Source: Coralloluteibacterium stylophorae
GTDB taxonomy: Bacteria; Pseudomonadota; Gammaproteobacteria; Xanthomonadales; Xanthomonadaceae
Reading direction: 5' to 3'
Length of the DNA stretch: 64,000 nucleotides
Assembly (NCBI RefSeq): GCF_018122625.2
Contig: NZ_JAGQFT020000002.1
Coordinates: 310,001-374,000 of the forward strand
The notes below the pieces were generated by a model that saw only the letters and a list, made by a program, of their open reading frames with translations, made no database searches and was not told the origin of the DNA. The first letter of the stretch is position 1. Each line of letters opens with the position of its first letter. The translations under genes and the position numbers were made by a program. Of this stretch, positions 1 to 64,000 are shown piece by piece.

Positions 1-471
1 GCGGCGCTGGAGCTGGCGCGCGGCTGCGAGCCGCGGATCATGCGCGGGCGCAGCGCGCTGGCGATCGACCGCAGCCGGCCGATCCGGCACGCCATCGAGG
101 TGCGCGACGCCAGCTTCCGCAACGCGGACTTCATCGCCCTGCTGCGCCGGCACAACGTGGCGCTGGTGGTCGCCGACACGGCGGGGCAGTTCCCGTACCT
201 GGAGGACGTGACCGCCGATTTCGTCTACATCCGCCTGCACGGCGACACCGAGCTCTATGCGAGCGGCTACTCCGGCGCCGCCCTCGACGGCTGGGCGCAG
301 CGCATCCGAGCCTGGGCCGCCGGCGGGCAGCCGCAGGGCGCGCGCGTCGTTGCCGCCCGTCGGCCCGCGCGCCGGCGGCAGCGCGACGTCTACTGCTATT
401 TCGACAACGACGCCAAGGTGCACGCGCCCTTCGATGCACAGGCGCTGATGGAGCGGTTAGGCTCGTCCTGA
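1..471 (+). CDS. DUF72 (YecE-like) protein, C-terminal part
   Basis: The reading frame is open from the first base of the window and stops at 469-471, so the true start lies to the left; 156 codons are visible. The stretch VVADTAGQFPYLEDVTADF followed by VYIRLHGDTELY, then YCYFDNDAK near the end, is the pattern I associate with the C-terminal half of the DUF72 TIM-barrel family. The biochemical role of that family is not established. The gene ends 37 bases before the next start on the same strand. The family call is fairly sure; no function should be inferred. Confidence 0.8.
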   Translation, partial: AALELARGCEPRIMRGRSALAIDRSRPIRHAIEVRDASFRNADFIALLRRHNVALVVADTAGQFPYLEDVTADFVYIRLHGDTELYASGYSGAALDGWAQRIRAWAAGGQPQGARVVAARRPARRRQRDVYCYFDNDAKVHAPFDAQALMERLGSS

Positions 472-508
472 CCCTGCTTTCCGATCCCCCCGAAGAGGAG
501 TGCGTGCG

Positions 509-1315
509 ATGGGCGTGCGAGCGCTGCTGTATGCGGGACTGTGTCTCTGTCTGCTCGGCGGCTGTGCCGCCGGTGCCGCCGACACCACCGAGGCGGAGCT
601 GGATCTCGACGGCTTCCGCATGACCTTCGACGAGCCCTTCGACAGCCTCGACGTCTCCGCCTGGGGCAAGCCGCGCACGCGCTGGATCGCGCACACGCCG
701 TGGAACGGCGACTTCGGCGATGCGAAGTTCACCGATCCCATGGACAAGTTCCCCTTCACCATCGAGAACGGGATCCTGCGGATCGAAGCGCGCAGGGGCG
801 ACGACGGCGTGTGGCGCTCGGGCCTGCTGGCCTCGGTCGACCCCGACGGCAACGGCTTCTCGCAGAAGTACGGCTACTTCGAGGCGCGGATGAAGGTGCC
901 GCCGGGCAAGGGCGTGTGGCCGGCGTTCTGGCTGGTCGGCGTCGACCGCACCGACCACACCCCGGAGATCGACGTGCTCGAGTACTACGGGCACGAGCCG
1001 AAGCGCTTCTCCAGCGCGGTGCACATCTGGCCGAAGGAGCACAGCGAGCTCAAGCCCTGGCACGACGTGCACCACACCCGCGTCGACGAGGTGCTGGCCG
1101 ACGACTACCACCTCTACGGGGTGATGATCGACGAGCAGGAGACGGTCTTCTACTTCGACCGCCGTCCGGTCTGGCGGGTGCCGACGCCCGAGCAGTACAA
1201 GGTGCGCGTGTTCCCGCTGGTGAACCTGGCGCTGGGCTCGGGCTGGCCGATCGAGGAGACGCCGAACCCGTCCCATCTCTACGTCGACTACGTGCGCGCC
1301 TGGGCGCGCGAGTAG
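509..1315 (+). CDS. Family 16 glycoside hydrolase, predicted lipoprotein
   Basis: Predicted to cleave beta-1,3 or mixed beta-glucans (laminarinase/lichenase type). The GH16 catalytic signature EIDVLE lies at residues 153-158, E153 being the expected nucleophile and E158 the acid/base. WPAFWLVG lies just before it and an aromatic-rich C-terminus follows. The N-terminus is a lipoprotein signal with lipobox LGGC, giving Cys19 as the lipidated residue, so the enzyme should be membrane-anchored outside the cytoplasm. GTG at 500 is in frame, but GAGGAG at 495-500 is correctly spaced for ATG at 509, so I use 509 (268 aa). Fold and catalytic residues are clear; the exact glucan is inferred. Confidence 0.88.
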   Translation: MGVRALLYAGLCLCLLGGCAAGAADTTEAELDLDGFRMTFDEPFDSLDVSAWGKPRTRWIAHTPWNGDFGDAKFTDPMDKFPFTIENGILRIEARRGDDGVWRSGLLASVDPDGNGFSQKYGYFEARMKVPPGKGVWPAFWLVGVDRTDHTPEIDVLEYYGHEPKRFSSAVHIWPKEHSELKPWHDVHHTRVDEVLADDYHLYGVMIDEQETVFYFDRRPVWRVPTPEQYKVRVFPLVNLALGSGWPIEETPNPSHLYVDYVRAWARE

Positions 1316-1318
1316 CCG

Positions 1319-1339
1319 CGGCGGCGCAACGCGCCGCCG
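1319..1339. terminator. Hairpin between convergent genes
   Basis: A perfect 9-bp stem (1319-1327 with 1331-1339) around an AAC loop fills the 34-bp gap between the GH16 gene and the convergent M56 gene. There is no T-tract on either strand, so it is at best a weak bidirectional terminator. Confidence 0.45.
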
Positions 1340-1349
1340 TGGCCGTCGC

Positions 1350-3083
1350 TCAACCGTCGGCGCGGACGGCGGTGCCGTCGGCGACGGCGGCGTCCAACAG
1401 CTGCCAGACCTGGCGTTCCACCTCGCCCGCCAGGGCGCGATGGCGTTCGCCGAGCGCCTGCTGCCGGCGGCCGAGTTCCTGCTGGCGCGCGGCCAGCGGC
1501 TTCTGCCGTTCGGCGAGCCGGCGCTGCTCGGCGGCGAGCGCCTCCATGTCCTGCTCGAGCTCCTCGTCGACAGCGCCGTGCTCGCCGCGCGCCACCGCCC
1601 GCGCCGCGCGCTGCGCATGGCGCGCGGCGATCTCGCCCTGCTTCGCGCCGAGTTCTCCCTGGCGCGCGCCCAGCTCGCCCTGCTGCGCGCCGAGCTCGCC
1701 CTGGCGCTCGCCCAGTTCGCCCTGCTGCGCGGCGAGTTCGGCCAGCGGGGCATGCAGCGCGTGCAGGCGCTTCAGGGTCGCCGGGTCGCGGATGACCCAG
1801 GCCTCCTCGCCCCTGCGGAACCAGGCCATGGCATCGCCGGATCGGTACTGGCGGTGCGCCGTCTCGACGTCACGGCCGGTGCCGTGCGCCTGCACGTGGC
1901 CGCTGCCGTCGAAGGCGACGTAGGCGCGCGCGCTGCTGCCGTCGTCGATGATGTGCAGCCCGGTGACGCCGGCCGGCATGTCCGGCCCCGACGGCGGCGC
2001 CGGCGGGGCGGGCGGGCGCGGCGCGTCGGGCGCCGGCGGGGCAGGCGGTGCCGGCGGACGGGGCATGAAACCGCTGTCGGATTGCGTGCCGGCCGTGACG
2101 CGATAGGGGACGACGCCCGCGACCGCGACGGCCACGGTGAGGGCCGCGGCCAGGGCGCGGGAGGAGGTGCGGGGGATCTGCAGCATGGCGAGTCTCCGGC
2201 TGAGGATGCGGAAGGTGGGGGAGGCGCCGGCGAGTGCCGCCGGCATGTGCGCACGCGCACCGAGCCGCAGCAGCAGGCGCCCGTAGTCGCGCGGGCTGTG
2301 GCGGCCCTGCGCCAGGACCTCGGCATCGCAGGCCGCCTCGCGTGCCAGCGCGTACTCGCGCACCGCGAGGTGGGCGAGCGGATGGAAGAAGAACAGGTGG
2401 CGCGCGAGCGCCGGCAGCCAGCCCCAGCACAGGTCGTTGCGGCGCAGGTGGGCGAGTTCGTGGCGCAGCATCATGTCGAGGTCGCCGTCGCAGGCCGCGT
2501 GCGAGGCGGGCAGCAGCAGGACCGGCCGCAGCGCGCCGGCGATCTGCGGCGAGGCGATGGCGTCCGACATCCGCAGCGGCGCTGGGCGGCGGATCCCGCA
2601 GGCCTCGGCGAGGGCGGCGTAGTGCAGCAGGACGTCGGCGTCCGTGCAGGCGCGCGACGCCGCGAGGATGCGCCGGGCCGTGCGCAGCCCCAGCAGGGTG
2701 CGGACCACCGCGACCACGACCCCCGCGAGCCATGCGGCCACGAGCAGCTGCGGCCATGTCCATGCCGATGTCGCTGCGCCCGTTGCGGGCGTGGCGGGCG
2801 CGAACGTGCCGGCTGCCGACGCGCCGGGACCGATCGACGCGCCGGGCGCGGGCACGATCGGATCCGCCGGCGCCGCCAGCAGCGGCAGTTCGACCGGTGC
2901 GCTCCACACCAGGCCCACGACCAGCTGCAGCGCGACCAGCCACCACAGCCGGCAGCGCGCCGCCGCGGGCAGTCCGGGCAGGACGCGGCACAGCGCCCAG
3001 ACCGCGGCGACCAGCAGGCTCGACTGCAGCACGGTCGCGCCGAGGCGCGGCAGCAGGAGCAGGGCGAATGCCTCGGGGTTCAT
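1350..3083 (-). CDS. BlaR1/MecR1-like M56 membrane metallopeptidase
   Basis: A 577-aa member of the M56 family. The first ~130 residues hold several hydrophobic segments. The zinc motif HELAH lies at residues 208-212 within MLRHELAHLRRNDL. In BlaR1/MecR1, signal binding outside the membrane activates this protease, which leads to loss of the BlaI repressor. Here the C-terminal ~280 residues contain no penicillin-binding (STxK) sensor. They have a Pro/Ala-rich linker, then about five tandem 7-residue units of the type QGELGxR (roughly residues 449-486, coded around 1626-1740) and further Gln/Arg-rich predicted coiled coil. The start is one base after the stop of the BlaI-like gene, so the pair is co-translated. 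The signal sensed is unknown. Confidence 0.85.
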   Translation of the reverse strand: MNPEAFALLLLPRLGATVLQSSLLVAAVWALCRVLPGLPAAARCRLWWLVALQLVVGLVWSAPVELPLLAAPADPIVPAPGASIGPGASAAGTFAPATPATGAATSAWTWPQLLVAAWLAGVVVAVVRTLLGLRTARRILAASRACTDADVLLHYAALAEACGIRRPAPLRMSDAIASPQIAGALRPVLLLPASHAACDGDLDMMLRHELAHLRRNDLCWGWLPALARHLFFFHPLAHLAVREYALAREAACDAEVLAQGRHSPRDYGRLLLRLGARAHMPAALAGASPTFRILSRRLAMLQIPRTSSRALAAALTVAVAVAGVVPYRVTAGTQSDSGFMPRPPAPPAPPAPDAPRPPAPPAPPSGPDMPAGVTGLHIIDDGSSARAYVAFDGSGHVQAHGTGRDVETAHRQYRSGDAMAWFRRGEEAWVIRDPATLKRLHALHAPLAELAAQQGELGERQGELGAQQGELGARQGELGAKQGEIAARHAQRAARAVARGEHGAVDEELEQDMEALAAEQRRLAERQKPLAARQQELGRRQQALGERHRALAGEVERQVWQLLDAAVADGTAVRADG

Positions 3084-3084
3084 C

Positions 3085-3474
3085 TCATTCCTCCCGCCGC
3101 CGCGACTGCAGCGTCTCGACCAGGCGTTCGAGTTCGGCGAGCTCGTCGTCGCTCACCGTACCGCGCTCCGACATCCAGGCCACGAACGGCGACACCGAAC
3201 CCTGCAGGGTCTTCTCGACGAAGCTGCCGACCGCCTCGCGCATGACCTCGCCGGCGCCGGTGCCGGCGGCGGTGTAGCGGTACACGCCGCGGACCTGGCG
3301 CCGGCGCAGGTAGCCCTTGCCGCGCAGGCGTTCCATCATGGTCAGCACGGTGGAGCGCGCGAGGCCGCGCGACTCGCCGAAGGCGGCGGCGACCTCGCCG
3401 ACCGAGGCGCCGCCGCAGTCGGCGAGGTGGTTCAGCAGCGCCAGTTCCTGGTCCCCGATCGATCGACGTCGCAC
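3085..3474 (-). CDS. BlaI/MecI/CopY-family repressor
   Basis: A 129-aa winged-helix repressor of the Penicillinase_R family. An N-terminal wHTH region contains RSTVLTMMERLRGKGYLRR, and a C-terminal helical dimer region ends in ELERLVETLQ. It starts with GTG at 3474: the frame is closed by TAG at 3490-3492 with no ATG available, and GGAG lies 6 bases before the GTG. It probably represses its own operon with the M56 gene through the two dyads immediately upstream, one ending only a few bases before the ribosome binding site. No beta-lactamase gene is adjacent, so the regulon is unknown. Confidence 0.9.
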   Translation of the reverse strand: MRRRSIGDQELALLNHLADCGGASVGEVAAAFGESRGLARSTVLTMMERLRGKGYLRRRQVRGVYRYTAAGTGAGEVMREAVGSFVEKTLQGSVSPFVAWMSERGTVSDDELAELERLVETLQSRRREE

Positions 3475-3486
3475 GCCGCGCTCCGA

Positions 3487-3504
3487 TGACTACAAGTGTA
3501 GTCA
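3487..3504. promoter_or_regulatory. BlaI-type operator 1
   Basis: TGACTACAAGTGTAGTCA is a near-perfect dyad: TGACTACA and its reverse complement around a 2-base centre. Its core TACAAGTGTA matches the TACAnnTGTA BlaI/MecI consensus exactly. It lies 13 bases upstream of the GTG of the BlaI-like gene, next to the ribosome binding site. Confidence 0.75.
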
Positions 3505-3516
3505 GAGCCTGCGCCG

Positions 3517-3534
3517 CGACGACACGTGTAGTCA
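3517..3534. promoter_or_regulatory. BlaI-type operator 2
   Basis: CGACGACACGTGTAGTCA repeats the layout of operator 1 exactly 30 bp away, close to three helical turns. The right half TGTAGTCA is perfect and the left half is degenerate. Two similarly spaced sites are common for BlaI/MecI repressors, which supports cooperative autoregulation. Confidence 0.65.
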
Positions 3535-3665
3535 AGCCTGCCGTTGGTCACGCGCAGGCGAGGTCGTGAGGATCTTCTTCATCTTTGCTTTGCGGCGGTG
3601 CAGCTAAACAGGCGGCCTTTTGCGCGGCATCCGGCCGCGTCCACCGCAACCGCAAAGGAGAACCG

Positions 3666-4667
3666 ATGCCGTCCGAATCGCAAGCCACCATGCGCGCCGC
3701 CGTGCTCGTCGAGCCCGGCCGCTTCGAGGTGCGGGAGGTCGCGCGGCCGCAGCCGGGCGCCGGCGAGGTGCGCGTGCGCCTGCAGGGCAGCGGCGTGTGC
3801 GCATCGAACATCCCGGCGTTCGAGGGGCGCGAGTGGTTCTCCTACCCGATGCCGCCCGGCGACCTCGGCCACGAGGGCTGGGGCGTGGTGGATGCGGTGG
3901 GCGAGGGCGTCGCCGGCATCCGCGTCGGTGAGCGCGTCGCCGCGCTGTCGTTCAAGGCCTACGCCGAATACGACGTGGCCGCCGCCGACCAGCTCGTGGC
4001 GCTGCCGGAGCCGCTCGGCGATGCGCCGTTCCCGGGCGAGGCGCTCGGCTGCGTCATGAACATCCTGCGCCGCGCCGACGTGCAGCCGGGACAGACGGTG
4101 GCGATCGTCGGCGTCGGCTTCCTCGGCGCGGCGCTGACCCAGCTGATCACCGGCATGGGCGCGCGCGTGATCGGCATCTCGCGCTCCGATTCCTCGTTGC
4201 AGCTCGCCAAGGACTGCGGCGCCTGGCAGACGGTGGCCATGCACGACCACTGGGAGATCATCGAGAAGGTCAAGGCGCTCACCGACGGGGCCTTCTGCGA
4301 ACGCGTGATCGAGGCCACCGGTAAGCCGTGGCCGCTGGATCTCGCCGGCGAGCTCACCGGCTTCGGCGGCAAGCTGGTGATCGCCGGCTTCCACCAGGAC
4401 GGCCTGCGTTCGGTCAACGTGCAGCTGTGGAACTGGCGCGGCATCGACGTCATCAACGCGCACGAGCGCGACCCGCAGGTCGCGGTCGAGGGCGTGCGCC
4501 AGGCGGTCCGCGCGGTGGCGGAAGGCCGGCTGTCGCTCGCACCGCTGATCACCCACACGTGGGGCCTCGCCGACATCACCGCGGCGCTCGCCGCGGTGAA
4601 GGACCGGCCCAGCGGCTTCACCAAGGGCGTGGTGCTGATGGAGGAGGCGACCGATGGCGCGCGCTGA
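3666..4667 (+). CDS. Zinc-binding (MDR) dehydrogenase
   Basis: A 333-aa medium-chain dehydrogenase/reductase. The N-terminal GroES-like part has the catalytic-zinc Cys in SGVCASN and the GHEGWG motif. The Rossmann part has GVGFLG at residues 149-154. The four-cysteine structural-zinc loop of classical alcohol dehydrogenases is absent. It should oxidise or reduce a sugar or polyol hydroxyl with NAD(P). ATG at 3666 follows AAAGGAG; an upstream ATG at 3585 would add 27 unlikely residues. It overlaps the next oxidoreductase by 14 bp, so the two are probably co-expressed and act on one substrate. Substrate not determinable from sequence. Confidence 0.85.
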   Translation: MPSESQATMRAAVLVEPGRFEVREVARPQPGAGEVRVRLQGSGVCASNIPAFEGREWFSYPMPPGDLGHEGWGVVDAVGEGVAGIRVGERVAALSFKAYAEYDVAAADQLVALPEPLGDAPFPGEALGCVMNILRRADVQPGQTVAIVGVGFLGAALTQLITGMGARVIGISRSDSSLQLAKDCGAWQTVAMHDHWEIIEKVKALTDGAFCERVIEATGKPWPLDLAGELTGFGGKLVIAGFHQDGLRSVNVQLWNWRGIDVINAHERDPQVAVEGVRQAVRAVAEGRLSLAPLITHTWGLADITAALAAVKDRPSGFTKGVVLMEEATDGAR

Positions 4668-5661
4668 CGGTCGCCTGCGGCTCGGTTTCCTCGGCGTCGG
4701 CTGGATCGGGCGCCATCGCATGCAGGCGCTGGTCGAGGCCGGGCTCGCCGACGCGGCGGCGATCGCCGATCCGGATGTGTCCTGCCTCGACGAGGCGGCG
4801 GCGCTGGCGCCCGCTGCCGTGCGCTGTGGTTCGCTCGACGAGCTGCTCGCGCAGGATCTCGACGGCGTGGTCATCGCCACGCCGAGCGCAGCGCACGCGG
4901 CGCAGTCGATCGCGGTGCTGGAGCGCGGCCTGCCGGTGTTCTGCCAGAAGCCGCTGGGCCGCGACGGCGACGAGGCGGCCGCGGTGGTCGCCGCGGCCAG
5001 GCGCGCCGACCGTCGCCTCGGCGTCGACCTCAGCTATCGCCACCTCGCCGGCATCGACGAGGTGAGGGCGCTGCTGCGCGACGGCGCGCTCGGTCGCATC
5101 TACGCCGGCGAGCTGGTCTTCCACAACGCCTACGGGCCGGGCAAGGACTGGTTCTACGACCGCAGCCAGGCCGGCGGCGGCTGCGTCATCGACCTCGGCA
5201 TCCACCTGCTCGACCTCGGCCTGTGGCTGCTCGGCGATCCTCTGGTCGAGAACGTCAGCAGCCGCTGCTTCGTCAAGGGTGCACCGCTGCGCGAGCATCC
5301 GGAGGCGGTCGAGGACTACGCCACCGCGCGCCTGGATCTCGCCGGGGGCATCGCGCTGGACATGGCCTGTTCCTGGAACCTGCCGGTGGGCGTGGATTGC
5401 GAGATCGGCATGCGCCTGTACGGAACGCGGGGCGGCATCGGCCTGCGCAACGTCGAAGGTTCGTTCTACGACTTCGTCATCGAACGCTTCGACGGCCGCC
5501 AGCGCATCCCGTTGGCGGGCCCGCCCGACGCCTGGGGCGGGCGCGCCGCGGTGGCCTGGGCACATGCCCTGCGCGCGGACGCCGGCTTCGACGCGGAGAT
5601 CGAGGGCGTAGTCGCGGTGACCCGGGTGCTGGACGAGATCTACCGGCAGGACCGCGCCTGA
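4654..5661 (+). CDS. Gfo/Idh/MocA-family oxidoreductase
   Basis: A 335-aa NAD(P)-dependent oxidoreductase. The Rossmann motif GVGWIG is at residues 14-19. The family EKP motif appears as QKP at residues 98-100, with the conserved lysine K99 retained. The C-terminal alpha/beta domain includes GGGCVIDLGIHLLDLGLW, carrying the usual D-x-x-x-H active-site residues. These enzymes act on free or nucleotide-linked sugars, inositols or related compounds. Its start lies inside the end of the zinc dehydrogenase gene, and the tight overlap suggests sequential redox steps on one sugar. Family certain; substrate unknown. Confidence 0.88.
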   Translation: MARADGRLRLGFLGVGWIGRHRMQALVEAGLADAAAIADPDVSCLDEAAALAPAAVRCGSLDELLAQDLDGVVIATPSAAHAAQSIAVLERGLPVFCQKPLGRDGDEAAAVVAAARRADRRLGVDLSYRHLAGIDEVRALLRDGALGRIYAGELVFHNAYGPGKDWFYDRSQAGGGCVIDLGIHLLDLGLWLLGDPLVENVSSRCFVKGAPLREHPEAVEDYATARLDLAGGIALDMACSWNLPVGVDCEIGMRLYGTRGGIGLRNVEGSFYDFVIERFDGRQRIPLAGPPDAWGGRAAVAWAHALRADAGFDAEIEGVVAVTRVLDEIYRQDRA

Positions 5662-5670
5662 GTCCGCGGC

Positions 5671-5690
5671 GCGGCGGCCATGGCCGCCGC
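5671..5690. terminator. Perfect 20-bp palindrome between convergent genes
   Basis: GCGGCGGCCATGGCCGCCGC is a perfect palindrome lying between the plus-strand oxidoreductase and the convergent SDR. It could act as a bidirectional transcription block, but there is no T-run, so the function is tentative. Confidence 0.45.
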
Positions 5691-5713
5691 CGCGCACGCC
5701 ATCGTGCTGTCGC

Positions 5714-6754
5714 TCAGACCGCCGCGGCGCCGGACTGGCCGCCGGCACTGCGCCGGGAGCGGCGCGCGCCCTGGAGCAGGCCCTGGTCGTGACGCGCCGC
5801 CTCGATGGTGCGGGCGAGGCCCTCCTCCGCGCTCACCGTCGGCGTCCAGTCGAGCAGTTCCTGGGCCAGCGAGATGTCCGGCCGCCGCCGCTTCGGGTCG
5901 TTCTCCGGCAGCGGATGGAAGCTCAGCGGGGATGCGCTGCCGGTCAGGCGCAGGATCATCTCGGCGATCTCCTTCACCGTGCGCTCGACCGGATTGCCCA
6001 GGTTCACCGGGCCCGGGTGGTCGACCTTCATGTAGCGCACGATGCCTTCGACGAGGTCGGAGACGTACTGCAGGCTGCGGGTCTGCGCACCGTCGCCGAA
6101 TACCGACAGCGGCTCGCCGGCGAGCGCCTGGCGGATGAAGTTGGTGACGATGCGGCCGTCGTGCGGATCCATGCGCGGCCCATAGGTGTTGAAGATGCGG
6201 ATGATGCGCACCGGCAGCCCGTAGTGGCGGTGGTAGGCCATCGCCGCGGCTTCGGCGTAGCGCTTGCCCTCGTCGTACATGCTGCGCGGGCCGTTGGGAT
6301 TGCAGTTGCCCCAGTGCTCTTCCTTCTGCGGATGCTGCAGCGGGTCGCCGTAGACCTCGCTGGTGCTGGCAAGGAAGAACTTCGCGTGCTTCTCGCGCGC
6401 CAGGTCGAGCAGATGATGGGTGCCGAAGCTGTTGACCTCGAGCGTCTCGATCGGCCAGTGCTGGTACTTGGGCGGCGAGGCCGGGCTGGCGAGGTGCATC
6501 ACCCAGTCCAGGCCTTCGTCGAGCGCGAGCGGCTGGATGATGTCGTGTTCGATGAAGCGGAAGCGCGCATGGCCCTGCAGGTGCGCGATGTTCTCCCTGC
6601 GCCCGGTGATCAGGTTGTCCACCGCGATGACGCGGTGGCCGTCGTCGAGGAGGCGGTCCACCAGATGGCTGCCGACGAAGCCCGCGGCACCGACCACGAG
6701 GATCGACAGCGGGCGTTCTGCGGGAAGGGAGAGCACGTTCGTGGTTCTGACCAT
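5714..6754 (-). CDS. UDP-glucuronate decarboxylase-like SDR (UDP-xylose synthase type)
   Basis: A 346-aa extended SDR. The NAD motif GAAGFVG is at residues 22-28 and the catalytic YxxxK is Y160/K164 in MYDEGKRYAE. ASPASPPKYQ, ASTSEVYGDP and GPRSMYDEGKR are hallmarks of the UDP-xylose synthase/ArnA-decarboxylase branch, which converts UDP-glucuronate to UDP-xylose. I chose ATG at 6754 because AGGA lies about 9 bases upstream and the family N-terminus begins there; the frame continues upstream without family similarity. It is divergent from the epimerase at 7227 and may supply a pentose donor to the nearby transferases. The UDP-glucuronate source is not in the cluster. Confidence 0.87.
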   Translation of the reverse strand: MVRTTNVLSLPAERPLSILVVGAAGFVGSHLVDRLLDDGHRVIAVDNLITGRRENIAHLQGHARFRFIEHDIIQPLALDEGLDWVMHLASPASPPKYQHWPIETLEVNSFGTHHLLDLAREKHAKFFLASTSEVYGDPLQHPQKEEHWGNCNPNGPRSMYDEGKRYAEAAAMAYHRHYGLPVRIIRIFNTYGPRMDPHDGRIVTNFIRQALAGEPLSVFGDGAQTRSLQYVSDLVEGIVRYMKVDHPGPVNLGNPVERTVKEIAEMILRLTGSASPLSFHPLPENDPKRRRPDISLAQELLDWTPTVSAEEGLARTIEAARHDQGLLQGARRSRRSAGGQSGAAAV

Positions 6755-7226
6755 TGGGTGGCGTTCCTCGATGCATCGTGCGGCGCCGTCGGCAGGACGT
6801 CGCGCGATCGGGTTGGGGGCGTTGCCGGAAAGCTTCTTCAGCAGGATGTGCGCGGGGTGATCGGCGCCGGGTGAAAAACGCGAAGCGGTCCGTCCGCTCG
6901 CACCGCGCATGCGTCCGAGCCACGCATGCATGACGGTTTCTTCATTCGCCGCTCGCAAACATGGCCGGACGATCCCGACGCCGAAGCGCGGCACGCGCAC
7001 CACCGTGCATCGCCGTCGTGCGACCTCATGGCGAACGAAGGAACACGTTCTTGCGCGCGATCCTCCCGTTCGCATCCGTCACCGCCAGCAGCGCGCCCGG
7101 CGCGCCACGGCTCGTGGCACCACGACTCGACGCAGGCGCCGCGTCGCCGGATCGGGCACGCCTGCGCGCGGCGCTGGCGGTCCGGGGCGATCACGTGCCG
7201 GTACGGCCTTGAAAGGAGCGACATCC
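6755..7226. promoter_or_regulatory. Divergent intergenic region of the sugar cluster
   Basis: 472 bp between the divergent decarboxylase and epimerase genes. Open frames cross it on both strands but none resembles a protein family or has a convincing start. It presumably carries promoters for both directions. The only clear structure is the inverted repeat at 6907-6929. GAAAGGAG at 7211-7218 is the ribosome binding site of the gene at 7227. Confidence 0.55.
6907..6929. promoter_or_regulatory. Inverted repeat, possible operator
   Basis: GCATGCGT at 6907-6914 and its perfect reverse complement ACGCATGC at 6922-6929 flank a 7-bp spacer. It lies near the middle of the divergent gap, as expected for a site controlling both arms of the cluster. 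No regulator gene is in the cluster, so the binding protein is unknown. Confidence 0.4.
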
Positions 7227-8342
7227 ATGGGCAAGACCCTTCTCATCACCGGCGGCGCGGGCTTCATCGGCTCCTACCTCGCCGACCAGCTGCTCGAAGC
7301 CGGACACCGCGTGCGCGTGCTCGACAACCTCAGCCCGCAGGTGCACGGCGGCGACTGCGAGCGTCCCGCATACCTGACCGACGACGTGGAGCTGGTGCGT
7401 GGCGACGTGCGCGATCCGGATGCGGTGCAGAAGGCTCTAGAGGGTGTCGACGGCGTCTACCACCTCGCCGCGGCGGTCGGCGTCGGGCAGAGCATGTACC
7501 AGGTCGCCGAATACACCTCGATCAACAACCTCGGCACCGCGGTCCTGCTGGAGGCGCTGATCGAGAAGCCGGTCGAGCGGCTCGTGGTCGCCTCCAGCAT
7601 GAGCATCTACGGCGAGGGCATGTACCGCCGCGGCGACGGCAGCGTGGTGCCGGGCATGCGCCGCGGCCGCGAACAGCTCAAGCAGGCGCGCTGGGAACTG
7701 GTCGACGGCGAGGGCAGGGCGCTCGAGCCGGTGCCGACCGCGGAGGACAAGCAGCCCGACCTGTCCTCGGTCTACGCCCTGTCGAAGTACGACCAGGAGC
7801 GCCTGTGCCTGATGATCGGCGAGGCCTACGGCATCCCGACCTCGGCGATGCGCTTCTTCAACGTGTACGGTCCGCGGCAGGCGTTGTCCAATCCCTACAC
7901 CGGGGTGCTGGCGATCTTCGCCTCGCGCTTCCTCAACGGCAACGCGCCGATGATCTTCGAGGATGGCCTGCAGCAGCGCGACTTCGTCAGCGTCCACGAC
8001 ATCGCGCGCGCCTGCCGCCTCGCCTACGACACGCCCGCCGCGGCGGGGCAGGTGTTCAACGTCGGCAGCGGCAACGCCTACACCGTGCGCGAGATCGCCG
8101 ACCGCGTCGGCCAGGCGATGGGCAAGGACATCGCGCCGGAGATCACCGGCAAGTACCGCGTCGGCGACATCCGCCACTGCGTGGCCGACATCGGCCATGC
8201 GCGCGAGGTACTGGGCTTCGAGCCGCAGGTACGCATCGAGGACGGCCTCGCGGAGCTGGTCGAATGGCTGCCGAGTGCGGTCGCGGTCGACCGCGTCGGC
8301 GAGGCCGGCCAGGAACTGGCCCGGCGCGGGCTGACCATCTGA
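7227..8342 (+). CDS. NDP-sugar epimerase, dTDP-L-rhamnose 4-epimerase-like
   Basis: A 371-aa extended SDR with NAD motif GGAGFIG at residues 9-15 and catalytic Y183/K187 in YALSKYDQE. The sequence VYHLAAAVGVGQSMYQ followed by VASSMSIYGEGMY, with a long insert before the YxxxK, is what I recall for the dTDP-L-rhamnose 4-epimerase group (dTDP-L-rhamnose to dTDP-6-deoxy-L-talose). No rmlABCD genes are nearby, so the natural substrate could differ. ATG at 7227 has GAAAGGAG upstream. It leads a plus-strand run of closely packed genes reaching 15645. Fold certain; the specific epimerisation is tentative. Confidence 0.8.
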   Translation: MGKTLLITGGAGFIGSYLADQLLEAGHRVRVLDNLSPQVHGGDCERPAYLTDDVELVRGDVRDPDAVQKALEGVDGVYHLAAAVGVGQSMYQVAEYTSINNLGTAVLLEALIEKPVERLVVASSMSIYGEGMYRRGDGSVVPGMRRGREQLKQARWELVDGEGRALEPVPTAEDKQPDLSSVYALSKYDQERLCLMIGEAYGIPTSAMRFFNVYGPRQALSNPYTGVLAIFASRFLNGNAPMIFEDGLQQRDFVSVHDIARACRLAYDTPAAAGQVFNVGSGNAYTVREIADRVGQAMGKDIAPEITGKYRVGDIRHCVADIGHAREVLGFEPQVRIEDGLAELVEWLPSAVAVDRVGEAGQELARRGLTI

Positions 8343-8401
8343 CGCGCGCACCGCGCGCTGCCACCGAGACAGCGGCCCCTCGCGGGCATGAGGAGACGAC
8401 G

Positions 8402-10447
8402 ATGACCAACAGGCCGAGTTCGGAGACCGGCGCCCGCCCTGGCGTCGGGATGCTGGAATGGTTCCAGACCGGCGATCGCGCCACCGCCGAGGCGCTCGTC
8501 GCCGACCTGCGGCGCCTGGGCGTGGAGCGGCTGCGCTTCGGCGTGTCGTGGGCGGACTTCTTCGGCGACGGCGGCCCGGACTGGTACGACTGGCTGATCC
8601 CGGAGCTGGCGCGGCACTTCGACCTGCTGCCCTGCTTCTCCTACACGCCGCCGTCGCTGGGCGAGACGCCGAGCACCGCCTCGCCGCCACGCGACCTGCG
8701 CGCCTACGCCGACTTCATCGACCAGTGCATCACCCGCTACGGCGCGCACTTCGAGTACGTCGAGCTGTGGAACGAGCCCAACAACGTGCTCGAGTGGAAC
8801 TACGCGCTCGACAGCAGCTGGACCAAGTTCTGCGAGATGATCGGCGCCGCTGCCAACTGGGCGCGGCAGCGCGGCAAGAAGACGGTGCTCGGCGGCGTCA
8901 GCCCGATCGACCCGAACTGGGTCAGGGTGATGTTCCGCAACGGGCTGATGCCCTACATCGACGTCGTCGGCGTGCACGCCTTCCCCGGCAGCTACGACGT
9001 CTGCGGCGACTCCTGCCACGACCAGATCCAGCGCGTGATCGACGTGCTGCGCGAGGAGGGGCACCCGGGCGAGGTGTGGCTGACCGAGACCGGCTACTCG
9101 ACCTGGCGCCACGACGAATTCGCCCAGGTCGACCTCGCCGCCGGGATCCAGGACCTGCCGGTCGGCCGCATCTACTGGCTGACGCTGCGCGACCTCGCCG
9201 GCGACCGTCCGTCCATGGCGGGCCTGCACAACGATCCGCGCGACTACCACTTCGGCATCCAGGACCAGCACGGCCGCCCCAAGCTGCTGTACCGGCTGTG
9301 GTCGGACGGCGGACTGGACGCGGTGCGCGCCGCGGCGCGCTGGCCGACGCGGGCGCCGTCGCGCGAGCCTTTCACCCTGGTCACCGGCGGTGCCGGCTTC
9401 GTCGGCTCCAACCTGGTGTCGCGCCTGGCGCGCGAGGGCCGCCGGGTGCGCATCGTCGACAACCTCGCCCGTCCCGGCGTCGAGAAGAACCTGGAATGGC
9501 TGCGCAGCCAGCACGGCGAGGCGATCGAGTTCGTGCCCTGCGACCTGCGCGACCGGCACGTGCTCAACCACGCGGTCGAGGGTGCCACCCAGATCTTCCA
9601 CCTCGCCGGCCAGGTGGCGGTGACCACCAGCCTCGAGGACCCGATCAGCGACTTCGAGATCAATCTCGCCGGCTCGGTCAACGTGCTGGAGGCCGCGCGC
9701 CGGCAGAAGCAGGTGCCGGGCGTGGTGTTCGCCTCCACCAACAAGGTCTACGGCGGCCTGGAGGACGTGGCGCTCGAGGTGGCCGATCGCCGCTACCAGC
9801 CGGTCGACCCGGCCTACCTGCACCACGGCGTCGGCGAGCACCGGCCGCTCGACTTCCACAGCCCCTACGGCTGCTCCAAGGGCGGTGCCGACCAGTACAT
9901 CATCGACTACGCACGCTGCATGGGCGTGCCGTCGGTGGTGTTCCGCATGAGCTGCATCTACGGGCCGCGCCAGTTCGGCACCGAGGACCAGGGCTGGGTC
10001 GCGCACTTCCTGATCCGCGCCATGCGCGGCGAGCCGATCACCCTCTACGGCGACGGCATGCAGGTGCGCGACATCCTGCACGTCGACGACCTCCTGGACG
10101 CCTACCTCCTGGCGGAGAAGAACCTCGCGCGTTTCTCGGGCCGGGTCTTCAACATGGGCGGGGGCCCGGCGAACACGATCAGCCTGCTGCAGCTGCTCGA
10201 CTGGATTGCCGAACTGGAAGGACGCAAGCCCGAGGTGGATTTCGGCGGCTGGCGCCCGGGCGACCAGCGCTACTACGTCTCCGACACCCGCCGCTTCACC
10301 GAGGCCAGCGGCTGGCGTGCGCGCATCGCCGCGCGCGACGGCGTGGCCGACCTGCATCGCTGGCTGCGCGACTCCTACGTGGTGCCGGTGGCGGCCCGGC
10401 CTGCGGCGCCCGCACCCGTCGAACTGGCATGCGCATCCAACGCCTGA
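8402..10447 (+). CDS. Fusion: clan GH-A glycosidase domain + CDP-paratose 2-epimerase-like SDR
   Basis: A 681-aa two-domain protein. Residues ~15-300 look like a TIM-barrel glycosidase of clan GH-A: WNEP at 123-126 supplies the acid/base E125, and TETG supplies the nucleophile E229. No signal peptide is present, so it should be cytoplasmic. From about residue 324 an extended SDR begins (TGGAGFVGSN), with ASTNKVYGG and catalytic Y489/K493 in YGCSKG. STNKVYG is typical of CDP-paratose/tyvelose 2-epimerases. There is no frameshift or stop between the halves. ATG at 8402 follows GAGGAG. The likely logic is glycosidic-bond cleavage or transfer coupled to making an unusual nucleotide sugar, but neither substrate is known. 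Confidence 0.82.
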   Translation: MTNRPSSETGARPGVGMLEWFQTGDRATAEALVADLRRLGVERLRFGVSWADFFGDGGPDWYDWLIPELARHFDLLPCFSYTPPSLGETPSTASPPRDLRAYADFIDQCITRYGAHFEYVELWNEPNNVLEWNYALDSSWTKFCEMIGAAANWARQRGKKTVLGGVSPIDPNWVRVMFRNGLMPYIDVVGVHAFPGSYDVCGDSCHDQIQRVIDVLREEGHPGEVWLTETGYSTWRHDEFAQVDLAAGIQDLPVGRIYWLTLRDLAGDRPSMAGLHNDPRDYHFGIQDQHGRPKLLYRLWSDGGLDAVRAAARWPTRAPSREPFTLVTGGAGFVGSNLVSRLAREGRRVRIVDNLARPGVEKNLEWLRSQHGEAIEFVPCDLRDRHVLNHAVEGATQIFHLAGQVAVTTSLEDPISDFEINLAGSVNVLEAARRQKQVPGVVFASTNKVYGGLEDVALEVADRRYQPVDPAYLHHGVGEHRPLDFHSPYGCSKGGADQYIIDYARCMGVPSVVFRMSCIYGPRQFGTEDQGWVAHFLIRAMRGEPITLYGDGMQVRDILHVDDLLDAYLLAEKNLARFSGRVFNMGGGPANTISLLQLLDWIAELEGRKPEVDFGGWRPGDQRYYVSDTRRFTEASGWRARIAARDGVADLHRWLRDSYVVPVAARPAAPAPVELACASNA

Positions 10448-11517
10448 TGCTGAGCGCCGACGCCGTCGGCGGCGTCTGGACCTACGCGCTGGAGCTGGCC
10501 ACGGGGCTGGCGGAGCAGGGCATCGAGGTGCTCGTCGCCGTGCTCGGCCCGCCGCCGGCGCCCGAGCAGTGCGCGGCGGCGGAGCGGGTTGCCGGGCTCA
10601 CGCTGCGCCACGGCGATTTCCCGCTGGAGTGGATGCAGGACGCCGTGCCCGAGCAGGCCGCCGCCGGCGAATGGCTGCTCGCGCTCGCGCGCGAGTGGAA
10701 GCCCGATGTGGTCCACCTCAACCACTACGGCCACGGGCACCTCGAATGGCCGGCGCCGGCGCTGGTGGTCGCCCATTCCTGCGTCGGCTCCTGGTTCGAA
10801 TGCGTGCGCGGCGAGCCGGCGGGGCCGGAGTGGGAGGGCTATCGGCGCCTGCTCGCGCGCGGCCTGCAGGGCGCGCCGATGGTCATCGCGCCGACGCAGG
10901 CCATGCTCGACGCGACGCAGCGCCTGTACGGCCCGTTCCGCGCGAGCCGGGTGATCCACAACGGCCGGCGCGCCGCGGACTTCCCCGCCGGCGACAAGGC
11001 GCCGCACATCCTCAGCGCCGGCAGGCTGTGGGACGAGGCCAAGAACGTCGGCACGCTCGCGCGCATCGCCGGAGAGCTGCCGTGGCCGGTGCGGGTGGCC
11101 GGCGACACCGCGCATCCGGAAGGCGGCGACGCCGCGTTCGAGGGCGTGCACCTGCTCGGCCGCCTCGACCCCGCCGCGATGGCGCGCGCCTATGCGCAGG
11201 CGTCGATCTACGCGCTGCCCGCGCGCTACGAACCCTTCGGGCTGTCGGCGCTGGAGGCGGCGCTCGCCGGCTGCGCACTGGTGCTGGGCGACATCGCCTC
11301 GCTGCGCGAGCTGTGGAACGGCGCCGCGGTGTTCGTACCGCCCGACGATGGCGCCGCGCTCGCACAGGCCCTGCGCGGCCTGATCGAGGACGCGCCGCGC
11401 CGCGACGAGCTCGCGCGCCGCGCCCACGAACGTGCGCTCGGCTACGACAGCGCGCGCATGGTCGCGCGCTACCTGCAGACCTATTCCGAACTCGTCCGCC
11501 CGCCGGAGGCCGCCTGA
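10429..11517 (+). CDS. GT4-family glycosyltransferase
   Basis: A 362-aa GT-B glycosyltransferase. The N-terminal domain begins with LMLSADAVGGVWTYA. The C-terminal nucleotide-sugar domain has the GT4 signature ARYEPFGLSALEAALAG (E-x-F-G-L...E). It overlaps the fusion gene by 19 bp. An in-frame ATG at 10447, exactly overlapping the upstream TGA as TGATG, is an alternative start, but it would cut off part of the first beta strand, so I prefer 10429. Soluble, with no membrane helix. It should transfer a sugar with retention of configuration, perhaps using a donor made by the neighbouring SDRs; the acceptor is unknown. Confidence 0.85.
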   Translation: MRIQRLMLSADAVGGVWTYALELATGLAEQGIEVLVAVLGPPPAPEQCAAAERVAGLTLRHGDFPLEWMQDAVPEQAAAGEWLLALAREWKPDVVHLNHYGHGHLEWPAPALVVAHSCVGSWFECVRGEPAGPEWEGYRRLLARGLQGAPMVIAPTQAMLDATQRLYGPFRASRVIHNGRRAADFPAGDKAPHILSAGRLWDEAKNVGTLARIAGELPWPVRVAGDTAHPEGGDAAFEGVHLLGRLDPAAMARAYAQASIYALPARYEPFGLSALEAALAGCALVLGDIASLRELWNGAAVFVPPDDGAALAQALRGLIEDAPRRDELARRAHERALGYDSARMVARYLQTYSELVRPPEAA

Positions 11518-12635
11518 TGCACGTCGTGATGTTCTACCACTCGCTGCTGTCCGACTGGAACCACGGCAACGCGCACTTCCTGCGCGGCGTGGCCAGCGAG
11601 CTGCAGCGGCGCGGGCATCGCGTCACCGTGTACGAGCCGGCCGGTGCCTGGAGCCTCGAGAACCTGCTGGCCGAACAGGGCATGGCGCCGGTGGAGGCCT
11701 TCCATCGCGCCTATCCGGGGCTCACCAGTCACGTGTACCGGTCGGATGCGCTGGATCTCGACGCCGCGCTGGCCGACGCCGATCTCGTCCTCGTCCACGA
11801 GTGGAACGAGCACGACCTGGTCCGCCGCATCGGCCTGCACCGTCGCGACAACGCCGGGAGCTATCGCCTGCTGTTCCACGACACCCACCACCGCGCAGTG
11901 AGCGAGCGCGAGGCGATGGCGCGCTACGACCTCGCCCACTACGACGGCGTGCTCGCCTTCGGCGAGGTGATCCGCGCGCTCTACCTCGAGCAGGGCTGGG
12001 CGCAGAACTCCTGGACCTGGCACGAGGCGGCCGACGCGCACGTCTTCCATCCCTTCGACGACGTGGCGCCGGTGGACGACCTGGTCTGGGTCGGCAACTG
12101 GGGCGACGACGAGCGTACCCAGGAGCTGCACGAATTCCTGCTCGACCCGGTGCGCGAGCTCGGCCTCAGCGGCAGCATCCACGGCGTGCGCTATCCCGAT
12201 ACGGCCAAGGCCGCAGTGGCCGATGCCGGCCTGCGCTACCGCGGCTGGATCGCCAACTTCGACGCGCCGGCCGCCTTCGCCCGGCACCGGGTCACCGTGC
12301 ACGTGCCGCGCCGGCCGTATGTGCGCATGCTGCCGGGCATCCCGACCATCCGCCCGTTCGAGGCGCTGGCCTGCGGCATCCCGCTGGTCTCGGCGCCGTG
12401 GCGCGACGCCGAAGGCCTGTTCGCGCCGGGCGAGGACTTCCTGGTGGCCGAGGATGGGCGAGCGATGCGCCGGCACCTGCGCGCGCTCATCGCCGACGCC
12501 GCCATGGCCGCCGAGCTCGCCGCGCGCGGCCGGCGCACGGTCCTCGCGCGGCATACCTGCGCGCACCGCGTCGACGAACTCCTCGCCATCCACGCCGGCC
12601 TGGTGCCGGCGCCGCTCGAAAGGGAAACCGCATGA
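11517..12635 (+). CDS. CgeB-like glycosyltransferase 1
   Basis: A 372-aa soluble GT-B-like protein of the CgeB type (named for the Bacillus spore-coat maturation protein). It starts with MHVVMFYHSLLSDWNHGNAH. The C-terminal donor domain has VWVGNWGDDERTQEL, then IRPFEALACGIPLVSAPW, the position equivalent to the GT4 E-x7-E region. The start overlaps the GT4 stop as TGATG, a translational-coupling arrangement. With the next two genes it forms a set of three related transferases. CgeB-family enzymology is poorly known; sugar transfer is inferred from the fold and context. Confidence 0.78.
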   Translation: MHVVMFYHSLLSDWNHGNAHFLRGVASELQRRGHRVTVYEPAGAWSLENLLAEQGMAPVEAFHRAYPGLTSHVYRSDALDLDAALADADLVLVHEWNEHDLVRRIGLHRRDNAGSYRLLFHDTHHRAVSEREAMARYDLAHYDGVLAFGEVIRALYLEQGWAQNSWTWHEAADAHVFHPFDDVAPVDDLVWVGNWGDDERTQELHEFLLDPVRELGLSGSIHGVRYPDTAKAAVADAGLRYRGWIANFDAPAAFARHRVTVHVPRRPYVRMLPGIPTIRPFEALACGIPLVSAPWRDAEGLFAPGEDFLVAEDGRAMRRHLRALIADAAMAAELAARGRRTVLARHTCAHRVDELLAIHAGLVPAPLERETA

Positions 12636-13735
12636 ACTTCGCCTTCTTCGGCTCCAGTCTCGTCTCGGCCTACTGGAACGGCGCGGCGACGTACTACCGC
12701 GGCCTGATCCGCAACCTCGCCGCGCGCGGGCACACGATCACCTTCTACGAGCCCGACGCCTTCGAGCGCCAGGCGCACCGCGACATGCCCGATCCCGACT
12801 GGGCGCGCGACGTGGTCTACGGCACCGCCACGCAGGAGCCGATGCGCGCGGCGCTGCGCGATGCGGCCGGCGCCGACGTCATCGTCAAGACCAGCGGCGT
12901 GGGCATCTTCGACGCCGAGCTCGAGGCCGCCGTGCTCGAGCTCAAGCGTCCGCACAACACCGTGATCTTCTGGGACGTCGATGCGCCGGCGACGCTCGAC
13001 AGCGTGCACGCCGATCCGCACAACCCGTTCCGCGCGCTGATCCCGCGCTACGACATGGTCTGCACCTACGGCGGCGGCAGGCCCGTTGTCGACGCCTACC
13101 TCGCGCTCGGCGCGCAGCACTGCGAGCCGGTCTACAACGCGCTCGACACCGCCACCCACCATCCGGTGCCGAAGGATCCGCGCTTCGCCTGCGACCTCGG
13201 CTTCCTCGGCAACCGCCTGCCGGACCGCGAGGCGCGCGTGGAGCAGTTCTTCCTCGCCGCCGCCGCGGCCCGCCCCGGCCAGCGCTTCCTGCTCGGCGGC
13301 AGCGGCTGGGGCGACAAGCCCATGCCGGCCAACGTGGACTACCTCGGCCACGTCTACACGCGCGACCACAACGCCTTCAACTGCACGCCGCGCGCGGTGC
13401 TCAACATCAGCCGCGAGTCGATGGCCCGCTACGGCTTCTCGCCGGCCACGCGCGTATTCGAGGCGGCCGGCGCCGGGGCCTGCCTGATCACCGACCACTG
13501 GGAGGGTCTGGAGCTGTTCCTGGAGCCCGACCGCGAGGTGCTGGTCGCGCGCGACGGCGACGAGGTCGCCGCGCACCTCGATGCGCTGACGCCGGAACGG
13601 GCCGAAGCGATCGGGCAGGCGGCGCTGCGGACGGTCTGCGCCCACCACACCTACGCGCATCGTGCCGAGCAGCTCGAGGCGCTGCTGGAGGGCCGCGCCG
13701 AGCGCGCGGTGCCGGGCCTGGCGGCGACGGCCTGA
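12632..13735 (+). CDS. CgeB-like glycosyltransferase 2
   Basis: A 367-aa CgeB-type protein. It starts with MNFAFFGSSLVSAYWNGAA, followed by GHTITFYEPD, the middle motif CDLGFLGNRLPDRE, and the donor-domain signature TRVFEAAGAGACLITDHWEG. The start ATGA overlaps the previous stop. It shares the N-terminal and donor-site layout with the flanking CgeB-like genes but is clearly diverged from them, so it probably adds a different sugar or acts on a different acceptor. Confidence 0.8.
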   Translation: MNFAFFGSSLVSAYWNGAATYYRGLIRNLAARGHTITFYEPDAFERQAHRDMPDPDWARDVVYGTATQEPMRAALRDAAGADVIVKTSGVGIFDAELEAAVLELKRPHNTVIFWDVDAPATLDSVHADPHNPFRALIPRYDMVCTYGGGRPVVDAYLALGAQHCEPVYNALDTATHHPVPKDPRFACDLGFLGNRLPDREARVEQFFLAAAAARPGQRFLLGGSGWGDKPMPANVDYLGHVYTRDHNAFNCTPRAVLNISRESMARYGFSPATRVFEAAGAGACLITDHWEGLELFLEPDREVLVARDGDEVAAHLDALTPERAEAIGQAALRTVCAHHTYAHRAEQLEALLEGRAERAVPGLAATA

Positions 13736-13742
13736 GGTGGGC

Positions 13743-14828
13743 ATGGACATCGTCATCCTCGGCCTTTCCATCACCTCGTCCTGGGGCAACGGCCATGCGA
13801 CCACCTTCCGCGGCCTGGTCCGCGAGCTGGACGCGCTCGGCCACCATGTCACCTTCCTCGAGCGCGACGTGCCCTGGTACGCCCCCCATCGCGACCTGCC
13901 GCAGCCGCCGTACTGCCGCACCGAGCTGTACGCCGACCTCGCCGATCTCCGCGCACGCTTCGGCAGGACCGTGGCAGGCGCCGACGCGGTGATCGTCGGC
14001 TCCTACGTGCCCAAAGGCGTCGCCGTGGGCGAGTGGGTGCAGGAGACCGCGCAGGGCGTCACCGGCTTCTACGACATCGACACCCCGGTGACGCTGGCAA
14101 AGCTCTCCGCGGGCGACTTCGAATACCTGCACCCGCGCCTGATCCCCGGCTACGACGTGTACCTGTCCTTCACCGGCGGGCCGACGCTCGGACGCCTGGA
14201 GCGGGAATTCGGCTCGCCCTGCGCGCGCGCGCTGCACTGCGCCTTCGATCCCGGCCTCTACCATCCCGAGCCGATGCAGGCGGCCTGGGACCTCGGCTAC
14301 CTCGGGACCTACAGCGACGACCGCCAGCCGCGCGTCGACGGCCTGCTGATGGCACCGGCGCAACGCTGGCCCGAGGGCCGGTTCGTGGTGGCCGGGCCGA
14401 TGTATCCGGGAACCATCGCCTGGCCCGGCAATGTCGAGCGCATCGACCACGTCCCGCCAGACGCGCACCGACGCTTCTACAACCAGCAGCGCTTCACCCT
14501 CAACGTGACCCGCGACGACATGATCCGCGCCGGCTGGTCGCCGAGCGTGCGCCTGTTCGAAGCGGCGGCCTGCGGCACGCCGATCATCTCGGACGTGTGG
14601 GAGGGAATCGAGGCGCTGTTCGTGCCGGGCGAGGAGATCCTGCTCGCCGAGAGCGCGGAACAGGTGCTCGGCTACCTGCGCGACATCGGCGACGCCGACC
14701 GGCGCGCGATCGGCGCGCGCGCCCGCGAACGGGTGATGGCCGAACACACCGCCGGCCATCGCGCCGAACAGCTCGTGGCGGTGCTCCACGAGATCGCCGC
14801 CGACACGCGCCCCGCGCGCACCGCCTGA
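13743..14828 (+). CDS. CgeB-like glycosyltransferase 3
   Basis: A 361-aa CgeB-type protein. MDIVILGLSITSSWGNGHA opens the first Rossmann domain. WDLGYLGTYSDDRQPR and VRLFEAAACGTPIISDVWEG mark the donor domain. ATG at 13743 lies 7 bases after the previous stop, with GAGG overlapping that stop as ribosome binding site. It resembles the second CgeB-like protein more than the first, as judged by eye from the donor-site motif. Probably the last sugar-transfer step before methylation. Confidence 0.8.
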   Translation: MDIVILGLSITSSWGNGHATTFRGLVRELDALGHHVTFLERDVPWYAPHRDLPQPPYCRTELYADLADLRARFGRTVAGADAVIVGSYVPKGVAVGEWVQETAQGVTGFYDIDTPVTLAKLSAGDFEYLHPRLIPGYDVYLSFTGGPTLGRLEREFGSPCARALHCAFDPGLYHPEPMQAAWDLGYLGTYSDDRQPRVDGLLMAPAQRWPEGRFVVAGPMYPGTIAWPGNVERIDHVPPDAHRRFYNQQRFTLNVTRDDMIRAGWSPSVRLFEAAACGTPIISDVWEGIEALFVPGEEILLAESAEQVLGYLRDIGDADRRAIGARARERVMAEHTAGHRAEQLVAVLHEIAADTRPARTA

Positions 14829-14841
14829 TCCGAGGAGAGCG

Positions 14842-15645
14842 ATGACCACCCTGAAAACCCTGCAGTCGCACGGCACCGCCGAAGGCCCGCTCGCCGCCGA
14901 GATCCGCGCGCTCGGCCCCTGGTTCCACAACATCCACCTGCCCGACGGCAGCCAGACCGCACCCGACCATCCACTCGGCGACTTCCCGCGCTTCAAGTGG
15001 GAACGCCTCGCCCCCCACCTGCCGCAGAACCTGGGTGGCATGCGCGTGCTCGACATCGGCTGCAACGCCGGTTTCTACAGCTTCCAGCTCGCCCGCCGGG
15101 GCGCGCAGGTGGTGGCGATGGACCACGACCCGCACTACCTGCGCCAGGCCGGCTGGGTCGCCCGGCAGCTCGGGCTGGAAGGGCGCGTCGAGCTCCGCCA
15201 GGGGGACGTCTACTCCCTCGCTCCGCTGCGTGGGCAGTTCGACCTGGTGCTCTTCCTCGGCGTGTTCTACCACCTGCGCCATCCGCTGCTGGGGCTGGAC
15301 CTCGCCGCCGCCGCGAGCCGCGACTACCTGCTGTTCCAGAGCCTGGCCACGACCGGGCCGGCGGGCGCGGGAGAGACGCGCGATCCCGGCTATCTCGGCC
15401 GCGACGAGCTGCGTCGCGACGACTGGCCCAAGCTCGCCTTCGTCGAGCACGAGCTGGCCGGCGACCCGACCAACTGGTGGGTGCCGAACCCGCCGGCGAT
15501 GCAGGCGATGGTGCGCTCGGCTGGTTTCGCGGTGCGCGGCATGCCCGACGACGACGTCTACCTCTGCCGCCGCACCGCCGCGGCCGACCAGGCCGAAGCA
15601 CGCCTGCACGCGACCCTGACCACGCTGGCGCGCGGCACGCTTTGA
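14842..15645 (+). CDS. SAM-dependent methyltransferase, CmoB-like
   Basis: A 267-aa class I methyltransferase. The SAM motif VLDIGCNAG starts at residue 69. The N-terminal block WFHNIHLPDG followed by DHPLGDFPRFKW is shared with the tRNA (carboxy)methyltransferase CmoB and with a family I recall as TIGR04290 (Rta_06860 type). The position at the end of the sugar cluster, 13 bases after the last transferase, argues for O-methylation of the assembled glycan or its acceptor rather than tRNA modification; CmoA is not here. GAGGAG precedes the ATG. Fold certain; substrate inferred. Confidence 0.83.
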   Translation: MTTLKTLQSHGTAEGPLAAEIRALGPWFHNIHLPDGSQTAPDHPLGDFPRFKWERLAPHLPQNLGGMRVLDIGCNAGFYSFQLARRGAQVVAMDHDPHYLRQAGWVARQLGLEGRVELRQGDVYSLAPLRGQFDLVLFLGVFYHLRHPLLGLDLAAAASRDYLLFQSLATTGPAGAGETRDPGYLGRDELRRDDWPKLAFVEHELAGDPTNWWVPNPPAMQAMVRSAGFAVRGMPDDDVYLCRRTAAADQAEARLHATLTTLARGTL

Positions 15646-15649
15646 GCAC

Positions 15650-15668
15650 GCCCGCGCGCTGCGCGGGC
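15650..15668. terminator. Hairpin downstream of the sugar cluster
   Basis: Perfect 8-bp GC stem (15650-15657 with 15661-15668), GCT loop, five bases after the methyltransferase stop. No T-run follows, so it is a weak or factor-assisted terminator candidate. The rest of the 274-bp gap up to 15920 shows no gene or clear promoter. Confidence 0.45.
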
Positions 15669-15919
15669 TCCGCTGGCGATCCGCGGCGTCCCGATGCATC
15701 GCTCGCTGCGGCCGCCTCGACGTCTGCGTAGGGGGCAGCGGCCGCGACCGGCGACGCGCATCCGCTCTCACGCCCGTATCATTCCGCGGCGGGTAGAACC
15801 CCCAGCGGGGCGTGGCACATGGGCGACGCGGCGCGAATGGAATGGTGGCCCGCTGCCGGATGCCGGATGCGCTCCCGGCAACCCGGGCGCGCGATCGTCG
15901 CGGGTAGCGGCGCAACTCG

Positions 15920-18900
15920 ATGTTTCGCAACGGGACGACCGTGGATACGCAACGCACACCGCTTGCCATCGTAGGCGTGGGGGCTTCGGCCGGAGGCGTC
16001 GAGGCGCTCCAGGAGCTGGTCAAGCGGCTGCCGACCGACGCCGGACTCGCCGTGATCGTGCTGCTGCACATGGACCCGGAGCGCAAGAGCCTGCTCCCGG
16101 AGATCCTCCGACGCTGCACGTCGCTGCCGATGACCGCCATCGAGGACGGGATCCGCATCGAACCCGACCACATCTACGTGGCCCGGCCGAGGACGGTGGT
16201 GACGGTCGTCGATGGCGTGCTGCGGGTGCGCCTGCCGGCGGGTGACGGGCAGCGCGAGCCGCTCGTCATCGACACCTTCATGAACTCGCTCGCCCACGAC
16301 CAGGGGCAGCGCTGCGCCGGCGTCGTGCTCTCGGGAACCGGGCACGACGGTTCGCTTGGGCTGAAGGCGGTTCGCAGCGCGGGCGGCCTCACCGTGGTCC
16401 AGGGCAGCGACGGCAGCTCGCCGAGCCATGAGGGCATGCCGGCCAGTGCGATCGCCACCGGCGCAGTCGACCTGATCCTGCCGATCGAGGAGATGCCCGA
16501 GCGGCTGCACGCCTACTTCGCGCGGCGTCGCGACGCGGACTGGGTCACCGCGCCGACCAAACCGCAGGTGGAAACCCGCCACCGCCTGGAGATCTGCGCG
16601 ATGCTCAACGCGCAGACCGGCCACGACTTCAGCCACTACAAGCGCCCGACCTTCATGCGTCGCGTCGGACGGCGCATGCAGGTGCTGGGCCTCACCCAGC
16701 TCGACGACTACGTGCAGGCGCGGCGTGAGGACGGGGACGAGGTCAACCTGCTCCTGCGCGACCTGCTGATCGGCGTCACGTCCTTCTTTCGCGATCCCGA
16801 GACGTTCGAAGCGCTCGAGCGCGAGGTCGTCCCGCGCCTGTTCGAGGGCAGGGGCGAGCGCGACACGGTGCGCCTGTGGGTGCCGGGCTGCGCGACCGGC
16901 GAGGAGGCCTACTCGCTCGCCATGCTGCTGAGCGAGCATGCCAGCGGCTTGGCCCAGGCGCCGCGCGTCCAGATCTTCGGCACCGACATCGACGACGCCG
17001 CGATCGGCGTGGCCCGCGCCGGGCGCTATCCGCACTGCTGCTGGAGCGGATCGGCGCCGAGCGACGCGAGCGGCACTTCGCCTGCATCGAGGGCGTCTTC
17101 GTGGTGCGCAAGCACATCCGCGACCTCTGCACCTTCTCGTCGCACAGCCTGATCCGCGATCCGCCGTTCTCCCGCATCGACATGGTGTCGTGCCGGAACC
17201 TGCTGATCTACATGGACACCGAGCTGCAGGCGCAGGTGTTCCCGGTATTCCACTATGCGCTCGGGCACAACGGCGTGCTGCTGCTCGGCGGGTCCGAGAC
17301 GATCACCCGGCATGCCGAGCTGTTCGAGCCGATCGACAAGAAGCACCGCATCTTCCGTCGCATCGACCGGCCGAGCCCGCCGCTGCAGCTGGCCTCGTCG
17401 ATGGTCTCCTCCACCCACGTGCCGAGGACACCCGCGGTCGCTCCGCGGCCGCGGGTCGGGCCGAGCGGCATGATCGCGCGTGCGGCCGGCGCGCGGGTGC
17501 TGGACCTGTACGCGCCGCCCTTCGTCGTGGTCAATGCCGACGGCGAGATCCTGCACTACTCGGCGCGCACCGGGCGCTATCTGGAGGCGGCGGCGGGTGC
17601 GCCCAGCAACAACGTGCTCTCGCTGGCGCGCCGGGGCCTCGCCGTGGAGCTGCGCGCGGCGCTCAGGCGCGCCGTCGACAACGGCCTCGGCAGTACCCGC
17701 GAAGGCCTGGTCGTGGAGAGCGAGCAGGGCACGAGCATCATCGACCTGCTGGTCGATCCGCTGCGCGGCGGCGTCGAGACCGGCTATCTCGTGGTCTTCC
17801 GCGAGCATGAGCTGGCGTACGGACCGCGCAAGGCGATCACCGCCGACGACCATGGACAGGTCGTGAAGCAGCTCGAATACGAGGCGCGCGACCTGCGCGA
17901 ACAGTTGCAGGCCGCGACCGAGGAATACGAGACCGCCGTCGAGGAGCTGAAGTCGGCCAACGAGGAGCTGCACTCGATCAACGAGGAGATGCAGTCGGCC
18001 AACGAGGAGCTGGAGACCTCGAAGGAGGAGATGCAGTCCATGAACGAGGAGCTGCACACCGTCAACCACGAGCTCAGCGTGAAGGTGGACGAGGTCGACC
18101 GCGCCAACAACGACCTGCGCAACCTGTTCGAGAGCACCCAGGTGGCGACGATCTTCCTCGACCGCAACCTCATCATCCGTGCGTTCACTCCGGCGGTGGT
18201 CAACATCTACAACCTGATCCCCAGCGACCAGGGTCGGCCGCTCACCGACATCGTCAGCCAGATCGACTACGAGCTGCAGAGGGAGGACCTCGAGCATGTG
18301 CTCGGTCGCCAGCTGCCGGTCGAGCGGCGGGTGGCGCGCCGCTCCGGCGATGCGCATTACCTGATGCGGGTGTTGCCGTACCGCGCCTCGGACAATTCGG
18401 TCGACGGCGCGCTCGTCACCTTCGTCGAGGTCACCAGCATGATCGCGGCCGAGCGCCAGCAGACGCTGCTGGTCGACGAGCTCAACCACCGCGTCAAGAA
18501 CATGCTCACGGTGATCATGGCGCTGGCGCAGCAGACCCTGCGGCGGGCGGGCTCGCTGGAGGAATTCGGCAGGAGCTTCACCGGACGCCTGCAGGGGCTG
18601 TCGACCGCCTAATCGCTGCTCTCCAGCGAGAAATGGTCGCAGGTCGGACTCGCCGAACTGGTGCGGCAGGAGATCGAGCCGCATCTCGCCGACGGCACCC
18701 TGGACAGCAGCGGCCCCGAGGTGCTGCTGGCGCCGGCCGCCGCGCTCGCCTTCGGGATGATCCTGCACGAACTCGCGACCAACGCGATCAAGTACGGGGC
18801 ACTGTCGCGGTCCGGGGGGCGGATCACGGTGGCGTGGGAGGTCGTGGTGGCGGACGCGGCGCCGCGCCTGCACCTGACGTGGAGCGAGCATGGCGGCCCG

Positions 18901-19074
18901 GCCCCGGTTCCTCCGCAGCACAACGGCTTCGGCAACGACATGATCGAGCGGACGCTCCGGTACCAGCTGGCGGGCAGCGTCCGCTACGGGCATCCGTCAG
19001 AAGGTCTGCGCGTGGAGATCGAGGTCCCGTTCGAGGACTGCATCTCCGTGCGCGCCGCCGGCGTACCGGCGTGA
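15920..19074 (+). pseudogene. CheB-CheR-PAS-HWE histidine kinase, disrupted by a frameshift and a stop
   Basis: Conceptually a single ~1050-residue signalling protein. A CheB methylesterase domain (GVGASAGGVEA; SGTGHDGSLG) is followed by a CheR methyltransferase domain (VTSFFRDPE; GCATGEEAYSLA), a long coiled coil of repeated ELKSANEEL-type units near 17940-18090, a PAS domain, an HWE/HisKA_2 dimerisation segment (LNHRVKNMLTVIMALAQ) and an ATPase domain (LHELATNAIKYGA). The frame shifts near 17032 within CheR, consistent with loss of one base after CCG at 17030-17032. A TAA at 18610-18612 sits in frame between the dimerisation and ATPase segments, where coding resumes immediately. The first fragment ends at 17152. 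Either the gene is dead, or one or both lesions are sequencing errors. The start at 15920 is uncertain; GTG at 15941 is an alternative. Confidence 0.82.
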
Positions 19075-19445
19075 TGAGCGACCGGCCGCGGCGCATCCTG
19101 CTCGTCGAGGACGAGCCGCTGGTCGCCATGCTGGAGCAGGAAATGCTGACGGAAGCCGGCTACGAGGTCGTCGGCCCCTTCAGCCGCCTCGCCCGGGCCC
19201 GCGAGGCCGCGCGCAGCGAGGCCATCGACGCCGCCACGCTCGACGTGAACCTGTTCGGCGAGTTCGTCTATCCGGTCGCCGAGATCCTCGCCGTCCGCGG
19301 GATTCCGTTCGCCTTCCTCAGTGGCTACGGTGCGGACGCCGGCGGCGCCTTCCCCGACGCGCCGGTGCTGAGCAAGCCCTTCGGCAGCGAGCTGTTGCTG
19401 CAGACCATCCAGGGGATGCTGCGGCAGCGCATGGCATCGGGCTGA
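19074..19445 (+). CDS. Stand-alone receiver-domain response regulator
   Basis: A 123-aa CheY-like receiver with no output domain. The acidic pocket is in LLVEDEPLVA, the phospho-acceptor Asp in AATLDVNLFG, the Ser/Thr position in FAFLSGYG and the Lys in LSKPFG. The start overlaps the kinase TGA as TGATG, so it was built to be co-produced with that kinase. Short receivers of this kind commonly pair with HWE kinases. With the kinase gene disrupted, its phospho-donor is uncertain. Confidence 0.88.
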   Translation: MSDRPRRILLVEDEPLVAMLEQEMLTEAGYEVVGPFSRLARAREAARSEAIDAATLDVNLFGEFVYPVAEILAVRGIPFAFLSGYGADAGGAFPDAPVLSKPFGSELLLQTIQGMLRQRMASG

Positions 19446-19457
19446 GCGCGGCGCCGG

Positions 19458-20495
19458 TCAGGCTTCGCGCAGCGCGACCCGACACCCGGCGGCCGCGCTG
19501 CCCGCCGCCGCTTCCAGCACGTGCATCACTGCGAGCGCTTCCGCGGCGGACACCGGCGGCGGGGCGCCGTGCAGGAGCGCATCGCGCACGCCGGCATAGA
19601 ACGCGGCGTAGTCGCCCGGCAGCAGCGGCAGCTCGCGGATCGAGCCGTCGCCCGCGACCAGGGAGCCCGGTCGCGGATCGACGCCGAACCCCGCGGTCGC
19701 CGGCGTCTGCCCGCGCCGCAGCGCGTCCTCCTGCGGATCGAGACCATGGCGCAGGAAGCTCGCCGCGCTGCCGTGCGCGGCGAAGCGGGGCGCCGGCGCG
19801 GCGACCAGCGAGCCGGCGTGCAGGACGACACGGGCGCGCGGGTAGTGCAGGACGACGTGGAAGTAGTCGTCCACCTCGGCGTCGGGGCGCTGGCGCAGCA
19901 GGTCGGCCTCGACCGCATCCGGCATCCCGAGGAGCTGCAGCGCCTGGTCGACCAGGTGCGGGCCGAGGTCGAACCACAGCCCGGTGCCCGCGCCCGGCCG
20001 TTCGCGCCAGCGCTGCGCCACCTGCGGGCGGAAGCGGTCGAAATGCGAGTGCAGCTCGGCGATCGCGCCCAGCGCGCCGGCGGCCACGAGCCGGCGCAGG
20101 GTGAGGAAGTCGCCGTCCCAGCGCCGGTTGTGGAACACGGTCAGGGTGCGGCCCGCGGCTTCCGCCGCGGCGACCACCGCCTGCGCCTCGGCCAGCGTCG
20201 GCGCGAACGGCTTGTCGACCACGACGTGCTTGCCCGCCTCGAGCGCGCGCAGCGACAGCGGCGCATGCAGATGGTTCGGCGCCGCGATCACCACCAGCCC
20301 GACCTCCGGATCGGCCAGGGCCTCATCCGTGGCAGCCACCACGCGCGCGCGCGGGTCGGCGGCGTGCACCTTGGCGGCGTCGCTGGAGACCACCGTGTGC
20401 AGGTGCAGGCCCGGCACGTGCCGGATCAGCGGTGCATGGAACACGCTGCCGGCGAGGCCGTAGCCGACGAGCGCGACGTTGACGGTAGCGGTCAT
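19458..20495 (-). CDS. Gfo/Idh/MocA-family oxidoreductase
   Basis: A 345-aa NAD(P)-dependent oxidoreductase with Rossmann motif GYGLAGSVFHAP at the N-terminus, the lysine motif DKPFAPT (EKP equivalent) and GTGLWFDLGPHLVDQAL in the C-terminal domain. It resembles the YdgJ/inositol-dehydrogenase-like group more than the oxidoreductase at 4654. ATG at 20495 has AGGAG five bases upstream. It stands alone and divergent from the FNT channel gene; a sugar or polyol substrate is likely but unidentified. Confidence 0.85.
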   Translation of the reverse strand: MTATVNVALVGYGLAGSVFHAPLIRHVPGLHLHTVVSSDAAKVHAADPRARVVAATDEALADPEVGLVVIAAPNHLHAPLSLRALEAGKHVVVDKPFAPTLAEAQAVVAAAEAAGRTLTVFHNRRWDGDFLTLRRLVAAGALGAIAELHSHFDRFRPQVAQRWRERPGAGTGLWFDLGPHLVDQALQLLGMPDAVEADLLRQRPDAEVDDYFHVVLHYPRARVVLHAGSLVAAPAPRFAAHGSAASFLRHGLDPQEDALRRGQTPATAGFGVDPRPGSLVAGDGSIRELPLLPGDYAAFYAGVRDALLHGAPPPVSAAEALAVMHVLEAAAGSAAAGCRVALREA

Positions 20496-20583
20496 GGAGT
20501 CTCCTGTGGACGATGCGCCGCGCTTCGACGATGCCGACACGGGCGCACCGCGAGGATGGCGGTCGGCAGGGCGAGGTGGCGCG

Positions 20584-21465
20584 ATGAACGAGGGCGACAG
20601 GCACGGCGGCAACGGTGGGCGCCGCGCGCGCCAGGACATCGGCGCGGGCAATGATGCCCTCAAGCGCGTGGATCCCGGGGAGCGCGACCAGGTCGAGCAC
20701 GGCCTGCCCAAGCGCGCGGCCGTCCTGCACGAGACCCTGCGCCTGCAGGGCGAGGAGGAACTGGCGCGACCCATCGCCGCGCTGGCATGGTCGGCGGTGG
20801 CCGCCGGCCTGACCATGGGCTTCTCGATGCTGATGCGCGCCCTGCTGCAGGCGCGGCTTCCCGAGGCCGAGTGGACCTATCTGGTCGACAGCCTCGGCTA
20901 CTGCTTCGGCTTCGTCGTGGTGATCCTCGCGCGCCAGCAGCTGTTCACCGAGAACACGCTCACCGTGGTGCTGCCGCTGATGTCCTGCCCGACCTGGGCC
21001 GGCCTCGGCGGGCTGCTGCGCCTGTGGGGCGTGGTGCTGGCCGGCAACCTCGTGGGGGCGACGCTGTTCGCGGCCGCCGCCCATTACATGCACATCTTCG
21101 ACGCACCGACCGGCGCGGCCATGATCCGCATCGGCGAGGAGGTGATGGCCAACAGCGCCTGGGAGATGTTCAGCAAGGGCGTGATGGCCGGCTGGCTGAT
21201 CGCGACCATGGTCTGGCTGATCCCGGCGGCGGAGCAGGCCAAGGTCTGGATCATCATCGGGGTGACCTACCTGATCGGCATCGGCGGATTCACCCACATC
21301 ATCGTCGGCGCCGTGGAGATCCTGTACCTGGTGTTCGAGGGCCGGCTCGGGCTGCGCGAGTCGGTCATGCATTTCGGCATGCCGACCCTGCTCGGCAACA
21401 TCGTCGGCGGCAGCTTCGTCTTCGCGCTGGTGAGCCACGCGCAGGTCCGCAACGATCGCGCCTGA
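20584..21465 (+). CDS. Formate/nitrite transporter-family channel (YfdC-like)
   Basis: A 293-aa polytopic inner-membrane protein with about six hydrophobic segments and a charged ~70-residue N-terminal tail ending in LQGEEELARP. The order of motifs (GFSMLMRALL, FVVVILARQQLFTENTL, GNLVGATLF, WLIPAAEQAK, FGMPTLLGNIVGG) fits the YfdC branch of the FNT family rather than FocA or NirC. FNT proteins are pentameric channels for small monovalent anions; the YfdC substrate is not settled. I use ATG at 20584 with GAGG upstream; an upstream in-frame start would overlap the divergent oxidoreductase. Confidence 0.83.
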   Translation: MNEGDRHGGNGGRRARQDIGAGNDALKRVDPGERDQVEHGLPKRAAVLHETLRLQGEEELARPIAALAWSAVAAGLTMGFSMLMRALLQARLPEAEWTYLVDSLGYCFGFVVVILARQQLFTENTLTVVLPLMSCPTWAGLGGLLRLWGVVLAGNLVGATLFAAAAHYMHIFDAPTGAAMIRIGEEVMANSAWEMFSKGVMAGWLIATMVWLIPAAEQAKVWIIIGVTYLIGIGGFTHIIVGAVEILYLVFEGRLGLRESVMHFGMPTLLGNIVGGSFVFALVSHAQVRNDRA

Positions 21466-21589
21466 GACGGGCGGCTTCTTCATCCGCGCTGCGCATCGGA
21501 CCTGCTGCACTGCACGGTACGCGGGCTTGCCGCGACTGCACGGGACGACAGATGGACCAGGCTGTGGCGGGCGCCCGCGGGGCGCGGGC

Positions 21590-22933
21590 ATGAGGGGCGG
21601 GTTGCGGGCGCTGCTCCAGGGCGTGGCGGCCTTCCTGATCTCCACCGGTGGCGCGGCCACCGCACAGCCATCCACGGCGGCCGCGGACATGGCCGCCGAC
21701 GGGCCGGCCACCGGGCTCGCGGATTCCGCCGCGCTGCGCGCGACCGTGTTCGGCACCGGTACCGAGGATCGCGCCGATCTGCCGGAAACCGTGCCGGTGC
21801 GCGAGATCGAGGTCGACATCCGCGGCAATCGTCCGGTGCCGGAGGTGTTCTGGTTCAACCGCAGGCTTACCGTCTGGTTCTCGGACCAGGGCCGCCCCGC
21901 GCCGCTGGCGGTGGTCGTCGCCGGCACCGGCGGCGACGGCAACACCGAGAAGATCGGCGTGCTGCGCGCGGCCCTGTACGGCGCCGGCTACCACGTGCTG
22001 ACGGTGCCGTCGCCGACCTTCCCGCAGTTCATCACCGCCGCCTCGAGTACCGGCGTGGCCGGCGACCTGTGGCAGGACGGGCACGACCTGCACCGCGCGC
22101 TGGTGCAGATCCGGGCCGCGTTGCCGGGCGATCCGGCGATCACCGACATGCACCTGGTCGGCTACAGCCTCGGCGGCGCCAACGCCGCCGTGGTCAAGGC
22201 GGTCGATGCACGCGAAGGCGGCCTCGGCGTGCACCGGGTGGTGATGGTCAACCCGCCGGTGAGCCTGTTCAGTTCGATCGGCCGCCTCGACCGGCTGTTC
22301 GCGCAGACCATCGGCTCCGGCGACGCCGGCGTGGAGCGCCTGTACCGCCAGCTCTACGCGGAGCTCGCCAACCGCTACGTCGCCTGGAACGCGGTGCAGG
22401 TCGACGAGCAGTTCCTGCTGCGTGCGGCCGCGGGCGTGCTGCAGACCGACGCGGAGTTCTCGGCGGCGATCGCGCTGACCTTCCGGCTCGCCCTCGCCAA
22501 CATTTTCTTCGCCGGCGACCTCTACGCCGGCACCGGCGTGGTGGTGGATCCGGACGATCCGCCGGAGGTCGGCGATCCGATGGAGGCCACGTTCCGCGCG
22601 TTGCGCAGCAAGACCTTCGCCGACTACTTCGACCAGGTGTTCGCTCCCTACTACATGGCGCGGCGGCCCGGCATCACCCGCGAGGAACTGGTGCGCCAGA
22701 ACACGCTGCGGGTGATCGGCCCGACCCTCGCCGACGACGGCGACTACTACGTCCAGACCAACAGCGACGACCTGATCCTCGATGCCGGCGAGCTGGCCTG
22801 GCTGCGCAGCACCCTGGGCCCCCGCATCCGCGTCTACGACCACGGCGGCCATCTCGGCAACATCGGCGAGCGCGCGCAGATCCAGGAAATGCTCGCCATG
22901 CTCGCCGGGCGCTACGGGGAGGCCGGCCGATGA
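21590..22933 (+). CDS. Secreted alpha/beta-hydrolase (serine esterase-like)
   Basis: A 447-aa protein with an N-terminal signal-like segment (LLQGVAAFLISTGGAATAQ). The nucleophile elbow GYSLGG places Ser193, and candidate catalytic histidines H418/H421 lie in YDHGGHLGN near the C-terminus. The oxyanion strand is VVVAGTGGDGN. It ends in an ATGA overlap with mlaA, so the two are co-translated. That pairing suggests a periplasmic lipase or esterase acting on outer-membrane lipids, but no lipid specificity is visible. The start at 21590 is the first in-frame ATG giving a signal peptide at the very N-terminus. Confidence 0.75.
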   Translation: MRGGLRALLQGVAAFLISTGGAATAQPSTAAADMAADGPATGLADSAALRATVFGTGTEDRADLPETVPVREIEVDIRGNRPVPEVFWFNRRLTVWFSDQGRPAPLAVVVAGTGGDGNTEKIGVLRAALYGAGYHVLTVPSPTFPQFITAASSTGVAGDLWQDGHDLHRALVQIRAALPGDPAITDMHLVGYSLGGANAAVVKAVDAREGGLGVHRVVMVNPPVSLFSSIGRLDRLFAQTIGSGDAGVERLYRQLYAELANRYVAWNAVQVDEQFLLRAAAGVLQTDAEFSAAIALTFRLALANIFFAGDLYAGTGVVVDPDDPPEVGDPMEATFRALRSKTFADYFDQVFAPYYMARRPGITREELVRQNTLRVIGPTLADDGDYYVQTNSDDLILDAGELAWLRSTLGPRIRVYDHGGHLGNIGERAQIQEMLAMLAGRYGEAGR

Positions 22934-23835
22934 GGACGCCGATGCTGCTGCTCGCCGGCGTGTTCGCGCTCGCCGGCTGCAACACCCATCTCGAGCGCCA
23001 CGTGCGCACGCCCGCGGCGGCGCCGGTGCCCGCGGGCATGCTCGGCGCAGCGTCGAGTGGCGACGTCGCGGCCGGAAGCGAGGCGCCGACCATGCCGGGT
23101 GCGATGGGCGAGGCCACGCTGGCCGAAGCGTCCGTGCCGGCGACACCGAACGCCGAGCCCATCACCGAGGACGAGGTGCCGCCGCTGGAGGCCTGGGACC
23201 CTTGGGAGCGCTTCAACCGCGGCGTGTACCGCTTCAATGCGCGCTTCGACGAGGCGATCTTCCTGCCGGTCGCAGAGGGCTATCGCGAATTCGTGCCCGG
23301 CCCGGTGCGCAGCGGCATCCACAACTTCTTCGCCAACCTGCGCGAGGTCGGCACGGTGCTCAACTACGCGCTGCAGGGGCGCCTCGGGCAGAGCGGGCGC
23401 AGCCTCGGACGGCTGCTGCTCAACACCACGATCGGCGTCGGCGGCCTGTTCGACGTGGCCGGGCACCTCGGCCTGCCGGCGGCGCCGACCGGCTTCGGCG
23501 ACACGCTCGCGCACTGGGGCGTGGACGCCGGCCCCTATCTCGTGCTGCCGTTCTACGGGCCCTCGACGCTGCGCGACGGGATCGGCTCGTTCGGCGACCT
23601 AGGCGCCGTCCGCGCCGTCGACGCCTGGGGCCTGTACACCAGCGACGGGGCCTGGGCGGTCGGTGCGACGGACGCCGTCGACACCCGCGCCAACATTCCC
23701 TTCCGCTACTACGCCACGGGGGCGGCCTTCGACTACGAGCTGACGCGCTTCCTCTACACGCGCAAGCGGCTGCTGGAAACCGAGGGTACGGCCGCGGGCT
23801 CCGCCGCGCGCGCCGACGAGGCGGCGGCGCGCTGA
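22930..23835 (+). CDS. mlaA: MlaA (VacJ) outer-membrane lipoprotein
   Basis: A 301-aa protein with lipobox LAGC (Cys17), a ~65-residue low-complexity linker, and the MlaA/VacJ domain starting at DPWERFNRGVYRFN, followed by NLREVGTVLNYALQG and VDAGPYLVLPFYGPSTLRD. MlaA sits in the outer membrane and passes mislocalised phospholipids from the outer leaflet to MlaC. The rest of the Mla system is not in the window. It is translationally coupled to the preceding alpha/beta-hydrolase. The long linker before the domain is unusual compared with E. coli MlaA. Confidence 0.93.
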   Translation: MRTPMLLLAGVFALAGCNTHLERHVRTPAAAPVPAGMLGAASSGDVAAGSEAPTMPGAMGEATLAEASVPATPNAEPITEDEVPPLEAWDPWERFNRGVYRFNARFDEAIFLPVAEGYREFVPGPVRSGIHNFFANLREVGTVLNYALQGRLGQSGRSLGRLLLNTTIGVGGLFDVAGHLGLPAAPTGFGDTLAHWGVDAGPYLVLPFYGPSTLRDGIGSFGDLGAVRAVDAWGLYTSDGAWAVGATDAVDTRANIPFRYYATGAAFDYELTRFLYTRKRLLETEGTAAGSAARADEAAAR

Positions 23836-23849
23836 AGCCGGGTGCGCCG

Positions 23850-24575
23850 TCAGCCGCCGGCGTCGAGCCGCTCGAGGAGCCGCGCGATGCCGGCGCCTGC
23901 GGTGCAGCGCCAGGATTCGCTGGCGACCTCGGCGATGGCGCCGGGCTGCGGATTGATCTCGATCACCGGGAGGCCCGCGCGGCGCGCCAGCGAGGGCAGC
24001 GCCGCGGCCGGATGGACCAGGCCGGAGGTACCGACGACCACCAGCAGCTCCGCCGTCGCGACGACATCGAGGGCGGCGTCCCATGCGGCTGTCGGCAGCG
24101 CCTCGCCGAACCACACCACGCCGGGCCGGATCGTGCCCGGGCAATGCGAGCAGGCCGGCGGCGGCAGGCGGGCGGCTTCGTCGGCATCGGCCAGGGCCGC
24201 AGCGAGAGGTTCGGGAACCGCGCGCCGGCCGCAGTCGCTGCAGCGCGAGGAGAACAGGCTGCCGTGCAGGTGCACGACGTCGATGGACCCGGCACGCTCG
24301 TGCAGGTCGTCGACGTTCTGCGTCACGACACGGACCTCGTGCGTGGCGGCGAGCGCGGCCAATCCGGTGTGACCGCGATGCGGCAGCGCGCGCCGGACCT
24401 GCGCCGCGCGCCAGCGGTACCAGCCCCAGACCAGGGCCGGGTCGCGGCGGAAGGCGGCTTCGGTCGCCAGTTCGGCCGGATCGTGGCGCGCCCACAGCCC
24501 GGTGAGCGCGTCGCGGAACGTCGGCACGCCGCTCTCGGCGGACATGCCGGCGCCGGTCAGCACGCCGATGCGCAT
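23850..24575 (-). CDS. Sir2-family NAD-dependent protein deacylase
   Basis: A 241-aa bacterial sirtuin. NAD-binding motif LTGAGMSAESGVPTFRD is at the N-terminus, with QNVDDLHERAG and the catalytic His in HLHGS. A four-Cys zinc site (CSDC, then CSHC) and VGTSGLVHPAA follow. It removes acyl groups from lysines with NAD consumption; CobB-type deacetylase or desuccinylase activity is plausible. ATG at 24575 begins 7 bases after the stop of the upstream lipoprotein gene, so the two are probably co-transcribed. Confidence 0.92.
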   Translation of the reverse strand: MRIGVLTGAGMSAESGVPTFRDALTGLWARHDPAELATEAAFRRDPALVWGWYRWRAAQVRRALPHRGHTGLAALAATHEVRVVTQNVDDLHERAGSIDVVHLHGSLFSSRCSDCGRRAVPEPLAAALADADEAARLPPPACSHCPGTIRPGVVWFGEALPTAAWDAALDVVATAELLVVVGTSGLVHPAAALPSLARRAGLPVIEINPQPGAIAEVASESWRCTAGAGIARLLERLDAGG

Positions 24576-24582
24576 CCTGCCG

Positions 24583-25227
24583 TCAGCGCGCGCTGCGGGT
24601 GAGGATGCGGTGCCCGGCGACCTCCAGCTCGAGCTCGCGCGGCAGGTGCGCGGGTTCGGCCATGGCTTCGCCCTCGCCGCGATCGAGGTACTCCAGGCGC
24701 AGCGTGTAGGTGGCATCGTCGGTCAGCTCGGCCTCGATTCCGTTCGGCACGACGCGGTCGCCGACCAGGAAGGACGAGGTCTGCCGCAGGCCCGCGCCGG
24801 CGTCGTGGAAGAGCATCAGGTAGCGGAAGTCGCCCGAGCCGCCGCGGATCACCGAGACGTCGGCGAAGACATCGGCGCCGTCCGGCGTCGGCACCGCGCC
24901 AAGCACCGCGATCAGTTCGACCGTGCCGTGCTCGCTGTCGGTGCGGTAGTCGGCACGGCCCCCGTCCAGGCGTACGCGCACGTCCGGCGCACCGTCGCCC
25001 GGCACGTCCACGGTCGCGTTGCGCAGCCGTTCGCGTAGCTGCCCGACGTCCGGCGGCTCCCGCGGCGCTTCATCGCGCGCGGCGTCGTAGCGCACCGGCG
25101 GCGGTGGCGCGGCGATCGGGGCGGCCGCATCCTGCGGCTCAGGCGAACAGCCGGCGGCGAGCGCGCAGGCCAGGCAGACGCCTGCGATGCGACGGGCGAT
25201 GGCGCTGGACGGCGATGCGGCAGTCAT
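24583..25227 (-). CDS. Hypothetical lipoprotein
   Basis: A 214-aa protein I do not recognise. The N-terminus is a lipoprotein signal with lipobox AAGC (Cys27), then a Pro/Ala-rich linker, then a ~150-residue domain with alternating polar and hydrophobic strands (VDVPGDGAPDVRVRLDGG) that may be a small beta-rich fold. No catalytic motif is visible. It precedes the sirtuin gene by 7 bases on the same strand. Confidence 0.7.
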   Translation of the reverse strand: MTAASPSSAIARRIAGVCLACALAAGCSPEPQDAAAPIAAPPPPVRYDAARDEAPREPPDVGQLRERLRNATVDVPGDGAPDVRVRLDGGRADYRTDSEHGTVELIAVLGAVPTPDGADVFADVSVIRGGSGDFRYLMLFHDAGAGLRQTSSFLVGDRVVPNGIEAELTDDATYTLRLEYLDRGEGEAMAEPAHLPRELELEVAGHRILTRSAR

Positions 25228-25282
25228 GCCCTGCAGCCTGCGCTCCCTTCCGTCGGCGCAACGTCGAGTCGTCCCGGCGGCG

Positions 25283-25573
25283 TCAGGAATCGAGGCACAG
25301 GCGCCCGGGCGGACGCCTTCGCCGTCGCGGCGCCTCGCCCTGCAGTTCGATGCGCCGTTGTTCCTCGAGCGCGTACATCACGTCGGCGCGGAAGTCGCGG
25401 TAGCGCACCTGGCTGTTGTAGGTGCCGACCACCACCGCACGCGGTCCGCTGGTGAGCGGACTGCGGACGATGCGCCGCGCCGGGCTCAACGAGAGGGTGC
25501 GATCCACGCCCTTCCCCAGTTCCCGGAGATCCGCCCAGGCCTCGGCGATCTCCTGCTCGATATCGGTTGCCAT
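25283..25573 (-). CDS. Small conserved-looking hypothetical protein
   Basis: A 96-aa soluble basic protein. It starts MATDIEQEIAEAWADLRELGKG and has a central segment RAVVVGTYNSQVRYRDFRADV that looks structured. The C-terminal ~20 residues are Arg/Pro rich. ATG at 25573 follows AGGGGG at a good distance; another in-frame ATG at 25597 would add eight residues. I cannot assign a family. Codon usage fits the neighbours, which supports its being real. Confidence 0.55.
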   Translation of the reverse strand: MATDIEQEIAEAWADLRELGKGVDRTLSLSPARRIVRSPLTSGPRAVVVGTYNSQVRYRDFRADVMYALEEQRRIELQGEAPRRRRRPPGRLCLDS

Positions 25574-25939
25574 GCTCTGCCCCCTGTAGGCGTTCACATG
25601 AGGCGCCCCCGGCCGGGGCGCAGCCCGACCTTATGCCTGCGCCGGGTGACGGTGTCGTGCGCGACGGCGGTCTTCGGCCCGCCGGCCGCAGCACTCGGTC
25701 GGAGCTGCGACGGCAGGACGGCATGCCTGGCGCGAGTTTCGCCGCCTGTCGGAAAAGATTGTTCTATCAGCGGAATAATTTGGGGCCAGTTGTGCCGGAA
25801 GCCCGCAACTGCGCGGTTTCTTCCGCCTCCATTCAGCATCGGGACAGCTGTTGTTAAAGTTTCCTTCATGTGAAACATTCGTTTGGAAGCAGGGGAGTCA
25901 CGGGCTGTTCATATTTCTTTGAACTCGGAGATCCAGGGA
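25574..25939. promoter_or_regulatory. AT-richer intergenic region upstream of the TonB receptor
   Basis: 366 bp without a credible gene and clearly richer in A/T from about 25750 than the surroundings. A possible plus-strand promoter is TTGTTA (25851-25856), a 17-bp spacer, then AACATT (25874-25879); the -10 match is poor. The region probably also holds the promoter of the divergent small gene at 25573. Confidence 0.45.
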
Positions 25940-28933
25940 ATGACCAAGGGCAATACTGCGGGCAAGATGGGGCGCGACCTCAGGCGGTCGGCATTGACGG
26001 TGGCGCTGGGGCTGTGTCTCGCATCGACCGCCCAGGCGCAGTCGACGGCGGGTGTGGTCTTCGGCCAGACCCAGCCTGGTGACACGGTGGTCGTGGAGAA
26101 TCCCAACACGGGGTTCCGGCGCGAGATCACCGCCGATGCCAGCGGTGCCTATCGCGTCCCGGCCCTGCCTGCCGGCGCGTACACCGTCACGGCGACCCGC
26201 AGCGACGGCACCACCGATACCCGGACGGTCGCAGTCAATGCTGGCACGGGTACCGCCGTGAACTTCGGTGCCCAGGCCGCCGCCGGCGCCACCACCCTCG
26301 AAGCCATCCAGGTCACCGGTGGCCGCATCAACACGATCGATCCGCTGTCGTTCTCCAACAGCACCGTGTTGACCTCCGAGCAGCTCGAGAAGATCCCGGT
26401 GCCGCGCGACATCACCAGCGCGGCGCTGCTGGCGCCAGGTGCGAACCGCGGCGACGCTGCCTTCGGCAACCTCGCCTCCTTCGGCGGCGCCTCGGTGGCG
26501 GAGAACCAGTACTACGTCAACGGCTTCAACGTCACCAACAGCTTCCGCGGGCTCGATTTCGGCTCCATTCCCTTCGAGGCCATCGCCGAACAGCAGATCC
26601 TCACGGGCGGCTACGGTGCCGAGTTCGGGCGCTCGCTGGGCGGCGTGGTCAACATCACGACCAAGAGCGGTACCAACGACTTCCATGCCGGCGGCGTCGT
26701 CTACTACGCGCCGGAATCGCTGCGCGACAACCCGCCGAACTCCTACCAGAACGACGGCACGATCCGCTCGGACAACTCCAACGACAACCTCTGGAACGGC
26801 TATGCCTCGGCGTGGGCCAGCGGTCCCCTTGTCAGGGACAGGCTGTTCGGCTTCGCCCTGGTGCAGTACGAGAGGGAGAAGGAGACCGCCTACGGCAACT
26901 ACGTCTCGTCCACCAATTCCGACTTCGACGACGAGACGCCGTCCTGGCTGGTCAAGCTCGACTGGAACATCAACGACTACAACCGGCTGGAGTTCACCGC
27001 CTTCTCGGACGAGACCGAGGGCGAGGAGGACGTCTACCGCTCGGAAGGCGATGCGCAGGCGGATCGCGGCGATTATCTCGGCACGGTCCATACCGAAACC
27101 GGCGGCGAGAACTACGTCGGCAAGTACACCGGCTACCTGACCGACACCTTCACGCTCTCCGCGCTCTACGGCACCAGCACCTTCAAGCGCAATCTCTATG
27201 GCATCACCGCCAATGGCACCCGCCAGTCGTACAACGGCGAGATCGGCTACGCCGAAGGCTGCCCGATCATCGTCGACCAGCGCCTGGACGTGAGCGGCGG
27301 CCTGATCACCGGCTGCAACTTCATCGGCACCCTCGATCGCGCCGACGGCGAGGACACCCGCGACCAGTACCGCATCGACGCCGAGTGGGCGCTGGGCGAT
27401 CACCTGGTGCGGTTCGGCTACGACGTCGACGAGTACGAATCGATCGCCGGCGCCAGCTACGAGGGTGGTGCGCGTTACGCATACCAGAACTACACGCTGG
27501 CCGACGGCAGCCGGGGCAATCGCGTCGAGCAGCGAATCTTCCAGAACGGTTCGACGGTCGAGGTCAACCAGCACGCCTACTACGTCGAGGACACCTGGTC
27601 GATCACGGACAACTTCAACGCCTACGTCGGCCTGCGCTGGGACAACTTCGAGAACAAGAACGGCGCCGGCGAGGTGTACGTCGAGCAGAAGGACCAGTTC
27701 ACCCCGCGCCTGGGCTTCAGCTGGGACGTCAACGGCGACAACACCTTCAAGGTGTACGGCAACGCCGGCCGCTACGCGCTGCCGCTGACCTCGTCGGTGG
27801 CCATCCGTGGCGCCAGCGCATCGCTCTACAGCCGGCAGTACTTCGCTTACACCGGCATCGATCCGATCACCGGCGAGCCCACCGGGCTTACTCCGCTCAG
27901 CGACATCCAGTACCTGAACAACGAGTACGGCGAGGGCAAGAACCCGGATACCGTGGCCTCGACCAACCTCGATCCGCAGTACCAGGACGAGTACATCCTC
28001 GGCTTCGAGAAGGCGCTCAACGACAATCTGACCTTCGGGATCCGCGGCACCTACCGCGAGCTCAAGGCGGCGATCGACGACACCTGCGACTACCGTCCCT
28101 TCGTCACCTATGCCGAGGAGAACGGCCTCGAGTTCAACCCGGTCAACCCGAACTTCCCCTACTGCCGCATGTTCAACCCGGGCGAGGATCTGGTCACCAT
28201 CGCCGACGTCGACGGCGACGGTACGCTCGAGACGATCACGATCGACGGCGCCCTCCTCGCACCCAAGGCCAAGCGCAACTACCAGGCCGTCGAGTTCAAC
28301 CTGCGCGGGCAGTGGGACGACCTGTTCCTGCAGGGCTCCTACGTCTGGGCCAAGAGCTACGGCAACACCGAGGGCGGGGTGAAGTCGGACATCGGCCAGG
28401 CCGACACCAACGTCACCCAGGACTTCGACTACCCGGAGCTGGCGATAGGTTCCAACGGCTACCTGCCCAACGACCGCCGCCACACCATCAAGCTCTTCGG
28501 TAGCTACGACTTGACCGAGGAGTGGACCGTTGGCGGCAACCTGCTGGTGCAGTCCGGGCGTCCGGTGAACTGCTTCGGGTTCCTCGGCGACGAGAACACC
28601 AGCCTGTACGGCAACTCCTACTTCTCGTGCGATCCGGGTGTGCCGGACGAGAACGCGGACAATGGCTCGACCGTCGTCTCGCGCGGCACCGCGGGCCGCA
28701 CGCCGTGGATCTACACCTTCGACGCAAACCTGGCGTACACCCCGACGTTCGCCGACGGGCGCCTGCGCTTCCAGGTCGACGTATTCAACCTCTTCGGGGG
28801 CGAGCGCGCTCTGGCCGTGGACGAGGACGGCGAAGACTCGAGCGGCAACCCGGTCTTGGGCACCACCTACCGCAATCCTCTGGTGTTCCAGTCCCCTCGG
28901 CAGGTCCGCTTCATGGTCAGGTACCAGTGGTAA
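25940..28933 (+). CDS. Oar-like TonB-dependent outer-membrane receptor
   Basis: A 997-aa receptor. It has a signal peptide ending near ASTAQAQS, then a carboxypeptidase-regulatory-like beta-sandwich (about residues 40-115, with GAYRVPALPAGAYTVTATR), the plug domain (YYVNGFNVTNSFRG; GYGAEFGRSLGGVVNITTKSG) and a ~700-residue beta-barrel ending in the aromatic YQW expected for BAM recognition. Oar-type receptors import large substrates or act in secretion; the ligand is unknown. ATG at 25940 has GGAG 9 bases upstream; an ATG at 25883 would only lengthen the signal peptide. A strong terminator follows at 28971. Confidence 0.92.
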   Translation: MTKGNTAGKMGRDLRRSALTVALGLCLASTAQAQSTAGVVFGQTQPGDTVVVENPNTGFRREITADASGAYRVPALPAGAYTVTATRSDGTTDTRTVAVNAGTGTAVNFGAQAAAGATTLEAIQVTGGRINTIDPLSFSNSTVLTSEQLEKIPVPRDITSAALLAPGANRGDAAFGNLASFGGASVAENQYYVNGFNVTNSFRGLDFGSIPFEAIAEQQILTGGYGAEFGRSLGGVVNITTKSGTNDFHAGGVVYYAPESLRDNPPNSYQNDGTIRSDNSNDNLWNGYASAWASGPLVRDRLFGFALVQYEREKETAYGNYVSSTNSDFDDETPSWLVKLDWNINDYNRLEFTAFSDETEGEEDVYRSEGDAQADRGDYLGTVHTETGGENYVGKYTGYLTDTFTLSALYGTSTFKRNLYGITANGTRQSYNGEIGYAEGCPIIVDQRLDVSGGLITGCNFIGTLDRADGEDTRDQYRIDAEWALGDHLVRFGYDVDEYESIAGASYEGGARYAYQNYTLADGSRGNRVEQRIFQNGSTVEVNQHAYYVEDTWSITDNFNAYVGLRWDNFENKNGAGEVYVEQKDQFTPRLGFSWDVNGDNTFKVYGNAGRYALPLTSSVAIRGASASLYSRQYFAYTGIDPITGEPTGLTPLSDIQYLNNEYGEGKNPDTVASTNLDPQYQDEYILGFEKALNDNLTFGIRGTYRELKAAIDDTCDYRPFVTYAEENGLEFNPVNPNFPYCRMFNPGEDLVTIADVDGDGTLETITIDGALLAPKAKRNYQAVEFNLRGQWDDLFLQGSYVWAKSYGNTEGGVKSDIGQADTNVTQDFDYPELAIGSNGYLPNDRRHTIKLFGSYDLTEEWTVGGNLLVQSGRPVNCFGFLGDENTSLYGNSYFSCDPGVPDENADNGSTVVSRGTAGRTPWIYTFDANLAYTPTFADGRLRFQVDVFNLFGGERALAVDEDGEDSSGNPVLGTTYRNPLVFQSPRQVRFMVRYQW

Positions 28934-28970
28934 ACAAGATCAGGGGGCTCTCTCTCCATTGAGTCTCTTC

Positions 28971-28998
28971 GCGGCCGCCTCAGGGCGGCCGCCTTTTT
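28971..28998 (+). terminator. Rho-independent terminator after the TonB receptor
   Basis: A perfect 9-bp stem (28971-28979 with 28984-28992), TCAG loop, then C and five T. It lies 37 bases after the receptor stop and 23 bases before the next start, so it separates or attenuates expression of the sulfotransferase gene. Confidence 0.88.
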
Positions 28999-29021
28999 CG
29001 TGCGTGTTGATCTAGGCTCGA

Positions 29022-30602
29022 ATGATGGACATGCGGTCGCAGCGGCGCTGGCAGCGCGCAGACGGATACTTCGCCGCCCGGCAGTGGCCGGCCGCAAAGG
29101 CGATGCTGGAGTCGATCGTGGCCGCACAGCCCGACGATGCCCGTGCCTGGCTGCAGCTTTCCTACGTCGAAAGCTGGCTCGGCGGCCACCGGGCTGCGCG
29201 CAGCGCGGTCCTGCAGGCGCATGCGCTGGCGCCGACCGATCCGGAGCGGCTGGTCGAGCTCGCGTCGCGGCTGCGGACCTTCAATCTGATCCCCGAGCTG
29301 CATGCGCTGGTCGCGCGACTGCCGCCGCCGGAGCGACTGCCGATCCCGGTGCTGCTGGGGCTGGCCGCGGTGCTGAGCTACATCAACGACCAGACCGGCG
29401 CGTTGCGCCTTCTCGACGAGGCGGTGCGTGCGGATCCGGACTACCCGCCCAGCCGGGTGAGCCGTGCGCAGGTGCTCGGCTACTTCGGGCGCAACAAGGA
29501 GGCGGCCCGGGACCTCGAGGCCTGCCTGGCGCGTGCGCCGGGGCTCGCGCAGGCGCACTGGCACCGCAGCCGGCTGCGTCGCCAGAGCGCGGAGCGCAAC
29601 CACGTGCGCGAACTCGAGGTGCAGCTCGGACGGGTGCCTCGCGGCAGCGACGAGGAGGCGCTGCTCGCCTTCGCCCTGCACAAGGAGTGCGACGACATCG
29701 GCCGCACGGAACAGGCCTGGGCAGCACTGGAGCGCGGCTGCCGGGCCAAGCGCGCGCGCCTGCCGTACTCGGCGGCGGAATCGCGGACCCTGGTGGATGG
29801 GCTGGTCGCGCGCTGCGACGCGGCGTTCATGGCGGCGGAAGACGCTGCCGCGCCGGCGGCGGACGCGGTGGTTCCGGTCTTCATCGTCGGCATGCACCGC
29901 TCCGGGACCACGCTGCTCGAACGCATCCTCGCCGGGCACAGTGCCGTGCACGACGCCGGCGAACTCTACGACTTCACCGCACAGATGCGCCTGGCGACCG
30001 ACCACCACTGCCGCGGACCGATCGACGGCGAGATCGTCGCGCGCGCCGGCTCGGTCGACTACACCGTCGTGGGTGCCGGCTACCTCGCCGGACTCGACTG
30101 GCGCCGGAACGGTCGCCGCTTCGTCAGCGACAAGCTGCCGTCGAACTTCCTCAATCTCGGCTTCATCCGCCGCGCGCTGCCGCAGGCCCGGATCCTGCAC
30201 ATGACGCGCGATCCGATGGATACCTGCTTTTCCAACCTGCGCGAACTGTTCTCCGATGCCTGCGCCTATTCCTACGACCAGGCCGAACTCGCGGACTACT
30301 TCCTGCAGTACCGCAGGCTGATGGCGCACTGGCACGCCGTCATGCCGGGCGCCATCCTCGATGTCGGCTATGCCGACCTCGTCGCCGAACCGGAAGCGGC
30401 GGCACGTCGGATCCTGGCGTTCTGCGGTCTGGACTACGAGCCTGGCGTGATCCGCATCGAAGAGGCCGGCGGCGCGGTCGCGACCGCCAGCAGTCCGCAG
30501 ATCCACGGTGGCATCCACCGCCGCGGATTCGGCGCCTGGCGCCGCTACGAGCGCCAGTTGGAGCCGCTGCGGCGCGCGCTGGGCGACGCGGCGCCGCAGT
30601 GA
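29022..30602 (+). CDS. TPR-sulfotransferase fusion protein
   Basis: A 526-aa protein. Residues ~1-270 are tetratricopeptide-like helical repeats (for example ALRLLDEAVRADPDYPPSRV). A C-terminal sulfotransferase domain follows, with the 5'-phosphosulfate loop GMHRSGTT at 290-297 and the 3'-phosphate motif MTRDPMDTCFSN. It should use PAPS to sulfate a protein or carbohydrate acceptor. Two ATGs (29022, 29025) abut; no strong ribosome binding site is seen. This type of gene often follows large TonB receptors, as here. PAPS could come from the cysD/cysNC genes at the far end of the window. Confidence 0.87.
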   Translation: MMDMRSQRRWQRADGYFAARQWPAAKAMLESIVAAQPDDARAWLQLSYVESWLGGHRAARSAVLQAHALAPTDPERLVELASRLRTFNLIPELHALVARLPPPERLPIPVLLGLAAVLSYINDQTGALRLLDEAVRADPDYPPSRVSRAQVLGYFGRNKEAARDLEACLARAPGLAQAHWHRSRLRRQSAERNHVRELEVQLGRVPRGSDEEALLAFALHKECDDIGRTEQAWAALERGCRAKRARLPYSAAESRTLVDGLVARCDAAFMAAEDAAAPAADAVVPVFIVGMHRSGTTLLERILAGHSAVHDAGELYDFTAQMRLATDHHCRGPIDGEIVARAGSVDYTVVGAGYLAGLDWRRNGRRFVSDKLPSNFLNLGFIRRALPQARILHMTRDPMDTCFSNLRELFSDACAYSYDQAELADYFLQYRRLMAHWHAVMPGAILDVGYADLVAEPEAAARRILAFCGLDYEPGVIRIEEAGGAVATASSPQIHGGIHRRGFGAWRRYERQLEPLRRALGDAAPQ

Positions 30603-30620
30603 ACCGATCGGCGGCGTCGT

Positions 30621-31100
30621 TCAGTCCAGCTGGGCGAGCACGTGCTCGGCGCTGGAGGTGCGGAACTCGCCCGGTGCCTCGACGTTGAGGAGGCGCACCA
30701 CGCCGTCCTCGGCGTAGAGCGCGAAGCGCTTGCAGCGCATGCCCATGCCGAAGGCGGTGGCGTCCATCTCCAGGCCCAGCGCCCGGGTGAACTCGCCGTT
30801 GCCGTCGGCGAGCATGCGGATGCCCGGCGGCACCTCGGCCGCGTCCGCCCAGGCGCGCATCACGAAGGCATCGTTGACCGAGAGGCAGGCGACCTCGATC
30901 CCGCGGCGGTCGAACTCGGGCATGGCCTCCACGAAACCGGGCAGGTGCTTGGCCGAGCAGGTCGGGGTGAAGGCGCCCGGCACGCCGAACAGCACCACCT
31001 TGCGGTCGCGGAAGACGCTTTCGGTATCGACGGTGCGGACCCCGTCGTCGAGCACGTTGAAGTTGGCGTTGGGGAGGCTGTCGCCGACCTGGATCGTCAT
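30621..31100 (-). CDS. Peroxiredoxin, Prx5/AhpE-like type II family
   Basis: A 159-aa peroxiredoxin. The peroxidatic cysteine is in PGAFTPTCSAKHLPG and the conserved Arg in the C-terminal half. The family (Prx5, often glutaredoxin- or glutathione-dependent) reduces hydrogen peroxide and alkyl peroxides in the cytoplasm. A second Cys in GMRCKRFALY could take part in turnover. ATG at 31100 has AAGGA upstream. It is divergent from the hsp20 gene, which fits a stress-response neighbourhood. Confidence 0.92.
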   Translation of the reverse strand: MTIQVGDSLPNANFNVLDDGVRTVDTESVFRDRKVVLFGVPGAFTPTCSAKHLPGFVEAMPEFDRRGIEVACLSVNDAFVMRAWADAAEVPPGIRMLADGNGEFTRALGLEMDATAFGMGMRCKRFALYAEDGVVRLLNVEAPGEFRTSSAEHVLAQLD

Positions 31101-31186
31101 GGATGTCCTTGGCTCCGGCCCAGTGCCGGCAGATGAACACAGTCTAGCCGCGCGGCGGCGGGCGGGCGCCCGCTGCCGGGGTTGAA

Positions 31187-31214
31187 CTTGAAGCGTCGCC
31201 GCCGGGCCACATCT
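31187..31214 (+). promoter_or_regulatory. Probable sigma-32 (heat-shock) promoter of hsp20
   Basis: CTTGAAG at 31187-31193 matches the -35 consensus CTTGAAA at 6 of 7 positions. After a 13-bp spacer, CCACATCT at 31207-31214 matches the -10 consensus CCCCATnT with one mismatch. It lies 46 bases before the start of a small heat-shock gene. Confidence 0.75.
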
Positions 31215-31260
31215 ACCGGCCATCGGTGGCCACGGGCCGCCCCCATGTTCGGAGACATCC

Positions 31261-31713
31261 ATGACCATCGTTCGCAATCCCGCCCGGGCCTGGACCCGGG
31301 TTCCGGCCGCCACCGCGCAGGCCGAACTCCGCCAGCTCTTCGGCCGCGTCTTCGGCGACGAGCAGGCGGCCGCCGACGCCGCGCCGTCGCGCTGGGCGCC
31401 GCGTGTCGACATCCGCGAGGAGGCCGGGCGCTTCGTCATCCTCGCCGACCTGCCGGGCGTCGACCCGCAGTCGATCGAGGTGCAGATGGACGCCGGCGAG
31501 CTCACCATCAGCGGCGAGCGCGCCATCGAGGCGCCTGGCGAGGGCGCACGCACGCTGCGCAGCGAGCGTTCGCAGGGTACGTTCCAGCGCCGCTTCACGC
31601 TGCCCGACAGCGTCGATGCGGACGGCATCGTCGCCACCGGCCGCCACGGTGTGCTGGAAGTCGTGATCCCGAAGAAGCCCGAGATCCAGCCGCGCCGCAT
31701 CCAGGTGCAGTGA
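31261..31713 (+). CDS. Small heat-shock protein, Hsp20/alpha-crystallin
   Basis: A 150-aa holdase chaperone that binds unfolding proteins. A short N-terminal arm precedes the alpha-crystallin domain: PRVDIREEAGRFVILADLPG, GELTISGER, and the closing strand GVLEVVIPKK. The C-terminal IxV-like element is RIQVQ. GGAG lies 6 bases before the ATG. A good sigma-32 promoter lies upstream and a terminator follows, with a DnaJ-like gene next, making a coherent heat-response locus. Confidence 0.93.
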   Translation: MTIVRNPARAWTRVPAATAQAELRQLFGRVFGDEQAAADAAPSRWAPRVDIREEAGRFVILADLPGVDPQSIEVQMDAGELTISGERAIEAPGEGARTLRSERSQGTFQRRFTLPDSVDADGIVATGRHGVLEVVIPKKPEIQPRRIQVQ

Positions 31714-31761
31714 GCGGCGGTCCGCATCGGCTTCGGCCGGTGCGGGCGGGGCCTTAGAATC

Positions 31762-31788
31762 GGCCCGCGGCGCCCCCGCGGGCCTTTT
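31762..31788 (+). terminator. Rho-independent terminator between hsp20 and cbpA
   Basis: A perfect 9-bp stem (31762-31770 with 31776-31784), 5-base loop and four T. It ends hsp20 transcription 49 bases after its stop. TAGAAT at 31755-31760, just before it, could alternatively serve as a -10 for the downstream gene. Confidence 0.82.
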
Positions 31789-31839
31789 CGTTTCCGTTCC
31801 CCCGGCGACCCGCGCGTCGCCCCTTCCACGGACCATCGC

Positions 31840-32724
31840 ATGCAGTTCAAGGACTACTACGAGACCCTCGGCGTCGAACAGACCGCCGGCGATGCCGAGA
31901 TCAAGACGGCCTACCGCCGGCTCGCGCGCAAGTACCACCCGGACGTGAGCAAGGAGCAGGGGGCCGAGGAGCGGTTCAAGGCCATCAACGAGGCCTACGA
32001 GGTACTGCGCGACAGGGACAAGCGCGCCGCCTACGACCAGCTGCGCTCGCGCGGCTACCGGCCGGGCGAGGAGTTCCAGCCGCCGCCGAACTTCGGCCAG
32101 GGCGGCCCGGGTGGCTTCAACTTCGAGGAGGTGTTCGGCGGCGGTGCGGGCGCCGGCGGCGCCGGGTTCAGCGACTTCTTCGAGTCGCTGTTCGGGCAGC
32201 GGCGCGGCGCGGGCGCGCGCGGCACACGCGGACCGCAGGCGGGCGGGGACACCCGCGCCAAGCTGTCGATTCCGCTGGAGCTGGCCTACACCGGGGGGCA
32301 GCAGCGCCTCGACGTCGGCGGGCGCATGCTCGACGTGCGGATCCCCGCCGGCATCCGTCCCGGGCAGGTGATCCGCCTGGCCGGGCAGGGCAGCGGCGGC
32401 GGCAACCTGCTGCTGGAGATCGACTTCCGCGCGCATCCGCAGTTCGAGGTCGACGGCCGCAACATCCTGCACACGCTGCAGGTCGCCCCGTGGGAGGCCG
32501 CGCTGGGCGCGACGGTGCAGGTGCCGACCCTCGGCGGCAACGTCGAGCTCAGGATCCCGCCGGATTCCGATGCCGGCCGCAAGCTGCGCCTGCGCGGCCG
32601 CGGCCTGCCGGGCACGCCCGCCGGCGACCAGATCGTCGAACTCGAGATCCGCGCGCCCAGGGCCACCACCGATGCGCAGCGCGCGCTCTACCGCGACATG
32701 GCCAGGGCCTTCGAGTCGGCCTGA
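31840..32724 (+). CDS. cbpA: DnaJ-class co-chaperone CbpA-like
   Basis: A 294-aa type II J-protein. The J domain is at residues 1-~70 with the HPD motif in KYHPDVS, which stimulates DnaK ATPase. A Gly/Phe-rich linker (GGPGGFNFEEVFGGG) follows, then two C-terminal substrate-binding beta domains. The cysteine-rich zinc finger of DnaJ is missing, which is why I call it CbpA-like. It follows hsp20 on the same strand but is separated from it by a terminator. Confidence 0.92.
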   Translation: MQFKDYYETLGVEQTAGDAEIKTAYRRLARKYHPDVSKEQGAEERFKAINEAYEVLRDRDKRAAYDQLRSRGYRPGEEFQPPPNFGQGGPGGFNFEEVFGGGAGAGGAGFSDFFESLFGQRRGAGARGTRGPQAGGDTRAKLSIPLELAYTGGQQRLDVGGRMLDVRIPAGIRPGQVIRLAGQGSGGGNLLLEIDFRAHPQFEVDGRNILHTLQVAPWEAALGATVQVPTLGGNVELRIPPDSDAGRKLRLRGRGLPGTPAGDQIVELEIRAPRATTDAQRALYRDMARAFESA

Positions 32725-32745
32725 CCTGTCCGCTCGTGCCGGCGA

Positions 32746-34110
32746 TCAGAGCTGGAAGGCGAGGGTGGTGACCAGGCCTTCGGCGGTGTCGCGCAGCACC
32801 CCGGGCCGATCGGCGACGTAGCCGCGCGCGCGGTCGCGGGCGAGCGCTTCGATCCAGCCCGCGAGCCAGGCGATGTCGTCGCCGTCGTGGAAGACGACGC
32901 CCGCCTCGTGGTTGAGCAGCAGGCTGCGCGGATCGAGGTTGAAGGAGCCGCACAGCGCCAGGCGGTCGTCGAAGACCAGGGCCTTGGCGTGGACCATGGC
33001 GTCGACCAGGCTGACCGTCGCGCCCGCCGCGGCGAGCTGGCGTAGCGCCCGGTGCCGCGCGAAGTCGGCGAGGCGATGGTTGCTGCGGGAGGGGATCACC
33101 AGGTGCACGTCGACGCCGCGGCGCGCGGCGAGCCGCAGCGCGGTCAGCAGGCCGTCGTCGGGCACGAAGTACGGGGTCACGGCCAGGATCCGCCGGCGCG
33201 CGTGCCAGCAGCCGGCGACGATCAACGCGTGCGCGGTGTCCTCGAGCTGGTCCGGTCCGCTCGGCAGGAACTGCGCGAGCCGGCCGTGCTCGGGCTGCGC
33301 GGGCGGCGCCAGTGGCGGCGCCCCGCGGCCGGTGGCGGCGAGCCAGTCGGCATCGAAGCGACGTGCTGCCGCCCCCGCGACGGCGCCCTTGAGATCGAAG
33401 CTGAGGTCGATCCACGGCGCCTCCCCGGCCCGGCCGAGGAAGTATTCGTCGGCGACGTTGCGTCCGCCGCTCCACAGGCGCGCGCCGTCGGCGATGGTGA
33501 GCTTGCGGTGGTTGCGCAGGTTTCGGGGGGCATCGCTGCGCAGCCGGGTGAGCGGGCGGAACAGCTCGACCTCGCCGCCCGCCTCTCGCAGCCGGCGGAT
33601 GTCGGCCCATGGCAGCAGGGCGATGCTCAGGCCGTCGACCAGCACGCGCACGTGCACGCCGGCTTCGGCGCGTGCGCGCAGCCGCTGCATGACCTCGTGG
33701 CCGATGCCGTCGCGGGCGATGATGAAGCTGCACAGGTCGAGGCGCGCGCGGGCGGCGTCGATCGTGTCGAGCAGAGCCTGGCGTGCGGCACGGCCGTCGG
33801 CGTGGAAACGAACGGTTGCCGGCGCGGCCGGTTCGAGCTCGAAGGCCGCGGTCAGGGCCTGTGCCCAGCTGGCGACGGCCCCGGGCGCCGGTGCTGCCCG
33901 ATGACGCGGCAGGCGCGGGAGCTTGCGCCGTCCGAAGCTCAGGTACAGCGGCAGGGCGAGCCACGGTACCAGGAGCAGGGAGAGCACCCAGGCGACCGCG
34001 CCCGCCGGCGCGCGGCGCTCGCGCGCGGCCCGGCTGCCGAGGATGTAGACCAGCACCGCGAGCGTGCTGGCGAAGAGATGGGAGGTGGTGAGGGCGGACC
34101 ACGAGAACAT
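32746..34110 (-). CDS. Cardiolipin synthase-like phospholipase D protein
   Basis: A 454-aa membrane-associated protein. Two N-terminal hydrophobic helices (residues ~10-30 and ~40-60) are followed by two HKD motifs: HRKLTIAD in the first half and HAKALVFDD in the second, the latter ending in CGSFNLDPRS. Enzymes of this layout condense two phosphatidylglycerols, or PG with PE, into cardiolipin. Length and architecture match bacterial ClsA-type enzymes. Convergent with the CbpA-like gene. Confidence 0.88.
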   Translation of the reverse strand: MFSWSALTTSHLFASTLAVLVYILGSRAARERRAPAGAVAWVLSLLLVPWLALPLYLSFGRRKLPRLPRHRAAPAPGAVASWAQALTAAFELEPAAPATVRFHADGRAARQALLDTIDAARARLDLCSFIIARDGIGHEVMQRLRARAEAGVHVRVLVDGLSIALLPWADIRRLREAGGEVELFRPLTRLRSDAPRNLRNHRKLTIADGARLWSGGRNVADEYFLGRAGEAPWIDLSFDLKGAVAGAAARRFDADWLAATGRGAPPLAPPAQPEHGRLAQFLPSGPDQLEDTAHALIVAGCWHARRRILAVTPYFVPDDGLLTALRLAARRGVDVHLVIPSRSNHRLADFARHRALRQLAAAGATVSLVDAMVHAKALVFDDRLALCGSFNLDPRSLLLNHEAGVVFHDGDDIAWLAGWIEALARDRARGYVADRPGVLRDTAEGLVTTLAFQL

Positions 34111-34150
34111 GGCCCGCGAGCCTAGCAGGCGGGCGGGCGCCCGCCGTGGA

Positions 34151-34546
34151 TCACGCCTTGGGCGCGGCCTCGCCGCTGGCGGCCGGCTGCAGCAGGTCGC
34201 GGATGACCTCGGTCAGCTGGGCCTCGTTGAAGGGCTTGGTGATGTAGGCCCTGGCGCCCTGGCGCATGCCCCACACCTTGTCGGTCTCCTGGTCCTTGGT
34301 GGTGACCAGCACGATCGGGATGTGGCCGGTGGCCGCGTCCTTGCTGATCGAGCGCGTCGCCTGGAAGCCGTTGAGGTTCGGCATGACCACGTCCATCAGG
34401 ATCAGGTCCGGCAGTTCGCGCTTGGCGACCTCCACACCCGCGGCGCCGTCCTCGGCGCACAGCGGCTCGTGGCCGAGCTTCTCGACGATGCGCTTCATGC
34501 CCGCGAGCTGGGAGGGGGAGTCGTCGACGATGAGGATGCGTGCCAT
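34151..34546 (-). CDS. pilH: PilH-like twitching-motility response regulator
   Basis: A 131-aa single receiver domain: ILIVDDSPSQLAGMKRI holds the acidic pair, the phospho-acceptor Asp is in LILMDVVMPNLNG, and the Lys is in ITKPFNEAQL. VDDSPS, VVMPNLNGFQATR and VTTKDQETDKVWGMRQGA are characteristic of PilH, a receiver in the chemotaxis-like system for type IV pili. pilG and pilIJ are not adjacent. ATG at 34546. A shorter or different CheY homologue is the only real alternative. Confidence 0.85.
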   Translation of the reverse strand: MARILIVDDSPSQLAGMKRIVEKLGHEPLCAEDGAAGVEVAKRELPDLILMDVVMPNLNGFQATRSISKDAATGHIPIVLVTTKDQETDKVWGMRQGARAYITKPFNEAQLTEVIRDLLQPAASGEAAPKA

Positions 34547-34680
34547 GGGTGTCCTGGCGCCTGGGCGCGTGCGGGCGCGGCTGCGCCGATGGTGCGCGAA
34601 TTGTAGCGGTCCGCGCCGCGCGGTTGAACCGGCGGTGAAAGGCCGATGTCGGCCGGGTGACGGCTGTCGCGCCGCCGTGC

Positions 34681-35292
34681 TCAGCCGGCCTGCGTCTGCT
34701 CGGCGGCCGGGGGCACGATCCACTTCGAGACCGGCTCCACCCGGTAGCTCTGCATCCAGTCCAGCAGCGCGTCGATGTCGTCGCCGATCCAGACGTTGGC
34801 GCGCTGCGCGGCCCTGAGGAAGCCCTCGGCGACCATGTGGTCGAGCATCGCCTCGAGGTGACCGTAGTAGCCGGCGACGTCGAGGAAGGCGCAGGGCCGC
34901 GCGTGCATGCCGAGCTGGGTCCAGGTCAGCACCTCGAAGATCTCCTCCATCGTGCCGAAGCCGCCGGGCAGGGCGACGAAGCCCTGCGCGCGCTCGAACA
35001 TGCGCGTCTTGCGCTGGTGCATGGTCTCCACGACCACCAGTTCGGTCAGCCCGGAGTGGGCGACCTCGGCCTCCACCAGCTGGCGCGGGATTACGCCGAA
35101 GGCGCGGCCGCCATCGGCGAGCACGGCATCGGCGACCGTGCCCATCAGGCCGACGCGGCCGCCGCCGTAGACCAGTTCCAGGCCGCGTCCGGCGAGCGCG
35201 CGGCCGAAGGCGCGCGCCCGGTCGGCGTAGACGGGCAGGCGCCCGGAGTTGGAGCCGCAGTAGACGCAGACGGCGGAGATCGGATCGCTCAT
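34681..35292 (-). CDS. LOG-family nucleoside-monophosphate phosphoribohydrolase
   Basis: A 203-aa protein of the LOG (TIGR00730) family. The catalytic signature PGGFGTMEE is present, preceded by MHQRKTRMFERAQGFVALPG. These enzymes hydrolyse nucleoside 5'-monophosphates (cytokinin-type or AMP) to base plus ribose 5-phosphate; bacterial roles are mostly in nucleotide housekeeping. ATG at 35292 starts a typical N-terminus with VCVYCGSNSG. It lies downstream of lpd beyond a hairpin. Confidence 0.9.
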   Translation of the reverse strand: MSDPISAVCVYCGSNSGRLPVYADRARAFGRALAGRGLELVYGGGRVGLMGTVADAVLADGGRAFGVIPRQLVEAEVAHSGLTELVVVETMHQRKTRMFERAQGFVALPGGFGTMEEIFEVLTWTQLGMHARPCAFLDVAGYYGHLEAMLDHMVAEGFLRAAQRANVWIGDDIDALLDWMQSYRVEPVSKWIVPPAAEQTQAG

Positions 35293-35327
35293 GGTGTCCT
35301 CGTGCCGGCCCGGGCCGGAAAGCGAGA

Positions 35328-35348
35328 ACCCCGGCGCTGAGCCGGGGT
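35328..35348 (-). terminator. Hairpin downstream of lpd
   Basis: A perfect 8-bp stem (35328-35335 with 35341-35348) and 5-base loop, 36 bases after the lpd stop on the minus strand. The following minus-strand sequence is only moderately T-rich, so termination is probably partial. Confidence 0.6.
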
Positions 35349-35384
35349 CCTGGGAGCGACGCGGCGCGGAAGGCGCCGGCGTCG

Positions 35385-38174
<2,790 letters not shown>

Positions 38175-38215
38175 TCAATGCAGTGCTGTTGTAGGGGGCA
38201 GGCATCCGGCCGCGG

Positions 38216-41056
38216 TCAGTCGGTGCCGGGGTCGCCGTCGAGCGTGCCGGTGAGGGCGTCGGCGACCAGCTTGGCCTGCTCTGCGGCATGGGTGTTGGCG
38301 TGGCCGGCGGCCGGCGCGGCGGAGCGGGCGCGGCCGGCGTAGTGCAGGGACTGCCTGGCGCCGATGCAGGCGCTGAGGTGGTGGCGGATCTGGTACCACG
38401 CGCCCTGGTTGAGCGGCTCTTCCTGGCACCAGACGACGTCGGTCGCCGACGCCAGGCGCTCGAGCTCGGCCGCGACCTCGGTCCGCGGGAACGGATACAG
38501 CTGCTCCACGCGCAGCAGCGCGACCTGGTCCAGGCCCTGCTTCTCGGCTTCCTCGAGCAGGTCGTAGTAGACGCGGCCCGAGCACAGCACCACGCGCTTG
38601 ATCTTCTTCGGGGCCGCGACGCGCGCGTCCGGGATCATGCGCTGGAAGCCGCCATCGGCCAGCTCGTCGAGCGTGGAGATCGCGAGCTTGTGGCGCAGCA
38701 GCGACTTCGGCGTCATCACGATCAGCGGCTTGCGCGTGGCGCGCTTCATCTGCCGGCGGATCATGTGGAAGGCCTGCGCAGGGGTGGTGGGCACGCACAC
38801 CTGCATGTTGTTCAGCGCGCACAGCTGCAGGAAGCGCTCGAGGCGCGCGGAGCTGTGCTCCGGACCCTGGCCCTCGTAGCCGTGCGGCAGGAACAGCGCG
38901 AGCCCGCACAGGCGGCCCCACTTCGCTTCGCCGGAGCTGATGAACTGGTCGATCACCACCTGCGCGCCGTTGGCGAAGTCGCCGAACTGGCCTTCCCAGA
39001 TGCACAGCGTGCGCGGGTCGGCGGTGGCGAAGCCGTACTCGAAGCCCATCACCGCCTCCTCGCTGAGCAGCGAGTCGATGATCTCCACGTCCTCGGCGCG
39101 CTTGCCCAGGTCGCGCAGCGGCAGCACGGTGCGGCCGGTGGCCTGGTCGTGGACCACGGCGTGGCGATGGAAGAAGGTGCCGCGGCCGGAATCCTGGCCG
39201 ACCAGGCGCAGCTTGAAGCCTTCCTCGACGAGGGTGGCGTAGGCCAGGTTCTCGGCGAAGCCCCAGTCCATGGCCTGCTCGCCGGCGGCCATCCTGCGGC
39301 GGTCGTCGTAGATCTTGGCGACGCGCGCATGCGGCTTGACGCTCTCGGGCAGGGTGTTGATCCGCTGCGCCAGGCGGTCGAGCGTCTCGCGCGGCACCGC
39401 GGTCTCCACGGCGTCGGCGAGGCTGCCCTTGAGGTAGGGCGACCAGTCGGTGCTGCTGAAGGAGGTGTCCGGCCGGGCCAGGTCGGCGGCGGCCACGGCA
39501 CCTTCGTCGAGCCCCTTGCGGTAGGCGTCGACCAGCGCCTGCGCCTCGTCCCCGGCGATCACGCCCTCGCCCTGCAGGCGCTGGGCGTAGAGATCGCGCG
39601 TGGTCTTGCGCGCGCGGATGGTCTTGTACATCAGCGGCTGCGTGGCCGCCGGCTCGTCGGCCTCGTTGTGGCCGTGGCGGCGATAGCAGACGAGGTCGAT
39701 GACGACATCCTTCTTGAACTGCTGGCGGAAGTCGAGCGCGAGCTTGGCGCAGTAGGCCACCGCGTCCGGATCGTCGCCGTTCACGTGCAGGATCGGCGCG
39801 CCGACCATCTTGGCGACGTCGGTGCAGTACAGCGTGGAGCGGGCGTCGTCGGGGCGGCTGGTGGTGAAGCCGACCTGGTTGTTGATCACCACGTGCACGG
39901 TGCCGCCGACGGCGAAGCCGCGCGCCTGCGACATCTGGAACAGCTCCATCACCACGCCCTGGCCGGCGAAGGCGGCGTCGCCGTGGATCAGGATCGGCAT
40001 GACCTGGTCGTGCGTCGCGTCCTGGCGGTTCATCTGCCGGGCGCGTACGGAGCCTGCGACCACCGGGTCGACGATCTCCAGGTGCGAGGGGTTGAAGGCC
40101 AGCGCCAGGTGCACGCCCTTGCCCTCGGGCGCGACGTCGGCGGAGAAGCCCATGTGGTACTTCACGTCGCCGGAGTGCGCCGGGTCGTCGACGTGCTCGA
40201 AGCGGCCCTCGAACTCGGCGAAGAGCTGCTGCGGCGGCTTGCCGAGCACGTTGACCAGCAGGTTCAGGCGGCCGCGGTGGGCCATGCCGATGACGATCTC
40301 CTTGATCCCGCCGACGCCGGCGTCGTGGATCAGGGTGTCCATCATCGGGATCAGGCTGTCGCCGCCCTCGAGCGAGAAGCGCTTCTGGCCGACGTACTTG
40401 GTGTGCAGGTAGCGCTCCAGCCCCTCCGCGGCGGTGAGCCGTTCGAGGATGCGCTTGCGCTGCTGGGTGCCGAAGCCGAACTGGCCGGCGGTGCGCTCGA
40501 GCCTGCTCCACACCCAGCGCCGCTGCTCGGTGTCGGTGATGTGCATGAACTCCGCGCCGATCGAGGCGCAGTAGGTCGCGCGCAGGCGCTCGACCAGTTC
40601 ACGCAGGCGCAGGCGCTCGGGACCGCCGAACGGGCCGGTCGGGAACTCGACGTCGAGGTCGGCCTTGCCCAGGCCGTGGAATTCGATCCCGAGGTCGGGC
40701 GCCTCCGGCTTCTCGCGCATGCCCAGCGGATCGAGGTCCGCGGCGAGATGGCCGCGCGAGCGGTAGGCGGTGATCAGCTTCTGCACCGCGCCCTGCTTGC
40801 GCGCGTCGGCGTCGCCGCCCGGGGCGGCCGGGGCCATGCGCCCGGCCTGCTTCGCGGCCTCGGCGATCTGCGCGATCACCGCCGAATGCGGCAGGTCGCG
40901 CGCCTCGCGGCCCTTGACGTCGTCGAAGTAGCGTTTCCACTCCGGCCCGATGCTGTCCGGCGCGACCAGGTACTGCTCGTACAGGTCCTCGATGTATGCG
41001 GCATTGCCGCCGCCGAGCTGGGAGGTGCGGGAGAACTGCTTCAGTAGATTGTCCAC
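38216..41056 (-). CDS. sucA: 2-Oxoglutarate dehydrogenase E1 component
   Basis: A thiamine-diphosphate enzyme that decarboxylates 2-oxoglutarate in the TCA cycle. Motifs include NAAYIEDLYEQYLVAPDSIG near the start, HRGRLNLLVNVLGK, GDAAFAGQGVVME and the transketolase-like C-terminal half. I choose GTG at 41056 (946 aa), because homologues begin at (M)DNLLKQF. An in-frame ATG at 41158 would add 34 Arg-rich residues lacking family similarity, and a likely -10 lies so close before it that it would be almost leaderless. First gene of sucA-sucB-lpd. Confidence 0.94.
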   Translation of the reverse strand: MDNLLKQFSRTSQLGGGNAAYIEDLYEQYLVAPDSIGPEWKRYFDDVKGREARDLPHSAVIAQIAEAAKQAGRMAPAAPGGDADARKQGAVQKLITAYRSRGHLAADLDPLGMREKPEAPDLGIEFHGLGKADLDVEFPTGPFGGPERLRLRELVERLRATYCASIGAEFMHITDTEQRRWVWSRLERTAGQFGFGTQQRKRILERLTAAEGLERYLHTKYVGQKRFSLEGGDSLIPMMDTLIHDAGVGGIKEIVIGMAHRGRLNLLVNVLGKPPQQLFAEFEGRFEHVDDPAHSGDVKYHMGFSADVAPEGKGVHLALAFNPSHLEIVDPVVAGSVRARQMNRQDATHDQVMPILIHGDAAFAGQGVVMELFQMSQARGFAVGGTVHVVINNQVGFTTSRPDDARSTLYCTDVAKMVGAPILHVNGDDPDAVAYCAKLALDFRQQFKKDVVIDLVCYRRHGHNEADEPAATQPLMYKTIRARKTTRDLYAQRLQGEGVIAGDEAQALVDAYRKGLDEGAVAAADLARPDTSFSSTDWSPYLKGSLADAVETAVPRETLDRLAQRINTLPESVKPHARVAKIYDDRRRMAAGEQAMDWGFAENLAYATLVEEGFKLRLVGQDSGRGTFFHRHAVVHDQATGRTVLPLRDLGKRAEDVEIIDSLLSEEAVMGFEYGFATADPRTLCIWEGQFGDFANGAQVVIDQFISSGEAKWGRLCGLALFLPHGYEGQGPEHSSARLERFLQLCALNNMQVCVPTTPAQAFHMIRRQMKRATRKPLIVMTPKSLLRHKLAISTLDELADGGFQRMIPDARVAAPKKIKRVVLCSGRVYYDLLEEAEKQGLDQVALLRVEQLYPFPRTEVAAELERLASATDVVWCQEEPLNQGAWYQIRHHLSACIGARQSLHYAGRARSAAPAAGHANTHAAEQAKLVADALTGTLDGDPGTD

Positions 41057-41169
41057 GGCAGAGGCTGGCCTAGCGATCGAGTCTTGGGATGTGGATCCGG
41101 AGGCTGGGCGACGGGCCGTGGGGGCGAAACGAGAACGGCGTTCGCCGCGTCGCAGCATGAATCCTCGGG

Positions 41170-41175
41170 AGTATA
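41170..41175 (-). promoter_or_regulatory. Likely -10 element of the sucA operon
   Basis: On the minus strand this reads TATACT, in the context GACTATACTCCCG. Transcription would begin around 41163, leaving a ~107-base leader before the GTG start of sucA. No good -35 is visible at 17 bp. Confidence 0.5.
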
Positions 41176-41202
41176 GTCCTTGACCTCGCCACCCGGAACC
41201 GC

Positions 41203-41694
41203 TTACAGGCCCAGCGCGCGCAGTTCGACGCAGGGCCGGGCGCGTTCCCAGAGGGTGTCGAAGTGCATCTGCAGCTGGCGCGCGCGGGCCGGATCGCCCA
41301 GCGTCGCCTCGCCCTCGGAGCGGCCGGCGACGGGATGGAACAGCGCGTCCCCGCCGTCGCCGGCAAGATAGGCGGACGGGTAGTCCAGGTCGACGGCTTC
41401 CTCGACCACCCGCACCTGCAGCGCGCTCGACAGCCGCTGGACCAGCGGGATCAGGGCGTGCTGGTCGCGGGCGAGGAGGCCGGGGTTCTGGACCAGGAAC
41501 AGCGCCTGCCCGCCGCGCCCGGCGATCGCGAAGGCCTTGAAGGCCTCCACCATCGCAGGCTGCGCGTAGAGTGTGGGGTCGAGGTTCGGGCTCAGCACGC
41601 TGAGGCGGCGGCGGGCGCCGCGCACGATCCGCAGCGCGGTGTCCAGGGCGACGTCCCGGCTGCGGACCGCGAAATGCTGGCTGTCGTCGCTCAT
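41203..41694 (-). CDS. DUF7931-like protein of unknown function
   Basis: A 163-aa soluble protein. ALDTALRIVRGARRRLSVLS, a central GGQALFLVQNPGLLARDQHALIPLVQRL and QMHFDTLWERARP near the end recall the fold of phospholipase D halves, but no HKD motif is present. I recall such proteins as DUF7931; this could not be checked. ATG at 41694 lies 16 bases after the GNAT gene stop, last in a four-gene run headed by purB. In some bacteria the two products occur fused, which would suggest a joint role. Confidence 0.65.
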   Translation of the reverse strand: MSDDSQHFAVRSRDVALDTALRIVRGARRRLSVLSPNLDPTLYAQPAMVEAFKAFAIAGRGGQALFLVQNPGLLARDQHALIPLVQRLSSALQVRVVEEAVDLDYPSAYLAGDGGDALFHPVAGRSEGEATLGDPARARQLQMHFDTLWERARPCVELRALGL

Positions 41695-41710
41695 CGGCAC
41701 GGACCCCGGA

Positions 41711-42151
41711 TCAGGTGGACAGGGCGCGCCGCATCCGGCGGTGCGCGATCCCAGCCTCCATGAACTCGTCTCCATACGCGGTGAAGCCGGCGCGCGCGTA
41801 GAAGGGAATCGCCTGGACCTGGGCGTGCAGGCTCACCTCGTCCCAGCCGCGACGCACGGCCTCCTCGACCAGCGCCTGCAGCAGTGCGCTGGCGACGCCG
41901 CGGCCGCGCCAGGCCTGCAGGACCGCCATTCGGCCGATCTTGCGCTCCGGGGTCAGGCGGCCGGTGCCGACGGGCGATCCCGAGGCGTCGAACGCGAGCA
42001 CGTGGAAGCAGTGCGGGTCGAGCGCGTCCCATTCCTCCTCGATCGGCACCGCCTGTTCGACCACGAACACCGGCTCGCGCACCGCGCGCAGGGCGGGAAA
42101 GTCGCGGGTGTAGTCGGCCGGGCGGACCCGCCAGCCGGCGTCGGCGCTCAT
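41711..42151 (-). CDS. GNAT-family N-acetyltransferase (ElaA/YjcF-like)
   Basis: A 146-aa GNAT enzyme. The acetyl-CoA-binding motif A is AVLQAWRGRGVASALLQALV (R-G-x-G-x-A), preceded by GTGRLTPERKIGRMAV and followed by HAQVQAIPFYARAGF, the typical ElaA/YjcF pattern. The substrate is unknown. The start ATG overlaps the stop of the roxA-like gene (ATGA), so the two are translationally coupled. Confidence 0.87.
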   Translation of the reverse strand: MSADAGWRVRPADYTRDFPALRAVREPVFVVEQAVPIEEEWDALDPHCFHVLAFDASGSPVGTGRLTPERKIGRMAVLQAWRGRGVASALLQALVEEAVRRGWDEVSLHAQVQAIPFYARAGFTAYGDEFMEAGIAHRRMRRALST

Positions 42152-43338
42152 CGCCGCCTCCGTGCCGGAGCGATCGCGTAGTGGCCACGGGCGGCGAGGA
42201 CCTCGAGCGCGGCGCGTCCGCGCGCGTCCAGGCGCGCGAGCGCAGCGGCGTCGAGTTCGTCCGCGGCGGCGAGTGCGCGGGCGCTGGCCGTGCCCATCGC
42301 GAAGGCGTCGCCGTGCGCGTAGAGCACCCCGCCGCGGCCGGCGCGCGCCCAGGCGTGGCGGGCGTGGGGATGCCGGACCAGGCGCCCGCCCGCCTGCAGG
42401 CGGCGCTCGATGTCGGCCGGGCGCAGCGGGCGCGGCGGCGCGGCGATGTCGCCGGCGCTGCGGTAGGTGGTCATGAAGCCGCCGAACCAGTCGCGCAGCG
42501 CCGCGTCGGGCAGCTCGCGCAGGCCCACGAGCGCCGCGCGCACGCGCTCCAGGGCCGCGGCGTCGATCTCGGTCGGGTCGGTCGGCGGCACCAGGTCGGG
42601 GTCGGCGTAGCGCGTCTCCTCGGGCAGCTGCGCCGCAAGGTGTTCGGCGAGATCCACCATGAGCTCGGCGACCGAGGGCGCGCGCATGCCGATCGAGAAG
42701 GTCAGGCAGGCATCCTCGGCCACGCCGTGGTGCGGCACGCCCGGCGGCAGGTAGAGCATGTCGCCCGGCGCCAGCACCCACTCGTGGCTGGGGGCGAAGT
42801 CGCGCAGCAGCTTGATCTCGACGTCGTCGCGGAAGTCCGCGGGCGGGTTCGGCCGCGCGTCGATCTGCCAGCGCCGGTGGCCGTGGGCCTGCAGCAGGAA
42901 CACGTCGTACTGGTCGACATGCGCGCCGACCGACCCGCCGGGCGCGGCGAAGCTGACCATGATGTCGTCCACGCGCCAGCGCGGCAGGAAGCCGAACGCC
43001 GGCAGCAGCGCGCGCACGTCGGCGTCCCACTTGTCGACGTCCTGCACCAGGAGCGTCCAGTCGTGGTCGGGCAGGCCGGGGAACTCCGCCTCGTCGAAGG
43101 GGCCGGTGCGCAGGGCGTAGTGGTCGCGGCGCCGGTCGTGGCTGATGATCCGGGCCAGCACGCCGTCCTCGCAGGCCAGGCCGGCGAGATCCTCCGGCGC
43201 GAGCGGGGAGACGAAGTCCGGGAAGGCGCTGCGGATCAGCAGCGGCTTCTTCTGCCAGTAGTCGCGCAGGAAGTCGGCCGCCGGCATGCCGAGCGGCGGC
43301 AGGCCACGCGCGTCGACCTCGATGGGATGCCGCGCCAC
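42148..43338 (-). CDS. roxA: Ribosomal-protein (L16) arginine hydroxylase, RoxA/YcfD-like
   Basis: A 396-aa Fe(II)/2-oxoglutarate oxygenase with a JmjC-like cupin. The iron site is HxD in SVGAHVDQYDVF plus the distal His in LPPGVPHHGVA. DYWQKKPLLIRSAFPDF near the N-terminus and the C-terminal winged-helix-like part fit YcfD/RoxA, which hydroxylates an arginine of ribosomal protein L16. It starts with GTG one base after the purB stop, with GGAG 7 bases upstream. Family sure; the L16 target is inferred from the E. coli enzyme. Confidence 0.88.
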   Translation of the reverse strand: MARHPIEVDARGLPPLGMPAADFLRDYWQKKPLLIRSAFPDFVSPLAPEDLAGLACEDGVLARIISHDRRRDHYALRTGPFDEAEFPGLPDHDWTLLVQDVDKWDADVRALLPAFGFLPRWRVDDIMVSFAAPGGSVGAHVDQYDVFLLQAHGHRRWQIDARPNPPADFRDDVEIKLLRDFAPSHEWVLAPGDMLYLPPGVPHHGVAEDACLTFSIGMRAPSVAELMVDLAEHLAAQLPEETRYADPDLVPPTDPTEIDAAALERVRAALVGLRELPDAALRDWFGGFMTTYRSAGDIAAPPRPLRPADIERRLQAGGRLVRHPHARHAWARAGRGGVLYAHGDAFAMGTASARALAAADELDAAALARLDARGRAALEVLAARGHYAIAPARRRR

Positions 43339-43339
43339 G

Positions 43340-44881
<1,542 letters not shown>

Positions 44882-44882
44882 C

Positions 44883-44888
44883 TATACT
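44883..44888 (+). promoter_or_regulatory. -10-like element upstream of fumC
   Basis: TATACT within GGCCTATACTCGG, 37 bases before the fumC ATG. No convincing -35. The same GCCTAnACT context recurs before other genes in the window. Confidence 0.5.
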
Positions 44889-44924
44889 CGGTCGCTTCCC
44901 CCGCCGCGACGCATTGGAGTGGAG

Positions 44925-46331
<1,407 letters not shown>

Positions 46332-46360
46332 GCCGTCGGCTCCGACCGGGCGCCAACGAG

Positions 46361-46385
46361 AACGCCCCGGCCTGCCGGGGCGTTT
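46361..46385. terminator. Bidirectional terminator after fumC
   Basis: A 10-bp perfect stem (46361-46370 with 46375-46384), CCTG loop, flanked by T on the plus strand and by AA on the 5' side, so it can work both ways. It lies between fumC and the convergent DUF4097 gene. Confidence 0.8.
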
Positions 46386-46414
46386 GCGTTCGGGGCCATC
46401 GCGGCAGTGCGGGC

Positions 46415-47266
46415 TCAGTCCTCGGGCACGTCGACCTGGCCGCCGACGCCGCTGTGCCGCACGTCGCCGCTGCCGAGCGTGCGCACCCGGAGGTTGCCGC
46501 CCACGCTCTCGACCCGGAGGTCGCCGGAACCGATGGCGCCGGCCTCGACGTTGCCGCCGACGCCGCTGAGCTCGACGTCGCCCGAGCCGATCGAGCCGAT
46601 GTCCACGTTCCGCTTCACCTCGCGAAGCGTCGCGTCGCCGGAGCCCACGCTGCCGATGCGCGCGTCGCCGTCGATCCCGGTCACCTCGGCGTCGCCGGAA
46701 CCCACCGCCCCGAGATCCAGCGCGCCGATATCGGAGGCGTCGAGATCGCCCGAGCCGACCGTCGCCTCCAGCGGGCCGCCGAGCTGTTCGACGACCAGAT
46801 CGCCCGAGCCGACGTTGGCCTCCAGCGAGGCCGCGCCGTGGACGAGGCCGTCGCCGGAGCCGACCTTCATCTCGACCGCAAGGTCATCCGGGATGGCCGC
46901 GCGCATCTCGATGTAGGCGTAGTCCGAGCCGAACAGCCGGGTCACGATGGCGCTGTCGTCGCCGTCGCCGCGCTGCGGGCGCACGATCAGGCGCTCGCCC
47001 CTGCGCTCCTGGTGGATCTGCAGCCGGTCGAGGTCCTTTTCCGCCGCGGCGCAGGCCCGCGCCTCGACGCGGCCGTCGCCGCTGCCGCTGGCGACCAGGT
47101 GCACGGTGTGCGCGCCCCCGTCGACCACCAGGGTCTTGATGCCGGCGAGGTCGAGGGTGGTGTCGCGCGGTGCCTCGTACTCGCACTCGGCTTCGAAGAT
47201 GTCGTCGGCGTGGGCCGCGGCCGGCGCGAGCAGCAGCGCGCCGGTGCACAGGATGAGATGTTTCAT
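46415..47266 (-). CDS. Exported DUF4097/GIN-type beta-solenoid protein
   Basis: A 283-aa protein with a signal peptide (LILCTGALLLAPAAAHAD). From about residue 85 onward a GSGD tetrapeptide recurs, eight times in the last ~150 residues, at a period of roughly 18-20 residues (VGSGDLVVEQ, VGSGDLDASD, IGSGDVELSG and so on). This periodicity predicts a right-handed beta-helix, as in DUF4097/DUF2807-type proteins. Probably periplasmic; no catalytic residues recognised. It is the last gene after the ABC permease (40-bp gap), suggesting a structural or sensing partner of that system. Confidence 0.8.
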   Translation of the reverse strand: MKHLILCTGALLLAPAAAHADDIFEAECEYEAPRDTTLDLAGIKTLVVDGGAHTVHLVASGSGDGRVEARACAAAEKDLDRLQIHQERRGERLIVRPQRGDGDDSAIVTRLFGSDYAYIEMRAAIPDDLAVEMKVGSGDGLVHGAASLEANVGSGDLVVEQLGGPLEATVGSGDLDASDIGALDLGAVGSGDAEVTGIDGDARIGSVGSGDATLREVKRNVDIGSIGSGDVELSGVGGNVEAGAIGSGDLRVESVGGNLRVRTLGSGDVRHSGVGGQVDVPED

Positions 47267-47306
47267 GGTCCCTCCGGATGGGGTGGGTGATGGGACGGAA
47301 CGGGGT

Positions 47307-48274
47307 TCAGCCTTCGTCGCGGCGGCCGCGCAGCCACACCGCGACGGCGATCATCGCGACGCCGGCCACGGCGCCGATCCACAGGTCGGGCATGCGCAGG
47401 GCCTGGGCGGTGTTCGCCAGCGACAGCATCGACAGCACCCCCTCGGGCGACTGGCCGGCGGCGGAGGCCATTTCCGCCAGGTCACCCCGGTATAAGAGGT
47501 CCATGCCCGGGAAGGTGCCCAGCGTCAGCCGCGCGACGATGTGCTTCCAGTACCAGCCGGAGCTCTCGATCACGCTCATCAGCGCCAGCCAGCCGACCAG
47601 GATTCCGGAGAACAGCGGGATCAGCACGGCCCACAGGAAGGGCTTGCCGCGCGCCCAGGCCGAGACCAGCAGCAGCCAGCCGACGGTCGGCAGCGCCCAG
47701 AGCACGTAGACCGGAAGCGAGGCCAGCAGCAGGCCGCCGACGCGGAACGGGCTGCCCAGGCCCCACACCAGGGCGAAGGGATTGCCGCCGTGCACCGCCA
47801 CCGCCAGGCTGACCAGAAGCAGCAGCCCGAGGCCGGTCAGCACCCCGACCACGGTGGCGAACACCGGCACGAGCACCAGCGCGCTCACCGCCTTCGACAG
47901 CACCGTCTGCAGGTCGGAAACCGGCAGCGACTTCCAGAACAGCACGCTGCGGTCGCGGCGGTCGTCGTACAGCGCGCCGAGGCTGTAGAAGAACACCACG
48001 AAGGCCATCACCAGCAGGGGCCAGCTGGCGATCAGGGCGGTGGCCACGTCGAGCGCCTGCCCGGCCTCGGCGCGTTCCTGCGCCGACATCTGCGCGCTGA
48101 GCGCCGCGAGGTCGACGCCGCCGATCTGCACGTCGCTGCCGCGCGCGGCCACCTCGACCAGCACCCACGCCATCAGCGTGAGCACCAGCACCACGATGCC
48201 GGCGATCACCGGCGCCCAGACGAAGCCGCCGCGGTGCTCCCAGTATTCGCGGCGGAGCAGGACGGGAAAGGTGT

Positions 48275-48278
<4 letters not shown>
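47307..48278 (-). CDS. ABC transporter permease (ABC-2 type)
   Basis: A 323-aa polytopic membrane protein with about six hydrophobic segments. It opens with FPVLLRREYWEHRGGFVWAP, and DDRRDRSVLFWKSLPVS is the short conserved loop typical of YtrC/YtrD or ABC-2 permeases. The start lies inside the end of the ATPase gene (ATG at 48278; ATPase stop at 48275). With the ATPase it should form an exporter or mechanotransmission complex; the substrate is unknown. Confidence 0.87.
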
Positions 48279-49185
<907 letters not shown>

Positions 49186-49189
<4 letters not shown>

Positions 49190-49557
49190 TTGTTCTCCTC
49201 GGGCTGGACGAGTTGCATGAGGTGCTCGGGGTCGAGGCCGAGGCGTTGGATGCGCTCGACGATCAGCGGCCACTCCTCGTGGAGGAAGCGCTCGCGCTCG
49301 CTCGACAGGAGCTGGCCGCGCGCGCCCTCGTTGACGAACATGCCCAGGCCGCGGCGCTTCTCTACCAGCTGCTCGTCGGAGAGCTCCTGGTAGGCGCGCG
49401 AGACGGTGATCGGGTTGAGCTGGTAGTCCGCCGCCACCTGGCGCACGGAGGGCAGGGGATCGCCCGGTTTCAGGATCCCGTCCAGGATCATCGCCACGAC
49501 GCGCTCCTTGAGCTGCTTGTAGATCGGACTGCTGTCGTTCCAGGTCACGCCACTCAT
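49186..49557 (-). CDS. GntR-family regulator, YtrA subfamily
   Basis: A 123-aa repressor with an N-terminal winged HTH (SPIYKQLKERVVAMILDG; PLPSVRQVAADYQLNPITVSRAYQEL) and a short C-terminal helical dimer arm of ~45 residues, the YtrA layout. ATG at 49557 has GGAG 7 bases upstream. It probably represses its own five-gene operon through the dyad at 49858-49881. Confidence 0.92.
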
Positions 49558-49558
49558 G

Positions 49559-49819
49559 TCAGGACTCCGAGGCAACCGGCAGCATCCGTGCGAAGGAAAA
49601 GAAGGGCATGGCCAGGTCCACCCGCGGATGGCGCGACGGGCCGGCGCCGGACAGCACGTCCGCCGGCAGGTCCAGTGCCGCGTCCAGTTCCTCGATCGAC
49701 GTGGTCTCGAGCGCCATCTCTTCCCCGGCCGCTACCGGCTCCGCGAGCAGTGCGCCGGCGCCAAGCATCAGCAGGGCGGAGAGGAGGGCGACGGCGGTGT
49801 TCTTCAGCTGGGTGACCAT
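49559..49819 (-). CDS. Small exported protein heading the GntR/ABC operon
   Basis: An 86-aa protein, unrecognised. Residues ~8-30 form a hydrophobic signal or anchor (NTAVALLSALLMLGAGALLAEPVAAG). The rest is short and acidic, then ends with DLAMPFFSFARMLPVASES. GGGAG lies 8 bases before ATG 49819. Its stop sits 1 base before the GntR start codon. Signal-peptide plus short mature part suggests a periplasmic peptide or membrane subunit linked to the transporter. Confidence 0.65.
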   Translation of the reverse strand: MVTQLKNTAVALLSALLMLGAGALLAEPVAAGEEMALETTSIEELDAALDLPADVLSGAGPSRHPRVDLAMPFFSFARMLPVASES

Positions 49820-49857
49820 GGCACGACTCCCGTGTCTGGTGGTTCGTTGAACCGGTG

Positions 49858-49894
49858 TTGTAGGTAACTATAACACTACAATCGAGCGCGTCAA
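49858..49894 (-). promoter_or_regulatory. Promoter with overlapping dyad (GntR operon)
   Basis: On the minus strand, TTGACG (49894-49889), a 16-bp spacer and TATAGT (49872-49867) form a good sigma-70 promoter. The inverted repeat TTGTAG/CTACAA (49858-49863 with 49876-49881, 12-bp spacer) brackets the -10, an ideal repressor site. The start codon of the first operon gene is ~40 bases beyond the predicted transcription start. Confidence 0.7.
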
Positions 49895-49949
49895 GCTCCC
49901 GCTGCCCGAGGCGACGGTCCCGGCCTACACTGCGGCCTCCCTCCTGCCC

Positions 49950-50504
49950 ATGGGTGCTGCGATGCGCGGCCTGCTCCTGACCTGCCTGCTGGCGTGTGCG
50001 CCGCTCGCGCACGCCGCCGATCTCCTCGACGTCGACATGCGCCCGCTGGCCGGGCGCGAGGCGGTGAACCTGGCGCAGGCGTTCGCCGGCCAGGTGCTGC
50101 TGGTGGTGAACACCGCCAGCAAGTGCGGGTTCACACCGCAGTACGAGGGCCTGGAGGCGCTGCACCAGCGCTATCGCGGGCGCGGGTTCGCGGTCGTCGG
50201 CTTCCCCTCCAACGACTTCAAGGGCCAGGAGCCCGGCAGCGAGGCCGAGATCCAGTCGTTCTGCACGCTGACCTACGGGGTGAAGTTCCCCATGTTCGAG
50301 AAGGTGCACGTGGTCGGCGACGACGCCACCCCCTTGTACCGCCGGCTCGCCGCCGAGGCGGGCGAGGAACCCGGCTGGAACTTCCACAAGTACCTGGTGG
50401 GCCGCGACGGCACGGTCCTGGCCAGCTTCGGCAGCCGCACCGCGCCGGAGGATCCCGCCCTGGTCGCGGCGCTGGAGGCCGCGCTGGCCGCTCCCGCAGA
50501 TTGA
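49950..50504 (+). CDS. Glutathione peroxidase family protein, exported
   Basis: A 184-aa thiol peroxidase of the GPx family. The catalytic Cys59 is in NTASKCGFTPQY, with Gln in PSNDFKGQEPGS and Trp in GWNFHKYLV. The N-terminus is a signal peptide (MRGLLLTCLLACAPLAHAA), so it should act in the periplasm. ATG at 49962 is an equally good start. TACACT at 49926-49931 may be the -10. Uses thioredoxin or glutathione to reduce peroxides; the reductant is not decidable here. Confidence 0.9.
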   Translation: MGAAMRGLLLTCLLACAPLAHAADLLDVDMRPLAGREAVNLAQAFAGQVLLVVNTASKCGFTPQYEGLEALHQRYRGRGFAVVGFPSNDFKGQEPGSEAEIQSFCTLTYGVKFPMFEKVHVVGDDATPLYRRLAAEAGEEPGWNFHKYLVGRDGTVLASFGSRTAPEDPALVAALEAALAAPAD

Positions 50505-50606
50505 ACCTTCCGGGGCGGGCGCTGTCGCATTTGCTCGGCCGCCCGTGGCGCGGCAACAATGCCCTGCGCGCCCACTTTCCGCGCACCACCCAACCAGGAG
50601 TCACGA

Positions 50607-51419
50607 ATGAAGGTATTCCCTCGCACCGCCCTGATGCTGGCGGTGGCTCTGTCGCTGGCCGCCTGCAACCAGGCCGCCGATGACGCCGCGCCGGACGATG
50701 CCGCTCCCGCCACTGCCGAGAGCGCCGGGACCGCGACCGAGGGCATGCCGGCGATCGAAGGCCTGCCGAGCGAGAAGGACCGGGTCAGCTACATGCTCGG
50801 CATGGACATCGCCCGCAACCTCGAGCCGATCAAGGACGAGGTCGACCCCGAGGTCGTCGCCCGGGCGATGGGAGATGTCTTCGCCGGCAACGAGCCGCTG
50901 ATGACCGAGGAGCAGGGCCGCCAGGTCGCGCAGGCCTTCCAGACCAAGATGCAGCAGCGGCAGATGGAAGAGGCGCGTGCGCTGGCCGAGAAGAACAAGA
51001 CCGAGGGCGATGCCTTCCTCGCCGACAACGCCGGGAAGGAAGGCGTGCAGACCACCGAGTCCGGCCTGCAGTACCAGGTGGTGACCCAGGGTGAGGGCGA
51101 GACGCCCGACGCCACCGACACCGTGCGCGTGCACTACGTCGGCACGCTGCTCGACGGCAGCACCTTCGACAGCTCGCGCGAGCGCGGTGAGCCCGCCGAA
51201 TTCCGCCTCGACCAGGTCGTGCCCGGCTGGAGCGAGGGCGTGGCCCTGATGCCGGTCGGCAGCACCTACAAGTTCTGGATCCCGCCGGCCCTGGGCTACG
51301 GCGAGAGCGGCGTGCCCGGCGCGATCCCGCCGAACGCGGTGCTGAGCTTCGAGGTCGAGCTGCTCGACATCGTCGACCAGGGCGACGCGGCCGAGGAGGC
51401 CGCCCCGGCGAGCGAGTAG
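50607..51419 (+). CDS. FKBP-type peptidyl-prolyl isomerase, lipoprotein
   Basis: A 270-aa protein with lipobox LAAC (Cys20), an acidic linker, an N-terminal FkpA-like dimerisation region (DRVSYMLGMDIARNL) and a C-terminal FKBP domain (VRVHYVGTLLDGSTFDSS; IPPALGYGESG; AIPPNAVLSFEVELLDI). It catalyses proline isomerisation during folding of exported proteins, here tethered to a membrane. AGGAG lies 8 bases before ATG 50607. A terminator follows. Confidence 0.93.
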   Translation: MKVFPRTALMLAVALSLAACNQAADDAAPDDAAPATAESAGTATEGMPAIEGLPSEKDRVSYMLGMDIARNLEPIKDEVDPEVVARAMGDVFAGNEPLMTEEQGRQVAQAFQTKMQQRQMEEARALAEKNKTEGDAFLADNAGKEGVQTTESGLQYQVVTQGEGETPDATDTVRVHYVGTLLDGSTFDSSRERGEPAEFRLDQVVPGWSEGVALMPVGSTYKFWIPPALGYGESGVPGAIPPNAVLSFEVELLDIVDQGDAAEEAAPASE

Positions 51420-51443
51420 GCGCCGCCGCGGCAGATCCCGAGG

Positions 51444-51469
51444 ACGCCGGCCGTTCGCGCCGGCGTTTT
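51444..51469 (+). terminator. Rho-independent terminator after the FKBP gene
   Basis: An 8-bp stem ACGCCGGC/GCCGGCGT (51444-51451 with 51459-51466), 7-base loop and a T-run ending at 51469. Confidence 0.8.
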
Positions 51470-51564
51470 CGTTTCCGGCACCCGCGCCGCGCTGGACCCG
51501 GCCCGGTGCCGGCACCGACAATCCCGCACCCGCGGCGCGCCGCGTCCCGTCGAGCCACCGCCCC

Positions 51565-52851
51565 ATGCCGCAGCTGCCCCAGGTCGAGTCCGCCCGCATC
51601 GCCGTGATCGGCCTCGGCTACGTGGGGCTGCCGCTGGCCGCCGCCTTCGCCCGCGCGGGACTGGACACGGTGGGCTTCGACATCGACCCCGCGCGCGTGG
51701 CCGAGCTCGCCGCCGGCCGCGACCGCACCGGCGAACTCGACGCCGACGAGCTCGCGCACCTGGCCGGCGTGCGGCTGGCGGCCGATCCCGCGGTGCTCGC
51801 CGACCGCGACGTGTTCGTGGTCGCGGTGCCGACGCCTGTCGACCGCCGCAAGCTGCCCGACCTCGGGCCGATGCTGGCCGCCACCCGCACCGTCGCCGCG
51901 CACCTGCGCACGGGCGCGGTGGTCGTGTACGAGTCGACCGTCTATCCCGGCGCGACCGAGGAGGCCTGCGTACCGGTGCTCGAGCGCGCGTCGGGGCTGG
52001 CCTGCGGGCGCGACTTCGCCGTGGGCTACAGTCCGGAGCGGATCAACCCCGGCGACCGTACGCGGCGCCTGCCCGACATCGTCAAGGTGGTCTCGGCGTC
52101 CTCGCCCGACGCCGCGGCCTTCCTCGAGGCGCTGTACGCGCGGGTGGTGCCGGCAGGCATCCACGTGGCGCCCGACATCCGCACCGCAGAGGCCGCCAAG
52201 GCCATCGAGAACACCCAGCGCGACGTCAACATCGCCCTGGTCAACGAGCTGGCGATGGTGTTCGCGCGGCTGGGGATGGACACCGAGGCGGTGCTCGCCG
52301 CGGCGCGGACCAAGTGGAACTTCCTGCCGTTCTCGCCGGGCCTGGTCGGCGGGCACTGCATCGGCGTCGATCCCTACTACCTGATCCACAAGGCGACCGA
52401 GGCCGGCCACGTGCCCGACCTCATCACCGCCGCGCGCCGGGTCAACGAGGGCATGGCGCCCTACGTCGCCGCGCAGCTGATCCGGCTGATGGCCCGCGCC
52501 GGGCGACCGATCGCCGGCGGCCGGGTGCTGGTGCTGGGGGTGACCTTCAAGGAGGACTGCCCGGACCTGCGCAACTCGCAGGTCGGTACCATCGTCGAGG
52601 AACTGCGGGCCTGCCGGATCGAGGTCGACCTGCACGATCCCTGGGCCGACGCATGGGCCTGCGAGGCGGAATTCGGCCTCGCACCCGTGGCCGAACCGGC
52701 CGCCGCCGCCTACGACGCGGTGCTGCTGGCGGTCGCGCACCGGGAGTTCCGCGAGCGCGGCGCGGGGCTCCGCCGTCACCTGGTGCCCGGGGGCGTGCTC
52801 TACGACGTCAAGCGCGTCCTGCCGCGCGAGGCCGCCGACGCCCGGCTCTGA
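51565..52851 (+). CDS. Nucleotide-sugar dehydrogenase, TviB/WbpO-like
   Basis: A 428-aa UDP-sugar 6-dehydrogenase. NAD motif IGLGYVGLP is at residues ~15-23, with YESTVYPGATEE and the catalytic Cys265 in GGHCIGVDPYYL. The TviB/WbpO branch oxidises UDP-GlcNAc or UDP-GalNAc to the uronic acid, in contrast to Ugd, which acts on UDP-glucose. No polysaccharide genes adjoin it here. It might feed glycan assembly elsewhere, conceivably the cluster at 3666-15645. Confidence 0.88.
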   Translation: MPQLPQVESARIAVIGLGYVGLPLAAAFARAGLDTVGFDIDPARVAELAAGRDRTGELDADELAHLAGVRLAADPAVLADRDVFVVAVPTPVDRRKLPDLGPMLAATRTVAAHLRTGAVVVYESTVYPGATEEACVPVLERASGLACGRDFAVGYSPERINPGDRTRRLPDIVKVVSASSPDAAAFLEALYARVVPAGIHVAPDIRTAEAAKAIENTQRDVNIALVNELAMVFARLGMDTEAVLAAARTKWNFLPFSPGLVGGHCIGVDPYYLIHKATEAGHVPDLITAARRVNEGMAPYVAAQLIRLMARAGRPIAGGRVLVLGVTFKEDCPDLRNSQVGTIVEELRACRIEVDLHDPWADAWACEAEFGLAPVAEPAAAAYDAVLLAVAHREFRERGAGLRRHLVPGGVLYDVKRVLPREAADARL

Positions 52852-52866
52852 CGCCGGCGCCTCGTC

Positions 52867-52872
52867 TAGAAT
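52867..52872 (+). promoter_or_regulatory. -10-like element directly before slyX
   Basis: TAGAAT in GTCTAGAATTC, only 7 bases before the slyX ATG. If used, the mRNA would be nearly leaderless. Alternatively slyX is read through from the upstream dehydrogenase gene, 28 bases away. Confidence 0.35.
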
Positions 52873-52879
52873 TCACGCG

Positions 52880-53092
52880 ATGGATGATCTGATCGAACGC
52901 CTGGTCGAACTGGAAATGCGGGTGAGTTTCCAGGAGCAGGCCATCACCGAACTGAGCGACGCCCTCGCCGAGGCGCGGGCCGAATCGGCGCGCAATGCCC
53001 TGCAGCTCGAGCGCGTGCTCGCCGACCTCGGCCAGATGCGCGGCCTGCTCAATTCCGACCCGGGCGCGGAACCCCCGCCGCCGCATTACTGA
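52880..53092 (+). CDS. slyX: SlyX protein
   Basis: A 70-aa coiled-coil protein. It starts MDDLIERLVELEMRVSFQEQ, followed by ITELSDAL and a proline-rich C-terminus ending in PPPPHY, the classic SlyX pattern. Function is not well defined (named after co-location with slyD, a folding factor). It precedes a DUF2058 gene with a 45-bp gap. Confidence 0.92.
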   Translation: MDDLIERLVELEMRVSFQEQAITELSDALAEARAESARNALQLERVLADLGQMRGLLNSDPGAEPPPPHY

Positions 53093-53137
53093 TCCGCGCG
53101 TGCCGGTCCTCCCAGCGACTTCCCAGCGATCCACCTC

Positions 53138-53755
53138 ATGAGCAACAGCCTCCGCGACCAGCTGACCCAGCTCGGCTTCAAGTCCGCCCCGCAGCCGGAG
53201 CGCCGGTCGAAGCCGGCCGGGCCGCGTCCCGACCGCAGCGAGCGCAGGGGCGAGGGCAAGCCGCGCGACAAGGCGCCGCCGCCGCGGCGGCAGGGCGGCG
53301 AGCGCGCCGCCAAGGGCAGGCCGCGCGGCGGCGAGATGGACCTGGCCAAGGCCTACGCGATCCGCGCCCAGACCGAGAAGAACGAGCGCATCGCCGCCGA
53401 GAAGCAGAAGCAGGAGGAGGCGCGCGCGCGGCGGGAGGCGCGGGCGAAGCTCGCCGAACTCGTCAGGGACCGGACGCTCAACGTCGAGGACGCCGACATC
53501 GCGCGGCACTTCGAGTATGGCGGCAAGATCAAGCGCATCTACGTCACCGCCGACCAGCTGAAGGCGCTCAACGCCGGGGAACTCGGGGTACTGCAGATCG
53601 ACGGGCGCTACAAGCTGGTGACCGCGGCGGTGCTGGCCGAGGCCGAGGCGGTGTTCGCGCCGGCGGTGGCGCTCAAGGTCGATCCCGATGCGCCCGCGGC
53701 CGACGATCCCTATGCCGACCCCAAGTACCAGGTGCCCGACGACCTGGTCTGGTGA
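53138..53755 (+). CDS. DUF2058 (YaiL-like) nucleoprotein/polynucleotide-associated protein
   Basis: A 205-aa highly charged protein. The N-terminal SLRDQLTQLGF motif, a Lys/Arg-rich middle (~residues 20-110) and the structured C-terminal part HFEYGGKIKRIYVTADQLKAL followed by LGVLQIDGRYKLV are characteristic of DUF2058. Proposed in the literature to associate with nucleic acids or ribosomes; no defined enzymatic role. Downstream of slyX, as often seen. Confidence 0.9.
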   Translation: MSNSLRDQLTQLGFKSAPQPERRSKPAGPRPDRSERRGEGKPRDKAPPPRRQGGERAAKGRPRGGEMDLAKAYAIRAQTEKNERIAAEKQKQEEARARREARAKLAELVRDRTLNVEDADIARHFEYGGKIKRIYVTADQLKALNAGELGVLQIDGRYKLVTAAVLAEAEAVFAPAVALKVDPDAPAADDPYADPKYQVPDDLVW

Positions 53756-53842
53756 CCTCGCGCCGCGCCGTCACGTTCACGGGCGTTGCGCGCCGGTGGC
53801 GCCTAGACTCGTCGCCTCCCGAAGTGCAGGAACCCATCCGCC

Positions 53843-54352
53843 ATGACTGAGCAGACCCACGACGCCCGTCCCGCCCGCCGCAGGAAGAGCCCCGTGCTGC
53901 CGATCGTCGCCCTGGTGGTCGCGGTCGTGCTGTTCGGCCTCGGCTTCTGGCTCGGCCGTGCCGGCCCCGCGGCCGAGGTCGAGTCGCTGACCACCGAGCT
54001 CGCCGACGCCCGCGCCGCCGGCCGCGATGCCCAGCGCCAGCAGGCGGTGGTCGAGGACTGGCTGCAGCTGCGCGAGGCCCAGCTCACGGTGCAGGGCGCG
54101 GCCGAGGAACTCGACCGCCGCAACTTCGGCAGCGCCGAGGACCGCATCAAGCAGGCGGCCGCCGCGCTGGGCGACATCGACGCCGAGGCCATGGGCATCG
54201 ACCGCCAGCGGCTCGAGCAGCTGCGCCAGCGCATGGAGTCGATCACGCTTGCGGTCACCCCCGACCTGCAGCCGCAGCGCGAACGCGTGCAGCAGCTTTC
54301 CGCGCAGCTCGACGCGCTGGCGCCGTCGCCCGAGCGTCGTCGCGCCCGCTGA
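53843..54352 (+). CDS. Small membrane-anchored coiled-coil protein
   Basis: A 169-aa protein of unknown function. A short basic cytoplasmic tail is followed by one transmembrane helix (residues ~18-40, LPIVALVVAVVLFGLGFWLG) and ~125 residues of predicted coiled coil rich in Ala/Glu/Arg/Gln. It resembles no family I can name. TAGACT at 53804-53809 could be its -10. Confidence 0.6.
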   Translation: MTEQTHDARPARRRKSPVLPIVALVVAVVLFGLGFWLGRAGPAAEVESLTTELADARAAGRDAQRQQAVVEDWLQLREAQLTVQGAAEELDRRNFGSAEDRIKQAAAALGDIDAEAMGIDRQRLEQLRQRMESITLAVTPDLQPQRERVQQLSAQLDALAPSPERRRAR

Positions 54353-54360
54353 GGCTGCGC

Positions 54361-54385
54361 GCCGGCCGCTCAGGCGGCGGCCGGC
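54361..54385. terminator. Hairpin between convergent genes
   Basis: GCCGGCCGC (54361-54369) pairs with GCGGCCGGC (54377-54385) around a 7-base loop that overlaps the cysG stop codon. No T-run; possible bidirectional block. Confidence 0.45.
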
Positions 54386-55797
54386 AGGGGGTGCTCGCCG
54401 CGCAGCGGCGGCGCCCCGAACCAGGCCAGTTCCGTCGCCAGCCCGGCGACCTCGCCGAGGATCAGCAGCGCGGGCGAACGCACCGCATGGCGCGCCGCGT
54501 CCTCGGGCAGCCGCGCGAGCTGCCCGGCGATCACCCGCTGATCCGGCCGCGAGCCGTTCTCGACCAGGGCATAGGGCGTGGTGCCGCCGCGCCCGGCGGC
54601 GATGAGGCGCTCGCGCAGGGTGGCGAGGCTGCCGACGCCCATGTAGACCGCGAGCGTCTGCCGCTCCTGCGCCAGCGCGTCCCAGTCGAGCGTGTCCAGC
54701 GAATCGCTGCAGTGCGCGGTGACCAGGCGCACCGACTGGGCGTGCGCGCGGTGGGTCAGCGGCACGCCGGCGTAGGCCGCGCAGGCCACCGCCGCGGTGA
54801 TGCCGGGGACCACGGACCAGGCGATGCCCTCGGCGCGCAGGAACTCGAGTTCCTCGCCGCCGCGCCCGAACACGAACGGATCGCCGCCCTTGAGCCGCAC
54901 CACGCGGCGCCCGGCGCGCGCGTGCTCGCGCATCAGCGCGTGGATCCGGCTCTGGGCGACGCTGTGCCCGCCCGCGCTCTTGCCGACCGCGACGAAGTCG
55001 GCGTCGCGCCGCGCCAGCGCCAGCACCTCGGCGCTGACCAGCTGGTCGTGGAGGATGACGTCTGCCTCGTTCAGCGCGCGCAGCGCGGCCAGGGTCAGCA
55101 GGCCCGGATCGCCGGGGCCCGCGCCGACCAGCACCACCGAGCCGGCGGCGGCAGTCGACGCCTGCGGCTGCGCGAGGGCGGCGTCCAGCGCCGCCTCCGC
55201 CTCGGCCATGCGGCGCCGGCGGACCAGGCCGGGAAGCGGGCCGTCGAGCAGGGCGTCGAAGAAGCGGCGCCGGTCGGCGGGCGCCGGCAGGCGCGCGCGG
55301 ATGTCGCCGCGGCGGCGCGCGAGCAGCGTCGCGAGGTCGCCGATCGAGGCATCGAGCTCGGTCTCGAGCCGCCGGCGCAGCAACCGCGCCAGCATCGGGA
55401 CCCCGCCGCCGCTGGAGATCGCGACCTGCACCGGACCGCGATCGACGACGGCCGGCACCTGCACGCTGGACAGGGCGGCGTCGTCGACCACGTTGGCCAG
55501 GATCCGGCGCGCCTCGGCGGCGGCGGCGACCTCGCGGTTGACCTCGACGTCGTCGGTGGCGGCGACGACCAGCCAGGCGGCGTCCAGCCGCGCCGGTTCG
55601 AAGCGGCCGCGCCACCAGCGCACCGTACCGTTCCCGGCCTGGCGCAACAGGCCCTCGCACAGCGCCGGCGCCACCACCTCGACGCTGGCGCCGGCCGCGA
55701 GCAGCGCGGCGACCTTGCGCTCGGCGACGGGACCGCCGCCGACCACCACCACGGTGCGTCCGGCGAGGTCGGCGAACAGGGCGAAGAGACGGGGCAT
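54370..55797 (-). CDS. cysG: Siroheme synthase CysG
   Basis: A 475-aa trifunctional enzyme. The N-terminal precorrin-2 dehydrogenase/ferrochelatase half has the NAD motif [13 protein letters not shown] linker follows, then the C-terminal SAM uroporphyrinogen-III methyltransferase half ([39 protein letters not shown]). It makes siroheme, the cofactor of CysI a few genes away. ATG at 55797 has GAGG upstream. Divergent from cysB. Confidence 0.96.
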
Positions 55798-55924
55798 GGC
55801 GCACCTCGGGCGCGATCGCGATGCAGTCACGCTAGGCCCGCGGCGGGCGCGCCGGAAATGATTTGGCGTGCCGACGATATGCAGTGTGGTCATGAGTGCG
55901 GACCCTGCCCGCGCGGCGATCGCC

Positions 55925-55930
55925 TAGAGT
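55925..55930 (+). promoter_or_regulatory. -10-like element upstream of cysB
   Basis: TAGAGT in CGCCTAGAGTC, 43 bases before the cysB start, within the cysG-cysB divergent gap. The AT-richer patch just upstream (~55855-55895) would be the place for -35 elements and CysB binding; no exact site can be assigned. Confidence 0.4.
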
Positions 55931-55973
55931 CCCGGGACGGGCCGTGCCGCCCGCCGCCGCCGGACCCGCAAGG

Positions 55974-56957
55974 ATGACGCTCACCCAGCTCCGCTACCTC
56001 GTCGCCATCGCCGACGCCGACCTCAACATCACCCTGGCCGCCGCGCGCGTGCACGCGACCCAGCCGGGCCTGTCCAAGCAGCTCAAGCAGCTCGAGGACG
56101 AGCTCGGTTTCCTGCTGTTCTCCCGTCGCGGCCGCAGCCTCGGCGCGGTGACCGAGGCCGGCGCCGAGATCATCGCCCATGCGCGCACGGTGCTGGCGGA
56201 GACCAACAACATCCGCAGCGTCGCCGCCAACCGCCGCCGCGAGCGCCGCGGCCGCCTCGGGGTGGCGACCACCCATACCCAGGCCAGCTTCGTGCTGCCG
56301 CCGGCGATCGCGCAGGTCCGTCGCGCCTTCCCGCTGATCAACGTGCACCTGCAGCCGGTGCCGGAGGACGCCCTGCTCGACCTGCTGCGCGCCGGCCGCG
56401 CCGATCTGGCGATCATCAGCACCGCGGGCAGCGTGCCGGTGGGCGGCGTGGCCGTGCCCCTGTACCGCTGGCGCCGCAAGGTGGTCGTGCCGACCGGCCA
56501 CGCGCTGGACCGGCCCGGCCCGTCGCCCGGCCTGCGCACGCTCGCCGAGCACCCATTGATCAGCTACGAATCCTCCAACAACGACGATTCGTCGTTGCGC
56601 GGCGCCTTCGCCGCCGAGGCGCTGGAGCCGACCTTCTCGCTCACCGCGATCGACGCCGACGTCATCAAGACCTACGTGCGGCGCGGCTTCGGCGTCGGCC
56701 TGCTCGCGGAGATGGCGCTGACCGCCGCCGACACCGACCTGCGGGTGATGGACGCGCCGGCCGACATCCCCGAATGCATCACCTGGGCCCTGCTGCCGCG
56801 CGAGAGCGTGCTGCGCGACTACACCGTGGAGCTGGTGCACGCGATGGCGCCCCAGGTCGATGGCCGCGAGCTGCGCGCGGTGATGGAGGGCAACCGCGAG
56901 GCCGCGTGGAACACGCCGCCGACCTGGCAGGAGCTGACCCAGACCATCACGGTCTGA
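55974..56957 (+). CDS. cysB: LysR-type regulator CysB
   Basis: A 327-aa LysR-family activator. The N-terminal wHTH (LTQLRYLVAIADADLNIT; ATQPGLSKQLKQLE) has the CysB hallmark spacing; the effector domain includes TTHTQASFVLP and YESSNNDD, implicated in N-acetylserine/sulfate sensing. It should activate cysJIH and cysD-cysNC when sulfur is limiting. Length matches E. coli CysB (324 aa). Convergent with cysH. Confidence 0.95.
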   Translation: MTLTQLRYLVAIADADLNITLAAARVHATQPGLSKQLKQLEDELGFLLFSRRGRSLGAVTEAGAEIIAHARTVLAETNNIRSVAANRRRERRGRLGVATTHTQASFVLPPAIAQVRRAFPLINVHLQPVPEDALLDLLRAGRADLAIISTAGSVPVGGVAVPLYRWRRKVVVPTGHALDRPGPSPGLRTLAEHPLISYESSNNDDSSLRGAFAAEALEPTFSLTAIDADVIKTYVRRGFGVGLLAEMALTAADTDLRVMDAPADIPECITWALLPRESVLRDYTVELVHAMAPQVDGRELRAVMEGNREAAWNTPPTWQELTQTITV

Positions 56958-56963
56958 ACGTCC

Positions 56964-57680
56964 TCAGATCTCCACGTGCAGACCGCACTCGCGGACCAGG
57001 CCGTGGAAGCGGGTGTCCTCCGGGTCCATGCCATCGGCGAGCGGGCGGGTCGAGTGGGTATCGCCTACCGACACGTAGCCCTGCTCCCACAGCGGGTGGT
57101 AGGGCAGGTCGTGGGCGCGCAGGTACTGCCAGACATCGCGGTCGCTCCAGTCGGCGAGCGGGTTGAGCTTCCACAGCGCGTCGTGGCGCTCGAGCAGGCC
57201 GATCCCGGCGCGGCTGCGCGCCTGGCGGCGGCGCAGGCCGGTGATCCAGGTGCCTGCGCCGAGCTCGGCGAGCGCGCGGCGCATGGGTTCGACCTTGCGG
57301 ATCCGGTTGTAGGTCGCCAGGCCTGCGGCGCCCTGTTCCCACAGGCGCCCGTGGCGCGCCTCCATCCAGGCGGCGCCGACCTCGGCGCGGTAGACGCGCA
57401 GGTCGAGGCCGAGGCGCTCGCGCAGGGCGTCTGCGAAGCGGTAGGTCTCGGCGAACAGGTAGCCGGTGTCGATCAGCACCACCGGGATGTCGGGGCGCAA
57501 GGTCGCCGCCATGTGCAGCGACACCGCCGCCTGGGTCCCGAAGCTGGAGGACAGCACGTGTGCGCCCGGCAGCGTCGCCAGCGCCCAGGCGAGTCGTTCG
57601 GGTGCGCTGCGGTCGGCGAGCCAGGCGTCGCAGGCGGCCAGCGCCGCGTCGTCGCCTGGAACGTGCGGTGCAGCGCTCAT
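56964..57680 (-). CDS. cysH: Phosphoadenosine phosphosulfate (PAPS) reductase
   Basis: A 238-aa enzyme reducing PAPS to sulfite with thioredoxin. The PP-loop-like motif [13 protein letters not shown] is present, with [12 protein letters not shown] and the catalytic C-terminal ECGLH. Only that cysteine and one N-terminal Cys are present: the CC...CxxC iron-sulfur ligands of APS reductases are absent, so it uses PAPS, in keeping with the cysC domain in the neighbouring cysNC. ATGA overlap with cysI. Confidence 0.95.
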
Positions 57681-59377
57681 GCCGGCGCCTCCTCCACGAC
57701 GCGGTGGGTGGGGTACGGCGGCAGGGCGACGATGCCGGTGCGGTGCAGGAAGTCGCCGAAGCCCTCGTCGCCGCCGCGTTCGGCGGCGAAGCGGGCCAGC
57801 AGCGGATCGAGCGTGGCCAGGATCTCCTCCTCGGCGACGTTCTCGCGGTGCAGGGTGTTGAGGCGCTGGCCGCGGCGGTCACCGCCGAGCATGAGGTTGT
57901 AGCGACCCGGCGCCTTGCCGACCAGGGCGATCTCGGCGAGATAGGGCCGCGAGCAGCCGTTCGGGCAGCCGGAGATGCGCAGCACGATCGGCACCTCCCG
58001 CAGCCCGTGGCCATCGAGCAGCGCGTCGAGCCGTGCGCTGAAGTCCGGCAGGTAGCGCTCGGCCTCGGCCATCGCCAGGCCGCAGGTCGGCAGCGCCACG
58101 CAGGCCAGCGCACCGCGCGCCAGGGCGCTGCCGCGCAGGCCGGCGTCGAGGCCGTGGTTTTCGACGAGGGCGTCGATCCGCGCGCGCTCGGCGGGCTCGA
58201 CCCCGGCCACCACCAGGTTCTGGTTCGGGGTCAGGCGGAACTCGCCGCGGTGGATCGCCGCGATCGCGCGCAGCCCGGTCAGGTGCAGCGCACCGGGACG
58301 GTCGGCGATGCGCCCGGCGACGACCTGCAGGGTCAGGTGCCAGCGTCCGTCGTCGCCCTCGGTCCAGCCGAAGCGGTCGCCGTTGTGCTCGAACCGGCCG
58401 GCACGCGGCGGCGCGAAGGCGATGCCGGCACGGCGCTCGATCTCGGCGCGGATCGCATCCAGACCGCGGTCGTCGATGGTGTACTTGAAGCGTGCGCGCT
58501 TGCGGATCTCGCGGTTGCCGAGGTCGCGCTGGGTGGTGACCACTGCGGTCGCCACCTCCAGCAGGCGCTCGCGCGGGACGAAGCCGATCACGCTGCCGAC
58601 CCGCGGGTAGGTCTCGGCGTCGCCGTGGCTCGCGCCCATGCCGCCGCCGATGCTGACGTCGTAGCCGAGGATGCTGCCGTCGTCGCCAGCAACGCCGATC
58701 AGCCCCAGGTCGTTGGCGAACACGTCGACGTCGTTCAGCGGCGGCAGCGCGAAGCCGATCTTGAACTTGCGCGGCAGGTAGCGCTCGCCGTAGACCGGCT
58801 CGGTCTCCTCGCCGCTGCCGGCCACGCGCTCCTCGTCGAGCCAGATCTCGTAGTAGGCGCGGCTGTTGGGCAGCAGGTGTTCGGACACCGCCGCGGCGTC
58901 CGCGTACAGCGTGGCATGGGCGGCCGAGAGCAGCGGGTTGGCCGCGACCTGCACGTTGCGGTTGACGTCGCCGCAGGCGGCGAGGGTGTCGATGAGGCTG
59001 GCGTTTATCGCCTGCATCGTCGCCTTGAGCTCGCGCTTGATCACGCCGTGGAACTGGAACGCCTGGCGCGTGGTGATGCGCAGCGAATGGTTGGCATGGC
59101 GGGTGGCGATGGCGTCCAGCGCCAGCCACTGCGCCGGGGTGACCACGCCGCCCGGCGTGCGCGTGCGGATCATGAACTGGTAGGCCGGCTCGAGCTTTTG
59201 CCGGCGGCGCTCGTCGCGCAGGTCGCGGTCGTCCTGCTGGTAGCTGCCGTGGTACTTGATGACCGTGGTGTCGGCCTCTGACAGGGCGCCGGTGACCGGA
59301 TCGGCGAGGCCGGCCTCGATCGTGCCGCGCAGGCGGCGGCTGTGCTGCTTGATGTCCTCGACGGAGTGGGTGCTCAT
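57677..59377 (-). CDS. cysI: Sulfite reductase hemoprotein subunit (beta)
   Basis: A 566-aa siroheme/4Fe-4S enzyme reducing sulfite to sulfide. Repeated sulfite/nitrite-reductase half-domains are visible ([21 protein letters not shown] in the N half). The cluster ligands are CVALPTC, then GCPNGC near the C-terminus (C-x5-C...C-x3-C). Middle gene of cysJ-cysI-cysH. Confidence 0.96.
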
Positions 59378-59389
59378 GGTGGGTCCGGC

Positions 59390-61204
59390 TCAGTAGACGT
59401 CGCGGCTGTAGCGGCCTTCGGCCTGCAGCGCGGCGAGGGTGGCGGCGGCGTCCTCGGGGTCGGCGCCGGTGTGGGTGGCGAGGATCTCGACCAGCGCCGC
59501 GTGCACGTCGCGGCCCATGGCCACCGCGCCGCAGACGTAGAGGTGGGCGCCGCCGTCGATCCACTCGACCAGGGTGCGGCCGTGCTCGCGCAGGCGGTCC
59601 TGCACGTAGACCTTCTCCGCCTGGTCGCGCGAGAAGGCGAGGTCGAGGCGGTGCAGCGCACGCTCGCGCAGGGCCTGCTGCCATTCCAGCTGGTAGTGGA
59701 AGTCGCTGTGGAAGTGGCGTGCGCCGAACAGCAGCCAGTTGCGCCCGGAGGCGCCGGTCTCGGCGCGTTCCTGGACGAAGCCGCGGAACGGGGCGACGCC
59801 GGTGCCGGGGCCGATCATGACGATGTCGCGGCTGCCGTCGGCCGGCAGGCGGAAGCGCGGGTTGGGCTCCAGCCGGACCGGCACGCGGTCGCCGTCGGCG
59901 AGCCCGGCGAGGAAGCCGCTGGCGGTGCCGGTCCGCGCCTCGCCGAAGGCGTCGTAGCGCAGCACGTCGACCAGCAGGTGGGCCTCGTCGCCGACCCGGC
60001 GCCGGCTGGAGGCGATCGAGTACGAGCGCGGCGCCAGCGGGCGCAGCGCCTCGACCAGGGCCTGCGCCTCCCAGCGCGCGGGCCAGCGCCGCAGCACGTC
60101 GACCACGCGGTGGCTGGCGAGCAGCAGGGCGAGGTCGCCGGCGCCGTCGCCCTCCAGCATCGCGGTCAGCTCGCCGGCGCCGGCGCGGGCGGCGTGCGCG
60201 GCGAGGAAGGGGCGGGCGGGCCTGCCGAGCTCGCGGGCGGTGCGCAGCGCCTCGCGCAGCGGCAGGCGGGCGTCGCCGAGGACGACCTCGGCATCGGCGT
60301 CCAGCCCGGTCGCGGCCAGGACCGCCGCCGCCGCGGCCGCGTCGTTGGGCGCGTGCACGGCCAGGGCGTCGCCGGGTTCGTAGGCGAGGCCGGCGCCGTC
60401 GAGCAGCAGTTCGATGTGGCGCACGTCCTTGTCCGCGGGCGCATGCACGCCGCGCAGGCCGCGGCCGCTCAGCGGCTGGTTGGCGACCACCTCGGCCTCG
60501 ACCGGGCCGGCGGGCGCCGGCACGTGCGGCACCACCCGCAGCGGCGTGACCGTACCGCCGGCGGCCGGCCGCGCCAGCAGCGCCCGCGCCTCGGCGAGGA
60601 CGCGCTCGCGCCACGGGCCGGCCACGGTCTCGATGTCGAGATCGGCCTGCGCCGCCGGCAGCACGCGGCGGGCGCCGAGTTCGGCCAGGCGCGCGTCGAG
60701 GCGGTCGCCGATGGCGCAGAACTGCGGATAGCTGGAGTCGCCGAGGCCGAGCACGGCGTAGTGCAGCTCGGGCAGCTTCGGTGCGCGGCGGCTGCCGAGG
60801 AATTCGAGCAGGGCCACCGCGTCGTCCGGCGGATCGCCTTCGCCCTGGGTGCTGATGACCACGTAGAGCAGGCGCTCCTTGGCGAGTTCGCGCTGCGGAT
60901 AGGCGCCCGCGGCGAGCACGCGCACCGCGAGGCCGGCGGCCTCGGCGGCGGCGGCCAGGCGCTCGGCCTCGCGCCGCGCGTTGCCGGTCTGGCTGCCGTG
61001 GACGATGGTGAGGCTCGCCGCGGGCGGCGAGGCCGCGGCCGGCGTCGCCGGAGGCGCGGCGGCCGCGCCGCCGCGGGCGAGACCGGCGGCATAGCCCGAG
61101 ATCCACCACAGCGCATCGCGGTCCAGCCCTTCCAGCGCTGCGGCGAGCTGGGCGCGGCGCGGCTCGGGAAGCGGCAGCGCGAGGGCGTCGGGGAGAGAGG
61201 GCAT
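59390..61204 (-). CDS. cysJ: Sulfite reductase flavoprotein subunit (alpha)
   Basis: A 604-aa NADPH-dependent flavoprotein. An N-terminal FMN/flavodoxin domain ([15 protein letters not shown]) is followed by a linker, an FAD domain (RSYSIASS) and an NADPH domain ([27 protein letters not shown]). It passes electrons to CysI. Twelve bases upstream of cysI. Divergent from cysD; the 172-bp gap must hold the shared CysB-controlled promoters. Confidence 0.96.
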
Positions 61205-61376
61205 GGCGTGACGGCTGCGGGACGGGACGGGGCGATCCTAAAAACCCGGCCCGCTGCCACGGAAAGGACGGCTGGTTATGGACTCATGCCGCGGCTTCAT
61301 TTCATCCGTGCGGACGCCTGCGCGAATACTCCGCCGCAATCCGGCCCGTCCGGCTCCCCTCGCTTCCGATCCCAGC
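61205..61376. promoter_or_regulatory. cysJ/cysD divergent promoter region
   Basis: 172 bp between two sulfur-assimilation operons transcribed outward. It includes an A/T-rich patch around 61240-61290 and AATACT at 61325-61330 (47 bases before cysD) as a possible -10. Expected to be CysB-regulated; no exact CysB site is claimed. Confidence 0.45.
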
Positions 61377-62285
61377 ATGAGCACGCGCACCCTCACCCAT
61401 CTGGACCGCCTCGAGGCCGAGAGCATCCACATCCTCCGCGAGGTGGCGGCCGAATTCGAGAACCCGGTCCTGCTGTACTCGATCGGCAAGGACAGCTCGG
61501 TGCTGCTGCACCTGCTGCTGAAGGCCTTCGCCCCGGCGCCGCCGCCGATCCCGCTGCTGCACGTCGATACCACGTGGAAGTTCCGCGAGATGATCGCCTT
61601 CCGCGACCGCCGCGCCGCCGAGACCGGCGTGCGCCTGCACGTGCACGTCAACCGCGAGGGGCTGGCCGCCGGCATCGGGCCCTTCAGCCACGGCGCCACC
61701 GTGCACACCGACGTGATGAAGACCCAGGCGCTGCGCCAGGCGCTCGCGCTGCACGGGTTCGACGCGGCCATCGGCGGCGCGCGTCGCGACGAGGAGCGCA
61801 CGCGCGCCAAGGAGCGCGTGTTCTCGTTCCGCAACGCGCACCAGCGCTGGGACCCGCGCAACCAGCGGCCGGAGCTGTGGAACCTCTACAACGCGCGCAT
61901 CGCGCGCGGCGAGGGTGTGCGCGTGTTCCCGCTGTCGAACTGGACCGAGCTCGACGTCTGGCTCTACATCCACCGCGAGGCCATCCCGGTGGTGCCGCTG
62001 TACTTCGCCGCGGAACGTCCGGTGGTGGAACGCGACGGCGCGCTGGTGATGGTCGACGACGCGCGCCTGCCGCTCGCCCCGGGCGAGGTGCCGCAGCGCC
62101 GCCGCGTGCGTTTCCGCACGCTGGGCTGCTACCCGCTGACCGGCGCGATCGAGTCCGGGGCGGACACGCTGGAGAAGGTCATCGCCGAGATGCTGGTCGC
62201 CCGCAGCTCGGAGCGCCAGGGCCGGATGATCGACCGCGACCAGGGCGCGTCGATGGAGAAGAAGAAGCTCGAGGGTTATTTCTGA
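61377..62285 (+). CDS. cysD: Sulfate adenylyltransferase subunit 2
   Basis: A 302-aa ATP-PPase, the same length as E. coli CysD. The PP-loop [12 protein letters not shown] is at residues ~37-48, with [12 protein letters not shown] and [20 protein letters not shown]. With CysN it makes APS from sulfate and ATP. The stop overlaps the cysNC start as TGATG. ATG at 61377 preferred over an upstream in-frame start near 61278. Confidence 0.96.
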
Positions 62286-64000
62286 TGGACATGCACGTCG
62301 CCGCGCCGGACGCCATCGACGCCTACCTGAAGCGGCACGAGGACAGCCGTCTGCTGCGCTTCATCACCTGCGGCAGCGTCGACGACGGCAAGAGCACCCT
62401 GATCGGGCGCCTGCTGTTCGACAGCAAGCGCCTGTTCGACGACCAGCTCGCCGCGCTGGCCGCCGACAGCCGCCGCCACGGCACCCGCGGCGGCGAGATC
62501 GACTACGCGCTGCTCCTCGACGGCCTGGCCGCAGAGCGCGAGCAGGGCATCACCATCGACGTCGCCTGGCGCTACTTCGCCACCGACCGCCGCCGCTTCA
62601 TCGTCGCCGACTGCCCCGGCCACGAGCAGTACACGCGCAACATGGCGACCGGCGCCTCGCAGGCGGAGCTGGCGATCGTGCTGGTCGACGCGCGCAGGGG
62701 CGTGCTGACCCAGACCCGGCGGCACAGCTACATCCTGTCGCTGTTCGGCGTGCGCCACGTGGTGCTGGCGGTCAACAAGATGGACCTGGTCGACCACTCG
62801 CAGCGACGCTTCGACCGCATCGCCTCGGACTACCTCGAGCTCGCCGAGCAGCTCGGCATCTCCCGGGTCACCTGCATCCCTATGTCGGCGCTCGAGGGCG
62901 ACAACCTGTCGACGCCCTCGCGGGCCATGCCGTGGTACGCCGGTCCGACCCTGCTCGAGCACCTGGAGACGGTCGAGATCGCCGATCCCGCCGAGGCCGG
63001 CGCGCTGCGCATGCCGGTGCAGTGGGTGAACCGGCCGCACCAGGACTTCCGCGGCCTCGCCGGCACCGTCGCGGCGGGCACGGCGGTGCCGGGCGACGAG
63101 GTGGTCGCGTTGCCCTCGGGCCGGCGCTCGCGCATCGCCCGGGTGCTGCGCGCCGACGGCTCCGACGCGCCGGCGGTGGCCGGCGAGGCGGTGACCCTGG
63201 TGCTCGCCGACCAGATCGACGTCGCCCGCGGCGACGTCATCGCCGCCGCGGCCGACCCGGTGCAGGTGGCCGACGGCTTCGCCGTGCGCCTGCTGTGGAT
63301 GGACGACGCGCCGCTGCTGCCGGGTCGGCGCTACCTGATGAAGCTGGGCACGCGCAGCGTGCCGGCGAGCGTCGGCGAGATCCGCCACCGCGTCGACGTC
63401 AACACCCAGCAGGAGATCGCCGCGCGGCGGCTCGAGCTCAACGAGGTCGGCCTCTGCCACCTCGTCGCCGAGGCGCCGGTCGCCTACGCGCCCTTCGTGC
63501 GCGACCGCACGCTCGGCGGCTTCATCCTGATCGACCGCGAGACCAATGCCACCGCCGCGGTGGGCACCATCGAGCACGCCCTGCGCCGCGCCGAGAACGT
63601 GCACTGGTCGGCGGCCGGCGTGGACGCCGCGGCGCGCGCCCGCATCAAGGGTCAGCGCCCGCGCGTGGTGTGGTTCACCGGGCTGTCGGGGGCAGGCAAG
63701 TCGACCATCGCCGGGCGCGTCGAGGAACGGCTCAACGCGCGTGGACTGCACAGCTTCCTGCTCGACGGCGACAACCTGCGCCACGGCCTCAACCGCGACC
63801 TCGGCTTCGGCGAGGTCGACCGGGTCGAGAACGTGCGCCGCGCCGCCGAGGTGGCGCGGCTGATGGCCGACGCCGGCCTGATCGTGCTGGTCAGCCTGAT
63901 CTCGCCGTTCCGCGCCGACCGCGAGATGGCGCGCGCGCGCTTCGCCGGCGATGAGTTCGTCGAGGCCTTCGTCGACGTGCCGCTGGCGGTGGCGGAGGCG
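62285..64000 (+). CDS. cysNC: Bifunctional sulfate adenylyltransferase subunit 1/adenylylsulfate kinase (CysN-CysC), 3' end missing
   Basis: 572 codons are in the window; the frame is open to the last base, so only the final part of the CysC domain is cut off. The N-terminal GTPase CysN has P-loop GSVDDGKS at residues 30-37, DCPGHEQY and NKMD, and drives APS synthesis with CysD. A C-terminal APS-kinase domain starts near residue 460, with P-loop GLSGAGKS at 466-473 and [11 protein letters not shown]. The fusion channels APS directly to PAPS, which CysH then uses. Confidence 0.96.

Follow-up and report, generated by a model that had tools for sequence, protein, structure and literature searches.

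The window, as we refer to the 64,000-nucleotide stretch of the Coralloluteibacterium stylophorae genome that was analysed, contains a single open reading frame that encodes a 681-residue protein with a glycosidase-like N-terminal half and an epimerase-like C-terminal half (Table 1). An AGGAG sequence 6 bases ahead of ATG 8402 is a plausible ribosome-binding site; the start itself had to be inferred, because the frame stays open upstream to position 6926. A first-pass annotation of the sequence had proposed that a glycosidase-fold domain with both catalytic acids is joined here to an epimerase with its own motifs, and the uninterrupted frame bears this out, with E125 and E229 in the first half and Y489 and K493 in the second. 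The domain had also been described as lacking an export signal and this too is confirmed: no hydrophobic stretch is found at the N-terminus, the maximum 15-residue Kyte-Doolittle mean across the first 50 residues being 0.66.

Table 1. Features of the fusion gene, of the cluster around it and of a second module found at other loci (L numbers). Long loci are the 68 loci over 18 kb.
Feature	Position	Strand	Evidence or occurrence
Zinc-dependent dehydrogenase	3690..4667	+	in 55/68 long loci
Gfo/Idh/MocA oxidoreductase	4720..5661	+	in 49/68 long loci
UDP-glucuronate decarboxylase (UDP-xylose synthase)-like SDR	5714..6754	-	2b69, E 4.2e-108; in 15/68 long loci
Second sugar-nucleotide SDR (SDRb)	7227..8342	+	in 67/68 long loci
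GH-A::SDR fusion protein	8402..10447	+	one frame; model pLDDT 90.6, pTM 0.89; fusion uninterrupted in 79/80 loci
PslG-like (beta/alpha)8 glycosidase domain, residues about 12-312	8435..9337	+	predicted fold; structure and profile comparison including Foldseek
E125, putative acid/base, end of strand 4, in WNEP	8774..8776	+	82 E, 4 K in 86 rows
E229, putative nucleophile, end of strand 7, in TETG	9086..9088	+	84 E, 2 A in 86 rows
CDP-tyvelose 2-epimerase-type extended SDR domain, residues about 324-656	9371..10369	+	sequence and fold match
T446-N447-K448, TNK segment of TaTyvE	9737..9745	+	T and N in 85/86 rows, K in 86/86
Y489-x3-K493, SDR catalytic pair, in YGCSK	9866..9880	+	each in 84/86 rows
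GT4-type glycosyltransferase	10444..11517	+	in 68/68 long loci
PF13524 glycosyltransferase a (GTa)	11517..12635	+	in 68/68 long loci
PF13524 glycosyltransferase b (GTb), cluster marker	12632..13735	+	in 68/68 long loci
PF13524 glycosyltransferase c (GTc)	13737..14828	+	in 67/68 long loci
TIGR04290 family methyltransferase	14842..15645	+	307.4 bits, cut-off 300; in 49/68 long loci
Second conserved module with inositol-3-phosphate synthase	L148:7906-17727; L210:18230-20963; L199:8403-13906

The biosynthetic setting ascribed to the gene is upheld by other genomes, since the same cluster set accompanies the fusion in distant bacteria across the 68 long loci, with EPI itself in 68/68. In some genomes a B12-radical-SAM protein of family TIGR04295 replaces the dehydrogenase pair (L147:7397-8698; L172:3448-4740), with a match of 723 bits against a cut-off of 400 in the one row tested, as if this protein and the zinc dehydrogenase with its Gfo/Idh partner were two routes to the same modification. 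Cluster members pass the curated cut-offs of both NCBIfam models, TIGR04290 and TIGR04295, and therefore curators had already noticed parts of this cluster; both models, however, are of the type 'hypothetical equivalog' with no named product, and no mention of either accession was found in the open-licence literature. A conserved protein of ~90 residues with no Pfam match lies beside the cluster in several genomes (L150:14819-15103; L172:824-1096). Elsewhere in the window a gene for a CheB-CheR-PAS-HWE kinase appears to be in pieces (15977-19445), its CheR domain divided over the overlapping frames 15977-17152 and 17101-18612 and its kinase over the second of these and a third frame (18661-19074), which points to a broken gene or to sequence errors. 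On the reverse strand (1350-3474) a pair comprising a BlaR1-type M56 peptidase and a penicillinase-repressor-type regulator adjoins a GH16 gene; no beta-lactamase was found among the 30 window proteins scanned.

One role suggested at first reading was recycling, in which the glycosidase would free a sugar and the fused epimerase would bring it back into the nucleotide-sugar pool. The physical fusion is the one observation that speaks for it. A free sugar is no substrate for the epimerase without kinase and nucleotidyltransferase steps, and no sugar kinase family was found among 20 neighbouring window proteins scanned around the gene, which leaves the suggestion without support; we regard it as very improbable.

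Residues 326-656 closely match the CDP-tyvelose 2-epimerases 9RL0 (TaTyvE; E 6.9e-84) and 1ORR (E 6e-82), with the next molecule at 1.5e-38. The features of a CDP-tyvelose 2-epimerase-type SDR that were tested are found in this half: besides the YxxxK pair and the TNK segment, the NAD motif glycines G329, G330, G332 and G335 are present in all of the 86 fused rows, three of which repeat genomes. Because this half retains the residues to which attention is drawn in TaTyvE (TNK, Gln and Tyr/Lys; PMC13098431), the sequence makes it likely that the SDR half carries out C2 epimerisation of an NDP-sugar.

A fold search with the whole protein gave SDR chains alone among the matches listed, and the GH half was therefore predicted alone. 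The resulting AlphaFold2 model is a confident (beta/alpha)8 barrel (pLDDT 93.6, pTM 0.91). Among solved structures PslG resembles it most (Z 28.2, rmsd 2.9 over 293 residues), with other GH39 and GH1 enzymes following at Z about 24-25; by name, nearly all of the matches listed for this half are GH39 and GH1 type glycosidases. Both folds named in the first-pass annotation were thus recovered, the predicted barrel lying nearest PslG and the SDR half matching SDR chains. Pfam searches found nothing above cut-off in residues 1-315 (best GH1, E 0.13) or in the GH halves of two relatives. Pfam gave no GH39 match. When a profile was built from 64 GH halves, it recovered PslG at E 1e-4 and GH39 xylosidases at 0.0057, and aligned E125 and E229 with the glutamates of the PslG motifs WNEP and TEWG. 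In the model these two residues end strand 4 (119-122) and strand 7 (224-230), so that the half combines the characters of clan GH-A, namely a (beta/alpha)8 barrel, an Asn-preceded Glu ending strand 4 and a Glu ending strand 7.

The two glutamates are strongly conserved (Table 1), with a catalytic Glu missing in 6/86 fused rows. The counts for E125 are partly biased, since one of the two scan patterns contains this residue; rows with only the other pattern give 41 E and 4 K. The invariance that the first-pass annotation proposed to check holds for the great majority of these rows, but fails for 8 of the 57 fused rows in which the presence or absence of a second, permuted copy of the glycosidase is known, each of these eight lacking a catalytic Glu.

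Scanning genomes with the GH half yielded 195 relatives, and the 80 best of them were retained for analysis. The fusion is uninterrupted in 79 of these 80 loci from other genomes; a script counted 76/80, and L066, L098 and L111 are also in frame but were missed because the match ran past the stop. The loci fall in seven named phyla (Bacteroidota, Pseudomonadota, Thermodesulfobacteriota, Verrucomicrobiota, Armatimonadota, Cyanobacteriota and Gemmatimonadota), which rules out a fusion private to one genome. In a sample of the order to which the window belongs, the GH half matched in 8/299 genomes (the window itself, four further fusions, a permuted form and two weak matches), and the gene is thus rare and patchy. 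Rhizobium etli p42b carries the fused gene; in strain CFN42 the fused gene is RHE_RS22270. The Gellertiella hungarica fusion (L120:9950-11431) is in frame, with a stop at the catalytic Tyr of YxxxK in its epimerase half, and Microvirga aerophila (L113:7762-13165) has two epimerases in one cluster, one diverged and GH-fused (45% identity) and one standalone (56%). No publications on the fusion, the permuted form or the cluster were found in the titles and abstract openings of the open-licence literature.

The chief new finding is that the glycosidase also exists in a second, standalone form, which is circularly permuted. The first-pass annotation had proposed a search for genomes with the two halves as separate genes. 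Such genomes do occur: their operon has the epimerase without the glycosidase, which is encoded by a separate, permuted gene, in several cases no more than about 10 kb away. The permuted protein (294-317 residues) begins at strand 4 (MIEA..WNEPNN) and has strands 1-3 last. Its profile matches PslG in two out-of-order stretches (E 2.3e-7 for the whole, 9.7e-5 for one stretch, the other weak alone), and once the permuted sequences are rotated, 19/22 rows match the GH-half profile over its full length in one piece. The active-site residues R, N, E, H, E and W are retained in all 22 rows, 21 of them distinct. In a quick tree with no bootstrap, a branch with SH-aLRT 100 separates all 21 permuted rows from the fused ones, and the sequences thus fit a single permutation event. 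One deeper permuted row passes PF11790 Glyco_hydro_cc (24.9 bits, cut-off 21).

Across the genomes examined, the permuted gene has as neighbours genes for an inositol-3-phosphate synthase, a histidine phosphatase, a methyltransferase paralogue, a GTc paralogue, a nucleotidyltransferase and sometimes PIG-L, the full set not being present in every genome. The histidine phosphatase comes near to TIGR03848, at 197.7 bits below a cut-off of 203.85, and the logic of this inositol module resembles that of the first steps of mycothiol synthesis. On pSymB of Sinorhizobium meliloti the permuted gene, annotated as 'beta-xylosidase', lies about 8 kb from an epimerase without a GH half. The order sample has the permuted gene in 1/298 genomes, a cluster carrier. 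Among plasmid records 146 match GTb, 97 match the permuted gene and 50 match at least 80% of the fusion; these sets, which contain many near-copies and are not intersected, can be said to echo the reciprocal pattern described below.

The occurrence of the two forms was compared in genomes found through GTb, a marker blind to the glycosidase, which was present in 7/369 genomes of a class survey and 14/398 of a phylum survey, the window being counted in both. The 19 other GTb genomes comprise 12 with the epimerase alone, all of which have the permuted form, four with an intact fused GH half, none of which has it, and two whose fused genes have lost E125 (G346 and G491, where N124 is lost as well), both of which have it; the last, G630, is an incomplete genome in which the permuted form was present and no close epimerase was found. 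When these 19 were pooled with protein-found genomes and 48 of the 80 scan genomes, repeats removed, the permuted form was present in 14/14 genomes with the epimerase alone, 8/8 with a fused gene that has lost a catalytic Glu and 3/49 with an intact fused gene. Fisher's test gives p 1.8e-15 for this pattern, ignoring relatedness, in a set that mixes GTb-found and protein-found genomes and into which G136 entered via its permuted copy.

Two further analyses bear on this pattern. On the tree of epimerase halves there are 12 changes of the intact state (10 when two long branches are left out), which yields only 4-5 well-supported independent pairs; the permuted gene changes in the opposite sense in 3.3-4.3 of these on average and shows no difference in 0.7, and no pair goes the same way. 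The median sign-test p values are 0.25 and 0.125, the phylogeny-corrected test falling short of significance because there are too few independent changes. Relaxed constraint was then assessed at sites at least 95% conserved among 46 fused rows without the permuted gene, in comparison with 11 rows having it. In the GH half the median deviation is 9.2% with the permuted gene versus 1.5% without (one-sided p 3e-4), although the way the sites were chosen favours this outcome. The control is the epimerase half of these proteins, which gives 1.1% versus 1.0% (p 0.24). Individual genomes depart from the trend. In L046 and L061 the permuted gene is present and the fused half undecayed, and in L116 it is present while both glutamates are retained and 9/65 sites deviate. 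L099 has no permuted gene, yet shows 8 deviations in the GH half, and in L034 and L065 W259 is replaced with no permuted copy.

The persistence of the domain in the eight fused rows without E125 or E229 could mean that the GH half has no catalytic role and instead, as a scaffold or by binding sugar, positions the epimerase or the glycosyltransferases. The replacement of W259 in two rows is in keeping with this, as is the model of the whole protein, in which a pTM of 0.89 suggests a fixed arrangement of two domains of similar size. Catalysis is nevertheless favoured over a dead domain, because all eight genomes concerned carry a permuted glycosidase with an intact dyad. The invariance of that dyad in all 22 permuted rows and the 14 genomes that have the epimerase with no GH half also argue against a scaffold, and we consider such a role improbable.

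That the glycosidase half is, in the bacteria sampled, missing or disabled only where the genome has a permuted copy at another place suggests a required catalytic step in the building of an unknown glycan. We propose that the gene product is a two-step cytosolic pathway enzyme. Its C-terminal half would be an NDP-sugar C2-epimerase of the CDP-tyvelose 2-epimerase type, its family read from sequence and residues and its substrate presumed. The N-terminal half would be a retaining, PslG-like clan GH-A beta-glycosidase with E125 as the putative acid/base and E229 as the putative nucleophile, and might perform a required hydrolysis or transglycosylation on a glycan intermediate made by the four glycosyltransferases of the cluster. 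The permuted standalone form could supply the same activity in trans, and where it is present the fused half tends to have lost its catalytic residues or is absent. We infer a working dyad and one reaction common to both forms, which would be a step in the cluster pathway. On balance we think it probable that the protein is such a two-step enzyme and that the glycosidase acts in a required step on the cluster glycan, in cis or, via the permuted form, in trans. Against a required step stand the small number of well-supported pairs (4-5) and the exceptions L046, L061, L099, L034 and L065.

The permuted form in the inositol module might also have a different job. The two forms would then not be equivalent, the permuted one serving inositol-glycoside synthesis and the decay of the fused one having some other cause. 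The grouping of the permuted gene with inositol-3-phosphate synthase, the phosphatase and the methyltransferase paralogue is consistent with this, as are L046, L061 and L116, which hold both forms with both glutamates in the fused one. Separate jobs leave unexplained, however, why the fused activity is lost only with a permuted copy (22/22 versus 3/49) and why the permuted gene is met in cluster genomes only, and we think this explanation unlikely.

Alternatively, the glycosidase could serve in quality control or clearance, breaking off-path or stalled glycan in the cytosol, outside the main route. PslG, the closest fold, comes from one of three clusters (Psl, Pel and alginate) described as each encoding a hydrolase or lyase beside the synthesis genes (PMC11912335). 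Each of the 14 phylum-sample genomes with the marker has one form or the other; at E 1e-20 a glycosidase of either form was found in exactly the genomes with GTb and in none of the other 384. This is more than an optional clean-up predicts. The Pel and alginate cluster enzymes, moreover, act outside the cytosol. PslG is likewise described as mainly periplasmic (PMC11912335), whereas the domain here has no signal and is fused to an NDP-sugar epimerase. We therefore give clearance only a small chance of being the main role.

Returning to the required step, the product may, as a guess from the second module, be a glycosyl-inositol. A bolder and more tentative extension, which we hold to be possible though doubtful, is that evolution has turned a GH-A glycosidase into a committed biosynthetic enzyme of the cytosol, probably a transglycosidase, in a widespread pathway of glycosyl-inositol type, and that its placement has been solved twice, as a domain fused to the epimerase or as a free, permuted protein of the inositol module; each would replace the other, the fused form decaying beside the free one. 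Glycosidases are usually read as degradative. Here co-occurrence with a gene cluster, together with the natural 'mutants', suggests an obligatory intracellular glycosidase step in the making of a glycan, whose genes are found in at least seven phyla, tractable rhizobia among them. Enzyme evolution has here provided an unusual natural experiment, the apparent swap of a fused domain for its circular permutant, and S. meliloti, with the permuted form, and R. etli, with the fused one, offer a direct genetic test of function.

Other known systems invite comparison. TaTyvE (9RL0) and 1ORR resemble the SDR half in sequence and, besides TNK and YxxxK, in the Gln of DQGW; their chains of about 340 residues consist of the epimerase alone, whereas here it is fused, and the VAM segment is mostly VAV in the fused epimerase halves. 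PslG, a GH39 enzyme of the Pseudomonas aeruginosa Psl cluster, shares the barrel fold, both aligned glutamates and, as described, its encoding in a glycan synthesis cluster (PMC11912335). It differs in having about 19% identity, a longer chain, a reported signal peptide (PMC11912335) and no SDR partner listed, whereas the GH half here lacks a signal, forms part of a fusion and has a relative that is permuted. The analogy with PslG extends to fold and setting only.

GH70 glucansucrases, described as a permuted relative of GH13, provide a parallel for the natural circular permutation of a glycosidase catalytic barrel. They belong to another clan than GH-A. GH70 enzymes are also described as usually secreted, whereas the enzymes here have no signal and are of the clan GH-A type, and here, in contrast to GH70, the permuted and normal forms seem to replace each other in one pathway.
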